DNA of 64,000 nt from Porodaedalea pini. Lineage: Eukaryota; Basidiomycota; Agaricomycetes; Hymenochaetales; Hymenochaetaceae. A model generated the notes under the pieces. It saw only the letters and a program-made list of their open reading frames with translations, made no database searches and had not been told where the DNA came from. The DNA lies in assembly GCA_002794775.1 (NCBI GenBank), contig NBAY01000021.1, forward strand, positions 527,212-591,211, read 5' to 3'. The translations under genes and the position numbers were made by a program. Position 1 is the stretch's first letter, and every line of letters starts with the position of its first letter. Shown here piece after piece: positions 1-64,000 of the stretch.

Positions 1-414
1 GCTCGTGGATGGGTGCCCATCACGAGCAAGAGCGTGGGAAATTGGACTTGTGAATTTTGACACGTCTCACTGACTCTCAGATCCTTACTCACCACCTTTT
101 ACTTTTACCTGCTTAATGAACCCTTCATCCCAAAGTATTTCTTCAACAACCAGTGTGTCAAGATTGGTGGGTAAAAGAGTAGAGACAATTTAAATCTATA
201 TAAATAAATGTTTGAATGAGAGTGATGCAATGCAAACTTAGGACTCCGATATAGGAGCAGCCAAAAACAGTCTCCCAACCATAGTTATTATTTTATGCAG
301 ATATTTTTCTGATTGATGAATACAGATTCTAAATGCTAGTCATCATTCAGTTGTGACCTCAGGTTGGTTTTCATCCATGGTGCTATTAAGATTCTCTACT
401 CAGCATCATTGTAG
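1..414. other. A+T-rich stretch without a recognised gene
   Basis: I see no coding pattern, LTR boundary or inverted repeat here that I can support. The composition is A+T-rich and merges rightward into a short-motif repeat tract. It may be more of the decayed element remnants that fill the first 7.7 kb, but nothing in the sequence proves this. Confidence 0.4.
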
Positions 415-681
415 ATATATACTATATAATACTATTACAGCTATATCTGACTATGGATACTATTAACTATATGCTATATAACTTTATGTGACTATGGATA
501 CTATAAGCTATATTCTATATAACTTTATGTGACTATGAGAGCCTATGAACTATATAAAACTATCTGAACTATATAAAACTATATGCACTATATAGCACTC
601 TATCACTATGTACCATGCAACTATACATGACTATGACATGCTATAAACTGCTATGTGACTATATTGCACTATAACTAACTA
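415..681. repeat. Degenerate A+T-rich CTATA/GACTATGG short-motif repeat
   Basis: Variants of CTATAT, ACTATATAA and TGACTATGGATACTAT recur throughout, for example TTTATGTGACTATGGATACT twice about 55 bp apart. Units are imperfect and of uneven length, so this is an old, diverged tandem array or local slippage tract rather than a clean minisatellite. It abuts the broken end of a B-like gag remnant at about 682. Confidence 0.55.
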
Positions 682-1467
682 TGGGTTTTTGCCATTTTCC
701 TGATGCTTGTAGGATTCGCCGAGATGAAGAGAGTGACTTCGCGTCTGAAGTCAAGGTAATCATTGCCACCAGCAAATTTGCATGGTCAGGCAATGTCTAT
801 AACAGGAGCCAGGGCATTGCCTTGACCCACCAGGACATTAGCTGCTTGATGGGTGAAGGCCGCTGTGACTATCACTGTGATCTGTTCCTGTTGCTGTTAT
901 GTGAATCCCATTGACATTGCTGGTATGGGCATGCACAACAGGCATTGAGGGGGAGTCGGTGGAGATGAGTCTCTATGGGGCATATGATAGCCTCCTGGTT
1001 CACAAGGTAGGATGACTGACAATGTCAAAACTGTTGGGGATGATGGTGCACAAGGAGGTCGAGGTGCCCACCAAACTTGCTGACCTTGTTTGTTAGTCGA
1101 ATACCAAGAGTGTCTAGTGTCACTCCACCAGATGTTATAGGTGACGTGTTCCCTATCATCTGCTACATATGAGCATCATTCATCATCATAATGGGAAGAA
1201 GAGAGGAGAGCCCATTCTTGTTCCTCTGTTAGATCTATCTTGACTAAGACAGTGGGGGAACAGGGATAGGCTGAGCATTTGGATGAATGTTATGCTGATG
1301 GAGAATGGGTTCATCAGTAAATTTGATGATTAAATGGAAGGAGGTGACTGAGATAGTAATTGACAATGATGTCGATGACTATACACGATGTGATACCCAC
1401 ATCCAAGTCAGATGGCTCCTCCACCAAAGGGGGATATGGAGAGCCAGGGTTGGAAGATGTCGGTTGG
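682..1467 (-). pseudogene. Decayed 5' leader and gag of an element-B-like Ty3/gypsy retrotransposon
   Basis: Read on the minus strand, this aligns by eye with the leader and early gag of chromovirus B at 28.5-29.3 kb. Recognisable pieces include the peptide FAGGNDYLDF, followed by LFISANP, matching FAGGDNYLNF...LFISANP in B. A TGA replaces the expected Trp just before this block, and frameshifts and other stops are frequent. Gag would be the capsid/nucleocapsid precursor, but only its N-terminal part remains, ending at the A+T-rich repeat near 682. An LTR of the same family (1,468-2,087) lies immediately upstream in the minus-strand sense, so this is the 5' end of one ancient insertion. It is far more diverged than B itself. 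I infer an old relative, not a recent copy. Confidence 0.65.
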
Positions 1468-2087
1468 AAAGTTTACATAATACACAAACATCCGAAAATG
1501 TCTGGGCAGGGTTGAGGGTTGTTGTTTAGGGGGTTTACACATCAAGTCCATTGAGGGGAGTGCTCCTCTAGACCAAGTGAAGGCAAGTCAACAGCGATGA
1601 CGTCTGCTAGGGATGAGCCTGGATGGGGTTCTGCTTTTATGTTAGGTGGGAGTCTGGGAGACAGCTCAGACTGGGCAGGCCTCAGCTGACTGTTGTCTGG
1701 GATGTGCTATACTCAAGCAGGGACTCGGGACACACTGTACTCAGGCTAGGTCATCATGGAGGTAAGAGGATTAATACAATATACTTTACTACAGGAGGGG
1801 GCACAGTCTCACCTAGGTCATCACAGAGGTAAGAGGAAAAGCAGAACAGGTGTTCAAATGCGATTCCTCTTCCTTATAAACACAGTGCCTGTGAGACCAT
1901 ATTATCTAAGTACTATATAGTTTATGTAATGGAATGAATGAAGGTGTTAGGTGTGAGAAAGTGAGCATGTGGAAAGGAGTGTGGGAAGTGATTGAAAAGA
2001 TGATTAAATATAATGAAAAGGGGCAATTAAAAGAAAGGAAAATGGAAAATGGAAAATCAAGAAAAGGGAAAAGTTTGAGTCCTAACA
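1468..2087 (-). repeat. LTR related to element B (minus strand)
   Basis: On the minus strand it begins TGTTAGGACTCAAACTTTTC at 2,087, comparable with TGTCAGAACTCGAACTTTCC of B. It runs through the same landmarks (the Met-free purine tract, TTACCTC...GACCTAG pairs, CCCACCTAACATAAAAGCAG) to about 1,468. The 5' end is clear. The 3' end is estimated from where the leader homology begins. It is inserted into the gag of element E, whose coding homology stops exactly at 2,088. Confidence 0.7.
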
Positions 2088-3321
2088 CATTGGCTAGGGT
2101 GACTCACCCTTCTGCATTGTGTGCACACTTGCCATTCTGGATATATTCAAGGACTTTTGGGCAAGATCAAATGAAATGACTTAGCTCTCTACAGAATGTA
2201 CATCCTGGATTCTGTGGCTGCAAAGGTACAGGTGCTGCTGGTGACATTGAGACTGGTGCATTGCTTCTAGTCATACCTGATCCTCATCCCATGGTGTCGA
2301 GCTGGACTTAGAAACTCTTGAGTGTTTCCATGACTGTGCTGAGATCGACCTCCTCCTTTTTGACAGTAGTCGAGCTGCTGGAAGTCAAGGTACACAACAC
2401 TTGAGTTGTCGAGCCACTGAATGATGCTCCTCTGAGGATGAAGTCAGCATGCTGGACAATAGTTTTGATTTTGTAAGGGTCACCTTCTTCATGATCAGAC
2501 TCCTTGATCTCCAAGCACTGAAGAAGCACTGTATGTAAGTTGCTGGTGATTCCTCTTGGGAACGCATGCTGAGATTCTAGCTTGGTGAGCTTATCTTTTG
2601 CAATAAGATAGTCAGATTGAACTATGAAATCTCACTTATACTGTCCCAGATCTTCGTAAGAGCGGATCCCTTGTTCAGCTTGGTCGACAACCATTTGCTT
2701 GAACTTGGCATGGGAGTAGTGTCATCCCACTCCAAGGCTGGGGTATAGTCTGATGATTGCTTTCTTGATGTCATCCCATATGATCAGGTTGGCTTTGAAC
2801 TCATCCAAGGTTTCCCAGAGTTCAGCAACTTTTGCTGAGGCATAGTACCTGGTGTATTTTGCTTTTGATCCATCATCTTATGTGAGATCATCAGCAAGGA
2901 ACTCGATATCCTCAAAGTAATGGGGTAGGTCCCTGGCATTGGAACTGTCAAAGTGTGGAGCATCACACTACCCATGTTGTGGTGCTTTTGTTGACATAGG
3001 TGGCTGATAGATAGTGTGGAGGGACAAGCATAGGATCTGAGGAGTTAACAATGAGGTTAGTTGTTGGTGAGTGGCAAGAGTTCCAGATGCTAAAGGTACT
3101 GCTAGTGGAATGGATGGATCAGATGGAATGGACAGATTGACTGGGGAAGAGAATACTGTGGCCAAACTGGATGAGGGAAACTGTAGATGTGATAGATGAA
3201 GAGTAGGGTTTCCTGGCGGCAAGGTGGACTGCTGGAAATTGGTTGGGAATTGGGATTCTGAGGTAGACTGCAGGACTGATGGTTCTGCTGATGTCAGAGG
3301 TAGATTCAAACTGAGAAACAA
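2088..3321 (-). pseudogene. Decayed gag of LTR retrotransposon E
   Basis: The minus-strand reading matches the gag layout common in Agaricomycete Ty3/gypsy elements. It has a Ser/Pro/Thr-rich N-terminus (3,321 to about 2,970), then a capsid-like core with the segment YFEDIEFLADDL and, further on, ADFILRGASF. Near 2,150 comes a zinc knuckle starting CTFCRELSHF, in which a TGA interrupts the run before the last Cys. The motif EYIQNGKCAHNAEG after the knuckle matches the equivalent place in the D gag (EYSRTRRCMRNSAG). At least four in-frame stops and some frame changes break it. The matching PBS and LTR lie upstream at 3,586-4,217. The C-terminal side is cut by the B-like LTR at 2,087, and no pol follows. 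Confidence 0.7.
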
Positions 3322-3585
3322 GAACAGGGATGAGATTGTAGGCAGGAATGATAACAGGAAATTTGATGAGTCTTCTGATACCGAGGCTTGGACTGCTGAA
3401 GATGGAGGTGAAGGGGAGTGATCATCGAGATCCTCTGACCTGTGTGGATCAGATGATAAGATGTGGTCAATGGTTTCTTCTTCACCTGAGTATGTTGATT
3501 GAATCTGTGCTTCTTTGGCTTCACATTACAGCCTGGCTAAAATCCACTTATTTGGTGAGTGACCTGAACATGACACGATTGAAAA

Positions 3586-3604
3586 CCCCTTGCAGTGGGC
3601 TCCA
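3586..3604 (-). other. Primer-binding site of element E
   Basis: Minus strand TGGAGCCCACTGCAAGGGG starts two bases after the putative LTR end and begins with TGG, complementary to a tRNA 3' CCA. The same core (TGGAGCCCAC...GCGAGGGGG) is the PBS of elements A and D in this window. The priming tRNA is not identified here. Confidence 0.6.
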
Positions 3605-3606
3605 CT

Positions 3607-4217
3607 TGATAATACTGAGTTCCAATTGTTAGTAAGAAGGAATCAGATGATTGAGTTCGAGGGAGATGTGTCTAGTGTATCAATACCCTCATTCTGATTG
3701 AGTTCTGTGGGTTCTGGATTGAAGGGTTTGAGTTGTGTGTGTTCCAGTGTGTCAGGGGCAACAGAATCGGTGGAGCATACTAGTAGGGAAGCATTTGAAG
3801 CTTAGCACCAGTGGAGCACTCAAGATGTATGGGGGATCATCAGTGGCTGTGTCAGAAGACACAGAGATGCACTAACAATAGTGCAACTTCTCAGAGCAGG
3901 ATTGTCTTTGGAACAGACGGCTGGTCCCTGTGCTCAACAGGATGTCGTCAGGGACACTGGATAGTGAGATGAGATACAGAATGAAATCAGAAGATAAGAG
4001 ATGAGAAGTGGGTGAGATCTAGGTGATGAGAATGAAATGGAACAAGGCAAAGACAGAATGGACAGAATGAGTGCAATGAGCACAACATGAATAAGATGAA
4101 GTTGAGGTGAGCAATTTGAGTCACTAAGGCACCAGAGCATACCTAGGGACTGTCCTGAGAGATATCACACAAAGTTAGGCATCAAAACTTGGGGGTGGAA
4201 TTGCTGTTCTATCTACA
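3607..4217 (-). repeat. Putative 5' LTR of element E
   Basis: On the minus strand the segment starts TGTAGATAGAACAGC (4,217) and ends ATTATCA (3,607), giving TG...CA ends. The PBS follows two bases later and an E gag lies downstream in the same orientation. No second LTR of this family is visible in the window, so the outer end rests only on the TG motif and position. Confidence 0.5.
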
Positions 4218-5980
4218 ACATTCGGTGCTCTATAGATACTAAACAAGTGTCCTGCATAAACATGAAAGGTGAAATAAAATAAGACGAGTCCTCTATTGTC
4301 CTACCACTGAGCCACTCAAGTGTTCCTTTGAGCAGCTCCACGATCTGGATGACTGAAAGGCAGGGACGGCACATGTTGACTTGGCATAGCATCAGTGAGC
4401 TTTGGGATCCTTTGTATGGGGCCAGAATGACCAATGCTGGGCCGCTGCATATTCATTAGACAAAGGCAAATAAATGAACCTTTGGCAGGGTCAAGTAGAC
4501 ACCTGCACAGATAAGTGCACCAGAGTTGGTCTGAGTTGCTGATGTGTGTGATCCAGTCATTGTGTGCATTCTGTGTTTGGGTAATCACCACTGATCTGGG
4601 TATACCACTTAGCTTGGTTGCTGAGTCAAGGCTCTTCGACTTTGTGATGTACATTGCATGCATTCTGCTCATTCTGTGCCCAATGAACTGGTTGGTGTTA
4701 CAGTGGGTGCTGGTACCCACTACCCCAAATGTAGGGAACAAGGGTCAGGACACAAATCCATGACTACAAGGCCAGCACAATGTTTCAGGGGCCAAATGTC
4801 CAGGTGATTAAAGTGCATCATAAGATGCCAAGGGACTGGGTGGATGGATACATGCTCTCACTAGGAAGAATCTGTCCCCTTGACTTGGACATGGGGTGAT
4901 GAGACTGTATCTTAGCAGGGCTAAGCATGTGTTTTGGGGCCAATAGATTATGACTTGGTAGCTCCCAATGTGTATTTTGGAAAGATGCCCATAGACTGAA
5001 AATGCCAGTTCCCCTTTGGACTAGATTTCTTCTGTGTGACCAGACCAAGTCCGAACCAGTAACCCAGGACACTCCCAAATGAGCTTAGACAACTAACAAC
5101 CCACTTCAGACTGGTCCCCCTCATCCACATCATGCTCAGACATCTCTCAGGCAGTGTGTGCTACTCTCAGTTGGCTATTAGTCTGATGCAGAGACCTTCA
5201 GAGTATTCCTCTCTGTACTTAGTGTGCCTCTGGGCTATTTCTGTGTATCAGACTGTCTGTTTCCCCTCTTGCTTGAAAGAGACACTTGCACTTGCCTGAG
5301 GTGATGGAAGGCACCTAGGTAGTGCCAACACTTGAGCCCACAAGACAGACAGGACAAAACAATCTTTGTTGCTGTCAGATAGACTGAGGCAACAAAAGCA
5401 TCAGAAAGGGTTCAAATAGAAAGGATTATATAATATGAACTATACAGTACCAGTCCAAAAGGAATCCATTGAGAATTACTCTTGGAATACATAAATTGGC
5501 ATGTGTATGCCAAAGGATCACTTGACTCAGTGCAAGTGCATATGAGCATTGGACGAGTTCATATTAGCTTCAGATGGGTCAGGGAGTGAAGGGAATATGC
5601 AAAGGATATGAATAGAATGTAATATGTCATGCTCTGAAGGTCCGGAGGCTATGCTGCCACCAAGTCTTGGGCTCAGACTCAGTCTTTGTGCTCAGACTCG
5701 GTCTTCAGGATCAGACTCGGTATGGTCACAAAACTCAGCACTTGGGCTCAGACTTGGCATGATCATGAGACTTGGCACTCAGACTCAGACTCAGTATGGT
5801 TGGGGTGTAGACTCAGTGTCATGGTGTAGACCCGATACTCTGAGTCATGACACAATGTCCAGACAGACTTGGTATCATGTCGGATGTGGTAAGAATGCTC
5901 TGGCAGGCTTACAGGTGACTGGGGTTCTGCCTGTGGCATACTTCACTCACAGTGTGCACTGCTGCTTATTATTAGGTTAA
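4218..5980. other. Unassigned stretch with degenerate CTCAGACTCGGT repeats
   Basis: No gene is supported in these 1.8 kb. Open frames such as 4,316-4,741 (minus) show no recognisable domain and have no good start context. Between about 5,640 and 5,830 the motif CTCAGACTCGGT and variants recur irregularly, a local short-motif repeat. The segment lies between two LTR remnants and is most simply decayed transposon or intergenic sequence. Confidence 0.4.
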
Positions 5981-6577
5981 AGGTTTACATAATACATGAA
6001 TGTCTGAGAATGTCTGGGCAGGGTTGAGGGTTGTCATTTAGGGGGTTTACACACCAAGCCCTGCAAAGGGGATATCATTCCCCTAGGCTGAGTGAAAGCA
6101 AGGTGGTGGTGATGATGACACCAACAATGGGCTTGATGGAGGTTCTGCTTTTATGTTAGGTAGACTCCTGGGCAGGATCTCAAGAGAGGTGACCTCAGCT
6201 AATGTCGATGCTGGGAACATGCTGTAACTCGAGCAGGGACTCAGGATGCATCTTACTCAGGTCTAAGTCATTATGGAGGTAAAGGATTAATACATTGTAC
6301 TCTACTACATGAGGAGGGGTTGGGCTCACCTAAGTCATTGCAGAGGTAAAGGAAAAGCAGAACAAGGTGTTCATGCAAATTCCCCAACCTCTTATGTGAT
6401 GACCTGTGAGACCATATTATCTAAAATGTTGTAAGTGTTGAATGCATTGTGGATGATGTAAATGTGAGAATGATTGGAAAGGTGGTTAAGAAAATAAAAA
6501 ATGAGAAGGATTGAATAAAATAAAAGAAATGGTAAAATGAAAAAATAAGATATCCAGGAAAAGTTTGAATCCTAACA
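5981..6577 (-). repeat. Second B-like LTR (minus strand, apparently solo)
   Basis: Minus-strand start is TGTTAGGATTCAAACTTTTC at 6,577. It keeps the landmarks of the B LTR family (ATGTTAGGTAGACTCC, GAGGTAAAGGATTAATAC, GTCTGGGCAGGGTTGAGGG, all read on the plus strand) and ends near 5,981. No B gag or leader adjoins it, so it is either a solo LTR or the end of an element whose body has been lost. Confidence 0.65.
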
Positions 6578-7710
6578 TAATGGTATGCCAGGGCAGGTCC
6601 CCAATTTCTCAACTGCTGGCAGTGAGATGCAGGTGTGTTTTTCTGCTATTCATGGTAGCATGCCTTGATATCTGATCATTTCTTGTTGATCATAAAGCAT
6701 AATTCCATGTACCTGTCACTACTAAGCCTTGCCTTTGCACACTCACACAGCTCAGCATTCCTAGCAACCCTTCAACCTCCTCAGGGGGCCCACTTTCTGC
6801 ACTAACACCTTCCTCTTCATCTTCCTTGTCCTCATGTCTCTTTCTCCCTGGTCCATTCTCTTCACCAACCAGCCAATTGCCTAGCAGACAATTTCAAGTA
6901 CCAGATCAGCACACAGTGCCACATGGGCTGCCTGAGTCACCAGAGCTGCCAGTTGCTGGCAAGTGGGAGGACTATAGCTTGTCAGCATAGGTGATGCAGA
7001 TGCTGTGTGACACTGACAAATCTGCCACACATTCCTTACATGGTCAGAACCAGGAGACACAGAGTCACAATGTATTCAGTGAAATCAACATTGGTATGGA
7101 CATGGAGCTGTCACTGTGGATGGGCTTTGGTTCAATGGGGTTGATGAGTCCCATGGGTATGATGGGAAGTAGCATGGATGAGACGGGGCCAGATGGTTCG
7201 CATATGGACACATATGCAATGTGCTTCCAGTTCAAAGACCTACTCAATCCATCACAGTTATAAGCCTGCATCTCATCTCACCTGCAGACACCATCTTATT
7301 AGAAGATTTGATATATATAAATGTCAATCAACATTGATCACCATAGATCATTACATAATACAGTGAACATTGTCACTTCAGCAGAAGTTCAGGACTGCAG
7401 AGGTAATTAGATGAAGACAGCCACTTAAGCTAGAACCAGCAGATCATCCAGATATTGGAGGATATTGTGAAATATGTCAAGCAGCATACAGGACAGGATG
7501 GTACATATACCAAAAGATCATTGAATGCATACATGCAGCTGACATAGTCAGAAACAATATAAATATTGTTATTACACATAAATGAATACCTGGGAAATGG
7601 CAGCCAAACACAGCCATTATGTTTATGAGGGACAAGACAATTTATGAACACAGTTATAATATTTATTCTCATGATCTAAATGAATATCTGGCGCATACAG
7701 GCATACAAGT
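6578..7710. other. Unassigned A+T-rich stretch
   Basis: Nothing supportable as a gene was found. A Met/Gly-rich frame at 6,991-7,263 has no domain signature and is probably chance. Not1 homology does not resume here, so the sequence left of the inverted-repeat element at 7,711 is not simply the other side of a Not1 insertion site. Confidence 0.4.
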
Positions 7711-7892
7711 AACTTGAGGTAGTGGGCCATTAGGATGGCAAGCTACGATTACTGTTTACTGAATACTAAATAATTCACTAATGAGAATAATATTTTAGTA
7801 TAATTTGCAAGCTTTAGTCCTCTCATATAAAATGAAAGACACAGAAAACAGTAATCGTAGCTTGCCATCCTAATGACCCACTACCTCAAGTT
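7711..7892. mobile_element. 182-bp inverted-repeat (MITE-like) element at the Not1 break
   Basis: Plus-strand 7,711-7,757 (AACTTGAGGTAGTGGGCCAT...) is repeated inverted at 7,846-7,892, 47 bp per arm with one mismatch. The arms enclose about 88 bp of A+T-rich sequence without coding capacity. A target-site duplication could not be defined. The Not1-like reading frame enters its right arm and stops there after six foreign residues, so the element marks the precise 3' limit of Not1 homology. Confidence 0.7.
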
Positions 7893-10290
7893 CAAAGTTG
7901 CTCAGCACAAGGTTGTTTATGATGAGAGGAATCTTATCGGACGTCTCTTTGGGCGGGGTCTCAAAGTCTGCCTCGTCCAAGATGTCTGGCTTGATGGACG
8001 TGAAGGCTGGCTGAGTCAAGGCCGATGAGAACGCCTGCAGCTGCGCTGCTCCTCCTGCACTAACGGGTTCCGTGGGGGCTGCGAGAGCTCGACAAACCGT
8101 CTCAATAATGTCTGGTCGCTGCTCGGCGAGATGGGGAATATTTAGAAGTGCTTCGCACTGGAGCTTCCACTCTGGTAGGCGTGATTTGAAGAGTATCAGC
8201 GCTTGCACACCAAATTTAAAGGTTGGTGTTGGGGGGGGCACTGGAGGGAGTCGATAACGTAGCGGATGGGCAATGTCGAGGGGGATATAGTCGACTAGTT
8301 GTTGCTGTATGATAGATCCGAATAGGTAGCCTGTCATCGCGAGTTCGCGCGGCGGATAGAACGTCTGGAAGAATTTATATTCGTCGAAGAGGAAGTGGAG
8401 CATGCAAGAGAAGATTTCGTGGTCATGGGGGTTCTTAGATTCCTTCGTGCGCTGTAGCATGATGATGACTTGGTCGATCGTGATCTGTTCGTCGTACATC
8501 TGCTTGAAGATACCGTCGACCTCTGCTTCAATGTCAGAGGAATAGCTGACGACAGTGAACCCAGGCTCTGAATTTTCTGCACTAGGATTCAGAATCATCA
8601 GCCGAGGGTGGATCCGCAGGCAAGCATTTCGTGTCTCCATGCAATATTCTGTGTCTTGCTCATCCATAATGTTTGAACTACGAAGGGAAGGTTTGAAATA
8701 TCAGATGGGAGCTTTTGTCAATGTGAAAGGAAAGAAACGAACTAGGTGCGAAGGGAACGCAAGAAGATGGCGATCGTTGAGGGGCTGAGTGCCATCGTCC
8801 TATTCTCCGCCTGTGGGTCAATCGTCCAGGCAAGTTTCTCGTTTTGCATCTTGAGCTCTAAGAACACGATAATACTGTGCCGATACATTGTCCTGTAGCC
8901 ACTTATCGAGGTTTAGATACGAGCGTCGAGATGCAAGACCAGCGACGTCAAGCGCGAAGACGAAAGGCCGTACTTCAAGCAGCGAATCAAGGATCTTCAG
9001 GTCCTGCGCGACATCTAAGATGCACGTGGTGTTCATCAGGTTCCCGTCGTAGAACTCGCGCAGGGCCGTCGTAAGATACGTCGGCTCGATCTGCCAGATA
9101 CGCATGAAGACGAGCTGGTGGTTCGGATGACCACCGAGGAACATTAAAAGCAGCTGTCGTGTATACTCAATCTGCAATGCATTGCACGGTTTCTGGGAAC
9201 ATAATGAAGATAAGCCACTCATGAAGCAGAAGTAACGATTAGTGACTAGTTACTCACAGGAGCCTGAAACAATCCCATATGCACAATGTCCGCACTTATC
9301 CGGACGGCATTGTCCAACATCTCCCGTACACAGCTTCTGACATTCTCATTATCCGAATCTCCCAGCCTGACCAAAACTTCAAATAAATCCAGCGAGTTCC
9401 ACGTATGACTCTGCACATTAGCAGCCAACGTTTTGATCCTAGGGCTTGCGGCTGCAACGTCGTCAACAGTCACTACGCGCCGACCGGGCAGGCTGACGAA
9501 GTTGACTGTGTCACTAGGTAAACAGAGTAGAGCGTCGAGGAGGCGGAGTTGATAGAGAGAATTGTTCCAGTGTGACCAAAATCCGGCAACAGCAGGTTTG
9601 TCTGCATCGCGGGGAGAATTGACGAGGATAGCAACAAGGAGCTTGAGCGCATTGGTATGACACCTTGCCGATCAGGCCAATCGAAGACCTCGATGACTTT
9701 GCTCCAGTCAAGCTTTGCCCTCTGTATACAAAGTGAGTAGATGCTACAGCACGTACAAGAAGCAAAAAGAGGCTCACAAAGCTACTTATCGCGCTCACAA
9801 GCGCACCGACATCACACAGTTGGGCACCCTCAACCGTAAGGCGTCTGAGAGTCGTGAAGATGTCAACGATTTGCTCGTCCGTCGGAGGGCTCTGATCGGT
9901 CATCCCGAACCTTGCAAGCAAACCTTTTACGACATTCACATCGCTCGTGATTTCTGGATCAAATTGGTTTAAGGCCTGGACAAGAGATGTCTGCGGTGGG
10001 AGGCTGCAAAAATCACCGACATTTTGATGAGCTTTCATGCTAGCAGAATGGGATAAAACGTACCTGAGATTCTGGAACAACTGCGCCAGAATCGGTGCAA
10101 CCATCTCAACACCAAATTTTGTCTGCGCAGCAGCAACAAGTGCTTGGCGCTGCGTTGCATCGAGAAGCGGTGCATCCTGCGGCGGGTCAGACAGTAAAAT
10201 TTGCAGCAGTTTTCCCGCCTGTGCGGGTGACAAATCGGCATGGTCAAAGCACGGATGCTGGCACAGCGCGACCACGACAGGAATTATTAG
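7893..10290 (-). pseudogene. NOT1: Not1 (CCR4-NOT scaffold) fragment
   Basis: In the intact family Not1 is the very large scaffold of the CCR4-NOT deadenylase. This piece covers only an interior stretch. It starts at CQHPCFDHADLSPAQAG (about 10,270), passes DVNVVKGLLARFGMTD, GHPNHQLVFMRIWQIEPTYL (near 9,110) and DHEIFSCMLHFLFDEYKFF (near 8,430), and ends in SNFE at 7,893. It therefore includes the HEAT-type and TTP-binding MIF4G-like region and lacks the N-terminus, the CAF1-binding and the C-terminal Not1 domains. A normal intron survives at 9,193-9,257, so the copy came from genomic DNA. One frameshift near 9,655 breaks the HEAT region. Its 5' side is joined to Prp8 near 10,300 and its 3' side to an inverted-repeat element. 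It is probably not functional as Not1. Confidence 0.85.
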
Positions 10291-10299
10291 GACTGAAAT

Positions 10300-13200
10300 G
10301 GCTTACCGGTTCGGTAGTCAAGTTACCTTCGAACGTCTTGTGGCTGACATAACAAACATGAGTATGGTCTAATAAAAGAAAGACGTGAAGACTGACTTCG
10401 TGACGCGGTAGACATTGGTATCGTCAACGAACCCTACACAAAAGGGCATGATAAATGCAATGCCATTCGCAGACAGAATGAACGGACGCACAAATGATCT
10501 GATTTGAGAAGAGCTCGGAATAGTTTGGACTGTTCAAGTAAGGTTCCGTTGGCTCGGATGAGTAAAGCTGTAGACCCTTCCGAATACGCTCGCGCAAGAC
10601 GTGGCAAGCAGGATTGGCTTTCATTATCTTGATCATAGCTTGCTGGATCAAGGGCTTCATACTCGGGAACCAGTTACCATACGCAGACCATAAGTTGTAC
10701 GCCAAATCCATGCCGATCATAACACCCGTGGGCGAAGGATAGATACTCATCGAGTCCGATACCTGGAAGAGGTTAAGGGGGACAAAGAAAATCACATAAT
10801 TGTTGTGAAACTCACATAGTCCAGGAACTTCGCACGGGTGTATCGTTCAATGTCGTAAGAGTCGAAATCGCCCCAACGAAGCTGAACATCAATCCAGTGC
10901 TTGTTACTCGTCGTTCCATCCAAACATCTTTGTTCTGAGCAACATTTAGAGCAGTCGCAAAGAACAAGCATATTAAGACTCACGGCAGTAGCTAGTGACG
11001 GTCGGGAAATGTTCCACTGGACATAAATATTTAGCAAAGCACAAAAGTGTGAGAAACCAGGCGCGACAACGTTACCTTGTATGCAGAGAACAGCAATATG
11101 TCCGCACATGAGCTATAAAGAAGGACTTTGAGAAATAGTTCCGTTGCTAAGTGAATCTGACTCACGAGTTCGTCTTGTAACTCTTACGAGGATCGATCGT
11201 CTCCTTCTGGACTGTCTCAATCTGCAAAGGCTCAAGCTCCTGATCGAAGACCTGACATAAGTCCATGATGACGCTTTTGTGGATCTTCTGCCACAAGTGG
11301 GCACGGAAGATCTGAATGAGAGATCTTCAGGGTCGGGACCTTTCCGTGCATGAAAATACCGCGGTCAAATCCAACTGCACTTGGAAACCGACATAGACGT
11401 TCGCACGATTGATAGTCGGACTCCACCAAAGTGTGAATCGACGGTTGAGAATTTGATTAAGACCAGATCGTTGAGCATTTGTCAACTTCTTGTATCTCAT
11501 CGACTCTTCAAGTCCAGACAGAGGACCTGGCGGATACGGTTGTTAAACTGTTGAACACCTATGAAATTCTTCAGTGTTACATATTCCATGGAAGCTTTAA
11601 AACTCTTACCTTCGTCGGAAACGCGGAGGAAGGCTTGTGCAGTACGCTTCTTCGACTGCTCGTTGGTCAAGTTCCACACCCCGTCCTTGAGCGACAACTG
11701 CCCTCCACTCATCGTCCGGATCTTCGGCAGAATTCGCACCTCGAAGCCGCTCATCGAGAAGAGTAGCTGAGGGTCGTTTTTGGAGTAGACACTAACAAAC
11801 GTGTCCTCCCATTCAATCGTCGTCAAAGAAAGAGGCAGGCTCTGCTTCACGTTCCAGAACACAGCTCGACCTAGATTGACGTTGTGCTTGATCAGGCGCA
11901 TACGGCAATCCCGCGGCCAACATCTCTTGTTGTTCTACCCAATAGCGTTGTTGTTTGTTGGATCCGGATTCGCGTTGAGGTAACGTTGTATAAGGTCGCG
12001 TGATTCCTCGGCGGTGAAGCGGAATAAAATATACAAACGATCAGCACAACGAGAATAGAGACGGACTGGATGGCGTGTCTCGGTCGCAGAATCACGGTAC
12101 TGCAGGAAATTGTTGGGCAGTTGTGGGGGACCCGCCATTTCACTTGCGCGTTACAAGCCGAGGATGAGAAGATCAAGGACAGGACCATAGTATTGGAAGA
12201 CAAGGGCAGAGAACTGCAGACCGCGGATCATCCCGTATATGTTCGTATGTGCCATATCTTTGTAGGCGAGGACACAGTTATTCTTCGCTGTGATATAGTC
12301 CGCAAGATTATGGTCGAGAATAAGACGAAGCAGACGGTCGAGAAGGGTCAGGTCAATCTTTTCGTAGACCTTCGACAGTACGGTCTCCATCATCACTACG
12401 CATTCGCCCTCGCTCGTCTCCCAGATGTCCGTTAAGTTATTGATACCCTGACACCACTTGTACACCAGAAGGGGAGGAGGTTCAGTGTCCGCAAGCTTGA
12501 TCCACGCCGGGAATAACCCGCGCTTATCAGCCTCAAAGAATAAGAATTGGTCAAGATATGCGAGCTTGTCATATGTGTCGAAGAACTCAATGCCTGCCTC
12601 TTTGAAGGCTCGCTGAGTGAGCAAGAGACGCTTGATCCTAGACAGACCTGCACGCGAATCAATTAGCTACACCCTACGACCAATTAGAAAAAGAACATAC
12701 ATTCGTGTGGATTGTCATACGCCTGCTCAATGAGAGCAAGCTCCTCACGCTGAGATTGGTTAAGACGACCTTTGACGCTGTACGCCTCTTTCAACTTCGT
12801 GTCATGCATGTACAAAAGGGGACTGTATGGAAACATCAGTGAGAGCTTCTGAAAGACGTAGTTGGTTGAATCTTACGGGAATGGGATGGGAGCAAATTTC
12901 CGACTCTCAAGCCAGTGGACCGTCGATGTGTAGATAGCAACGGCCTCCTCAGTGCTAATGTAAGGACCATCTTTGAGGTAACCATGCTGACACTCCTGCT
13001 CAGCTTTCAAGTACAGTCGAGTAAGACGCCTTATGTTCTTCTTGACCACAGCCTTGTCGACAGTCGCACCATGCCTGATACGCTCGCGATTGTAGTGCGC
13101 AACCGAGCACCACCAGTCTGCCTTGCTCTTGATGTACCGCAGGATGATGTTCTCGATCGCAGTCGGCATGCCTGGGACCCTTCATGGAACTGTAGAATAA

Positions 13201-14440
13201 CGCTTAGTACGCAAAGTCCAGATTCATCCAAACGACGTACTGTTTGCCTCCCAGCAGCGCTACGCTTCCGACAAGTCCTGCAAGATAGTCTTCGCCTTGT
13301 TCTGCTTGATCGACTCCGGTATCATATCGAGAATGTTGTGCATCACGGCAGTGCGTAATTCCAAGTCATAGTGCGATTCGACACGCTGCTTCGTGACCAT
13401 CTTTGCGATGCCCTTGCTGTTGTGACCCTCGAACTGACGCGCGAGCAAGTTTGTGAGCCAGTGCTCAAGCAGTGGTACAATTCCACGCATGAAGAGCCAC
13501 ACTCGCCAACCTGGAGCACAAAACACACAGCCTGGGCCCTTACCAACAGGTCCCATATTGAAGCGATAGTAGATTAGATGCTTGAGATCTTTGTACATCC
13601 GGACCTGACGCATAAGTTTATACTTGTAACGGTACATGCCAGTGAAAGCGCCGGTATGCGCGAAGATATACTGCAATGCATCCGCCAGTTGGAAGGCATC
13701 CACATTGCTAAGCCGGAATTGGACGTGCGCATCGACAACGAGCTTCGTGAGGTGAATAATTTCACGGCACAAATGGAATGCATTTCCAAAGCGAGACTTT
13801 TTGCGTTCCTCCGGCTTCAGATTCATGTTGTAATCGAGATGAAGGTCATTCAAGTTCTAGAAGGATTGGAAGTCAGAATGATATAACGCAGCTTTCCCAA
13901 CGATCATACCTTGCGACGGACGAGCAAGTTCAGCATGTTGTATCCTTGCCTGCACACTTGCAAACCAGCCTCCACCCAGTCCAGTTTTGTGGTCTGGAAA
14001 AATTTCGTCGCCTTCAACTGATGGAACAGGTTCTTTTTCGTCATCGGCTCCTCCGGCCTCGTCTTCAGCTCGTTGAGAACAAAGCACTTAAGTAGCTTCT
14101 GGTACGACACACGAACCTTTACAGGATGGTTCAGTGGGCAGTGCTCCAAGTACCAGTTCTTCACCGATGGTACATCTTGTGCGCGGCGCATGTGTCCCGA
14201 GCGGCGACTGTAAGGCGCCAGCGCCCACCATAATGCAATACCGTCCACAGTGCTCTCATTCTCCAAATCCTTATCCGAGAGGAATGGCTCAACCTCATCT
14301 GGTAGCTCGAATTCATCCTCGTCCGCGCCGTTGGGTCCGAAGATTTCGTCCTCATGAGAAACGAGAGGCGGATTCTTTGGTTGGAAACCACGAGAGGAGA
14401 CAGGGGTTGCAAGGTTGAACAGACAGAAAGGAAAGCGGAT
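10300..14440 (-). pseudogene. PRP8: Prp8 (U5 snRNP core splicing factor) fragment
   Basis: Prp8 is the catalytic-core scaffold of the spliceosome. Near-family peptides run in order: [13 protein letters not shown] (about 14,300), [50 protein letters not shown] (about 13,540), [35 protein letters not shown] (about 12,460), [27 protein letters not shown] (about 11,410), [17 protein letters not shown] (about 10,740) and TFEGNLTTEP (about 10,320). The first part of the protein and everything after the start of the RNase-H-like domain, including the JAB/MPN end, are missing. Near 11,490 the text jumps from NNRIRQV to [13 protein letters not shown], an internal loss of roughly 250 residues. Two conserved Trp codons are stops (near 13,250 TAG and 13,185 TGA), and frameshifts occur, for example near 11,345. 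Several GT...AG introns are retained. Confidence 0.88.
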
Positions 14441-14661
14441 GAAGGAACAAAATCGCGGCAACAAAAATAATAAATGAGGAACAACGAAGTAATGTGTTTT
14501 TTTTTTAATTAGTCAGAGAAGCCAGAAGGGGCACGACGAGGGTAAAGAGGTTATGAAGGCGCAGGAAAACAGGCAGAGGGTAGGGAGGTGAGAATGGAAT
14601 GACAATGACGAGAAGAGGAGATAAATTGCCTGATGAGTAAATATAAAGTCACAAACAAATT
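14441..14661 (-). other. eIF4G 3' flank joined to Prp8 interior
   Basis: On the minus strand this follows the eIF4G stop codon and looks like ordinary 3' untranslated sequence with a T-rich tract. It then passes without a Prp8 start codon or N-terminal exons into the interior of Prp8. The exact junction cannot be fixed without the source genes, but it lies between about 14,440 and 14,480. Confidence 0.5.
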
Positions 14662-16299
14662 CTAAGCTAAAAAAGCAAGAAGCTTGTCGCTGTCCATTGA
14701 CTTGCTTGCTACATGCGTCCGTCGTTCCTCATCTAGCTTCGCGCCCTATATCATCGTCGCCATAAGACTGAAAGCCTTAGACGCATCAATTGCGATGCCG
14801 TCGAGAAGTTCCGGGACAGGCATGAAGCCCTCCTCGAAGGATGCGGGAGAACAGAGATCCCGTGATAGAGCACGCGAAAACAGGTCGGCAACGGATTTGG
14901 CATCAGCCTCCTTCGCCTCGATAACAGACATGACAAGATTCTCGATGAGAATATGTCGATGCTCCGAGGGAAGGCAGAGAAATACTCTTCCGCCTCGTCG
15001 CGATCGCGGATAGTGAAGAACTCCTTGCGGTCTTGGTCAATCTTCTTTTCCGCCTGCTCCTTCGACATCGACAGTTTCCCAGAGTCCTTCTCGAGGATCT
15101 CGCCCTCCTCGCCCTCCTCACCATTCTAAGCCTCAGCGGGACTATCCTCCGACTTCTCCTGTACGGGCTTCGAACGTAGAAGCAGGTTGAGTCTGGGACG
15201 CTGAGCAGGCTGGGCAGGTTCCACAGGTGCGTTGTGGGTCAAGTCGACACTCGTTGTACGGCTTGACAGGCGGCTTGGACGAGACGAGGATGCAGTAAGA
15301 GCCTCGTTAGCGGCCTCAGCAGTCTGCAGCATCTGGAACATGTTCGTGTTCGAACTTGTCCTTCTCCATTCTTCGTGAAGACGCTAGCTGGCCCGAAGTT
15401 CATGGCGCCACTACCCTTCTGAATCTTGCCGAAGTTCGTCAGATCGCTCACCTTGTTGGCAGGCCTCGAAGGACCAGAGGCAACGGCCCATCCGTCGGGA
15501 CCTACTTGAGCCTTGCCGTCACGGTCATGGCCACGGCGTAAACCACCACGAGACATGGCTGAGCACGCCAAGTTATGTTACTCCTGTTGCGCCTTCTCTT
15601 TCGCAGCCTATATATTTCGTAAGCACAAGTGAAATTGAGTAACAAAGCAAGAGCGCGTACCGCGTCATGAATCTGAGCGATTGAGCAGCGACTAAGTTGC
15701 GGGTAGTTCATTTCCTTTCCCGCAATTCAATCTCATCCTGTCCAAGAAAGTCAGCTCAACGAAAGGCTATGAAGCAGAAGGCACGCACCTGTAACATGAG
15801 CTACATACGAGACGACACGTTGCTGCTCTTTGCAAGCTCCTTCGTGCGACTGAAGTAGACGTTCATGTGTCCGCGAGCCTTAGAGGTATCGAGCGCCTGA
15901 CCAACAGTTGTGGGGAGTTTATATAAGCTTTCGATCTCTTGATGCATTCAAGCATGATACGTTCCGTAAGCATCTGAAGCTTGAAGAGCTCGCCGATGAA
16001 CTTGACGAATCCGAGGCCTTGACGCTTGGCCTTCTGAGCAGCGTAGTATTTGTCCGAATACAGCGCACTCTCGCCAGCCTCCTTGTTTTCCTCTTTTCAT
16101 TGGAATCCTTAAGAGCCTGATCCTCTGTCGCCTTCACGAGAGCCGCTGCCGCTGTCGACTCCTTCTGCGTCCGGCCGCGCCCGAAGCCTTCCTGACAGCG
16201 ATTCAGAAGGTAGTTACAGAAACGCAGTCCACCTGTAATCGACTTGCCGTCAGCATTGCGGATACCATCATCCTGCACGTTCGGGCTGATCTGCTCCAT
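14662..16299 (-). pseudogene. TIF4631-like: Translation initiation factor eIF4G, C-terminal half fragment
   Basis: eIF4G bridges the cap-binding protein, eIF4A and the ribosome. The piece starts inside the MIF4G domain at [19 protein letters not shown] (16,299). It continues through [17 protein letters not shown], a Gly/Arg linker with SMSRGG, GPDGWAVA and NFGKIQKGSG (about 15,560-15,410), then an MA3-type end with DLCSPASFEEGFMPVPELL (about 14,850). It closes with MDSDKLLAFLA and a TAG stop at 14,662-14,664. A short deletion/frameshift lies near 15,940, followed by the GHMNVYFSRTKELAKSS segment and a TAG in place of a Gln codon. The N-terminal half, including the PABP- and eIF4E-binding region, is absent and is replaced in frame by RPB1. 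No functional eIF4G can come from it. Confidence 0.85.
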
Positions 16300-17530
16300 C
16301 AGGTCACCCAGTGAGTTTCGTACAGTCCCGTCGTAGTAGACAGCCACGTCTTCGAGTGCCTTTACAAGTCGACGTTGAATGTAACCAGACTCGGCCATCT
16401 TGGACAGCATTGGCCTCTGGGCTGAAGTCATCCTTCGTAAAGTGAGGTAGTGTGCAATGTCTGAAGCCAAACGGGACTCACTTCCCTTCAACGGACTGCT
16501 GACCAACACAGACGGACATCTGCGAGATGTTAATGAACGAACCCTTCGAACGCGCCACAACCATCTGTTCGACATTGTTGTCCTCCTTCAGGTTCTTCTG
16601 TGCGGATTGACCGGAGTGGTCACGCGCCAAGTTGAGATCGCGTTCGACTCGACTCTCGAACGACTCGCGAATAGTCATACCCGGTGCAGCTTTCAGACAG
16701 TCGTTAGATGCATCTTCAATGGCCTGCACGACATTCTGCTTTCGCATCTTGATCTGCTCCATGATGTACACCATTGTCTTCTTATCCGCGACTGTATCAC
16801 CAATGCCTATACTGAATCCATTGTGGAACAGCCAGTAATTAACAATCTGCTGGAGACCAGTGAACAGCGTATGAGTCGCTTCGGGACCTTTTTCGCGGAA
16901 GACGACATGGATAAGACCGCCTTGCGACGCTCCAGCCGTCTTTTTCTCCACGATACCAAAGATGATCTCGCCGTTTTCAATGAGCATGCCATCGTCGAAA
17001 ACGGGGCTCGAAGATTTCGGATCAGGCGAGCGATATATGTTTATTCCGCGAGGAATCGTCATGCTAAGAATTTGTTTGCCCGTCCATAATGGCTTCGGCT
17101 TTAAGATTGCCGGCGTCGGAATTGTGCTCCCCAGTCCGGCACTCCAGAGCAGGATGTTTTGCACCTGCACCAAGTCGAGGAAGCTATCCCGCAGAGTGAA
17201 TTTCCGGAACCGCACGACGTGTCCTGTACGATGCCCATAACAGTTTGGTTCGCCTGCGGCGAGATGATCTGCTTCACAACCCATGCAATTGACTGAGCTC
17301 GGCTCTCGTCTCTTCGCTCTGAGGAATGCTAGACGGAGCTGAGAAAGAGATGTAAGGCTAATCTTAAAAGTGACATACTGCATGTTCATCTCATTCGCCA
17401 TCGAAATCGGCGTTATACGGTGGAGTGACGGAAAGATTTAGACGAAAGGCTAAAATACACTAATCAGCGACCATACAATGAGTTAAAGGTGGATAAACAC
17501 GTACTAGAGTAAGGCATAAGTCGCACGCGA
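16300..17530 (-). pseudogene. RPB1: RNA polymerase II largest subunit (RPB1) fragment
   Basis: RPB1 carries half of the Pol II active site. The piece begins at HRVRLMPYS. A 55-bp intron (17,450-17,504, GTACGT...TTTTAG) is spliced in phase to give [22 protein letters not shown], so the metal-binding aspartate motif is present, followed by a 1-nt shift. Further on are [68 protein letters not shown] and [12 protein letters not shown]. After [11 protein letters not shown] the text jumps to [16 protein letters not shown], so the bridge-helix segment is deleted (near 16,415). Two frame changes lie around 17,250-17,300. At about 16,300 the frame runs straight from TVRNSLGDL into eIF4G. Clamp head, C-terminal parts and the heptad tail are missing. 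Confidence 0.87.
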
Positions 17531-19066
17531 TGCCTCGCTGGAGAAAGCTTCTTCTCATCTGCAGGGGACGTCTTCGTCGCTGTCTTCTTCCCTCCAGCTG
17601 TTCCCGCAGATGCAGTTGATCGAATTAAATTCGCCGACGGTAACTTTTGAATGACGGACGTCTTGTTCGCTGTTGTTTTCGTAGATACTGTAGTAATGGG
17701 CGACACCTTCCATGTGCGCGACGCTGCGCTTACCGTACTAATTGGCGCCGCACTCGTTTCAGAGACGCGACGCGGCCGTCCTTTCGGTAGCGCAGGCGCC
17801 GGCGTTTGCGGAGATCTTGAGGTTCCGGTGCTGCGCATCGAGGTCGTTGACGTGGTCGAGACTTTCCTCGACCGAGTAACAGAATCCCACGGAGTCATAT
17901 TTTCACGAGGCATCTTGAATGTAGACTCGCGTGTTGAAGCCCCGCTCCTGCTGCTGGACATTGACACATTCGAGAGCAAGGATGTCGGTCGCGACGATGG
18001 ATGAGGTGGACGAAGAGTACCTTGCTGGCCTGCAGTGGCGGCATTTCTATGGATGGTCGATGCATGTGAACGAGTAAATGAAACAGAAGCGGCGACAGAT
18101 TTTGGTCTTTGCACGGAGACGACGCTTGGGAGTTTTACACTCGTAACACTCGCGGTGTCTCCCGTGTCTTTCCCAGTTGTGCGTGGAGAGCGAGAAGCTA
18201 CACCGGGCTGTCGAGAAACCACGGAAGGTGACGCGGTAGAGCGCGCAAGGGACGAGGTCGAGCCTTTTAGTCGCGGGCTTTCTTGTTCGTCACCCTCCCC
18301 GTCCACGTCCATACCTGAAGTACACGAGACCGCACTCGGTGCCCTATGGACGCTTGGACTCGTGCTACGCGGGGTGGACGGCGCAAACTTCGAGTCTGGC
18401 CGGCTCTTCTTACGCTCACGCTCCGTTGCAGTCGTAAGGCGCGATGACGTTCGGCTAGTCGTCGACGCAACGCTGCGCGCTACGCTCCGGACAGATGCGC
18501 TAGATGAGGTGACAGCTGCATTCCTCCGAGCAAGGTTCTTGTTCAGCACGCTCGTACGAAGCGAATGCGATGTGCTCATGCTATCGCACTCAGTAGTGTC
18601 TTCAACCCTGATGCCGCAGAAGACGACAATGCAGCAGATAAGATGGAAGATGCAGATACCAGAGACGGCTTTGTTGTCATCGGCATGCTGCTTTGCGTTG
18701 CTTCGATGGAGCCAAACAACTGTACAGGCCGCGACTCCGATTTAGCAAGAGGTGGGGAAGGCGCCGGCGAGGAGGAGAACAAGAAATAGCGCGAGCATAA
18801 ACGATAGCTAGCATTTGTTAGTCTCAAGGACAGGTGGTAGGTTCTGTGCTCGTGCTCACCTTTATGTCCCCAAACCTCCGAGTCCGCGTTGCTGCCTTCG
18901 TCCATCGCGTCCTCATCCAGTAGATCCCAGACGTCGTCTGAGAAGCGATCCTTCGCACGATGAAAGAGTGATTGAAGGTCCTCTTGCCATGCTGTCGTCG
19001 ACCTCTTCGTTGCCTCGGGCAGTGCGGGTGGGCAGGCAGGCAGCTGTGACAGGACGGCTACCATGA
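17531..19066 (-). pseudogene. Ser/Thr/Arg-rich disordered protein with a possible BTB-type N-terminus
   Basis: The minus strand opens with Met at 19,066 and a short N-terminus containing QSLFHRAKDRFSDDVWDLL and SEVWGHK. The splice GT at the Lys codon with AG near 18,813 would continue it as AIVYARA. The order WGHK-AIVYARA resembles fungal BTB/POZ proteins, from memory only. After a damaged stretch (18,800-18,590) a 371-codon open frame (18,579-17,464) is almost wholly Ser, Thr, Arg and Pro, with TSSASVRSVARS-like runs and no folded domain. It runs in frame into RPB1 at about 17,530. I do not recognise the Ser-rich part with confidence. It could be the middle of the same BTB protein or another gene. 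The sequence just upstream (19,067-19,260) would be its promoter. Confidence 0.45.
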
Positions 19067-19507
19067 GAAGCAGTGATGTAGTATGATTAAGAAAAAAGCA
19101 GAGAAAGCCCAAGAGAAAAGTGAAGAAGATGATTCAGCTCAAGTGTGTCTCCCGCTGAGGATCGCATGAGGGAGCGAAACGAGTGTGTTTGCTGCAGCAA
19201 AACAGACTCGTCGACGACCGCAAGGGTGGAGATCACATGTTGGCACTGTCGTCAACTCTGCTTTCGACCGATTTTTAATTCAACCAGGTCACTTTATTTT
19301 ACAAAAAATACATAGACAGACAGAGAATTGTCTGAAATTTTTTTACATGGCTCAAGATTGCGATTTGGATGTTTGAATAAAATTAAATATGCCAATGAAG
19401 AAAGTGAGCACTGTACAGCCACAAAAGCAGTGAATGACTTCATCGCCACCACTCAATTTAGCAGAAAAGGGGTCCAAAATTAACATATTTGGTATGCCAT
19501 CAGCTTA
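19067..19507. other. Upstream region of the mosaic and unassigned A+T-rich sequence
   Basis: The first 200 bp are G+C-richer and could be the promoter and 5' untranslated part of the first mosaic gene. From about 19,270 the sequence becomes A+T-rich, changing character. The right-hand boundary of the mosaic is therefore probably near 19,260-19,290. I see no direct or inverted repeat matching the left end. Confidence 0.35.
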
Positions 19508-19887
19508 TAAAAGCTGACAAAAACCCAAATCGGGCTCCCTAACTTTGCCCACAACAAAAGACGATACTTCGTAAACTCAGTAATCGTAATGCTACCAGAT
19601 AAACCACATGTGATGATCTGCAAGAATGTCACAATGGAGATCGACGTGCCAGTTAGAAAGGATGCAAACTTAATGATCAAGAACTTTACGGAAAGTACAT
19701 TACATGAGATAGCTAAGATTATACAAGACGCTCATCCCAGAGGAGCAAGTGTTATTGAACAGCATGAAACAGCTTACGCTATTGAAACTAAGATTAAGGC
19801 CATGATCAGTGAACTTAGAATACTGATACCACTGGACAAAGGTTTCCTTTGGAAGGAAACCTATTATCACGGAATAACACCGACCAC
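19508..19887 (+). pseudogene. 5' part of an older ORF (F), split by the 41-kb retrotransposon nest
   Basis: The frame is open from just after a TAA at about 19,507, with a first Met at 19,589, to the first base of the A1 LTR. It contains KLTKTQIGLPNFAHNKRRYF and then PHVMICKNVTMEIDVPVRKD. If the nest is removed and the reading resumed at 60,964, the same frame continues without a stop through ADIRREDKILPRTPEV to 61,342, giving about 226 codons from the first Met. I recognise no domain. Its position before an LTR-like sequence at 61,395 suggests it belongs to an older transposable element rather than a host gene, but that is inference. Confidence 0.5.
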
Positions 19888-20724
19888 TGTAGCGATTAAC
19901 CATCACCTACACACCAGCCAAGTCTTTCTCCCCTCACTTACACTACTCCTTTGACTCCCTTTACCGGCCACCAAACATTACCATTGATACATTCACAATC
20001 GGTGGCCGACTCTTTATTATAATTCTTGGTATGGACACAATCGGATGGACAGATGTCATATGAACTCAATCAGCACATGGACGACTGACTCTCGTGGGCA
20101 CAGGTGGAAGGATTTAGGTGAGTTGGACAAGGACGTGGGATACAGTTGTGCAGTGGTGGGAGACAAGAGAGCAGGTTGTGCACTATAGCATCACTCCACG
20201 ATGATCAGCTGCATGATGTGCACAGGCTGATTGTTGACTCACCTTCACATCTGTTCACACAGACTCAGCCGAGTCTTGCACCGCTTTCTCTGCTTCAGTT
20301 TAGTATAAATTCACAGTAGTTTGTAGATGGAATGGCAGATAGATATAGGGAGAAACAGAGGAGCAACAGTACAGAGACAGACAGTCCCCTCTCTGGACCA
20401 CAATCTACTACATGCATTACTACACACTACTTGCCTGACTCTCACTCTGAAAACAGTATACATCAACTCTGTCACCGACTCTCAGAACTCTGTCACCCAA
20501 TCACTGAATGCCCTCAGCCACTGTCATAAGTGCCAATTCTACCCACCCGAGTCTTGGTCCAACCAGAATCCCACACATATCTGTATTGCCAAGTCTTCAT
20601 ATCTCAAACCTTGCTCTACTTAGGTTGTCCCTCTCGGTATACCAAGTCACTGCAGTCCCCTTTGGGTCGATCACGAGCTGTAGCCTGAACCGCCCTTTGG
20701 ATTAGAAGAGTCTGCACCACTACA
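19888..20724 (+). repeat. 5' LTR of element A1 (837 bp)
   Basis: It has TGTAG...CTACA ends. It aligns along its whole length with three other copies at 48,980-49,815, 58,657-59,487 (minus) and 60,143-60,962. A TATA-like box (TAGTATAAATTCACAG) lies at about 20,301, followed by the presumptive R/U5 part ending CTGCACCACTACA. Only mutations, mostly C to T or G to A, separate the copies. Confidence 0.88.
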
Positions 20725-20726
20725 CA

Positions 20727-20747
20727 TTGAAGCCCACCGCAAGGGGG
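20727..20747 (+). other. Primer-binding site of A1 (mutated)
   Basis: TTGAAGCCCACCGCAAGGGG lies two bases after the LTR. The A3 copy reads TTGGAGCCCACTGCGAGGGG, so A1 has lost the TGG by a G-to-A change. The same PBS core is used by elements D and E. Confidence 0.7.
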
Positions 20748-20802
20748 ACAAGGTGCCTCACATAAGTATCAGGTCAATGTCTGAAGCTCCTCGGCACCCT
20801 AC

Positions 20803-23307
20803 ATGCATACAGGCAAAGGTTCAGGAAGAACTGAGCAACCCACCACCACCACCCAGAGGACGAGACTGAGGAAGACCAAGAGGATGCCCACTGACCACAG
20901 CCACCCCTCAGATCTTACATGCTCCCAGAGAAGCATCCTTGTCACCTTTTTGCCGATCTGGAACCACCAACCCAGAAAACACACTTCAGGACACCAAGCA
21001 ACAACAGCCACCCTCAGTAACCAAACTGAACTCACACAAGAACAAGGACAACCAGTTGAACCTAGAAGGATCCTACCTGATCTCATCAAAACCCCGATAT
21101 CACTTCATATCCCAGGAAGCTTCATAACTGGCAACAGGTTGCATTTCAGCATTGCCAGTACACCACTCAGTCGGCAAATACAAAGACCCAGGGGAACACC
21201 TGAAAGTGAGGAAAAGAACCCAGGCCTCGAAGGATACAGGAGTCCAACAAAGGAACAAAGTCGCTCCAGATCCGAAGAAGTGGTCAGGAGACTAGTATTG
21301 CCAGAACCATGAGAATCAGCAATGCTGTATCAAAACCAATCACTCGGATCATTGTCACCCAGAAGACCAGGGTCATCACTTAATTGGGGCAGACAAGCCA
21401 TCAGAAGACAGCTTGACAAACCTCTGATTCAAACAGGAGGACCAATAGAAGTACCAACAGAACAAAACTCCAAACCTGAGAATCCTACCCCTGACCAAGA
21501 AGAACAATCAACTCTGGAATCACCACAAGTTCAGTCTGAGACATCAGAGGAAGAACTAGTCCCACCACCACCACCACCAACTCCCAAAGGAATGGTACCT
21601 ATTGTGATATTGAGAATTGTGGACCCATACCCAAAAACTTGCCCTTCTACTCCAGAACAGCCGAGAAGGACACCAACTCCACCCTCACGTGTACCCACAC
21701 CAGCTCCACCGACTCTCCATATCATGGCGCCACCAATAGTCAGAGCAGTCATGGCTAATTCTACCACACAAGGATTGAGCCAAGGACCTTCACAAGCCCC
21801 ACCAACAGTACCATCAATACAACTCATACCCAACGTAGCCAATCCTCTCCTAGACCTCACCAAGTCCAGAAATCTCCTGATAACCAGACCAAATCCTCCA
21901 GTTCCAGGAGCAACAATGCCAAACAGACACGACAAATGAGCACCAGCAATGAACACCAATGTAGAACCAGAAGGGGTTCTACAATTCTTTGAAGAGGTTA
22001 ACATCTTAGGATCAAATGCAGGAATCACCAATCTACAGAAAATCAATTGGGCACGTTACTATGCACCGGTATGTGAGGAATTACTATGGTCGACTCTCCC
22101 ACAGGCATGACAAAACAATTTTGTGTCATTCAAAACAGCTGCCCTGGGCTTCTATCCGGTGGCAACAATAAGATACACTTATGGAGATCTAATCAATTTT
22201 GTCACTGAGAATTCCAACAAGGTTTTGATGAGCACGGCTGCCCTGGGAGAATACTATCAAAGCTTTATGCATATTACATCATATCTGGTTCAAGAAGGAG
22301 TCATTTCAGATCTAGATCAAAAGCAGTTCTATCAAGAAGGTCTAAACCAGCTCACCAATCAGCATCTCAAACAACAGCTTTGGTTGGTTGACTTTTGACA
22401 CCCAGCCAGCATTCCTTGGGACATACCAGTACTATACAATGAACTTGACTGACTTATAGCAGGAGGAGTCCTAGTAACTGGTCCTGGTGTGCAGCAAGGA
22501 TATGCAGTACCACAGTATGGAACATTTGGGATACCCGCAGTGCCTCCATATTTTACTCAGCAACACGTTGCCACAGCATCTGGACCATATGCACTGACCA
22601 CCATCAAACAAGAGGACTCAGAACTGAGCCTGCTCACATGCATGGTATTGGACTTACAAGCAGAGATATGAGATCTCTGGGGCAAAAGGAAGGAGGATTA
22701 TCAAAGGTGAGACTATGAGGATCGGTATGCTCGAGATCGGCCATATGCCCCTAATGAACCACAAGAGTACCAGTGACCTGACAATTACGGACGACCACAC
22801 GAAGAATACAGGGTACCACTGAGAGGCCCACCTCCAGTCAGAAATATGCAGGTAAGGAATACAGGACCCCAAACATGTGCAATGTGCCACAGCACCACAC
22901 ACCTATTCAGGGACTGTACAATCAGGGACACGTTGCTGAACTGGTGACTATTAGCCTTGGATGTGCAAGGATTCGTTGTGATGCCAGGAGGAACACAACT
23001 ACCACCAGGACCTCAAGGCTCTTCTCTACTGGATCAAATGAACTTGTACTACCGGGACCACCCGAACGAAGTCCCTCCAGGTATGATTATTCCTTTTGAT
23101 ATGACAGTGCTACAAGACCTGCCACCACACCAAATGGCAAACTTGTTTGATACATACTATCCCACCATATCAGGACCAAGTATGTATACAACAACCCAGC
23201 CATGTAAGGAGGAAGCCCATATTGAAGAAATTCAGGATGAATACATAGGGGAAGGAAGGAAGGTTCGGTTCGACAATATGGACAAGTCTCATGATCAGCA
23301 GAGATGA
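20803..23307 (+). pseudogene. gag: gag of element A1 (broken)
   Basis: Gag would form the virus-like particle. A leader-proximal open frame (20,803-21,312, Thr/Gln/Arg-rich) is in frame with 21,322-21,939 across one TGA. The second part is Pro/Ser/Thr-rich. After a frame break come a capsid-like segment (22,123-22,398: YGDLINFVTENSNK, LGEYYQSFMHITSYLVQEG), a Gln/Pro/Tyr-rich stretch, and a zinc knuckle CAMCHSTTHLFRDC at about 22,876-22,917. The knuckle has CX2CX4HX4C spacing. A further acidic part follows (22,957-23,307). At least eight in-frame stops occur, mostly TGA. Sister copies A2 and A3 have CGA, CAA or TGG at several of the same codons, for example 22,396-22,398 TGA against CGA at 50,852-50,854. 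Confidence 0.75.
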
Positions 23308-23451
23308 TCGGCAAGACTGGCAAATATAGGAAAAGCCAACTCTCCCTCACCTAAGCGCACAACAAAACCGACAAAAGAATGAGAGGGATGCGAACCAGCT
23401 ACGGACTCGGGCATACTGGAAACTAAAACAGACAAAGAAAGGAGAAAAGAA

Positions 23452-26400
23452 TTGGCTGATCCCAGAGCAATCAAAGAATTGGTACCCGACTCTATTCCAT
23501 TGAGCGAGCCTACACAAGTACATGTAGCACCACCACGGGTAACAACGGAACTGAAGCCTGGACATCCCAACCCAGTGGTAGACATATGGAGGCCACAGTT
23601 CAAATACAACACACCAGCTAATGACCCCACAATGGTCAATGCAGTGTTTTGCCAATTCTTGGACTCCACAATATCAATATCAGGTCGAGAATTGTTGGCA
23701 ACCTTGCCAGAGGTCAGACAAAAATGCAAGGACATGATGACAGTGAAGCGAAGTCCAATAAGCCATGACAAAGAAGGCACAGCAATGTATTCGGCAGGAC
23801 CCAGACCAGGCTCACCGGTTGAATCACAGGAAAATGAACCGATCGCACCAGCAAGCATTCTAATCTGAGTCATTGATGTATGGTTAGACAGAAAGATTGA
23901 GGTCGAAGGACTGCTTGACACAGGAGCTTCATTTATAGGGCTTTCTTGGGATGTATGGAAACACCTAGGATCACTGACTCTAAATAATGAATGAATCATT
24001 ATTGAGACAGCAGACACATCTAGGACTCAATTGCTCAGACTAATACCATGACTCAGGATAGGACTCAGAGGGTTCTCAGTACTCGTACAAGCACAAGTTG
24101 TACACCTGGCACCATTCAATATCTTACTCAGCCGACCATTCCTCACACACTGCAAGGCTCAGTTGGTGGACATAGACATTGACGACCAGGTACTGGAACT
24201 AGTCCACCCAGTAATGGAGGAAGATATAATGGTTCCCACTCGAGAATGCACATGACGAAAACAACCAGCCAAAAAGGATGAGGATTTTTGATAGTCGATG
24301 AATCAGTACCAAATCAACGAGACGAACCAGAGGCGCAACCATGCTATACCACAGATACCCCAGAGCCAAACGCAGTACATATTTCTTTTGACAGACAGTC
24401 TATCGAGATCACCATAATGGAAAAGAAAGGCACAAATTCAAAACAAAATACGGAAAACAACAAACCCCAAACAAATGATGCAACAGGACTATTCTCTATT
24501 AATCACCCATATGATAATGAATCTCTAATTCCTCAAACAAGCCAAACTCACCAAACAACTCAACCTTTCTACAAATACAAGAAGGTCACCAATCATATAA
24601 AGCTAGTATCAACCACACTCCCCAAAGAATACTGAATCACCAGGACATAGCACCCTGATCCTTTAAAGGACCTTCCAGAATTACTGACCCATCCTCCACC
24701 ATTCTCACCTGGGAAATGACTCCCCCAGGAACGATACAACAAAATGGACATAGATTCAGCCAGATTCCTACTCCCTGAAGAAAAGGATCTCATGTGGTGG
24801 GTCATCCGTACACAGGAAATGGCATTCACATGGGATGAAACAGAAAAAGGGTGCACTCGACTATGACTACTTCGCTCCGGTTCTTATCCCAATGATTGAA
24901 CATATTCCATGGGTACTGAAGAATACCCCCATCCCACCAGGGATATTCGACAGGGTTGTTGCAATCATCAAAGACAAAATCATGTCTGGTGTATATGAAC
25001 CATCAAACTCATTGTACCGATCCAGGTGGTTCTGTGTAGTAAAGAAGGATGGAAAGTCACTGAGAATAGTCCACAATCTTCAACCACTAAACACAGTCAC
25101 AATACAAGATCCATTGGTACCATATCCAACAGAACACATCACTGAGTCTTTTGGGGGCTGATCCTGTTATACAACCTTGGACTTATTCATAGCGTTCAAC
25201 CAAAGGAAACTCACCATACGAAGTAGGGACATAATGACATTCCAGATGCCACTAGGAGCATTTTGACTCACATCAATTCCCATGGGGTATACAAACTCCC
25301 AGCAAATCATGCATGCCAATGTCACATTCATCCTGAAGGACAAAATCCCAGATGTGGTGTTCCCATACATTGACAATGTACCCATAAAGGGGCCAGCCAC
25401 ACGATACGAGTTACAGGATGGATCATATGAGACCATCCTGGAAAATTCAGGAATCTGCCGATTCATATGGGAACACCTAAATGACATCAACCAAGTCCTC
25501 CAAAGATTCAAAGTAGTTGGAGCAACTCTGTCCGGGAAAAAGTTGGTACTCACCACACCCGAAGCTGTGATAGTCAGCCACACCTGCAACTACTCAGGAC
25601 AAGTCCCAGATGAAGTACAAGTCCAAAAAGTCATTGACTGGCCTCCTTGTGAAGATATTACTGATGTTCACTCATTCCTCAGAACTGCCGGAGTTCTCAG
25701 GCATTTTATCAATGACTTTGCTCGATTGGCATATGATATGAACTGACTCACCAGAAAAGACATCCCCTTCTCATTCAGAAAACTCAAACAGTGATCAATG
25801 GACCAACTTAAGAAGGCAGTCACCGAGTCTGGAGCCATCAGGCTAATCGACTACAAATGTGGGAGACTGGTCCACCTTTGTGTATATTCATCAATTCAAG
25901 GATATGGAGCAATTCTCTTACAGATTGGAGAAAACAGAGAATGATTCCCAGCCCGTTTTATGTCTGCAACATGGAACGAAAGAGAGTAGAACTACTCACA
26001 GCCAAAAGTAGAACTGTTCAGGCTCATGAGGGCCCTCCACAATGCACAAATCTATCTAATAGGACTGGACCACTTCTACATTGAAGTCAATGCAAAGTAC
26101 ATTAAAGGCATGATCAACAACCCAGATATCCAGCCAAATGCAACAATCAACTGGTGGATTGCTGGAATCTTACTGTTCCACTTCATGATTATCCATGTAC
26201 CAGGCACTCGGCATACAGGCCCAGACAGACTCAGTTGGTGAAAGTGAGCAGACACTGACCCTCCAGATGATGAAAACTATGAAGAATGGATTGACAATCA
26301 GTATGCTTTCATATTCATAGCATACACTGGAGACATTCCTCCTGCTGCAGACCCTCCCACCATTCCTCAGACAGCTGCAGCAGAATTGGCCGATCAAGAG

Positions 26401-27804
26401 TTGATAAAAATCAAGGAGTTTCTCAGTGACCCAAAGAAACCAGAAGACATGTCAGACAACAAATTTTGCCACTTTGTAATGAAGGCAACTCGGTTTTTCA
26501 TTGCAAATGGACAACTTTGGAGGAAACGATACTCGGGACCACACCAACTTGTACTCACATGAGATCGCTGATTCTCAGTCATGCAGTCAGCACATGATGA
26601 CCTGGGACACAAAGGATTCTTCTCAGTATAACTATGAATCCACAATCAATTTTGGTGGCCCATGATGAGTTCCGACATACATTGGTTCCTGAAGACGTGT
26701 CACTTGTGCCAGACTCGGCAATTCACTCATGTACAAATTCTGCTGAACATCCCAACACCAGTGCCACTATTCACCAGGGTACACATAGATGTGATGCTCA
26801 TGCCCAAATCAGGGGGATTCAGGTATATCATCCAGGCAAGAGACTCGCTCACAGGCTACCTGGAATTCTGACTCTTATGTGCTGACAACTCGAGATCGAT
26901 CGCCAACTTCATCTTCCAGGACATCATATGTCAATGGGGTTATGTACACGAGATCATTTCAGACAATGGTCCATCATTTGATGGCAAAGTAATCAGGATG
27001 TTGGCAAGATACAGAGTACACAATATCTGAATCTCCCCCTATAACTCAAGAGCAAACGGAATCATAGAGCAGTGCCACAGGGACCTTAGGGAAACACTGA
27101 TGAAACTTGCCAGGAATGACAAAACTCGATGGTCACAACATGCATACCATGCCATATGGGCAGAGAGGATCATGATTCAGAAAGCAACAGGATATTTGCC
27201 ATACTACATGGTCCATGGAGTCCAGCCAATCCTTCCATTCAACTTGGCCAAACAAACATACATGTCACCAGTATATACATTGAAGGTATCCCAGTCAGAA
27301 CTACTCGTGGCACAAGCAAGGGCACTCCAGCAATGACCAGAAGACTTGAAACAAGTACACTCGGCAGTCATGTGTGCTCACTTCAAATCAATCCAGAAAT
27401 TTGAAAAACACTACCAAAACATGATCTGAGACTACAACTTTGGGCCTGGAGCCCTGGTTCTGGTTCGAAACTCACGAATTGACACAGAACTAAGCCGGAA
27501 GGCCAAACCCAAATACCTCAGACCAATGGTAGTTGTTTGCCAAACAACTGGAGGATCATACATTCTTGCAGAACTCACAGGCACAGTCTTGGCACTAGGA
27601 TACGCAGCCTTCAGAGTTATCCTGTACCACCGCCAAGCAAACATATCAACCCCAGTCACCCAGATAGTGGAGCAAACCAACTCAGAACTTGACAATCTCA
27701 CCAACAAACATTCAAAAATCGAAGGGGAGGAGCTCAGTGCTGAGGATCAGCCACAACCAACAGAAATCCTTGACACCGACTCTGGAACCAAATCCGAATC
27801 ATGA
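23452..27804 (+). pseudogene. pol: pol of element A1: protease, reverse transcriptase, RNase H, integrase (broken)
   Basis: The domains run in order. First a Pro-rich spacer (23,452-23,868), then aspartic protease with LLDTGASFIGLS (about 23,910). Reverse transcriptase spans 24,835-25,746, with RSRWFCVVKKDGKSLRIVHN, QMPLGAF, SIPMGYTNSQQIM and a mutated catalytic box FPYIDN where A3 has FPYIDD. RNase H follows (about 25,840-26,240), its first catalytic Asp changed to Tyr (VYSSIQGYGA; A3 encodes VDSSIRGY). Integrase has an HHCC finger (CHLCQT, 26,701) and DDE residues in HIDVMLM, ISDNGPSF and GIIEQCHRDL. A C-terminal extension rich in Thr and Glu ends at 27,804. More than ten stops disrupt it. 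The YIDD box with the PIKGPATRYE segment puts it in a basidiomycete Ty3/gypsy lineage. I see no chromodomain. Confidence 0.82.
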
Positions 27805-27907
27805 TACCCCTTATTCTCTTTGATATTTGTACTCATTCCATTTCCTTTCACACACTAAACCCCTACTCTCAAACTTTGAAACTGCGAAATCCATGAAAAA
27901 TAGTACT

Positions 27908-28508
27908 TGTCAGAACTCGAACTTTCCCTTTTCTTTTATTTTCCCTTTTACCATTTCCTTTCTTTGAATCGCCCTTTTTTTGTTATATTTAATCATCTTT
28001 CCAATCATTTCCCACGATTCCTTCACATGACCGTCATTCATTCTATTCCGTCTGCCCATATGACATTAGGTAATATAGTCCCACAGTCGTCGCTATATAA
28101 GGTCTCAGGAATTGCATGAACTCCTTGTTCTGCTTTTCCTCTTACCTCCGCGATGACCTAGGTGAGACTCGTCCCCCTTGTATTAGTTTAGTCTTGTATT
28201 AATCCTCTTACCTCCGTGACGACCTAGCCTGAGTAAGCGTGTCCCAAGTCTACACTTGAGTATAGCACGTCCCAGACAACAGTCAGCCAAGGCCTGCCCA
28301 GTCCGAGTCATCTCCCAGACTCCCACCTAACATAAAAGCAGAACCACACCCAGGCTCATCCCCAGTGTACGTCGTCGCTGCCGACTCGCCTTCACTAGGT
28401 CTAGAGGAGTGCTCCCCTCAAAGGACTTGACGTGTAAACCCCCTGAACGACAAACCCTCAACCCTGCCCGGACGTTTTCGGACATTTGTGTATTACATAA
28501 ACACTTCA
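27908..28508 (+). repeat. 5' LTR of element B (about 600 bp)
   Basis: It starts TGTCAGAACTCG and shares its first 426 bp with the 3' copy at 37,804-38,229, with scattered differences. Beyond that the end is placed near TTACATAAACACTTCA by comparison with the two older B-like LTRs at 1,468 and 5,981. A pyrimidine-rich stretch (TTTTCTTTTATTTTCCC) lies near the start and a TATATAAGG TATA box at about 28,090. The exact 3' end is uncertain by some bases. Confidence 0.75.
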
Positions 28509-28800
28509 ACCGACTTTTCCCGACCCTGGCTCTCTGAATTAGCCTCTGGTGGAGCACGCACCTGACGTGGACGTGGGCAACCAGACGAGTACAAACCTCA
28601 ACGGCAATCTCATTTGTGATCTCGCTCGGCTCCTACCGTCTCGTCATCAACTTTGCCGACGAACCCATTCAACGTTGGCATAACCCCGGATCAAACGCAC
28701 AGCCCATCCCTGTTCCCCCTCTGGTCTAGTCAAGATAGATCTCACAGAGGAACAACAGCGGGCCCTACCCTCATCCTCATGGTTTGACCCAGACCGCGCT
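28509..28800 (+). other. Element B leader and upstream coding remnant
   Basis: No PBS beginning TGG is obvious after the LTR. From about 28,645 the plus strand reads VINFADEPIQRWHNPGS, then a stop, then in another frame KIDLTEEQQRALPSSSWFDP. That runs into the gag frame at 28,801. So the gag or an upstream protein began before 28,800 and has lost its frame. A decayed relative of this stretch is visible on the minus strand at about 1,200-1,460. Confidence 0.5.
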
Positions 28801-29807
28801 TTGTACGTTGCAACTGACAGCAAGCACGTCACCCACAACATCTGGTGGAGCGACGTCAGACACGCTTGGTACTCGACTAATGAACAAGCTCAACGAGTTC
28901 GGTGGGCGCCTCGAACCCCTCACGCACCATCGTCCCCTACCGTCTCGACATCGTCAGTCATCCTTCCCAGCGAACCAGGAAGCTATCGTACACCCCATAG
29001 AGATTCATCACCGCCAACACCTCCCAAACACCTATCCCACACGCCAGCACCAACAATGTCGATGTCTACGGGTTTCACTCAGCAACAACAACGGGAGCTT
29101 GCAGCATTAATCGCTGCGGCCTTTACTCAGCAAGCGGTGAATGTCCCCGCTGTGCAAGCCGGGAATGCCCCGCCCCCCAACATTGATGTCGCCTGGCCAC
29201 ACGAATTCGCTGGCGGTGACAATTACCTCAATTTCAAGCGTGAAGTCCTTCTCTTCATCTCGGCAAACCCGATGAGATACCCCTCATCGTCGAGCAAGAT
29301 CTATGTCACACTCTCCTATCTCAAGGGTGGCAACGCATTGAAGTGGGTGCAAAACTATGTCCAGGAATTCACAACAAGCGGGGTCGTGAGTTTCACAGAT
29401 AGCTGGACCAGGTTCCAGGAACGACTGGATGCCTCGTTCGATGATCCAAACAGAAAGGAGAAGGCCCTGAAAGAATTCCGAGAAAAATTTCAGAAGGACC
29501 TCTCGGCCAACGAGTTCTTCCAGAAGCTCGATGTGATCATCAAGGTGGCAGACCTGAAGGACGACAGCATAATCTGTGATTGCCTGAAATGTGCGATGAA
29601 CATTGAGGTGGTCCACGGAGTGTTAAGGTCGACCCCGGTCCCGACGACATACGATGCCTGGAAGAAAAAGGCCATAGAGATCGATTGTGGTGAACAGCAG
29701 ATTCGGGCCATCCAGCAAGGCCGCACGCTACCCCTCCAGTGCCCTCTGCAGCAGCAGGCACCACCCACTCAACAACTGTTCATGCCACCGCACTCTGACA
29801 AGCGCGA
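28801..29807 (+). pseudogene. gag: gag of element B, N-terminal part (interrupted by D)
   Basis: An open frame runs from upstream without a clear ATG. Internal Met MSMSTGFTQQQQREL (29,056) is one possible start. It carries a Ser/Pro/Thr-rich region, a Gln-rich helix, then a capsid core with NIDVAWPHEFAGGDNYLNFK, LFISANP, YLKGGNALKWVQNYVQEF and KEKALKEFREKFQK. The frame is intact until D inserts after codon sequence for PHSDKR at 29,807. It resumes at 33,876 or 33,880 after the 4-bp duplication. Codons beyond 29,807 in the long ORF belong to the D LTR, not to gag. Confidence 0.8.
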
Positions 29808-30804
29808 TGTGGAGATCCCGATGCCGCTGGCCTCGGAATCGGCTCTATTAGGTTCGACTCGACTCAGGACAGTCTTACAAGTATCCCCGACGCATTTCAG
29901 GACACTTTCAGTGTTTGGCAGTATTAACTCGACGCATACAGCTTGGTTCTGCACCGGTGAGCCACCGAAGTCCGTTTTGGGTCACATCTGGTATTGTTCC
30001 GAGCCTCCCGAAGCTTAATTACTCATGTTCTTGAGTTACGGCTCCGAGTTCCGGCTATTTGGTGTTGTTTGGCTAGAGCCTCCGGTCTGTCTTTGTGTCC
30101 TTTGTACACCGCTCAGAGGCTCAACCCTCTGTTGGTTATTTAAACACTCATGTAAATGTCTCAAAAAAACAAGTTTAGTTCCCCTGAGTCAGTCCCAGTC
30201 TTTGGTTCTCATCGCCGTCGCCGTTCAGTGTCATTCCGTCCATTCCGTCCGTTCCGTCTCGAGTCCCGTTTTCGGCCAAATCTTGCTTTCGCTATATCGC
30301 CCTCAGTTCTTATCCGTTTCCCGAGCTCTCTTCAGATTCTTAACCTCGTCTAAAATCGCTTTCGAACACTGTCTTTTCTTGCACGAATCCGAGCCCGCGT
30401 CGTAGAGCTACGAAAATAGCTTTTGGTTCCGGGAGTTCCGTGCGTTCCGCCAGCCGCAACCAGTGCAACTGCTATATCTCCGTCAATTCTGCATCGTGTC
30501 TCGAGGTCTTTTCAGATTCAGAATCGTCTCGACGAATAGTATCGATTCCTGTCTTCACTGGCGAGTTTCCGAGCCCGGGTTGTCAAGATCGTAGTTGCTC
30601 TTTGTTCTCCGACCGCATTTAGGCACGTTTTGCCGGTCTTCCTTTGTACTCACGTCCTCGAGTCGACACCTAGCCCCGAGTATTCTATTACACTTCCCCA
30701 CACTTCCTGACACAATCCCCTCCATCAGACACATTAGAGTGAACCCCCAGTGGCCGAACTCAACCAGGTCCGAGTCTGCCAGTAGACCGTACCATCACCT
30801 TTCA
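29808..30804 (+). repeat. 5' LTR of element D (997 bp)
   Basis: It starts TGTGGAGATCCCGATGCCGC and ends CCATCACCTTTCA. A TATA-like TATTTAAA lies near 30,137. It contains clustered TTCCGT(C/G) motifs (about 30,226-30,256 and 30,430-30,450) that recur inside the gag. The CAGTGTTTGGCAGTATTAAC part near its start is where the gag frame ends in the 3' copy. Confidence 0.92.
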
Positions 30805-30806
30805 AA

Positions 30807-30828
30807 TTGGAGCCCACCGCGAGGGGGT
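30807..30828 (+). other. Primer-binding site of element D
   Basis: TTGGAGCCCACCGCGAGGGG lies two or three bases after the LTR. This is the same PBS as element A (TTGGAGCCCACTGCGAGGGG in A3), so A and D are primed by the same tRNA. That fits D borrowing machinery from an A-like partner, though it does not prove it. Confidence 0.75.
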
Positions 30829-30838
30829 TTCTGTCTTT

Positions 30839-32998
30839 GTGTTGGGAGTGTTCCCCTTTGTTTTCTTTCAGCTTTGGTCCATCAGATTCAGTATGCCTCG
30901 ATCTTGTCTTCGTGGCACTCGTGGTGCCAGCCCGATGCCGCTTTCGGGTGCAGACAATGCACCTTTCTTCGATGGCTCGAACCCTCGTCTCATAGGTCGG
31001 TTCTTGGAGGATGTTGGGCTTCTCTGTGACGAGGCTCAGCTCTCAGAGGCTGACAGAGTTTATTGGACCATTTACTACGCTTCCTTGGATATTGCCGATC
31101 AGTGGAGTTTGTTCCCAGAGGCCATGGCACGTTCGCCGACATGGTCTAGCTTTGAGACGGCAGTTCTATTCTTATATCCCGAGTACCCTGACAACACTCA
31201 TCGCTATCTACGTGCAGATCTTCAGGAGTTGGTCCAGAGGTCATCCGCCAGTCCCATGAACACTGTGGAGCAGCTGTATGAGTATTTCCGGTCATTCCTT
31301 CGCATTTTTCGGTACCTCGAAGCCCACGATCGTATAACGGATATGGAGGCAAAGAGGCTCTTTGTCCAGGGCATCCCAGCATCGCTTCGAGCTCACGTTT
31401 TCGATCGGTTTGAGATTTTATTCAGTGACAGACTCGCCGATGACGTTTTCAGTATTGAGGAGGTTATGGAGGCTGCCGATTTTATTTTAAACCGAGTTTC
31501 TGCGCGCCGTTTACACTCGGTCGAGGAGCTGGGTCCAGCACGTTCCGAACGGTACCCTCACCACGCGTCTCAGATCTCTGGTTCTGGTTTTACAGATTTT
31601 ACAAGTACACCAACATCTCAGTTATCTACTTCAAGCGTCCCCCTGCGTTCCCCAGTGATTCCCTTTGTTTCTCCGGCTGCCCAAGTGTCAGAAACGAAGA
31701 TACGATCCGTTGCGTCCGTTCCGGGCGTTCCGGGCGTTCCGGGCGTTCCGTGCGTTCCGTGCGTTCCGTCCATTCCGACAGCAGACTCGACACCGACGCG
31801 TACAACTCATTCCGGCCGCGTTTTTGGTTGTTTCTTTTGCAGTTCCCTCGAGCATTTCATCAAGGATTGTCCAGTGGTTTTGGAGTACTCTCGGACCCGT
31901 CGCTGCATGCGAAATTCGGCAGGGCAGGTTGTTCTTCCGAGTGGATTATTTGTTCCATCGAGTTTCGGTGGCCATGACTTACAAGAGAGGTTCGATGCAT
32001 TCTATGACGCATATCCGGAGCTTCGGATGGCTCCGTCGAGTTCCTCGAGTGCCCCTGACATCCCTCCGAAGGTTACGGACACTCGGAGTGCCGATCATTT
32101 CTCACATTCAGCTTCTGTCAGGCACATCACTTCCGGTGCTTCTATCTCAAGTGTACAGCCTCTTACCCCGCGTTCTTCGACTTCTCCGCGCTTCTCGAAG
32201 CCTCCGGCTACATTCAATTCGATTCCTCGGTCCTCGAGCTCGCCGATCGACTCTTCAAAGGGTAGTTTCGGCCACGAAATGAATTTTCAGTACAGAAATG
32301 CACCGGGAAGGCATTTTAAGGCAGATTCTTCGACACCCAGCCTATTTAATTCAAGTTCTCATGTCTGCCCGGTGTACGCGTCGGATTTCGACAGTTCAGA
32401 GGTCCCTCTATCGTGTTCCGACGTTTCGGACCCGGCCTTAGTGCCGGATTCGAATTCTATGCGTTTTAGCAGCCCCGACATTGCAGATTCAACTTTGCAG
32501 GCTTTCTCTCCGAGTTTTTCAGATATTTATAGCATTTCGAAGCCGTTCCGCGAGTTCCGTGCGTTCCGTCCGACGCAACGAACGGAACGACGTTCCCACG
32601 CTCAAATCAACTCCGCAACCATCGGTTTTGGTTCAGAATTGGCGTCTCAGCATATGGTTTCGACTCCAGTCACTTTTCAGAGTGGTTTCTCGTCGAGCAG
32701 CTCAGCAAATTCGATCTCTTGTGTTTCCATGCCCTCAGAAGCGTCGTTCGACTCATCAGATGATTCTGTCTCGGATTCAGACACCTCGGATGTTCCCCTC
32801 ACACCGCTTTTGCCTTCGTCTTTGACACTCGAGGAGCGGAGTGACCGGGGACGGTCACTATTAGAAGGTCCGTGGAGATGTGGAGATCCCGATGCCGCTG
32901 GCCTCGGAATCGGCTCTATTAGGTTCGACTCGACTCAGGACAGTCTTACAAGTATCCCCGACGCATTTCAGGACACTTTCAGTGTTTGGCAGTATTAA
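30839..32998 (+). CDS. gag: gag polyprotein of element D (intact, 719 codons)
   Basis: The frame is uninterrupted. The first Met is at 30,839, but MPRSCLRGTRGASPMPLSG at 30,893 is the more usual gag beginning, right before ADNAPFFDGSNPRLIGRFLE. The capsid-like core (about residues 40-220) includes YLRADLQELVQRSSASPMN and EVMEAADFILNRV. A VPG/VPC tandem repeat lies near residues 293-313. A CX2CX4HX4C zinc knuckle CFFCSSLEHFIKDC starts at residue 331. A very Ser-rich tail follows. Unusually, the frame does not stop before the 3' LTR: the last 40 codons are encoded by the LTR itself and it ends at 32,998. The gag family is the same as in E (2,088-3,321). The 5' untranslated region is only about 35-90 bp. 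Confidence 0.85.
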   Translation: MLGVFPFVFFQLWSIRFSMPRSCLRGTRGASPMPLSGADNAPFFDGSNPRLIGRFLEDVGLLCDEAQLSEADRVYWTIYYASLDIADQWSLFPEAMARSPTWSSFETAVLFLYPEYPDNTHRYLRADLQELVQRSSASPMNTVEQLYEYFRSFLRIFRYLEAHDRITDMEAKRLFVQGIPASLRAHVFDRFEILFSDRLADDVFSIEEVMEAADFILNRVSARRLHSVEELGPARSERYPHHASQISGSGFTDFTSTPTSQLSTSSVPLRSPVIPFVSPAAQVSETKIRSVASVPGVPGVPGVPCVPCVPSIPTADSTPTRTTHSGRVFGCFFCSSLEHFIKDCPVVLEYSRTRRCMRNSAGQVVLPSGLFVPSSFGGHDLQERFDAFYDAYPELRMAPSSSSSAPDIPPKVTDTRSADHFSHSASVRHITSGASISSVQPLTPRSSTSPRFSKPPATFNSIPRSSSSPIDSSKGSFGHEMNFQYRNAPGRHFKADSSTPSLFNSSSHVCPVYASDFDSSEVPLSCSDVSDPALVPDSNSMRFSSPDIADSTLQAFSPSFSDIYSISKPFREFRAFRPTQRTERRSHAQINSATIGFGSELASQHMVSTPVTFQSGFSSSSSANSISCVSMPSEASFDSSDDSVSDSDTSDVPLTPLLPSSLTLEERSDRGRSLLEGPWRCGDPDAAGLGIGSIRFDSTQDSLTSIPDAFQDTFSVWQY
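31717..31776 (+). repeat. Nine-base tandem repeat GTTCCGGGC/GTTCCGTGC in D gag
   Basis: Six or seven in-frame copies of GTTCCGGGC or GTTCCGTGC encode a Val-Pro-Gly/Val-Pro-Cys run. The same TTCCG-rich unit appears in the D LTRs and at about 32,545-32,590, so the motif has spread within this element. Confidence 0.8.
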
Positions 32999-33875
32999 CT
33001 CGACGCATACAGCTTGGTTCTGCACCGGTGAGCCACCGATGCCCGTTTTGGGTCACATCTGGTATTGTTCCGAGCCTCTCGAAGCTTAATTACTCATGTT
33101 CTTGAGTTACGGCTCCGAGTTCCGGCTATTTGGTGTTGTTTGGCTAGAGCCTCCGGTCTGTCTTTGTGTCCTTTGTACACCGCTCAGAGGCTCAACCCTC
33201 TGTTGGTTATTTAAACACTCATGTAAATGTCTCAAAAAAACAAGTTTAGTTCCCCTGAGTCAGTCCCAGTCTTTGGTTCTCATCGCCGTCGCCGTTCAGT
33301 GTCGTTCCGTCCATTCCGTCCGTTCCGTCTCGAGTCCCGTTTTCGGCCAAATCTTGCTTTCGCTATATCGCCCTCAGTTCTTATCCGTTTCCCGAGCTCT
33401 CTTCAGATTCTTAACCTCGTCTAAAATCGCTTTCGAACACTGTCTTTTCTTGCACGAATCCGAGCCCGCGTCGTAGAGCTACGAAAATAGCTTTTGGTTC
33501 CGGGAGTTCCGTGCGTTCCGCCAGCCGCAACCAGTGCAACTGCTATATCTCCGTCAATTCTGCATCGTGTCTCGAGGTCTTTTCAGATTCAGAATCGTCT
33601 CGACGAATAGTATCGATTCCTGTCTTCACTGGCGAGTTTCCGAGCCCGGGTTGTCAAGATCGTAGTTGCTCTTTGTTCTCCGACCGCATTTAGGCACGTT
33701 TTGCCGGTCTTCCTTTGTACTCACGTCCTCGAGTCGACACCTAGCCCCGAGTATTCTATTACACTTCCCCACACTTCCTGACACTATCCCCTCCATCAGA
33801 CACATTAGAGTGAACCCCCAGTGGCCGAACTCAACCAGGTCCGAGTCTGCCAGTAGACCGTACCATCACCTTTCA
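32879..33875 (+). repeat. 3' LTR of element D (997 bp)
   Basis: It is nearly identical to 29,808-30,804. The differences I see lie near 33,038, 33,040, 33,080, 33,304 and 33,786. It is followed by GCGATGCAACTGG, the right-hand target duplication and the resumption of B gag. No strong polypurine tract precedes it. Confidence 0.92.
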
Positions 33876-34207
33876 GCGATGCAACTGGCATCACCTTTGG
33901 AGGTGCAGGCCAGCCAATGGACATCTCGATGAACGAGGCACAATGCCAACGTGCGTGCTGGATTTGCAGTGGGCTGGATCACTTTAAGAACAAGTGCCCG
34001 CAAGGAAAACTGATTATCCAGCGCATGCTGGAGCTGATGGCACCAGGCGAGCATCGCCTCCTTGCCGACGAGCTCAGCACGATGAAGGAATCGGCCTTCG
34101 AGGAAGTCATAGACACTTGGAGGTCGACTGTGGAGGACTATGTGGAGGAAGAAGGTGATGACAAAGAGGTTGTCGACTCGCAGGGTTTTGCGAGTGGTCA
34201 GGCATAG
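33876..34207 (+). pseudogene. gag: gag of element B, C-terminal part with zinc knuckle
   Basis: It continues the B gag after D. It reads DATGITFGGAGQPMDISMNEAQ, then the zinc knuckle CWICSGLDHFKNKC (CX2CX4HX4C, about 33,958-33,999), a helical stretch, and an acidic end EEEGDDKEV. It closes with a stop at 34,205-34,207. The nucleocapsid knuckle would bind element RNA. Intact apart from the separation from its N-terminal half by 4 kb of D. Confidence 0.85.
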
Positions 34208-34299
34208 CCACCAGGGCAACTGACTGAGAAGTTCCAAAGGTTTCAAGTTCGGATCTGTTAAGATATAGTCAACCGCCTGTACAATATCTAGATGCAAAC

Positions 34300-34707
34300 G
34301 GCATCAATGACTTTTCCAACTATGAAAACCCTACCAGTGTGAGCGAAGAAGGCATCGAAGAGAAGTTGTTCATGAGGGGAACTGGCGGACGCCAGCTGGA
34401 CCTCCTCCTGAATGTCGGACACAGTGTAGCAGGTGAGACGAGAGAGGTGGATGCACATGCCCTAGTGGATTTGGGATGCACAGGATCATGCATCGACGTG
34501 AGGTTCATCGAGCGATACAGGTTGGAGACCAAACAATACATTCAGCCCCTCGCAGTGCTCAATGCTGACGGCATGCACAACAAAGCCGGGTTGATTGAAG
34601 AATACGTCGACGTCAAGCTTATGATTGGGCACCACAGGGAGAGGATTGTCCTTGTGGTGACATCACTGGCATCATCAAACATCTTCCTTGGTTACAATTG
34701 GCTTTGA
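34300..34707 (+). pseudogene. pol: Protease domain of element B pol (broken)
   Basis: A retroviral-type aspartic protease follows gag. The active-site segment reads ALVDLGCTGSCIDVRF (about 34,462-34,510) where the family has DSGATGS, so the catalytic Asp is kept but the loop has changed. The flap side includes LVVTSLASSNIFLGYNWL, the usual closing GxNWL of gypsy proteases. A TGA at 34,706-34,708, where Arg would fit, separates it from the reverse transcriptase. Another TGA stands at 34,822 just ahead of the next open frame. Confidence 0.8.
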
Positions 34708-34824
34708 CGTCACAACCTGGAGGTCGACTGGAAGACGGGTTTGATTGAATTCACCTGTTGCCTGGAGGAGTGTGCGATCGAGAAGGAGGATGTGAAAGAA
34801 ATGAGGAGGGTGAGAGAGGTGTGA

Positions 34825-36552
34825 ATGGACAAGGCGTCCTGGCCTGCATACCTCAACGACTACACCGACGTCTTCTTGGAGAAGGGATTCGAGAAGTTGC
34901 CTGAACACCGACCATGGGACCATGTCATCGATCTGAAGCCCGACTTCAAGCCCAGCAACTGCAAGATCTACCCACTCACACCAACAGAGCAGCAGTCGCT
35001 CAAGGACTTCCTCGATGAGAACTTGAAGTCTGGTCGCATCCAAAGGTCCATATCACCCATGGCGTCACCTTTCTTCTTCATTAAGAAAGCCGACAAATCG
35101 CTACGCCCGATTCAGGACTACCGTAAGCTCAATGACAGAACGATCAAGAACAAATATCCTCTCCCCCTCATTGACGAGCTTGTTGACAAGGTCAAGAAAG
35201 CGAAGTTCATCATGAAGCTTGACCTTTGCTGGGGATACTACAACATCCGGATCTGTGAAGGTGACAAATGGAAGGCAGCATTCTGCACAAATATGGGCCT
35301 CTTCGAACCAACAGTCATGTTCTTTGGCCTCTGTAATGCACCGGTGACTTTCCAGGCCTTCGTAAACCACATTTTCAAGGGACTGATCTACGACAACCTG
35401 ATCATCGTCTACCTCGATGATATCCTAATCCTCTCTCAGACTCTCGAGGAACATATCAAGACATCGAGGTGCGTCCTTCAGATCCTGCAAGAAAATGGCC
35501 TGTACCTGAAGCCCGAAAAGTGTGAGTTCGACGCCAAGGTTGTAAAGTACCTTGGACACATCATCGGCAACAGCGAGATCAAGGCTGACCTGGCAAAGAC
35601 AGAGGCGATCGCGGACTGGCCCATCCCACGAAACGTTAAACAACTACAGCAGTTCCTCGGCATGGGCAACTGGCTGCGACGCTTCATCAAGGACTACAGC
35701 AAGGTAGTCCACCCATTAACATCACTGACAGGCAAGAAGGACTGGGTATGGGAGACCAAACAGCAGGAAGCGTTCAAGGAGCTGAGACGACGTCTCTGCT
35801 CACCTCCAGTCCTGGCCATCACCAACAACGAGGGCCCTTTCTGCGTTGAAGCGGACTCATTGAACTTCGTGCTTGGTGGCGTGTTGCTACAGAAACAGGA
35901 AGGCAAATGGAGGGTAGTCGCCTACAGGTTGGAGGTGCTCCTGCTGGCAGAACAAAACTACAAGATCTACGATAAGGAGATGCTCGCAATCGTTTCGGCA
36001 CTCAAGGAGTGGAGGCAGTACCTCCTCGGCACCCGTCACACTATTGAGATCTGGTCCGATCATGCCAACCTCACCTACTTCAAGTCAGCACAGAAGCTGA
36101 GCTATCGCCAAGCTCGCTGGCAAACTGAACTCGAAGAATTCGACTTCCACCTTGAACATAAGTCAGGGAAGACAATGGGCAAGGCGGATCTGCTGTCATG
36201 CAAAGCGGGCTATGATGAGGGCAAGGATGACAATGACAGCATCGTGTTCATCAAGGAAAAGTGGCTGAACCGTGGGGTGGTCAGAATGTCGCGTGATGAG
36301 GTGTTTGACAGAGTGGGTGAAGCGCAGAGAGCGCAGCACGAGTCGGAGAGGCTGACAGGTATGACGGAGGTCGATGGGTTGTGGCGGATGAAGAGCAAGG
36401 TATACGTGCCATTGACGATGAAGGAAGCAGTACTGTGGGAGTGCCACGACTCAGTTCTGGCAGGACACCCAGGGGCATCAAAGATGGTGGAGCTCGTTTG
36501 CCGGGACTTCTGGTGGGCATCAATGTTCTCAGATGTCCGGGCGTACGTTTGA
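34825..36552 (+). pseudogene. pol: Reverse transcriptase and RNase H of element B (575 open codons)
   Basis: This long uninterrupted part of pol copies element RNA to DNA. It has PTEQQSLKDFLDENLKSG, then IRPIQDYRKLND-like FRPIQDYRKLN context, LDLCWGYYNIRI, MFFGLCNAPVTFQ and the catalytic YLDD box in IIVYLDDILILS (about 35,406). Thumb and connection (LGMGNWLRRFIKDYSK) follow, then RNase H (about 35,835-36,190) with VEADSLNFVLGGVLLQ, ALKEWRQYLLG and HANLTYF. The start of the integrase zinc region (MKEAVLWECHDSVLAGHPG) closes the frame. It ends at a TGA at 36,550, inside the integrase finger. Catalytic residues that I can see are kept. The frame is broken both upstream and downstream, so this copy is probably inactive. 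Confidence 0.88.
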
Positions 36553-37803
36553 GGTTGTAATCGTTGTCAAAGGACGAAGGCTCTGAGAACGTCAAGGTCG
36601 AGACCATTACATCCAAATGCGGTCCCCAAGGGTCCTTGGGAAATTGTCACGGTCGACCTCATTGGAGAACTCCCAGACTTGAAGGGACACAATGCCATCT
36701 GTGTCTTTGTGGACAGGTTTTCAAAACAGATGCACGCGATCCCAATGACAACGAAGTTGTCAGCAGAAGGCATGGCTCAGTTATACCACGACCATGTCTT
36801 CCACCTCCATGGCCTACCAAAAAAGATCATCCATGACCGAGGCACACAGTTCGACGCGTCAATGATGAAGGAGCTGTACAAACTCCTACGCATCGAAGGC
36901 AACCCATTGATGGTGTACCACCCACAGACGGACGGTCAAATGGAACATGTCAACCAAGAGCTCAAACAATATCTCCGGCTCTTCATTGACCATCAGCAAT
37001 TGGACTGGAAAGACTAGCTCCCCCTCGCAGAGTTCGCTTACAATAATCGCGAACACTCAGCAATGAAGATGTCCCCTTTCTATGCAAACACAGGACGTCA
37101 CCCTATGAGTTTCGACACTGTACAAACCTCCTCTGCCAACATGTCGGCAGAAGAATTCGCAAAGCACATTAAGGAAACTCATCGCATTGCGAAGGACAAT
37201 CTGGTCAAGGCGGCGGAGGACATGAAGCGTTACCACGACTGAATGGCAGGAGCATTGGTAGAATACAAGGCTGGAGACAAGGTCTTCCTCAATGGACAAA
37301 ATATCAGCACGGACTCACCGACAAAGAAACTTGCTGACAAGTGGTATGGCCCCTTCGACATCATGAACAAAGTGGGAGCAAGCGCTTATAAACTCAAGCT
37401 CCCAAAGCGATGGAAAAAGGTCCACCCTGTATTCAACAAGGCTTTGTTGAAACTGGCCATCAAACCATCCTTCGAGAGCCAAAAACAGCCACCTCCACCA
37501 CCACCAGACATCGTCGAGAACGAAGAGGAGTACAAGGTTGAGGAAGTCATAGACTCACATCTGCACTGAGGAAAATTACAGTACCTCGTAAAGTGGGTCG
37601 GATACAACGAATCGACTTGGCAGCCTGAGACAGACTTTGGCGAGAATGCAAAAGAGGCAATCGCTGAGTTTTATCTCAAACACCCCAGTGCCCCACGCAA
37701 ACTCGATATCCCTTGCTTGCGACTCCGTCCACTCTTCGTCAACACCGAACCAGACGACCGCGATCTTGGTTGGTCGGGATGCCCAACCTTGAGGGGGGGA
37801 TAA
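36553..37803 (+). pseudogene. pol: Integrase and chromodomain of element B (broken)
   Basis: The integrase core carries the DDE triad in TVDLIGELPDL, IHDRGTQFDA and HVNQELKQYL (36,650-36,980). After TAG at 37,015 the reading continues as LPLAEFAYNNREHSAM. After TGA at 37,240 comes KAGDKVFLNGQNI...PFDIMNKVG and KVHPVFNKALLK. The frame then enters a chromodomain, YKVEEVIDSHLH, with a TGA, then LQYLVKWVGYNESTWQPETDF (37,531-37,640). Chromodomains of this kind direct chromoviruses to modified-histone chromatin, and this classifies B. The end PTLRGG overlaps the polypurine tract. Confidence 0.87.
37788..37803 (+). other. Polypurine tract of element B
   Basis: TTGAGGGGGGGATAA lies immediately before the 3' LTR TGTCAG at 37,804. 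It is the expected primer for plus-strand DNA synthesis and overlaps the last pol codons, as is common in chromoviruses. Confidence 0.8.
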
Positions 37804-38229
37804 TGTCAGAACTCGAACTTTCCCTTTTCTTTTATTTTCCCTTTTACCATTTCCTTTCTTTGAATCGCCCTTTTTTTCATTATATTTAATCATCTTTCAA
37901 ATCATTTCCCATGATTCCTTCACCTGACCATCATTCATTCCATTCCGTCTGCCCATGTGACATTAGGTAATATAGTCTCACGGTTGTTGCTATATAAGGT
38001 CTCAGGAATTGCATGAACTCCTTGTTCTGCTTTTCCTCTTACCTCCATGACGACCTAGGTGAGACTCGTCCCCCTTGTATTAGTTTAGTCTTGTATTAAT
38101 CCTCTTACCTCCGTGACAACCTAGCCTGAGTAAGCGTGTCCTGAGTCTACGCTCGAGTATAGCACGTCCCAGATGACAGTCAGCTGAGGCCTGCCCAGTC
38201 CGAGTCGTCTCCTGGACTCCCACCTAACA
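37804..38229 (+). repeat. 3' LTR of element B, truncated
   Basis: It matches 27,908-28,333 and ends at CCCACCTAACA, about 175 bp short of the full LTR. The next bases AATTGCTCC are element A sequence on the minus strand. The loss is a rearrangement breakpoint, not an LTR end. Confidence 0.85.
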
Positions 38230-39644
38230 AATTGCTCCATATCCTTGAATTGATGAATATACACAAAGGTGGACCAGTCTCCCACATTTGTAGTCGATTA
38301 GCCTGATGGCTCCAGACTCGGTGACTGCCTTCTTAAGTTGGTCCATTGATCACTGTTTGAGTTTTCTGAATGAGAAGGGGATGTCTTTTCTGGTGAGTCA
38401 GTTCATATCATATGCCAATCGAGCAAAGTCATTGATAAAATGCCTGAGAACTCCGGCAGTTCTGAGGAATGAGTGAACATCAGTAATATCTTCACAAGGA
38501 GGCCAGTCAATGACTTTTTGGACTTGTACTTCATCTGGGACTTGTCCTGAGTAGTTGCAGGTGTGGCTGACTATCACAGCTTCGGGTGTGGTGAGTACCA
38601 ACTTTTTCCCGGACAGAGTTGCTCCAACTACTTTGAATCTTTGGAGGACTTGGTTGATGTCATTTAGGTGTTCCCATATGAATCGGCAGATTCCTGAATT
38701 TTCCAGGATGGTCTCATATGATCCATCCTGTAACTCGTATCGTGTGGCTGGCCCCTTTATGGGTACATTGTCAATGTATGGGAACACCACATCTGGGATT
38801 TTGTCCTTCAGGATGAATGTGACATTGGCATGCATGATTTGCTGGGAGTTTGTATACCCCATGGGAATTGATGTGAGTCAAAATGCTCCTAGTGGCATCT
38901 GGAATGTCATTATGTCCCTACTTCGTATGGTGAGTTTCCTTTGGTTGAACGCTATGAATAAGTCCAAGGTTGTATAACAGGATCAGCCCCCAAAAGACTC
39001 AGTGATGTGTTCTGTTGGATATGGTACCAATGGATCTTGTATTGTGACTGTGTTTAGTGGTTGAAGATTGTGGACTATTCTCAGTGACTTTCCATCCTTC
39101 TTTACTACACAGAACCACCTGGATCGGTACAATGAGTTTGATGGTTCATATACACCAGACATGATTTTGTCTTTGATGATTGCAACAACCCTGTCGAATA
39201 TCCCTGGTGGGATGGGGGTATTCTTCAGTACCCATGGAATATGTTCAATCATTGGGATAAGAACCGGAGCGAAGTAGTCATAGTCGAGTGCACCCTTTTT
39301 CTGTTTCATCCCATGTGAATGCCATTTCCTGTGTACGGATGACCCACCACATGAGATCCTTTTCTTCAGGGAGTAGGAATCTGGCTGAATCTATGTCCAT
39401 TTTGTTGTATCGTTCCTGGGGGAGTCATTTCCCAGGTGAGAATGGTGGAGGATGGGTCAGTAATTCTGGAAGGTCCTTTAAAGGATCAGGGTGCTATGTC
39501 CTGGTGATTCAGTATTCTTTGGGGAGTGTGGTTGGTACTGGCTTTATACAATCAGCAACCTTTTTGTATTTGTAGAAGGGTTGAGTTATTCGGCGAGTTT
39601 GGCTTGTTTGAGGAATTAGAGTTTTGTTATCGTATGGGTGATTA
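38230..39644 (-). pseudogene. pol: pol (RNase H start to RT) of element A copy A2
   Basis: On the minus strand this carries the A reverse transcriptase, including SIPMGYTNSQQIMH and FPYIDNVPIKGPATRYE, with the same stops and frame breaks as A1. From 38,230 to about 39,534 it appears identical to A1 24,610-25,914, sharing even the single-base insertion in the A run at 24,846. Left of 24,610 the two diverge normally. The RT is truncated inside RNase H at 38,230. A palindromic element interrupts this copy at 39,645. Confidence 0.82.
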
Positions 39645-40722
39645 CTGCCCTTTTCAGAAGTATTGTCACACATGATTTCACTGATTTTCGTGCCATGAGA
39701 GCCTCAAAACACAAACATTTTCATATCTCAACCAAAAGTTGACCTTTCTGTGTCATCTAAGTTGCTAGATTCATTTTTTTATCTCATCTTTCATATTTCA
39801 ACAGGATTGATAAGAAATAGTCAAAATTTGAGTCCAAAACAGCGAAAATGCTGTTTTTGAACCCATTTCCCTTGTTCATTTTTTCCTGCACTCAGATTTC
39901 ACTGTACAGTGCTCCAGACCAGCCCAGAATTCTAGTATTAGTCTATTTGAATTTACAGACTGATTTTGAGATGTATTGTGAGGTAGATGTGCTGAATTAG
40001 TGCATGCCTAAAACACACAAATCCCCTCTGTTTCTGCAAGCCCCCCCCAGCCCCCAGGAAAAATTCTTCTCAACTAAGTTCATTCATGTAAATTCATTCA
40101 AAGTGTATTGGAACAGATTTGAGCAGCATCCATGGATACAGGCTTCCTTCATGAATCAGGGATATGTTCACAAGAATAGTGCATACAGTCAGAATCTGGT
40201 ACTCAATTCAGCTCACTGGTTGATGCTAGAGCCCTGGATGCTGCTCAAATCTGTTCCAATACACTTTGAATGAATTTACATGAATGAACTTAGTTGAGAA
40301 GAATTTTTCCTGGGGGCTGGGGGGGGCTTGCAGAAACAGAGGGGATTTGTGTGTTTTAGGCATGCACTAATTCAGCACATCTACCTCACAATACATCTCA
40401 AAATCAGTCTGTAAATTCAAATAGACTAATACTAGAATTCTGGGCTGGTCTGGAGCACTGTACAGTGAAATCTGAGTGCAGGAAAAAATGAACAAGGGAA
40501 ATGGGTTCAAAAACAGCATTTTCGCTGTTTTGGACTCAAATTTTGACTATTTCTTATCAATCCTGTTGAAATATGAAAGATGAGATAAAAAAATGAATCT
40601 AGCAACTTAGATGACACAGAAAGGTCAACTTTTGGTTGAGATATGAAAATGTTTGTGTTTTGAGGCTCTCATGGCACGAAAATCAGTGAAATCATGTGTG
40701 ACAATACTTCTGCAAAGGGCAG
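39645..40722. mobile_element. 1,078-bp near-perfect palindromic element with TA duplication
   Basis: Left arm 39,645-40,132 and right arm 40,235-40,722 are 488 bp each and inverted copies of one another. The one mismatch I see is near the tips: CTGCCCTTTTCAG against CTGCCCTTTGCAG. The spacer is 102 bp (40,133-40,234). It is flanked by TA on both sides, and the empty site GATTAATAGAG is intact in A1 (near 24,500) and, as GATTAATGGAG, in A3 (near 54,890). The TA duplication points to a Tc1/mariner-type transposase. No transposase or other ORF is present. Near-identical arms indicate a recent insertion or homogenised arms. Confidence 0.88.
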
Positions 40723-42162
40723 TAATAGAGAATAGTCCTGTTGCATTGTTTGTTTGGGTTTTGTTGTTTTCCATATTTTGTTTCGGTTTTACGCCTCCTT
40801 TTTCCATGATGGTGATCTTGATAGACTGTCTGTCAAAAGAAATATGTGCTGCATTTGGCTCCGGGGTATCTGTGGTATAGCATGGTTGCACCTCTGGTTC
40901 ATCTTGTCAGTATGGTACCGATTCATTGACTATTAAAAATCCTCATTCTCTTTGGCTGGCTGCTTTTGTCATGTTCGTTCTTGGGTTGGAACTGATATAT
41001 CTTCTTCCATTACTGGGTGGATTAGTTCTAGTACCTGGTCATCGATGTCTACATCCATGAGCTGAGCCTTGCAATGTGCGAGAAACGGTCAGCCAAGTAG
41101 GATGTCAAACGGTGCTAGGTGTATGACTTGTGCTTGTACAAGTACTGAGAATCCTCTGAGTCCTATCCTGAGTCATGGTATTAGTCCAAGCGATTGGGTC
41201 CTAGATGCGTCTGCTGTTTTGATAGTGATTCATTCGTTATTTAAAGTCAGAGATCCTAGGTGTTTCCATACATCCCTATAAACGAAGCTCCAGTGTCAAG
41301 TAGTCCTTCTACCTTGACTTTTCCATCCAGCCATACATCGATGACTCGAATTGGTACAGTCGCTGGTGTGATTGGTTCCCTTTCCATTGTTTCGTCTGGC
41401 GATCCTGGCCTGGGTCCTACTGAGTACATGGCTGTGCCTTCCTCTTCAAGGTTTATTGGACTTCGCTTTGCTGTCATCATCTCCTTGCACTTTCACCTGA
41501 CCTCCAGCAAGGTTGCCAACAATTCTCAACCTGATATTGACACTGTGGAATCCAAGAATCGGCGAAACACTGTGTCGACCATTGCGGGGTCATTAGCCAG
41601 TGTGTTGTATTTGAACTGAGGCCTCTGTATGTTTATCGTTGGATTGGGATGTCTGGGCTTCGGTTTCATCCTTTCCCATGGTGGTGCTACATGTACTTGC
41701 ATAGGCTCGCTCGGTGGAATAGAGTTGGGTACCGATTCTTCGGTTGTCTTGGGCTCAGCTGATTCTGTCTCCTTTCCTTTGACTGTTTCTGTTTCCAGTA
41801 CACCCAAGTCCATAGCTGGTTCACATCCTTCTTGTTCTTTCATTGGTTTCATCATGTGCTTAGGTGAGGGAGAGTTGGCTTTTCCTATATTTGCCAGTCT
41901 TGCCGATCATCTCTGCTGATCATGAGACTTGTCCATATTGTCGAACCGAACCTTCCTTCCTTCCCCTATGTATTTATCCTGAATTTCTTCAATATGGGCT
42001 TCCTCCTTACCTGGCTGGGTCAGTGTATACATACTTGGTCCCGATATGGTGGGATAGTACATATCAAACAAGTTCACCATTTGGTGCGGTGGTGGATCTC
42101 ATAGCGCTGTCATGTCGACAGGAATAGTCATACCTGGAGGGACTTCGTTCGGGTGGTCCCAG
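40723..42162 (-). pseudogene. gag-pol: protease and gag C-terminal part of element A copy A2
   Basis: On the minus strand the frame fragments carry VIDVWLDGKVKVEGLLDTGASFIG (about 41,270-41,350), with the protease Asp kept. The Pro/Glu-rich spacer with HPNPTINIQRPQFKYNTLAND follows (about 41,620). The gag part then ends in the segment before the C LTR, where A1 reads YYRDHPNEVPPG. Stops and frame changes are frequent. The gag continues, after undoing an inversion, at 51,525 going left. Confidence 0.75.
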
Positions 42163-43095
42163 TGTAGAGCCGTGCCGATCGTCCCATCACCACCGATCAC
42201 TCCAGAAGCATTCAAGAACTGGTTCTGATGCATACCGATCAGTACCGGACTCAACCCGATCGGTCCAGTCTCGAATCAGAACCTCGCGATCGCGTCATCA
42301 GCACATTCCGACACCTCCGAAAGCATACCGGAACATACCGGAGATCTTATCTCGACAATTAGGGACGCGGTCACATGGAGCATACAGCCAAGACGCGTAC
42401 CGGACTGCTGTCCGACGACGGGAGCCACGTACCGATTGGACGATCTGAGTTCCGGTGGAGCACCAGTGTGATCAGACACAAAGCGGACATTTTCCTCATT
42501 ATGATTTATGTTTTTCCTATGTTCTTCTGATTTCTATGCACTCTATGTGCGCCTCTATGACCTATGACTTTTCCTTTCGACTTCTCTATGTTTCGACTGA
42601 TATGCACAGTATGCCCGTATGGAAATTATTAACTGTAGATAGATCTTTGGACTTAGTATAAATATACACCCCATGTCGTAGGTAGAGGACAAGTCAGTTC
42701 TACCGCAGAGTCTCCCTCAGATAGGGTAACTTGAGTGCGATCCGTCTTAGTTCTTGTAATCTTGTAGTCGTTCCGTCTTCATCTTAGCATCTCGTCTTTC
42801 GAAACCGTCTCTCGTCTCATACTTCGTAACTCAAACCTCGTCGCTCGTCGTGATCACATCGTACTGGTGTTGATTACCCACGCGTACCGACTCCGTACCA
42901 GTCAAACCACAGACGCGACAGGAGTTCCTGACCTTTGTTCTTGATATCAACACGTACCGACGCGTACCGAAGCGTACCGACGCGTACCGGTATGTCGAGT
43001 GATCTCACCGCAGTCTACCCCTAACCTCCCAGAGCAACGCGATCACGTCCCCAAAAGGACCATTGATCCCCGACACCCCTAAGTCAGGATCTACA
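42163..43095 (+). repeat. C LTR, copy 1 (933 bp)
   Basis: It has TGTAGAGCCG...GGATCTACA ends. It matches 51,526-52,548 inverted. A TATA box (AGTATAAATATACACC, about 42,655) sets the plus orientation. The four bases on the left are CCAG and on the right TCAC, so it lacks its own target duplication. Each partner sequence is found beside the other C copy. No C internal region (gag, pol) is present, so both are solo LTRs or recombinants. Confidence 0.85.
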
Positions 43096-44055
43096 TCACT
43101 CACAGGCTACCCGGAATTCCGACTCTTACGTGCTGATAACTCGAGATCGATTGTGAACTTCATTTTCCAGGATATCATATGCCGATGGGGCTATGTCCAC
43201 AAGATCGTATCAGACAACGGTCCATCATTCGACGGCGAAGTAATCAGGATGTTGGCAAGATACGGAGTACACAATATCTGAATCTCCCCCTACAACTCGA
43301 GAGCAAACAGAATCATAGAGCGACGCCACAGGGACCTTAGGGAAACACTGATGAAACTTGCTGGGAACGACAAAGCTCGATGGTCACAACATGCATACCA
43401 TGCCATATGGGCCGAGAGGATTACGATTCAGAAAGCAACAGGATATTTGCCATACTACATGGTCCATGGAGTCCAGCCAATCCTTCCATTCGACTTGGCC
43501 AAACAAATGTACATGTCACCAGTATACACATCGAAAGTATCCCAGTCAGAACTACTTGCGGCACGAGCAAGGGCACTCCAGCATTGACCAGAAGACTTGA
43601 AATGAGTACACTCGGCAGTCATGCATGCTCGCTTCAAATCAATCCAGCAATTCGAAAAGCACTACCAAAACATGATCCGAGACTATGACTTTGGCCCTGG
43701 AGCCCTGGTTCTGGTTTGAAACTCACAAATCGACACGGAACTAAGCCGAAAAGCCAAACCCAAATACCTCAGACCAATGGTAGTTGTTCGTCGAACAACT
43801 GGAGGATCGTACATACTTGCAGAACTCACAGGCGCAGTCTCAGCACTAGGATACGCAGCCTTCAGAGTTATCCTGTACCACCCCCGAGCAAACATATCGA
43901 CCCCAGTCACCCAGATAGTTGAGCAAACCGATTCAGAACTCGACGAACTTGCCAACAAACATTCAAAAATCAAAGGGGAGGAGCTCGGTGCTGAGGATCG
44001 GCCACAACCAACAGAAATCCTCGACACCGACTCTGGAACTGAATCCGAATCATGA
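43096..44055 (+). pseudogene. pol: integrase C-terminal part of element A copy A3
   Basis: It starts TCACTCACAGGCTACCCGG, the point where the other half of A3 stops at 52,549. It contains the second and third integrase catalytic regions (KIVSDNGPSFDGEVIRML, then RIIERRHRDL-like sequence with some changes), ATGYLPYYMVHGVQPILPF and the C-terminal Thr/Glu-rich end PTEILDTDSGTESES at 44,055. It is better preserved than A1: fewer TGA stops and more CpG. Three stops remain, for example at 43,279. Confidence 0.8.
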
Positions 44056-44275
44056 TACCCCTTATTCCTTTTGATATTTGTTCTCATTCCGTTTCCTTTC
44101 ACACAGCAAACCCCTACTCTCAAAAACTTCAAAAACTGCGAAATTCATGAAAAGCAGTACTTTACCAAGCCTGGAAGGAAAAGCCGAGTCTTATACTTCC
44201 ATCGTAAAGCACAGTGTAATGCGGTACCAACCATAGACTAAATTCCCTTAATAAATAACAAACAGCAAAACTACC
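44056..44275 (+). other. 3' untranslated stretch between A3 pol and the antisense gene
   Basis: It is homologous to A1 27,805-27,907 up to GCAGTAC, the point where B is inserted in A1. A3 continues uninterrupted with TTTACCAAGCCTGG. It holds no ORF and would contain terminators of both the sense pol and the antisense gene. Confidence 0.6.
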
Positions 44276-46383
44276 CTAATTTCTACCCTTCCCTTTTCCC
44301 TTCTTCTTCTTTTCCTTTTCTTCCTTCTCCTCCTGTTCTTGAATGGTCTGATAGTTAATGAAAGATTCCTTGTCAAGGAAGGGCATAGGCGGCATCCAGT
44401 CCTCAACCTCCTCATATTCGCCGAGACAACACGTAAGCTCATCAACACGAGCCTCATACGCCTCAAGATGACAACGAACGGCAGCCTGGCGCTCGCAAAT
44501 TGACACGCAAGACTGGGCGACATTCCTAGCCAATGCCCCGACCAGGACGTCGACGGAAGCCACGTCTGAGTAGTTGGGCACATTGCCGAACTGCCAGACT
44601 GCGCCGCCGATACCGATCGGGTCCGCCATGGAAAGTGTGAGAGGAGCGAGCTGGGTACCACCATGCTGCCCACAGAACCTCTCAAAGATGCAGCGTGCCT
44701 TATTCCACGAACAGCGAGTGCACCGCCGACTCTTGGGCACACCATCGCATGACGCGCCCGTGACAATGCAAGTGTCACAAGCAAGGGCAAATTGAACAGT
44801 CCGCCCTAGGTGTACCCCACCTCCGAGCAAATCCGGGTCCAGGCCATCAGAAATGGCCTCTTCGGGCTTTGCATCTCTCACAGAGGATGCACCTGCAGCA
44901 CGCAGAACCTTGGATGGACCAGGACGAGAAGGTCCTTCGTCGCCGCTGGATTCAACCACAACCGGCTTTCACTTTGTCCCAGGCTTCATAGGAGGGACAT
45001 TAGCTGCCACCACCTCAGAACGCGTGCGCAAACCACCAACCTACACGGGAACAGTCAACCATGAAGATCAGGATTGGTACAGAAAGGAATGTTCACCTTT
45101 GTCACCTCACACGGTATCTTTGTGGATGAGGTGCTTCTGCCAACTGTCGAAGGATCAGTTTTTACAGTCCCAGCCGGTGCAGCCAGGAAAGGAGAGGCGG
45201 AAGTCCTATGAGGGGGCATGGCAGGCCCACCAGTACCTTGACGAGACACAGCACTCGCATCCAAACCAGCTTGAGGCAACAATGTGGGAGAAATGACCAC
45301 CTCGCTTTCTGCTCCCGAACGTGCGAGGACAGGACAAGGGTGAGGCTGACACATACGCGATCCATGATGGGGCAGAGACGGAATTGGCTGAGTGGGAGCA
45401 GAAGGGATCACAGATGAAACTGGCAGAGGAGGACCGACCATACATTGGAGTTGGCCCTGGAGCTCCTCATCAGTCGCTGTAGGATACAGCGTGCGCAACG
45501 ACTCACGCACGCCCCTCAGCTTTGCTGTGCGCTCCTCCTTTTCCCGAGCCTGTTTGGCCACCAGGAGATCTGTACGCTCAAGCCAGAATCGCGCCTCCTC
45601 CACAGCCTGTCTGGCACACTCGGCGTCCTCACGAGCCTGACGCTCTACCCTCTCCTGGGCCTCAGCAGCAGCGCGCGCGCGCGCTCGGTAGCAATGAGCT
45701 CGCGTTTGCGCTTTCGCTCGGCCACCTTCTCCTCCTCCTCAGCAATAAGGGACCGGAGATGCTTGGGCAGCATCTCCTCAGTCGCGTTCTCCACTGCCTC
45801 CTCAGCCTCAGTCCGGAACATGTCCAAAAGGATGTCCATCACGGTAAAAGAGATATGGGTGGCTTTTGTGCACTCGGAAACGCCATCCCACACGGTAGAA
45901 AGGGAGCGCTAGAAAAGGGGGTATCAGAAGCAAAAACAAGAAAACAAAAACAAGCGGCGCACCCAAGTAGCCCGCACATACGCCATCGCCTCCTCATGAG
46001 CCTCTTCACTCGACTTCTCGAGATCGTCGAGAGCCGAGTTGAAGTCTTCCATACGTGATGAGAAAGGATCACACTGGACGAGACTCGGCAGGACAGACTC
46101 AGCAGGGGGAATACCAACTTCACCGGCAGGTTCCCCCTCTCCACCCACTTCTCCACCCAATGAGGATGATGGTAGCTGCAATGGACACGGGAGATCTGTG
46201 CCGACGAGCGCACCTCCCACGTCTTGGTTGCCGTCATCAGTTTCCTGCGAAAAACCAGGGGCCGCTGGCGCGTGATTGCTAGCCCCCAACTTCTCCTGTG
46301 GCGGTGTCGAAGAACCCCCCCCCCCCATCCTTGGGAGATGTGGGGGTGCACAGGGCGGTATCAGGAGTCGTAGCATTGTCCAT
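44276..46383 (-). pseudogene. Antisense, intron-containing gene of element A: coiled coil plus Zn2Cys6-like cysteine pattern
   Basis: Minus-strand start MDNATTPDTALCTPTSPKDG at 46,383. The frame slips in a 12-C homopolymer (46,315-46,326). Exon 1 ends YVRATW. A 54-bp intron (45,909-45,962, GTGCGC...TTCTAG) joins it in phase 0 to RSLSTVWDGVSEC. A long Glu/Arg/Ala coiled coil follows (about 45,830-45,540), frameshifted once in a (CG)n run near 45,678. Then comes a Pro/Ser linker, and finally CX2CX6CX8CX2CX6C at 44,690-44,779 (CDTC...C...CTRC...C), the spacing of fungal Zn2Cys6 clusters. The tail is acidic then lysine-rich. A TGA replaces Trp near 44,970. Function is unknown. It could be a DNA-binding regulator or a captured host gene. 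Slips in simple repeats may be recent or sequencing-related. Confidence 0.7.
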
Positions 46384-47149
46384 CGAATGGGTAAGGTGAG
46401 ATGGAGGAGGTGGTAGTAAAAAGTAGAGGGGGACACGTTTCAAAAACTACGATGATCTTTACCAACAGGAATCATGCCCCCGTGTTACCAGACCAGAACA
46501 AGTGCCGTGATCACACTCAAGAAGCACAATGTGGAACCCGGTCATTTCAAGATCACCGAAGCGCCCAAAACAGTTCTCGATGATCACACACCTCAAAAGC
46601 CAATCACACGCAGATCCAGACCACACCAAATACAGCACGAACCCACCGATCACTCACAACAAACCCAGGCACACGCCAAACACCAGCAGCTAACTGTGAG
46701 CCCGCTCCTAACAAAAAGGAACCCCAAGGCATGCAACACACAAATACTCAATGGAAAATGAACACCAAAGAAAATAACTACACCGAACCAGGACCACCAA
46801 ACAAAATCACAACTGGCCAAACAGAGACATGGACCGGCACCAGACACACAAAATATGAAACAATGGACTAAAAGACAAAAATTTGCCAATCGACCGGCCG
46901 CCGACCACGAGAAAATGACACTATTGCTGTCACGAATCACCCACCGAAGGACCGAATTGAAGCACGCGAAAGAATCGCCCGAAACACGCAATGAATGCGA
47001 ACTCTGCCGACTGACGGCATGACCAATACAGAGAGGTCCTCCCAAAACAGACACACAAACGACTCAGGTGACACATCTGTCCTTAAAAAGACACGCCATT
47101 ACTGAAAACAACAAAAAGGAAAAAGAGACAACACCCGACCCTGCCCACA
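46384..47149. promoter_or_regulatory. Divergent intergenic region between the antisense gene and ORF2
   Basis: These 766 bp separate two divergently read genes, so both promoters should lie here. The plus strand is A- and C-rich with many CACA runs. I cannot name a specific promoter element. A Cys/Phe-rich minus-strand frame (46,650-47,054) is a by-product of this composition. Confidence 0.4.
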
Positions 47150-48028
47150 ATGGAATGTACCAACATTACCCCTCCCCATGCAATCGTCCTCAAGGACATG
47201 GCACGCTGTATGCCCAACCCAACCCCTGGTGACCTCGCATTAGCCAACCCTCGCCCAATGGGTGTCTTGCAGATAGTTGTATACGACCCTGCAATGACCT
47301 CGTTCACCAAGTTTGTGGCGGAGTTACTGTTCGCGTTCAACAAGCTTACACCCACAGACCCGACTCTGATTTACGTGGCCTACACATTCTGCACACCGAA
47401 AATACAAGAGCGACTCTCGCAGTCACCCACACTCACCGGAGGTTCGTGGTCTCAATTCTGTACCACAGTCGCCATAGCCAGTCCCGATTATGAGGGCCTC
47501 ACGCAACTCGCATACAAAGAAGTATACCGCACGGTGTTCAGACAGATCGTGAGCAGGAAGGCAACCTCCTACAAAGCAACCCTGACCCTCTCTCGGTTCA
47601 ACGCCGCAGCAACAGTGTCCTACGTCCAACCGGCATACCTCAGCCAACTGTACAAAGCCCAGGAATCACTGATTTCTGCAGAAGCCGAGCAGGCCGACTT
47701 CACAGCAATGCTCGAAGACGCCGAGCAGGAGTGTACAGCACGCGAAGCACAACAGTCGGCCCTTCAGGAAACAGCGATCTCGATGGCCCGCCTCGCCGAA
47801 ACCGCTCAGGAACAAGCCATCAAAGCCCACGAACTACTCTCACAGTTAGTCAGTCAACTCAACGAGCACCACATTGTACCGATCAACCTGGGTGAGCACA
47901 TGAACTTGATCGTGTCATGGAACGACTTCAATGCGACGTTCGCAGCCGAGTATGGAAGGATTGCACAGGAAGGATCAGCTATGATGGACGGGGAGGCTAA
48001 AGCTGAACACCCGGTGCATTTCTCTTGA
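47150..48028 (+). CDS. ORF2 of element A: 292-codon protein of unknown function
   Basis: Open frame starting MECTNITPPHAIVLKDMARC at 47,150 and ending HPVHFS at 48,028. The first half is mixed hydrophobic and possibly globular, with MTSFTKFVAELLFAFNKLT and the run KIQERLSQSPTLTGGSW. The second half (about residues 165-250) is Ala/Glu/Gln-rich with heptad-like spacing and probably forms a coiled coil (QESLISAEAEQADFTAM, ETAQEQAIKAHELLSQL). No catalytic motif, signal peptide or membrane segment is seen. It lies in element A between the antisense gene and ORF3, in the pol orientation. It is intact although the surrounding pol is not. The coiled coil suggests a structural or partner-binding role, by inference only. 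Confidence 0.65.
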   Translation: MECTNITPPHAIVLKDMARCMPNPTPGDLALANPRPMGVLQIVVYDPAMTSFTKFVAELLFAFNKLTPTDPTLIYVAYTFCTPKIQERLSQSPTLTGGSWSQFCTTVAIASPDYEGLTQLAYKEVYRTVFRQIVSRKATSYKATLTLSRFNAAATVSYVQPAYLSQLYKAQESLISAEAEQADFTAMLEDAEQECTAREAQQSALQETAISMARLAETAQEQAIKAHELLSQLVSQLNEHHIVPINLGEHMNLIVSWNDFNATFAAEYGRIAQEGSAMMDGEAKAEHPVHFS

Positions 48029-48322
48029 AACCCCCCTGACTCAAACACCTCATGTTACATTAGGCAAAATAGAGTACCCCTCCATTCCTTTAATAACAAA
48101 GAACCCCATTTTCGTTTGACAACAGACACCAACCCTCTCTATTTTACTTTCTCTCCGCCCCAAATTTTTTTTTCTCTTACACTGAACATTGCACTAATTA
48201 ATAACTCCGAGTCTCTATAAAATACCCCCTCCTTTTTGTTCATTTAGAATCACCCACCCTACAATATCCCCCTCTCGAATAATTCAACTTTGTTCTTCTT
48301 CAATTTTACCCCTTCACCAACC

Positions 48323-48874
48323 ATGCATTCAGACCGAATCAGTGCCGAGTCTTTCTATGACAACCAAATCCTATGCCCGGATGACATACACGGGGTCCAC
48401 AACTGGTCGATATCATTCACTCTCACTGTCGCATGCCATCACTTGCATCAGGCCACCCTCGAGGACATCCTACACCACTCCAGATCTCACCAGCACTTCT
48501 GGCACTCAATCACCGAGCCTGGCATGAAGGTGCATGAGTTCTTCCTGCACCTGTACATGGTGATCGACATCCAGTTCTGACCCCAACCAGCCTTGATCAA
48601 CAACCACACAAAATATGTCATTAATCAAGGCCTGGAGCTGCCAGTGAATCAGTGTCTACGTTCGGCAGTGACACACGACCTGATCCAGATCGCAATTATC
48701 CCATGGCACCCAGACCTCCAGACCAGCATACACCACCCAGCCCCATCAGTCCAACTCGAGAACCTCCGTGACACGGTCGTGCAGCAAATAGTGCACATCA
48801 CGAAACTCCAGGGTGCGATTTCGGCATTGATCAGTGAACCATCAACCTCTTCTTCTTCTTCTTCACACCATTAA
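48323..48874 (+). pseudogene. ORF3 of element A (one in-frame stop)
   Basis: It starts MHSDRISAESFYDNQILC and would read through a TGA at 48,578 to ALINNHTKYVINQGLELP, ending in a Ser run followed by HH at 48,874. It has many His residues (ACHHLHQATLEDILHHSRSHQHF) but no recognised domain. A second copy in A1 (59,488-60,034) has the same TGA at the equivalent codon, so the stop may be ancestral, or the codon may be a CpG lost in both. It lies about 100 bp before the 3' LTR, a place where some LTR elements carry accessory or env-like genes. No membrane segment is visible, so env is not supported. Confidence 0.6.
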
Positions 48875-48979
48875 AAACCACAGAATGCACCAAACCTCAC
48901 CCATTACACTTTCTTTAATTTCCAATTCAACCACTTCTCATGTACACCGCAAACACCTTTTTTCTGGCCCCCCGGGAGA

Positions 48980-49815
48980 TGTAGCGATTAACCATCGCCT
49001 ACGCACCGGCCAAGTCTTTCTCCCCTCACTTACACTACTCCTTTGAATCCCTTTTACCGGCCGCCAAACTTTACCATTTATTCATTCATAATCGGCGGCT
49101 GACTCTTCATTATAATTCTTGGTATGGACATGATCGGACGGAGGGATGTCGCATGAACTCGATCAGCACATGGATGACCGACTCTCGTGGGGACAGGTGG
49201 AAGGAATTAGGTGAGTAGGACAAGGACGTGGGATACGGGTGTGCAGTGGTGGGAGACGAAAAGAGCAGGTTGGGGACTCCAACATCACTCCACGACGATC
49301 GGCTGCGTGATGTGCACAGACCGATCACTGACTCACTTTCACATCCATTCACACAGACTTGGCCGAGTCTTGCACCGCTTTCTCTGCTTCAATTTAGTAT
49401 AAATTCGCAGTAGTTTGTACAGCGAGAGAGGGAGAGAGGGAGATACGAGACAAGTACAGAGACAAACAGTCCCCTCTCCACCTCTAGACCACAATCTACT
49501 ACATGCATTACTACGCACTACTCGCCCGACTCTCATTCTGAAAACAGTATACACTGACTCTGTCACCGACTCTCAGAACTCCGTCACCCAATCACTGAAC
49601 GCCCTCAGCCACTGCCACAAGTGCCGATTCTACCCGCCCGAGTCTTGGTCCAACCGGAATCCCACAGGTATCTGTATCGCCGAGTCTTCCTATCTCGAAC
49701 CTCGCTCTACTTAGGTTGTCCCTCTTGGTATACCGAGTCACCGCAGTCCCCCTTGGGTCGATCACGAGCTGTAGCCCAAATCGCCCTTTGGATTAGAAGA
49801 GTCTGCACCCCTACA
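48980..49815 (+). repeat. LTR of element A shared by A3 (3' end) and A2 (836 bp)
   Basis: TGTAGCGATTAACC...CCCCTACA. It matches the A1 LTR. ORF3 precedes it by about 100 bp. It is followed at 49,816 directly by A gag sequence CCACAAGACCAGGG, without PBS and leader, so A2 begins here with about 0.6 kb of its 5' region deleted. The LTR retains more CpG than the A1 copies. Confidence 0.85.
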
Positions 49816-51525
49816 CCACAAGACCAGGGTCACCACTTAATTGGGGCAGACAAGCCATCAGAAGATGGCTTGACAAACCTCTGATTCAAACAGGAGGACC
49901 AATAGAAGTACCAACAGAACAAAACTCCAAACCTGAGAATCCTACTCCCAACCAAGAAGAACAAGTGACCCTGGAATCACCACAGAATTGATCCGAGACA
50001 TCGGAGGAAGAACTAGTCCTGCCACCACCACTGCCAACTCCAGAAGGATCAATACCTGTTGCAATATCAAGGATCGTGGACCCATACCCAGAAACCTGCC
50101 CTTCTACTCCAGAACAGCCGAGAAGGACACCAACTCCGCCCTCACGTGTACCCACACCAGCTCTACCAACTCTCCATATCATGGTGCCACCAATAGTCAG
50201 AGCAGTCATGGCTAATTCTACCACACAAGGATTGAGCCAAGGACCTTCACAAGCCCCACCAATGGCACCACTGGTGCAACCCATACCAATGTAGCCAATC
50301 CTCTTCCAGACCTCGCTGAGTCCAGAAATCTCCTGATAACCGGACCAAATCCTCCAGTTCCAGGAGCAACAATGCCAAACAGGCACAACAAACAAGCACC
50401 AGCAATGAATGCCAATATAGAACCAGAAGGGATCCCATGATTCTTTGAAGAGGTTAACATCTTAGGATCGAATGCAGGAATCACCAATCTACAGAAAATC
50501 AATTGAGCACGTTACTATGCACCAGTATGTGAGGAATTACTATGGTTGACTCTCCCACAGGCATGAAAAAATGATTTTGTGTCATTCAAAACAGCCACCC
50601 TGGGCTTCTATCTGGCGGCAACAATAAGATACACTTATGGAGATCTAATCAATTTTGTCACTGAGAATTCCAACAAGGTTTTGATGAGCACGGCTGCCCT
50701 GGGAGAATACCATTGAAGCTTTATGCATATTACATCATATCTGGTTCAAGAAGGAGTCATTTCAGATCTAGATCAAAAGCAGTTCTATTGAGAAGGTCTA
50801 AACCAGCTCACCAATCAGCATCTCAAACAACAACTTCAGTTGGTTGACTTTCGACACCCAGCTGGCATTCCTTGGGACATACCAGTACTATACAATGAAC
50901 TCGACCAACTTATAGCAGGAGGAGTCCTAGTAACTGGTCCTGGTGTGCAGCAAGGATATGCAGTACCACAGTATGGAACATTTGGGATACCCGCAGTGCC
51001 TCCATATTTTACTCAGCAACACATTGCCACAGCATCTGGACCATATGCACTGACCCCCATCAAATGAGAGGACTCAGAACTGAGCCTGCTCACATGCATG
51101 GTATCGGACTTACAAGCAGAGATACAAGATCTCCGGGGTGAAAGGAAGGAAGATTATCGAAGGTGAGACTATGAGGATCGGTACACTCAAGATTGGCCAT
51201 ATGCCCCTAATGAACCACAGGAGTACCAGCGACCCAATGATTACGGACGGCCACGCAAAGAATACAGGGCACCTCCAAGAGGCCCACCTCCAGTCAGAAA
51301 TATGCAGGTAAGGAATACAGGACCCCAAACATGTGCAATGTGCCACAGCACCACACACCTATTCAGGGACTGTACAATCAGGGACACGTTGCTGAACTGG
51401 TGACTATTAGCCTTGGATGTGCAAGGATTCGTTGTGATGCTAGGAGGAACATGACTGCCACCAGGACCTCAAGGCTCTTCTCTACTGGATCAAATCTACT
51501 GGATCGAATGAACTTGTACTACTGG
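49816..51525 (+). pseudogene. gag: gag N-terminal part of element A copy A2 (inverted with its segment)
   Basis: The Pro/Ser/Thr-rich gag region appears in pieces (PEQPRRTPTPPSRVPTP at about 50,110). The capsid-like core follows, with a CGA at 50,852 where A1 has TGA, and the Gln/Tyr stretch (GYAVPQYGTFGIPAVPPYF). The zinc knuckle CAMCHSTTHLFRDC lies at about 51,332. It ends ACTTGTACTACTGG at 51,525 against the C LTR. The other half of this gag is at 40,723-42,162. About 20 codons are duplicated near 51,490 (CTACTGGATC twice). Several stops make it inactive. Confidence 0.78.
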
Positions 51526-52548
51526 TGTAGATCCTGACTTAGGGGTGTCGGGGATCAACAGTCCTTTTGGGGACGTGATCGCATTGCTCTGGGAGGTTAG
51601 GGGTAGACTGTGGTGAGATCACTTGACGTACCGGTACGTGTCGGTATGCTTCGGTACACGTCGGTACGCGTCAGTACGCTTTGGTACGTGTCGGTACGCT
51701 TCGGTACGCATCGGTACGCTTCGGTACGCGTCGGTACGCTTCGGTACGCATCGGTACGTGTCGATATCGAGAACAAAGGTCAGGAACTCCTGTCGCGTCT
51801 GTGGTTTGACCGGTACGGAGTCGGTACGCGTGGGTAATCAACACCAGTACGATGTGATCACGACGAGCGACGAGGTTTGAGTTACGAAGTATGAGACGAG
51901 AGACGGTTTCGAAAGACGAGATGCTAAGATGAAGACGGAATGACTACAAGATTACAAGAACTAAGACGGATCGCACTCAAGTTACCCTATCTGAGGGAGA
52001 CTCTGCGGTAGAACTGACTTGTCCTCTACCTACGACATGGGGTGTATATTTATACTAAGTCCAAAGATCTATCTACAGTTAATAATTTCCATTCGGGCAT
52101 ACTGTGCATATCAGTCGAAACATAGAGAAGTCGAAAGGAAAAGTCATAGGTCATAGAGGCGCGCATAGAGTGCATAGAAATCAGAAGAACATAGGAAAAA
52201 CATAAATCATAATGAGGAAAACGTCCGCTTCGCATCCGATCACACCGGTGCTCCACCGGAACTCAGATCGTCCAATCGGTACGTGGCTCCCGTCATCGGA
52301 CAGCAGTCCGGTATGCATCTTGGCTGTATGCTCCATGTGACCGCATCCCTAATTGTCGAGATAAGATCTCCGGTATGTTCCGGTATGCTTTCGGAGGTGT
52401 CGGAATGTGCTGATGACGCGATCGCGAGGTTCTGATTCGAGACTGGACCGATTGGGTTGAGTCCGGTACTGATCGGTATGCATCAGAACCAGTTCTTGAA
52501 TGCTTCTGGAGTGATCGGTGGTGATGGGACGATCGGCACGGCTCTACA
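51526..52548 (-). repeat. C LTR, copy 2 (1,023 bp)
   Basis: It is inverted relative to copy 1 at 42,163-43,095. Ends are TGTAGATCC (51,526) and GGCTCTACA (52,548). The left flank is CTGG and the right flank GCGA, the reverse complements of CCAG and TCGC that belong to the two different insertion sites. It is 90 bp longer than copy 1, exactly nine units of its 10-bp minisatellite. Confidence 0.85.
51633..51762 (+). repeat. 10-bp minisatellite GGTACGNNTC, 13 units
   Basis: Thirteen consecutive units alternate GGTACGCTTC with GGTACGCGTC, GGTACGTGTC or GGTACGCATC. The other C LTR has only four units (about 42,952-42,991). The tract gives long spurious open frames in several phases. Confidence 0.9.
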
Positions 52549-55500
52549 GCGAGTCTCTTGCCTGAATGATATACCTGATTTGGGCATGAGCATCACGTCT
52601 ATGTGTACCCTGGCGAATAGTGGCACTGGTGTTGGAACATTCGGTGGGATTCGTACATGAGTGAGTTGCCAAGTCCGGCACAAGTGACACGTCTTCAGGA
52701 ACCAATGTATGTCGGAACTCATCATGGGCCACCAAAATCGATCGTGGATTTGTAGTTGTACTGAAAAGAATCCTTTGTGTCCCAGGTCATTGTGTGCTGA
52801 CTGCATGACTGAGAATCGGCGATCTTGTGCGAGTACAAGTTGGTGTGGTCCCAAGTACCGTTTCCTCCAGAGTTGTCCATCTGCGACAAAAAATTGAGTT
52901 GCCTTTGTTACGAAGTGTCGAAATTCATTGTCTGACATGTCTTCTGGTTTCTTTGGGTCGCCGAGAAACTCCTTGATTTTTATCAACTCTTGATTGGCCA
53001 ATTCTGCTGCAGCTGTCTGAGGAATGGTGGGAGGGTCTGCAGCAGGAGGAATGTCTCCAGTGTATGCTATGAATATGAAAGCATACTGGTCGTCGATCCA
53101 TTCCTCGTAGTTTTCGTCATCTGGAGGGTCGGTGTCTGTTCGCTTTCGTCGACTGAGTCTGTCTGGGCCTGTATGCCGAGTGCCTGGTACATGGATAATC
53201 ATGAAGTGGAACAAGATTCCAGCGATCCACCGGTTGATCATCACGTTTGGCTGGATATCTGGGTTGTTGATCATGCCTTTAATGTACTTTGCGTTGACTT
53301 CAATGTAGAAGTGGTCCAGTCCTATTAGATAGATTTGTGCATTGTGGAGGGCCCTCATGAGGCCAAACAGTTCTACTTTTGGCTGTGAGTAGTTCTACTC
53401 TCTTTCATTCCATGTTGCAGACATAAAACGGGCTGGGAATCATTCTCTGTTTTCTCCAATCTGTAAGAGAATCACTCTGTATCCTCGAATCGACGAATCT
53501 ACGCAGAGGTGGACCGGTCTCCCACATTTGTAGTTGATTAGCCTGATGGCTCCAGACTTGGTGACTGCCTTCTTGAGTTGGTCCATCAATCGCTGTTCGA
53601 GTTTTCCGAATGAGAAGGGGACGTCTTTTCCAGTGAGTTGGTTCAGGTCATATGCCAGTCGAGCGAAGTCGTTGATAAAGTGCCTGAAAACTCCTGCAGT
53701 TCCGAGGAATGATCAAACATCCATAATGTCTTCACAAGGAGGCCAGTCGATGACTTTTTGGATTCGTGCTTCGTCTGGGACTTGTCCTGAGTAGTTGCAG
53801 GTATGCCCGACTATCACGGCTTCAGGTGCAGCAAGTACCAACTTTTTCCTGGACAGAGTCGCCCCAACTACTTTGAATCTTTGGAGGACTCGGTTGATGT
53901 CGTTTAGGTGTTCCCATATGAACCGGCAGATTCCCAAATTTTCTGGGATGGTCTCATATGATCCGTCCTGTAACTCATACCGTGTGGCTGGCCCTTTTAT
54001 GGGTATATCGTCAATGTATGGGAACACCACATCTGGGATTTTGTCCTTCAGGATGAATGTGACATCGGTGTGCATGATTTGCTGGGAGTTTGTATACCCC
54101 ATGGGAATTGATGTGAGTCAAAATGCTCCTAGTGGCATCTGGAATGTCATTATGTCCCTACTTCATATGGCGAATTTTCTTTGGTCGAACGCTATGAATA
54201 AGTCCAGGGTTGTATAACAGGATCGGCCACCGAAAGACTCGGCGATGTGTTCTGTTGGATATGGCACCGATGGATCTTGTATTGTGACTGCATTTAGTGG
54301 TTGAAGATTGTGGACTATTCTCAGTGACTTTCCATCCTTCTTTACTACACAGAACCACCTGGATCGGTACAATGAGTTTGATGGTTCATATACGCCGGAC
54401 ATGATTTTGTCTTTGATGATTGCAACGACCCTGTCAAATATTCCCGGTGGGATGGGAATATTCTTCAGTACCCATGGAATATGTTCGATCGTTGGGATAA
54501 GAACTGGAGCAAAGTAGTCATAGTCAAGTGCACCCTTTTCTGTTTCATCCCATGCGAATGCCATTTCCTGTGTCCGAATAACCCACCACGTGAGATCCTT
54601 TTCTTTAGGGAGTAGGAATCTGGCCGGATCTATGTCTATTTCATTATATCATTCCTGGGTGAGTCGTTTCCCAGGTGAGAATGGTGGAGGGTGGGTCGGC
54701 AGTTCCAGAAGGTCCTTCAGAGGATTGGGGTGCTGTGTCCTGGTGATTCGGTATTCTTCGGGGAGTGTGGTTGGAACTGGCTTTATACGATCAGCAACCT
54801 TTTTGTACTTGTAGAATGGCTGAGTCGTTCGGCGGGTCTGATTTGTTCAAGGAATTAGAGATTTGTTATCGTATGGGTGATTAATGGAGAATAGTCCTGT
54901 TCCGCCGTTCATTCGGGTTTTGTTGTTTTTCGTATTTCGTTTTGATTTTACACCTCCCTTTTCTGTGATGGTGATTTCAATAGACCGCCTGTCAAAAGAA
55001 ATATGTACTGTGTCTGATTCTGGGGTATTCATGGTATAGCATGGCTGCGACTCTGGTTCGTCTCGTCGATATTGTACCAATTCATTGACTATCAAAAATC
55101 CTCATCCTCAGCTGGTTGCTTTCGTCGTGTTCATTCTTGAGTTGGAACTGATACATCTTCTTCCGTTACCAGGTGGATTAGTTCCAGTACCTGGTCGTCG
55201 ATGTCTATATCTACCAACCGAGCCTTGCAGTGTGCGAGGAACAGTTGGCCAAGTAAGATGTTGAACAGTGCCAGGTGTATGACTTGTGCTTGTACAAGTA
55301 CCGAGAATCCTCCGAGTCCTATCCTGAGTCACGGTATTAATCCGAGCGATTGGGTCCTAGACGCGTCTGCTGTTTCGATAGTGATTTGTTCATTGTTCAG
55401 AGTCGGCGATCCTAGATGCTTCCACATGTTTTGCGATAGTCCGATAAACGAAGCTCCAGTGTTGAGTAGTCCTTCTACCTTGACCTTTCCGTCCAGCCAT

Positions 55501-55595
55501 ACATCGATGACTCGAATTGGTACAGTTGCTGGCGTGACTGGTTCCTTTTCCATTGTCTCATCCGGCAATCCTTGCCTAGGTCCTACCGAGTACAT
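52549..55595 (-). pseudogene. pol: pol N-terminal part of element A copy A3 (protease to integrase)
   Basis: On the minus strand, in order: protease with LLNTGASFIG (the catalytic Asp codon is AAC, Asn, at 55,461-55,463); reverse transcriptase with intact FPYIDDIPIKGPATRYE (about 54,000); RNase H with VDSSIRGY (about 53,490); and a long clean frame from 53,358 down to 52,549. That frame carries the RNase H end (VPGTRHTGPDRLSRR), a linker, and the integrase finger (CHLCRTWQLTH). It also carries HIDVMLMPKSG with the first integrase Asp. It is the best-preserved A copy, and its downstream half lies at 43,096. About six stops or frameshifts plus the protease substitution make it inactive. Confidence 0.83.
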
Positions 55596-55628
55596 GGCCG
55601 TGCCTTCATCTTCAAGGTTTATCAGACT

Positions 55629-58590
55629 TCATTTGGCCATCATCATGTCCTTGCACTTTTGTCTGACTTCTGGCGAAGTTGCCAACAGTTCTCGACCTGA
55701 TATCAACACCATGGAATCCAAGAATTGGCGAAATACTGCGTCAGCCATTGCAGGGTTGTTAGCCGGTGTGTTGTATTTGAACTGAGGCCTCTGTATGTCT
55801 ATTGTTGGATTGGGATGTCCAGGCTTCAGTTCTGTCCTTTCCCGTGGTGGTGCCACATGGACTTGCATAGGCTCGCTTGGTGGAATAGAGTTGGGTACCG
55901 ATTCTTCGGTTGTTTTGGGCTTGGCCGATTCTGTCTCCTTTCCTTTGCCTGTTTCTGTTTCTGGTATGCCCGAGTCCGTAGCTGGTTCGCGTCCCTCTCG
56001 TTCTTTCGCTGGTTTCATCGGGTGCTTAGGTGAGGGAGAGTTGGCTTTTCCTATATTTGCCAGTCTCGCCAATCATCTCTGCTGTCCGTGAGAATTGCTC
56101 GTATCATCAAACCGAACCTTTCTTCCTTCCCCTACGTATTCATCCTGAATTTCTTCGATGTGGGCTTCCTCCATACCTGGCTGGGTCGGCGTATACATAC
56201 TTGGTCCTGATATGGCAGGGTAGTACGTATCGAACAAGTTTGCCATTTGGTGCGGTGGTGGATCTCGTAGTGCTGTCATATCTACTGGGAGAGTTGTACC
56301 CAGAGGGACCTCGTTTGGGTGGTCTCGATAGTACAAGTTCATTCGATCCAGTAAAGAAGAGCCTTGTGGTCCTGGTGGTAGTTGTGTTCCTCCCAGCATT
56401 ACAACAAATCCTTGTGCATCCAAGGCCAGTAATCATCGGTTCAGTAACGTGTCCCTGATCGTACAGTCTCTGAACAGGTGTGCAGTGCTGTGGCACATGG
56501 CACACATTCGGGGTCCTGTATTCCTTACCTGCATATTTCTGGCTGGGGGTGGGCCTCTCAGTGGTGCCCTGTATTCTTCGCGTGGCCGTCCGTAATCATT
56601 GGGTCGCTGGTACTCCTGTGGTTCGTTATGGGCATATGGCCAATCTCGAGCGTACCAATCATTGTAGTCTCGCCTTCAATAATCCTCCTTCCTTTCGCCC
56701 CAGAGATCCTGTATCTCAGCTTGTAAATCTGATACCATGGGTGTGAGCAGGCTCAGTTCTGAGTCCTCTCATTTGATGGGGGTCAGTGCATATGGTCCAG
56801 ATGCTGTGGCGACATGTTGCTGAGTAAAATATGGAGGTGCTGCGGGTATCCCAAATGTTCCATACTGTGGTACTGCGTATCCTTGCTGTGCCCCAGGACC
56901 AGTTACTAGGACTCCTCCTGCTATAAGTTGGTCAAGTTCATTGTATAGTACCAGTATATCCCAAGGAATGCCAGCTGGGTGTCGAAAGTCAACCAACTGA
57001 AGTTGTTGTTCGAGATGCTGATTGGTGAGCCGGTTTAGACCTTCTCGATAGAACCACTTTTGATCTAGATCTGAAATGACTCCTTCTTGAACTAGATATG
57101 ACGTAATATGCATAAAGCTTCGATGGTATTCTCCCAGGGCAGCCGTGCTCATCAAAACCTTGTTGGAATTCTCAGCGACAAAATTGATTAGATCTCCATA
57201 AGTGTATCTTATCGTTGCTGCCAGATAGAAGCCTAGGGTGGCTGTTTTGAATGACGTGAAATTGTTTTGTTGTGCCTGTGGGAGAGTCGACCATAGTAAT
57301 TCCTCGTGTACCGGTGCGTAGTAACGTGCCCAATTGATTTTCTGTAGATCGGTGATTCCTGCATTTGATCCTAAGATGTTAACCTCTTCGAAGAATCATG
57401 GGATCCCTTCTGGTTCTACATCGGCGTTCATTGCTGGTGCTCATTTGTCGTGTCTGTTTGGCATTGTTGCTCCTGGAACTGGAGGATTTGGTCTGGTGAT
57501 TGGGAGATTTCTAGACTCGGCGAGGTCTGGAAGAGGATTGGCTACATTGGGTATGGGTTGCATTGGTGGTGCCATTGGTGGGGCTTGTGAAGGTCCTTGG
57601 CTCAATCCTTGTGTGGTAGAATTAGCCATGACTGCTCTGACTATTGGTGGCGCCACAATATGGAAAGTCGGCGGAGCCGGTGTGGGTACGCATGAGGGCG
57701 GAGTTGGTGTCCTTCTCGGCTGTTCTGGAGTCGAAGGGCAAGTTTCTGGGTATGGGTCTGCGATCCTTGATATTGCAATAGGTATCGATCCTTCTGGAGT
57801 TGGTGGCGGCAGTGGCGGGACTAGTTCTTCCTCCGATGTTTCGGACCGATTCTATGGTGATTCTGGGGTTAATTGTTCTTCTTGGTCGGGGGTAGGATTC
57901 TCAGGTTTGGAGTTTTGTTCTGTTGGTACTTCTATTGGTCCTCCTGTTTGAATCAGAGGTTTGTCGATCCATCTTCTGATGGCTTGTCTGCCCCAATTAA
58001 GTGGTGACCCTGGTCTTGTGGGTGACAATGATCCGAGTGATTAGTTTCGATACGGCGTTGCCGATTCTTGTGGTCCTGGCGATACCAGTCTCCTGACCAC
58101 TTCTTCAGATCTGGAGCAACTTTGTTCCCTTGTTGGACTCCTGTATCCTTCGAGGCCTGGGTTCCTTTCCTCACCTTCGGGTGTTCCTCTGGGTCTTTGA
58201 ACCTGCTGACTGAGTGGTGTACTGGCAATGCTGAAATGCAACCTGTTGCTGGTTACAAAGCTTCCTGGGATACAAAGTGATATCGGGGTTTCGATGAGAT
58301 CAGGTAAGATCCTTCTAGGTTCGACTGGTCATCCTCGTTCTTGAGTGAGTTCTGGTTTGGTTACTGAGGGTGGCTGTTGTTGCTTGGTGTCTTGAAGTGT
58401 GTTTTCTGGGTCGGTGGTTCCAGATCAGCAAAAAGGTGACAAGGATGCTTCTCTGGGAGCATGTAAGATCTGAGGGGTGGCTGTGGTTGGTGGATGTCCT
58501 CTTGGTCTTCCTTGGCCTCATCCTCTGGGTGGTGGTGGTGGGTTGCTTGGTTCTTCCTGAACCTTTGCTTGTATGTGCATAGAGTGCCAA
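55629..58590 (-). pseudogene. gag: gag of element A copy A3 (broken)
   Basis: Minus-strand start MALYAHTSKGSGRTKQPTT at 58,590. It then carries the Arg/Thr-rich and Pro-rich regions (57,951-57,441) and the capsid-like core (57,155-56,769: LGEYHRSFMHITSYLVQEG). The zinc knuckle region near 56,500 reads CHVPQHCTP in this frame, so it is mutated or shifted. The acidic segment 56,423-56,073 follows, then the spacer up to the protease at 55,629. The domain order is as in A1. Stops are fewer than in A1 but still many, and GGT/CCA-rich codons keep CpG in several places. Confidence 0.75.
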
Positions 58591-58631
58591 GGAGCTTCAG
58601 ACGTCGACCTGGTACTTAGGCGAGGCACCTT

Positions 58632-58654
58632 GTCCCCCTCGCAGTGGGCTCCAA
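58632..58654 (-). other. Primer-binding site of element A copy A3 (best preserved)
   Basis: Minus strand ATTGGAGCCCACTGCGAGGG lies two bases after the LTR end at 58,657. TGG and the downstream bases are intact, unlike in A1. It matches the PBS of D and E at nearly every position. Confidence 0.8.
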
Positions 58655-58656
58655 TG

Positions 58657-59487
58657 TGTAGGGGTGCAAACTCTTCCAATCTGAAGGGCAATTTGGGCTA
58701 CGGCTCATGATCGACCCAAAGGGGACTGTGGTGACTTGGTATACTGAGAGGGACAACCTAAGTAGAGCAAGGTTTGAGATAGGAAGACTCGTCAATATGG
58801 ATACGTGCAGGATTCCAGTTGGACCAAGACTCGGGTGGGTGGAATCAGCACTTGTGACAGCGGCCGAGGGTGTTTGGTGATTGGGTGATGGAGTTCTGAG
58901 AGTTGGTGACAGAGTCGGTGTATACTGTTTTCAGAGTGAGAGTCAGGCGAGTAGTGTGTAGTAATGCACGTAGTAGATTGCGGTCTAGAGGTGGAGAGGG
59001 GACTGTCTGTCCCAGTACTGTCACTCCTCTGTCTCTCCCTATCTCTATCTACAAACTACTGTGAATTTATACTAAACTGAAGCAGAGAAAGTGGTGCAAG
59101 ACTCACCCGAGTCTGTGTGAACAGATGTGAAGGTGAGTCGACGATTGGCCTGTGCACATCACACAGCCGATCATCGCAGAGTGATGTTATAGTGCCCAAC
59201 CTGCTCTCTCATCTCCCACTACTGCGCAACTGTATCCCACGTCCTTGTCCAACTCACCTAAATCCTTCCACCTGTGCCCACAAGAGTCAGTCATCCATGT
59301 GCTGATTGAGTTCATGTGACATCCATCTATCTGACTGTGTCCATACCAAGAATTATAATAAAGAGTTGGCTGCCGATTGTGAATGTATCAATGGTGATGT
59401 TCGGCGGCCGGTAAGGGGAGTCAAAGGAGTAGTGTAAGTGAGAGGAGAAAGACTCGGCTGGCGCATAGGCAATGGTTAATCGCTACA
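58657..59487 (-). repeat. 5' LTR of element A copy A3 (831 bp, minus strand)
   Basis: On the minus strand it begins TGTAGCGATTAACCATTGCC at 59,487 and ends CACCCCTACA at 58,657. It is followed by PBS and gag of A3. The base after it on the plus strand (59,488) is within ORF3 of A1, showing that A3 was inserted into A1. Confidence 0.87.
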
Positions 59488-60034
59488 GTGCTCAGACTGA
59501 ACCAGCACTGAGTCTTTCTATGACAACTGAATCCTGTGCCCAGACAACATACACAGGGTTCACAACTGGTCAATATCATTCACTCTTACTGTCGCACGCC
59601 ATCACTCACATCAGGCCACTCTCAAGGACGTCCTACACCACTCTGGATCTCACCAGCACTTTTGGTGCTCAATCACTGAGCCTGGCATGAAGGTGCACGA
59701 GTTCTTCCTGCACCTGTACATGGCGATTGACATCCAGTACTGACCTCGACTGACCTTGATCAACAACCACACCAAATATGTCATTAATCAAGGCCTGGAA
59801 CTGCCAGTGAATCAGCATCTACATTCAGCAGTGACACATGACCTCATCTGGATTGCGATTATCCCATGGCACCCAGACCTCCAGACCAGCATACACCACT
59901 CAGCCCCATCAGTCCAACTCGAGAACCTCTGTGACACGGTCACACAGCAGATAGCACACATCACAAAACTCCAGGGTGCAATTTTGGCATTGATTGGTGA
60001 ACCATCAACCTCTTCCTCTTCTTCTTCGCACCAT
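59488..60034 (+). pseudogene. ORF3 of element A1 (5' truncated by A3)
   Basis: GTGCTCAGACTGAACCAGC corresponds to the beginning of ORF3 in A3 (48,329). The reading continues TESCAQTTYTGFTTGQY in one frame and INNHTKYVINQGLELPVNQ in the correct one (59,756-60,034). It ends, as in A3, with a Ser run and HH. The start codon context is lost at the junction with the A3 LTR. The TGA in the middle is shared with the other copy. Confidence 0.65.
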
Positions 60035-60142
60035 TAAATACCACAGAATGCACCAAACCTCACCCATTACACTTTCTTTAATTTCCAATTCAACCACTTC
60101 TCATGTACACCACAAACACTTTTTTTCTGGCCCCCCAGGAGA

Positions 60143-60962
60143 TGTAGTGATTAACCATTGCCTACATGCCGGCCAAGTCTTTCTCCCTTTATTTACACTA
60201 TGCCTTTGACTCCCTTTACCGGCCACTGAACATTACCATTTATTTATTCATAATTGGTGGCCAACTCTTTATTACAATTCTTGGTATGGACACGATCAGA
60301 CGGACGGATGACATACAAACTTGATCAGCACATGGACAACCAACTCTCATGGGCACAGGTGGAAGGAATTAGGTGAGTAGGACGAGGATGTGGGATATGG
60401 TTGTGCAGTGGTGGGAGACAAGAGAGCAGGTTGGGCACTATAACATCACTCTGCGACGATTGGCTGTGTGATGTGCACAGGCCGATCGTCGACTCACCTT
60501 CACATCTGTTCACACAGACTCGGTCGAGTCTTGCACTGCTTTCTCTGCTTCAGTTTAGTATAAATTTGCAGTAGTATATAGATGGAGATAGGGAGATATG
60601 AGACAGAGACAGACAGTCCCCTCTCCACCTCTAGACCACAATCTACTACATGCATTACTATACACTACTTGCCCGACTCTCACTCTGAAAACAGTATACA
60701 TCGACTCTGTCACCAACTCTCAGAACTCCATCACCCAATCACCGAATGCCCTCGGCCGCTGTCACAAGTGCCAATTCTACCCACCTGAGTCTTGGTCCAA
60801 CCGGAATCCCATGTGTATCCATATCGCCGAGTCTTCCTATCTCAAACCCTGCTCTACTTAGGTTGTCCCTCTCAGTATACTGAGTCACCGCAGTCCCCCT
60901 TGGGTTGATCACGAGCTGTAGCCTGAACCGCCCTTTGGATTAGAAGAGTCTGCACCACTACA
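60143..60962 (+). repeat. 3' LTR of element A1 (820 bp)
   Basis: TGTAGTGATTAACCATTGCC...CACTACA. It is more mutated than the LTR at 48,980 (TGTAGCG has become TGTAGTG). ORF3 lies upstream. Downstream, CTGCTGACATTAG continues the reading frame interrupted at 19,887. The left and right flanks do not form a perfect duplication: CCAC on the left, C followed by TGCT on the right. A 3-base loss at the right end would explain this. Confidence 0.8.
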
Positions 60963-61342
60963 CTGCTGACATTAGAAGAGAAGATAAGATACTACCTAGG
61001 ACACCAGAAGTAATAATCATGGAAGTTGATCAACCGGCACAATTGGATAGTGTGGAAGATAAGAATACTTCTATTGCTAAGATAACAAATGAGATCCCAA
61101 CATCAAAAGTTCTGGTCAATAAGATCTCGGAAGAAGCACCGAGGCAAGAAACCCCAGTTGATAAGATAACCACTTCAGAAGCAGCAAGGAAGGACAATGA
61201 TAATACAATCGCTAGCCTGACAAGAACAGTGGAGCTGACACCTATACAAACCAGTGAACAATACTTATTAGTGAAACACAGACTGCAGAGACAGTTGACA
61301 ATGAGGGAGGCTTTAGGACAAGAAGATAGATACCTGAAATGA
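60963..61342 (+). pseudogene. 3' part of the split ORF F
   Basis: It is in frame with 19,508-19,887 when the A1 insertion is removed. Reading from 60,964 it gives ADIRREDKILPRTPEVIIM, then an acidic, Lys/Thr-rich hydrophilic chain (EVDQPAQLDSVEDKNTSIAK, ISEEAPRQETPVDKI) and ends DRYLK with a TGA at about 61,340. After it, SQRQKDKLPSNKDKELQV would extend the frame if the TGA were read through, up to the LTR-like sequence at 61,395. No domain is recognised. The charged, low-complexity end would suit a gag C-terminus, but I cannot confirm that. Confidence 0.45.
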
Positions 61343-61394
61343 TCTCAGAGACAGAAGGATAAATTGCCAAGTAACAAAGATAAGGAACTGCAAG

Positions 61395-61741
61395 TGTGAG
61401 GTTTGGTCACCTCTGGAACTCTGGGAGTCCACCAAGGAATGCATCAGATGCATGATACAATATGTTCAGAATGGCAATATGTTATGAAAGATGTTCAGAA
61501 GGTAATATAGCTGCATAGTATAGTCCATAGCATAGCCACCCCTGTAGAGTATATAAGGAGGGCAAGAGTAGCCCTCAATTGTCAGTTTAATCCACTTGAG
61601 CCCTCAAGCACCACACTCGAGCTTTTACTACAAACCTGCTTGACTAGTGAATCTCCTTGCACTCTCAACAAATTCTCAAGCACAGCAAGTCGCTTCACAG
61701 TAAGATTGACTTAGTTAATCAGTTTTACCGTGATTCTAACA
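61395..61741 (+). repeat. LTR-like sequence (347 bp), possibly the 3' LTR of element F
   Basis: TGTGAGGTTTGGTCACC...GATTCTAACA has TG...CA ends, a TATA box GAGTATATAAGGAGGG (about 61,549) and a length typical of Ty1/copia LTRs. Only one copy is in the window and no target duplication is seen, so this rests on the ends, the promoter and the position after ORF F. Confidence 0.45.
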
Positions 61742-62810
61742 CATCTGTCCTGGCTCCTTTTGCTTTTAACTATGATTTTGACATGGCTATGATTTTGAAT
61801 AACTTGATTGTACAATAATTGATACAACAGAATACATTATTATTATATTATATGAATAGTGTGATAATGAACCAACAGGACCTGTGAACAGAGAGCAGAC
61901 TTGTGGTCTTGTATAACAACTTGCAGACCTAATATAAGAACTCTACCAGAACTACAAGTAAGATTATCACATGTCATTTTGAAGCTGCACCATATTCTCT
62001 TTTATATTTTCTTCAGGGCTGGTCAGTCTTGTATATTTCTGGCAAGTGATGATCAGTATGACCTAACTTGGCAAGATCAATTAGACTTGTGGCGATCTTG
62101 CAGCAACTTGTAGTTTTGTGTCAGATCAAAGCTGCACTGTATTTGGTTGTACATAACTTAGAAAATATACATATTGCATGGGCATATATGCCTGTGCAAG
62201 ATTTTAGACTTTTTTTGTGATGTAACAGTCAATCACAGCTACAATATTCAGGGCAAAAGCGAACCATCGCTGGGATGCTGCGAATGCACACACCTCATTC
62301 AACAAAACATATAATCAAGCCCTCCGGAAGTATCTTTTAGATAATGATGCAGAACGCAGGATAAATATTGGTCTATTTTTTTGTCGTCCATGAGGACACA
62401 TTCTCAGGATCTTCTCGCCGCGATCACGGGTTTCGTGTCCCTGGTGCGAATCATTCGCTTTCACTTGAATTGAATAGGATATATGGTACCTTTCTATGTC
62501 TGTGGGTCTGATGAATGGTTTGGGTAACAGCGGCGCATCACATCATACACCTTGGTGATATACAAATTCAGTAGCAGTATTTTGGTTATCAAATATCCAG
62601 CTTACAACTTCCATTCCTATCCATTTGAATTACACATGTCTGCACTTTTCTTTTTTGACCCCATTTTTAGGGGCGCGACAGTTGATCGTTGGGATGGATA
62701 TGATAGGTTCTTACTTCTACTTCGAACTGAATTTTGCCTTGCGGATCCTGGATAACTTGTTCTCTCTGGCAGTCAGCTTGTAATCGTGTCAGACATAAAT
62801 CACTCAAATA
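61742..62810. other. Unassigned A+T-rich intergenic stretch
   Basis: No ORF with a recognisable domain and no repeat structure are seen. A 67-codon frame at 62,552 lacks any signature. The sequence probably belongs to the intergenic space upstream of the gene at the right edge. Confidence 0.4.
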
Positions 62811-63245
62811 CAGTTGATTATCTCATAGTGAATTAGCTCATAGGGAATATTTCTCATAAGGAATAAAATTTCTCGGAATCGACCACATTTCAGTGGGATA
62901 TTCTACAAAAATCTGATACCTAATAGGGAATAATGTTTTTGTAAATATTCCTTACCAGATAAGGTTTTGCACCAAAAACATGTGGGAAATTAGGATGTGC
63001 CAAAGCCAAACCAAGTGAGCCAGCACCTCTATCAAACATAAATTTGCCTTGTTAGCTCAAAACTTGCTCCATGCAACAGGTTTGGCCTAAAAATGCACTT
63101 CAAAAAAAGAAAAAGTAGCAAAATTTTAATTTGTTTTTGCAAGTCACACATATGTCACACAAAAGTGACATTCTACTCAGGAATATTATCTCATAGGGAA
63201 TATGAAATTCCAGATTTTGCATATTCCTTATGAGATAATCAACTG
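62811..63245. mobile_element. Tc1/mariner-type MITE (435 bp)
   Basis: Ends are inverted: CAGTTGATTATCTCATA at 62,811 and TATGAGATAATCAACTG at 63,245, flanked by TA on both sides. The interior is A+T-rich and non-coding, with repeated CATAGGGAATAT motifs that allow an additional small hairpin at the right end (about 63,186-63,240). The CAGT start and the TA duplication are typical of Tc1/mariner elements. Confidence 0.82.
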
Positions 63246-63247
63246 TA

Positions 63248-63629
63248 CATTGGCTTCTCCATCTTCTGATTCTGATAATCACACAATCCCTGTTCTATGT
63301 TTGCTTTTGCTCGGCCATTAATCTGCGTGACGTGAAGACCATGGCCTGTTCTCCCTTCCTTCAATGGCATCCCAAGCCCAAACTCAAGCCCAAGAGTTGA
63401 TCCTGCTTCTCCAGCACGCACAAATTACTACAGTTCGTTCTTTCAGATGCACATTCTGACATATACTGAAAACTGACTGTAATAATCGCAGTACATCGAC
63501 TGTACGTGTTATATATCAGCATTTGATTGGGTCGGGTTACTCACTCTGTAGAGAAGTTGTTAGCCTCAGTGTGTTGGTGAGAGTCATTCTTCGATTTCTT
63601 GCTGTAAAGTGCTTATGCTCCATTTTCAG
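63248..63629 (+). promoter_or_regulatory. Upstream region and probable first intron of the edge gene
   Basis: The sequence between the MITE and the exon at 63,630 should contain the promoter, first exon and an intron ending CATTTTCAG (63,621-63,629). I could not identify the first coding exon or start codon with confidence. The MITE lies within about 400 bp of the coding exon. Confidence 0.4.
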
Positions 63630-64000
63630 GTCTATGAATATGCGCTTACGATAGAAATGGAGCGGAGTCTTATTTGGACGATGCCTTGGTCAGTTGCAAA
63701 AGTGCTCTTCATTGCAACGCGATACTTGCCATTCATCGACACTCCCATAGTTATGTGGCGTACGTGATTGCGAGACATCAATTTATTTAGTTTGCGATTT
63801 ACTTGAATGAAACAGATCAGCTGGGAATGCCTTTGACGAACGGTCAATGTGAAGTCGCATACAAGATCACAGGATGTAAGTCTTTCTCAATAAAGGCAGA
63901 GATAACTCATTAATCCCTTGTAATATTGGAATCCTAAGGGCTAGAAACGTTCGGGATCTTACTTGCGGAAGGTGCATTCTTCTTGCAGATGGGCTGTTCA
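63630..64000 (+). CDS. DUF6533-like multi-pass membrane protein, 5' part (runs off the window)
   Basis: Three exons can be spliced: 63,630-63,759, 63,816-63,875 and 63,939 onward, with introns GTACGT...AACAG and GTAAGT...CTAAG, all in phase. They encode VYEYALTIEMERSLIWTMPW, VAKVLFIATRYLPFIDTPIV, then HQLGMPLTNGQCEVAYKITG and WLETFGILLAEGAFFLQMG. The order W-PW-KVLF-RYLPF-DT, then C-AYKITGW and a following hydrophobic helix, is that of the Agaricomycete DUF6533 family as I know it. Those are membrane proteins of unknown function found in many copies. The second and third segments are hydrophobic enough to be membrane helices. The upstream exon and the rest of the gene are not visible. It is the only apparently intact host gene in the window. 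Confidence 0.68.

Follow-up and report, generated by a model that had tools for sequence, protein, structure and literature searches.

A probable Helitron2-like rolling-circle transposon carrying a mosaic of host gene fragments in Porodaedalea pini

How did pieces of several housekeeping genes come to lie side by side on one strand of a fungal contig? The locus was found in a window (the whole stretch of DNA analysed) of 64,000 nt from Porodaedalea pini (GCA_002794775.1, contig NBAY01000021.1:527,212-591,211, forward strand). A sequence-only reading had described on the minus strand, in this order, pieces of a Ser/Thr-rich protein, RPB1, eIF4G, PRP8 and NOT1, and had proposed that they were cargo of a gene-capturing DNA transposon of Helitron or Pack type, naming as fall-backs a capture system not described before and a scar left by chaotic repair. 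Capture of genes by Helitrons is familiar from maize and bats. The results presented here indicate that the mosaic is very probably a single non-autonomous copy from a Helitron2-like family of rolling-circle transposons, with gene fragments as cargo (Table 1).

Table 1. Features of the element in the window
Feature	Positions	Strand	Basis or remark
Whole element	7712..19589	-	5′ end 19589, 3′ end 7712; joined flanks match empty sites
5′ asymmetric terminal inverted repeat (ATIR) TACGATTACTG	19578..19588	-	39 other scored copies end close by
Possible 5′ hairpin	19561..19587	-	5′ repeat pairs with downstream AGTATCGT
Fragment S, BTB/CAP-Gly-type gene (5′ region and part)	17533..19589	-	Pyrrhoderma noxium homologues
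Fragment R, RPB1 (domains 3, 4, start of 5)	16298..17532	-	Pfam and DNA match to L001
Fragment E, eIF4G (MIF4G part, weak MA3)	14406..16297	-	Pfam and solved structures
Fragment P, PRP8 with 1-kb internal deletion at 11519/11521	10277..14405	-	Pfam, PDB, DNA match to L051
Fragment N, NOT1 (HEAT and TTP-binding regions)	7892..10276	-	Pfam and DNA match to L052
180-bp palindromic 3′ module	7712..7891	-	46-bp arms 7712-7757 and 7846-7891, both being complete 3′ termini
3′ ATIR CAGTAATCGTA	7744..7754	-	Reverse complement of 5′ repeat; 32 nt from end
3′ hairpin GCCAT-CCTA-ATGGC	7726..7739	-	Predicted fold

Gene fragments in the mosaic

All five pieces were confirmed in the order described, using Pfam, solved structures and homologues. 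The Ser/Thr-rich piece resembled the linker of a BTB/CAP-Gly-type protein: fragment S comprised the presumed start and this linker, with the BTB part missing, and was 43-57% identical to P. noxium homologues; the window matched P0001 only from residue 164 and P0006 only from residue 549. We took L001 (RPB1, contig C5), L051 (PRP8) and L052 (NOT1, C3:1908000-1914500) as the host genes, and their DNA was about 93-96% identical to the window over 1123, 2975 and 2423 columns, respectively (94.8% for fragment R and 93.7% for fragment N). The matches ran continuously across the gaps between ORFs and broke off within genes at the joints covered by these three loci. In fragment E, MIF4G was found by Pfam and MA3 fell slightly under the cut-off; the block was almost entirely matched by C78, C106, C37 and C26 at 93-96%, and by the presumed host (C33) at 88%. 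Fragment P contained PROCN and RRM_4, with U5_2-snRNA_bdg under the cut-off; positions 11463-14405 matched L051 DNA, 10424-10846 were assigned through Prp8 chains of the PDB and 10277-10423 were recognised as PRP8 by eye. Fragment N contained CNOT1_TTP_bind and CNOT1_HEAT. When the region was checked for being the sole copy of these genes, less broken copies were found elsewhere.

Insertion and ends of the element

The mosaic, whose extent of 7893-19066 in the sequence-only reading was corrected to 7712-19589, is a single insertion. The joined flanks of the window copy (7552-7711, one supplied base and 19590-19749; query 1-321) matched four uninterrupted sites elsewhere in the assembly, C7:675209-675529 (94%), C30:26429-26749 (91%) and, at 85%, C137:48195-48496 and C65:83611-83912. 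One host base, T, was present at the insertion point in five out of five further distinct two-sided empty sites and likewise in two one-sided flank comparisons. The base preceding this T in the seven sites was A, G, T, A, G, T and G, four of them having no TT at the insertion point, and the empty-site comparisons revealed no target-site duplication. Of the 13 units for which both flanks were available, six were consistent with one-base empty sites, C1 and C143b counting as the same insertion, and the unit in the window fitted through its joined-flank matches. The two flanks of the C62 unit fell in two different sequences, leaving no simple empty site, the C77 unit had its 3′ flank in Rep and a 5′ flank without a match among the sequences in hand, and C7, C105, C133 and C143a gave no information.

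These results bear on whether the mosaic is a chaotic-repair scar or an assembly chimera. Its abrupt joints, two with short shared words (CCG and ACAAG), and a joint between NOT1 and the palindrome that was unique among the loci in hand would suit such an origin, and the interior of the element may well have been shaped by repair. However, the precise insertion relative to four pre-insertion sites and the recurrence of five of the six joints checked in other contigs render it extremely improbable. Because precise insertion was shown for the window copy and five two-sided others, neither fall-back is needed.

At its 5′ terminus the element reads T followed by TACGATTACTG. All 39 other scored copies (40 scored of 131 candidates) terminated within 9 bases of 19589, and the pattern TTACGATTACTGAGTTTACGAA occurred 128 times in the genome with up to three mismatches, compared to 0 for the reversed control. 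The possible 5′ hairpin had a predicted fold of -2.9 kcal/mol (z -0.94; 30 of 200 shuffles equally good), which alone is not significant. The 3′ terminus consists of CAGTAATCGTA, the hairpin and CCACTACCTCAAG followed by T. This hairpin was predicted at -4.2 kcal/mol (z -2.39, with 7 of 200 shuffles folding equally well), and folding it together with the repeat gave a z of -2.82 (2 of 200). The whole palindromic module reached -59.2 kcal/mol versus -13.0 ± 3.0 for 200 shuffles (z -15.4).

We scored 40 out of 110 candidate copies of the module. With a 25-kb search among the listed 5′ ends, 35 lay 2-14 kb from a correctly facing end, many of them near-identical subfamily members, and five had no partner; 15 of the 35 additionally had an away-facing 5′ end within 16 kb. 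Comparison of the flanks did not bear out the C62 and C77 pairs, so ends lying at a suitable distance do not by themselves establish a unit. The module was initially read as a MITE. A Pack-type TIR transposon, or a separate MITE lying at the element end by chance, would explain the 46-bp inverted arms of the module and the flanking sequences, which vary to either side of it. This reading was dropped because the empty sites, which join the outer edge of the module and the 5′ end, place that edge at the edge of the element; the missing target duplication and the 35 correctly paired modules also argue against it, and we consider it highly improbable. Equally, the traits of Pack-MULE and Pack-CACTA elements were absent, as the ends shared just the 11-bp ATIR and no duplication was found. 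An integron-like cassette role for the palindrome was discarded because the window has a single module, which is not placed between pieces.

The 46-base outward arm differed from the consensus by no more than two changes in 16 out of 16 modules read, chosen from those fully readable (L018, L021, L023 and L048 were omitted, L023 and L048 duplicating places already counted). Over these modules the outward arm accumulated 11 mismatches versus 27 in the inward arm (fewer in eight modules, more in three and equal in five), a contrast that is suggestive only of a better kept outward arm, because the copies share ancestry and the consensus is weighted towards one type of arm. Tentatively, and with slightly less than even confidence, we propose that the palindrome could be a double-headed Helitron terminus, in which two 3′ ends (ATIR, hairpin and CTCAAG) stand head to head and the element can end in either module orientation. 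Together with cargo-into-cargo insertion, it would constitute a capture-and-shuffle system whose portable terminator yields new mosaics without the original 3′ end. A partial survey of titles and abstract openings in the open-licence PMC literature returned no description of Helitrons with a palindromic double 3′ end. Such a bidirectional palindrome would be a concrete, testable variation in how Helitrons define their end.

Class of the element and its Rep/helicase association

Comparisons with published elements refer to the available parts of each source. The element shares with the Helitron superfamily a 3′-subterminal hairpin and insertion without target-site duplication, C62 and C77 giving no simple empty sites, and it has the ATIRs of Helitron2, TACGATTACTG at the 5′ end and CAGTAATCGTA near the 3′ end. 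ATIR and 3′ hairpin thus fit the Helitron2 description (PMC3627910, PMC5148889). The target TTTT^T/C published for the group is a preference that FoHeli does not share, so it is not defining (PMC5148889), and our seven sites had a target T without that context. Helitron1 traits (5′-TC, CTRR-3′, insertion between A and T) were lacking, as the ends read TTACG and CTCAAG(T) and the flanks vary. Helentrons insert in TT and have an endonuclease domain (PMC4067079), for which no match was obtained in the three Rep pieces scanned, each part of the ORF.

Members of the Helitron2 group resemble the element in the 5′ T, an ATIR of 8-15 bp, a 3′ hairpin adjoining the 3′ ATIR and, in some, a RepHel opposite in direction, whereas in P. 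pini the 5′ hairpin is weak and both palindrome arms bear a 3′ end (PMC3627910). The FoHeli elements of Fusarium oxysporum, of Helitron2 type, are similar in having an ATIR whose 3′ copy lies about 20-51 bp short of the terminus and hairpins, which FoHeli1 and 2 have on both sides. They also insert at an ambiguous T, nest within one another, combine several 5′ ends with a single 3′ end and, in FoHeli4 and 5, have a reversed ORF. In contrast, they have other end sequences and another target and, with 27 genes (partially) captured, neither a long palindromic 3′ module nor an amplified multi-gene mosaic is among the features described in the part of the source available (PMC5148889). Pleurotus HELPO elements are likewise Agaricomycete Helitrons with additional genes, but they have CT[A/T]G 3′ ends and, in the available part, the authors report no intact element with P. 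ostreatus gene fragments (PMC4289320). Helraiser and bat Helitrons share a 3′ hairpin terminator and host DNA capture; however, they have Helitron1 ends (TC...CTAG) and capture by 3′ read-through, whereas the P. pini RPB1 piece lies within an earlier cargo gene (PMC4778049). A Pseudocercospora hAT with histone H3 also amplified a fungal housekeeping gene to hundreds of copies, but this concerns a single gene, a hAT DNA transposon and RIP decay (PMC6710886).

Ten Helitron_like_N matches were detected in eight loci on the same contigs as the family. In the Rep copy read, Helitron_like_N was accompanied by DUF6570 and PIF1. Rep was on the strand opposite to nearby cargo in at least four of the eight loci; in C5, C37, C54 and C128, a 5′ end with PRP8 cargo stood 12-17 kb from Rep on opposite strands, with RPB1 cargo present too in C5, C37 and C128. 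In C128, PRP8 was joined to an ORF adjoining a PIF1-like C-terminal ORF. This joint was found at four further places, and at C75 it falls within a unit bounded by both ends and supported by a two-sided empty site. On the far side of Rep, the C128 unit was cut off at a 5-bp shared word with the module absent, and no matching 5′ end was found directly upstream of Rep in L075 and L077-L081. The C-terminal ORFs linking Rep to cargo had no significant Pfam match, the PIF1 match being weak (E 0.4), nor did the Rep relatives returned (up to 1250 aa) match them; a protein search with the last of these ORFs retrieved only three Favolaschia proteins (27-28% identity), and no useful match came from querying the PDB with this ORF or with Rep.

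Another element lacking duplication, such as a tyrosine-recombinase (Crypton-like) circle inserting at T, was also considered, since the same T at both ends suits one-base-match recombination as well as rolling-circle insertion. The ATIR and 3′ hairpin, a Helitron2 feature, and the Rep/helicase genes in the same contigs make it very unlikely. Exact ends, T insertion without target duplication, shared interior joints and contigs shared with Rep/helicase were all observed. The ends and their copy number, the pre-insertion sites and the association with Rep/helicase point to a Helitron of Helitron2 type as the mobilising element, which the sequence-only reading had left unnamed. From this linkage we infer mobilisation by Rep/helicase, which would nick at the 5′ TACGATTACTG end; one strand would then be peeled off through the cargo up to the 3′ hairpin in the palindromic module, and the copy would be pasted beside a T.

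Copies, joints and evolution of the cargo

The source genes had been considered single-copy, which holds for the intact genes and not otherwise. RPB1 domain 5 gave 145 matches in about 106 places, host gene and paralogues counted, and PROCN, MIF4G and CNOT1_TTP_bind gave 116, 89 and 33 matches genome-wide. Counted among the loci in hand, the S/R joint (17532) recurred in 22 loci but 19 places, because some loci overlap; the R/E joint (16298) recurred in two loci, one place, the E/P joint (14405) in two loci, and the PRP8 deletion joint (11520) and the P/N joint (10276) once each, compared to 0 recurrences for the joint between NOT1 and the palindrome (7891). The shared word CCG marked the PRP8/RPB1 joint in seven loci and ACAAG a PRP8/repeat joint in C128. 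In L020-L022, L053 and L054, S sequence resumed past RPB1, placing the RPB1 piece, as judged from these alignments, inside the BTB/CAP-Gly-type gene.

Because the copies are nested and datable, an order of capture can be read. The element would first have carried most of the BTB/CAP-Gly-type gene with its 5′ region, within which a 2.4-kb RPB1 piece would then have come to lie; the eIF4G, PRP8 and NOT1 pieces would have been added later via self-nesting, deletions and short-homology joins, all being copied passively thereafter and decaying as pseudogenes. Host-to-copy dS was roughly 0.13 for RPB1, 0.08 for PRP8 and 0.06 for NOT1. Among loci in hand covering at least 80% of each test region, with identical sequences dropped, dN/dS was 0.74-0.79 for RPB1, PRP8 and NOT1, whose copies evolve nearly neutrally. 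The value for S (0.47) counts against the main reading and may reflect selection; sequence of low complexity and codons rich in CpG can give rise to such a value. C-to-T changes at CpG were 1.6-2.7 times those at other C/G sites, which suggests that the cargo copies are methylated.

Four of the five cargo source genes are essential. The cargo could be kept as a shield, in that small-RNA silencing of the element would also hit RPB1, PRP8, NOT1 and eIF4G, and both the high copy number and the identity of three pieces to their presumed host genes are compatible with this. Near-neutral decay of the RPB1, PRP8 and NOT1 copies and CpG decay suggesting methylation regardless speak against it, long conserved genes are more easily recognised, which is a bias, and we give the shield only a slim chance.

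On the Helitron2 reading, a family with 128 detectable 5′ ends spread essential-gene mosaics across a 53-Mb fungal genome. The Helitron type is already known; new and unusual are the bidirectional palindromic variant of the 3′ terminus and RPB1 inside an earlier cargo gene. The same partial survey returned no described Helitrons carrying RPB1, eIF4G, PRP8, NOT1 or BTB/CAP-Gly pieces. RPB1 is a common fungal marker gene, so one domain at this many places is a warning for annotators and primer designers. A telomere-linked repeat was rejected, as the terminal 200 bases of contig C5 were cargo-gene sequence and not telomere repeats. The ends of C5 mirror one another at equal distances, the contig breaking in repeats.

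Termini and empty sites of the element

The mosaic of gene fragments had been read from sequence alone as the cargo of a gene-capturing DNA transposon, a reading that its Helitron2-type ends and the empty sites of its relatives support. The window element is very probably a non-autonomous, Helitron2-like rolling-circle transposon carrying gene fragments. When 40 of 131 candidate copies of window positions 19390-19589 were scored, all 39 others terminated no more than 9 bases from 19589. Read on the minus strand, the 5′ end starts with TACGATTACTGAGTTTACG directly after a T, and one of 19 ends (C133) begins differently. Allowing up to 3 mismatches, the 5′-end pattern occurred 128 times in the genome (60 + 68) and its reversed control 0 times. 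A hairpin was predicted at the 5′ end, with 30 of 200 shuffles folding equally well. On contig C25, three tandem 5′ ends (positions 550274, 550297 and 550320) are spaced by 23 bp, like the repeated 5′ termini of FoHeli elements (PMC5148889).

At the other end lies a 180-bp palindrome; scoring covered 40 of its 110 candidate copies. Its terminus comprises CAGTAATCGTA, GCTT, the hairpin GCCAT-CCTA-ATGGC and then CCACTACCTCAAG, followed by T. The fold of this hairpin beat 193 of 200 shuffles, and 198 of 200 with the repeat included. The opening 11 bases, 32 nt before the terminus, repeat the 5′ end in reverse complement, forming an asymmetric terminal inverted repeat. This is the same terminal plan as that of Helitron2 in PMC3627910 and PMC5148889. 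The palindrome holds two copies of the 46-base terminus, arranged head to head with an 88-base spacer between them. Among the 5′ ends listed, a correctly facing one lay within 25 kb of 35 of the 40 modules, and none did so for the other five. Of the paired modules, 16 had the window orientation and 19 the opposite one. Several have a common length of 7.72 kb and are non-independent, and 15 of the 35 had an additional 5′ end pointing away from the module within 16 kb.

Both flanks were compared for 13 units. In six of them (C1, C143b, C75, C48a, C48b and C5) the flanks were contiguous elsewhere with one base between, and as C1 and C143b represent one insertion, the distinct empty sites number five. 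The base at the insertion point was T in all five; for C79 and C77, which sit within a Rep ORF, T was seen too, on the 3′ side only. One of the five sites belongs to C48b (320-328 kb), whose module is inverted, so that both module orientations terminate real insertions. The joined flanks of the window element matched four places (94, 91, 85 and 85%); here the intervening base was supplied, and the element was excluded from the T count. The two flanks of C62 did not fall in one sequence, and for C77 the 5′ flank had no match to Rep, so neither, as paired, is a simple insertion. Flank comparison gave no informative match for C7, C105, C133 and C143a. Insertion into the same family was evident from both flanks of C5 (RPB1 cargo) and from the 3′ flanks of C62 (PRP8 cargo), C77 and C79 (Rep).

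Cargo, host genes and copy number

Pfam, solved structures (for two pieces) and DNA alignment together bore out the five minus-strand gene pieces proposed earlier. Aligned to loci outside the window, the RPB1, PRP8 and NOT1 pieces showed about 93-96% DNA identity with their presumed host loci; that of PRP8 was picked for its position outside clusters, its PROCN score not being the top one. The eIF4G piece is 88% identical to its best intact candidate. The Ser/Thr-rich piece is similar to the linker of a BTB/CAP-Gly-type protein, and an intact host gene of this type was not identified among 146 protein-search matches, some in long open frames. Many copies of this cargo are contained in open frames of roughly 450-900 aa (C7, C15, C38, C41, C105, C106, C133, C143, C171 and others). 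For one cargo protein, four of the six relatives came from Pyrrhoderma noxium (Hymenochaetales), which makes a basidiomycete close to that lineage the probable host. P. noxium has four similar BTB/CAP-Gly-type proteins (P0001, P0002, P0004 and P0006), all on one 633,854-base contig, and the gene may therefore be element-borne there too.

Locations of the element, presumed host loci and associated repeats
Feature	Location	Detail
Window	C21:527212-591211	genome of 53.27 Mb, 201 contigs
Element	window 7712-19589	minus strand
3′ palindromic module	window 7712-7891	180 bp
RPB1 presumed host locus	L001	open frame 1207 aa
PRP8 presumed host locus	L051 (C12)	
NOT1 presumed host locus	L052	open frame 565 aa
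eIF4G best intact candidate	C33:46164-46910	open frame 469 aa
Second eIF4G family member	C21:524439-525936	1.3 kb left of window
Foldback repeat, C54 and C128	L075:1-525, L081:1409-2264	arms of ~0.5 kb, in or beside Rep/helicase genes
Mirrored units, C5 ends	1-4720, 1463681-1468400	equal distance from contig end
Repeat nest	window 19882-60963	several copies inverted
Short tandem repeats	window 51623-51782	10-bp GGTACGCTTC-like units
Short tandem repeats	window 31718-31797	9-bp GTTCCGGGC-like units

As a DNA query, window 7500-19400 gave 86 matches, with 31 of 461 candidates scored. Counting matches, host genes and paralogues included, the genome holds 145 for RPB1 domain 5 (about 106 places, with domain positions 1-266 covered by the C5 locus only), 116 for PROCN (PRP8), 33 for CNOT1_TTP_bind (NOT1) and 89 for MIF4G (eIF4G). 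Cargo subset and order vary from copy to copy: PRP8 and RPB1 are joined directly at a common CCG in seven loci, and in C6 NOT1 is positioned between them. Many contigs carry a second, dispersed family of eIF4G fragments, with mostly 83-86% identity to window 14870-16300; it lies mostly outside mosaic clusters and probably represents a different element that captured the same gene. The mirrored C5 ends are probably assembly breaks within the present family.

Rep/helicase genes

Helitron_like_N gave ten matches at 8 loci, all on contigs also bearing RPB1 or PRP8 fragments. The C62 copy combines DUF6570, Helitron_like_N and PIF1. Among the 120 of 564 Rep relatives listed, most were unnamed; Athelia, Coprinopsis and Pluteus are among those with names. 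In C5, C37, C54 and C128, a 5′ end with cargo lies 12-17 kb from Rep on the opposite strand. At C128, a truncated Rep-bearing unit, PRP8 is joined to an ORF that adjoins a PIF1-like C-terminal ORF (best PDB match PIF1, E 0.4). The same joint was seen again in L034-L037 (L038 duplicates the C128 place); at C75 it falls within a unit that has both its ends and an empty site resolved on two sides.

Growth of the mosaic and decay of its copies

The element is unusual in its scale for a fungus, its cargo within cargo and its double-headed 3′ terminus. In five loci (L020-L022, L053 and L054), the BTB/CAP-Gly-type gene continues past the RPB1 piece, which corresponds to L001 349-2747. RPB1 is therefore situated inside earlier cargo and was not added at the 3′ end, unlike in read-through capture (PMC4778049). 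A nested insertion followed by loss of the inner ends could have left RPB1 within the BTB/CAP-Gly-type gene; alternatively, a repair patch could have produced the same arrangement. Host-to-copy dS was 0.12-0.19 for RPB1, 0.05-0.11 for PRP8 and 0.04-0.07 for NOT1, differences that suggest capture at separate times. The copies of these three evolve near-neutrally, with among-copy dN/dS of 0.74 (253 pairs), 0.75 (136) and 0.79 (36), respectively; that of the Ser/Thr-rich piece was lower than in the other cargo (0.47, 171 pairs). Taking the host gene as the ancestral state, C-to-T changes at CpG were 1.6-2.7 times commoner than those at the remaining C/G sites, a decay that appears to resemble that of methylated repeats.

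Beside the element, the repeat nest of the window contains reverse transcriptase, RNase H, integrase and gag matches and probably consists of LTR retrotransposons.
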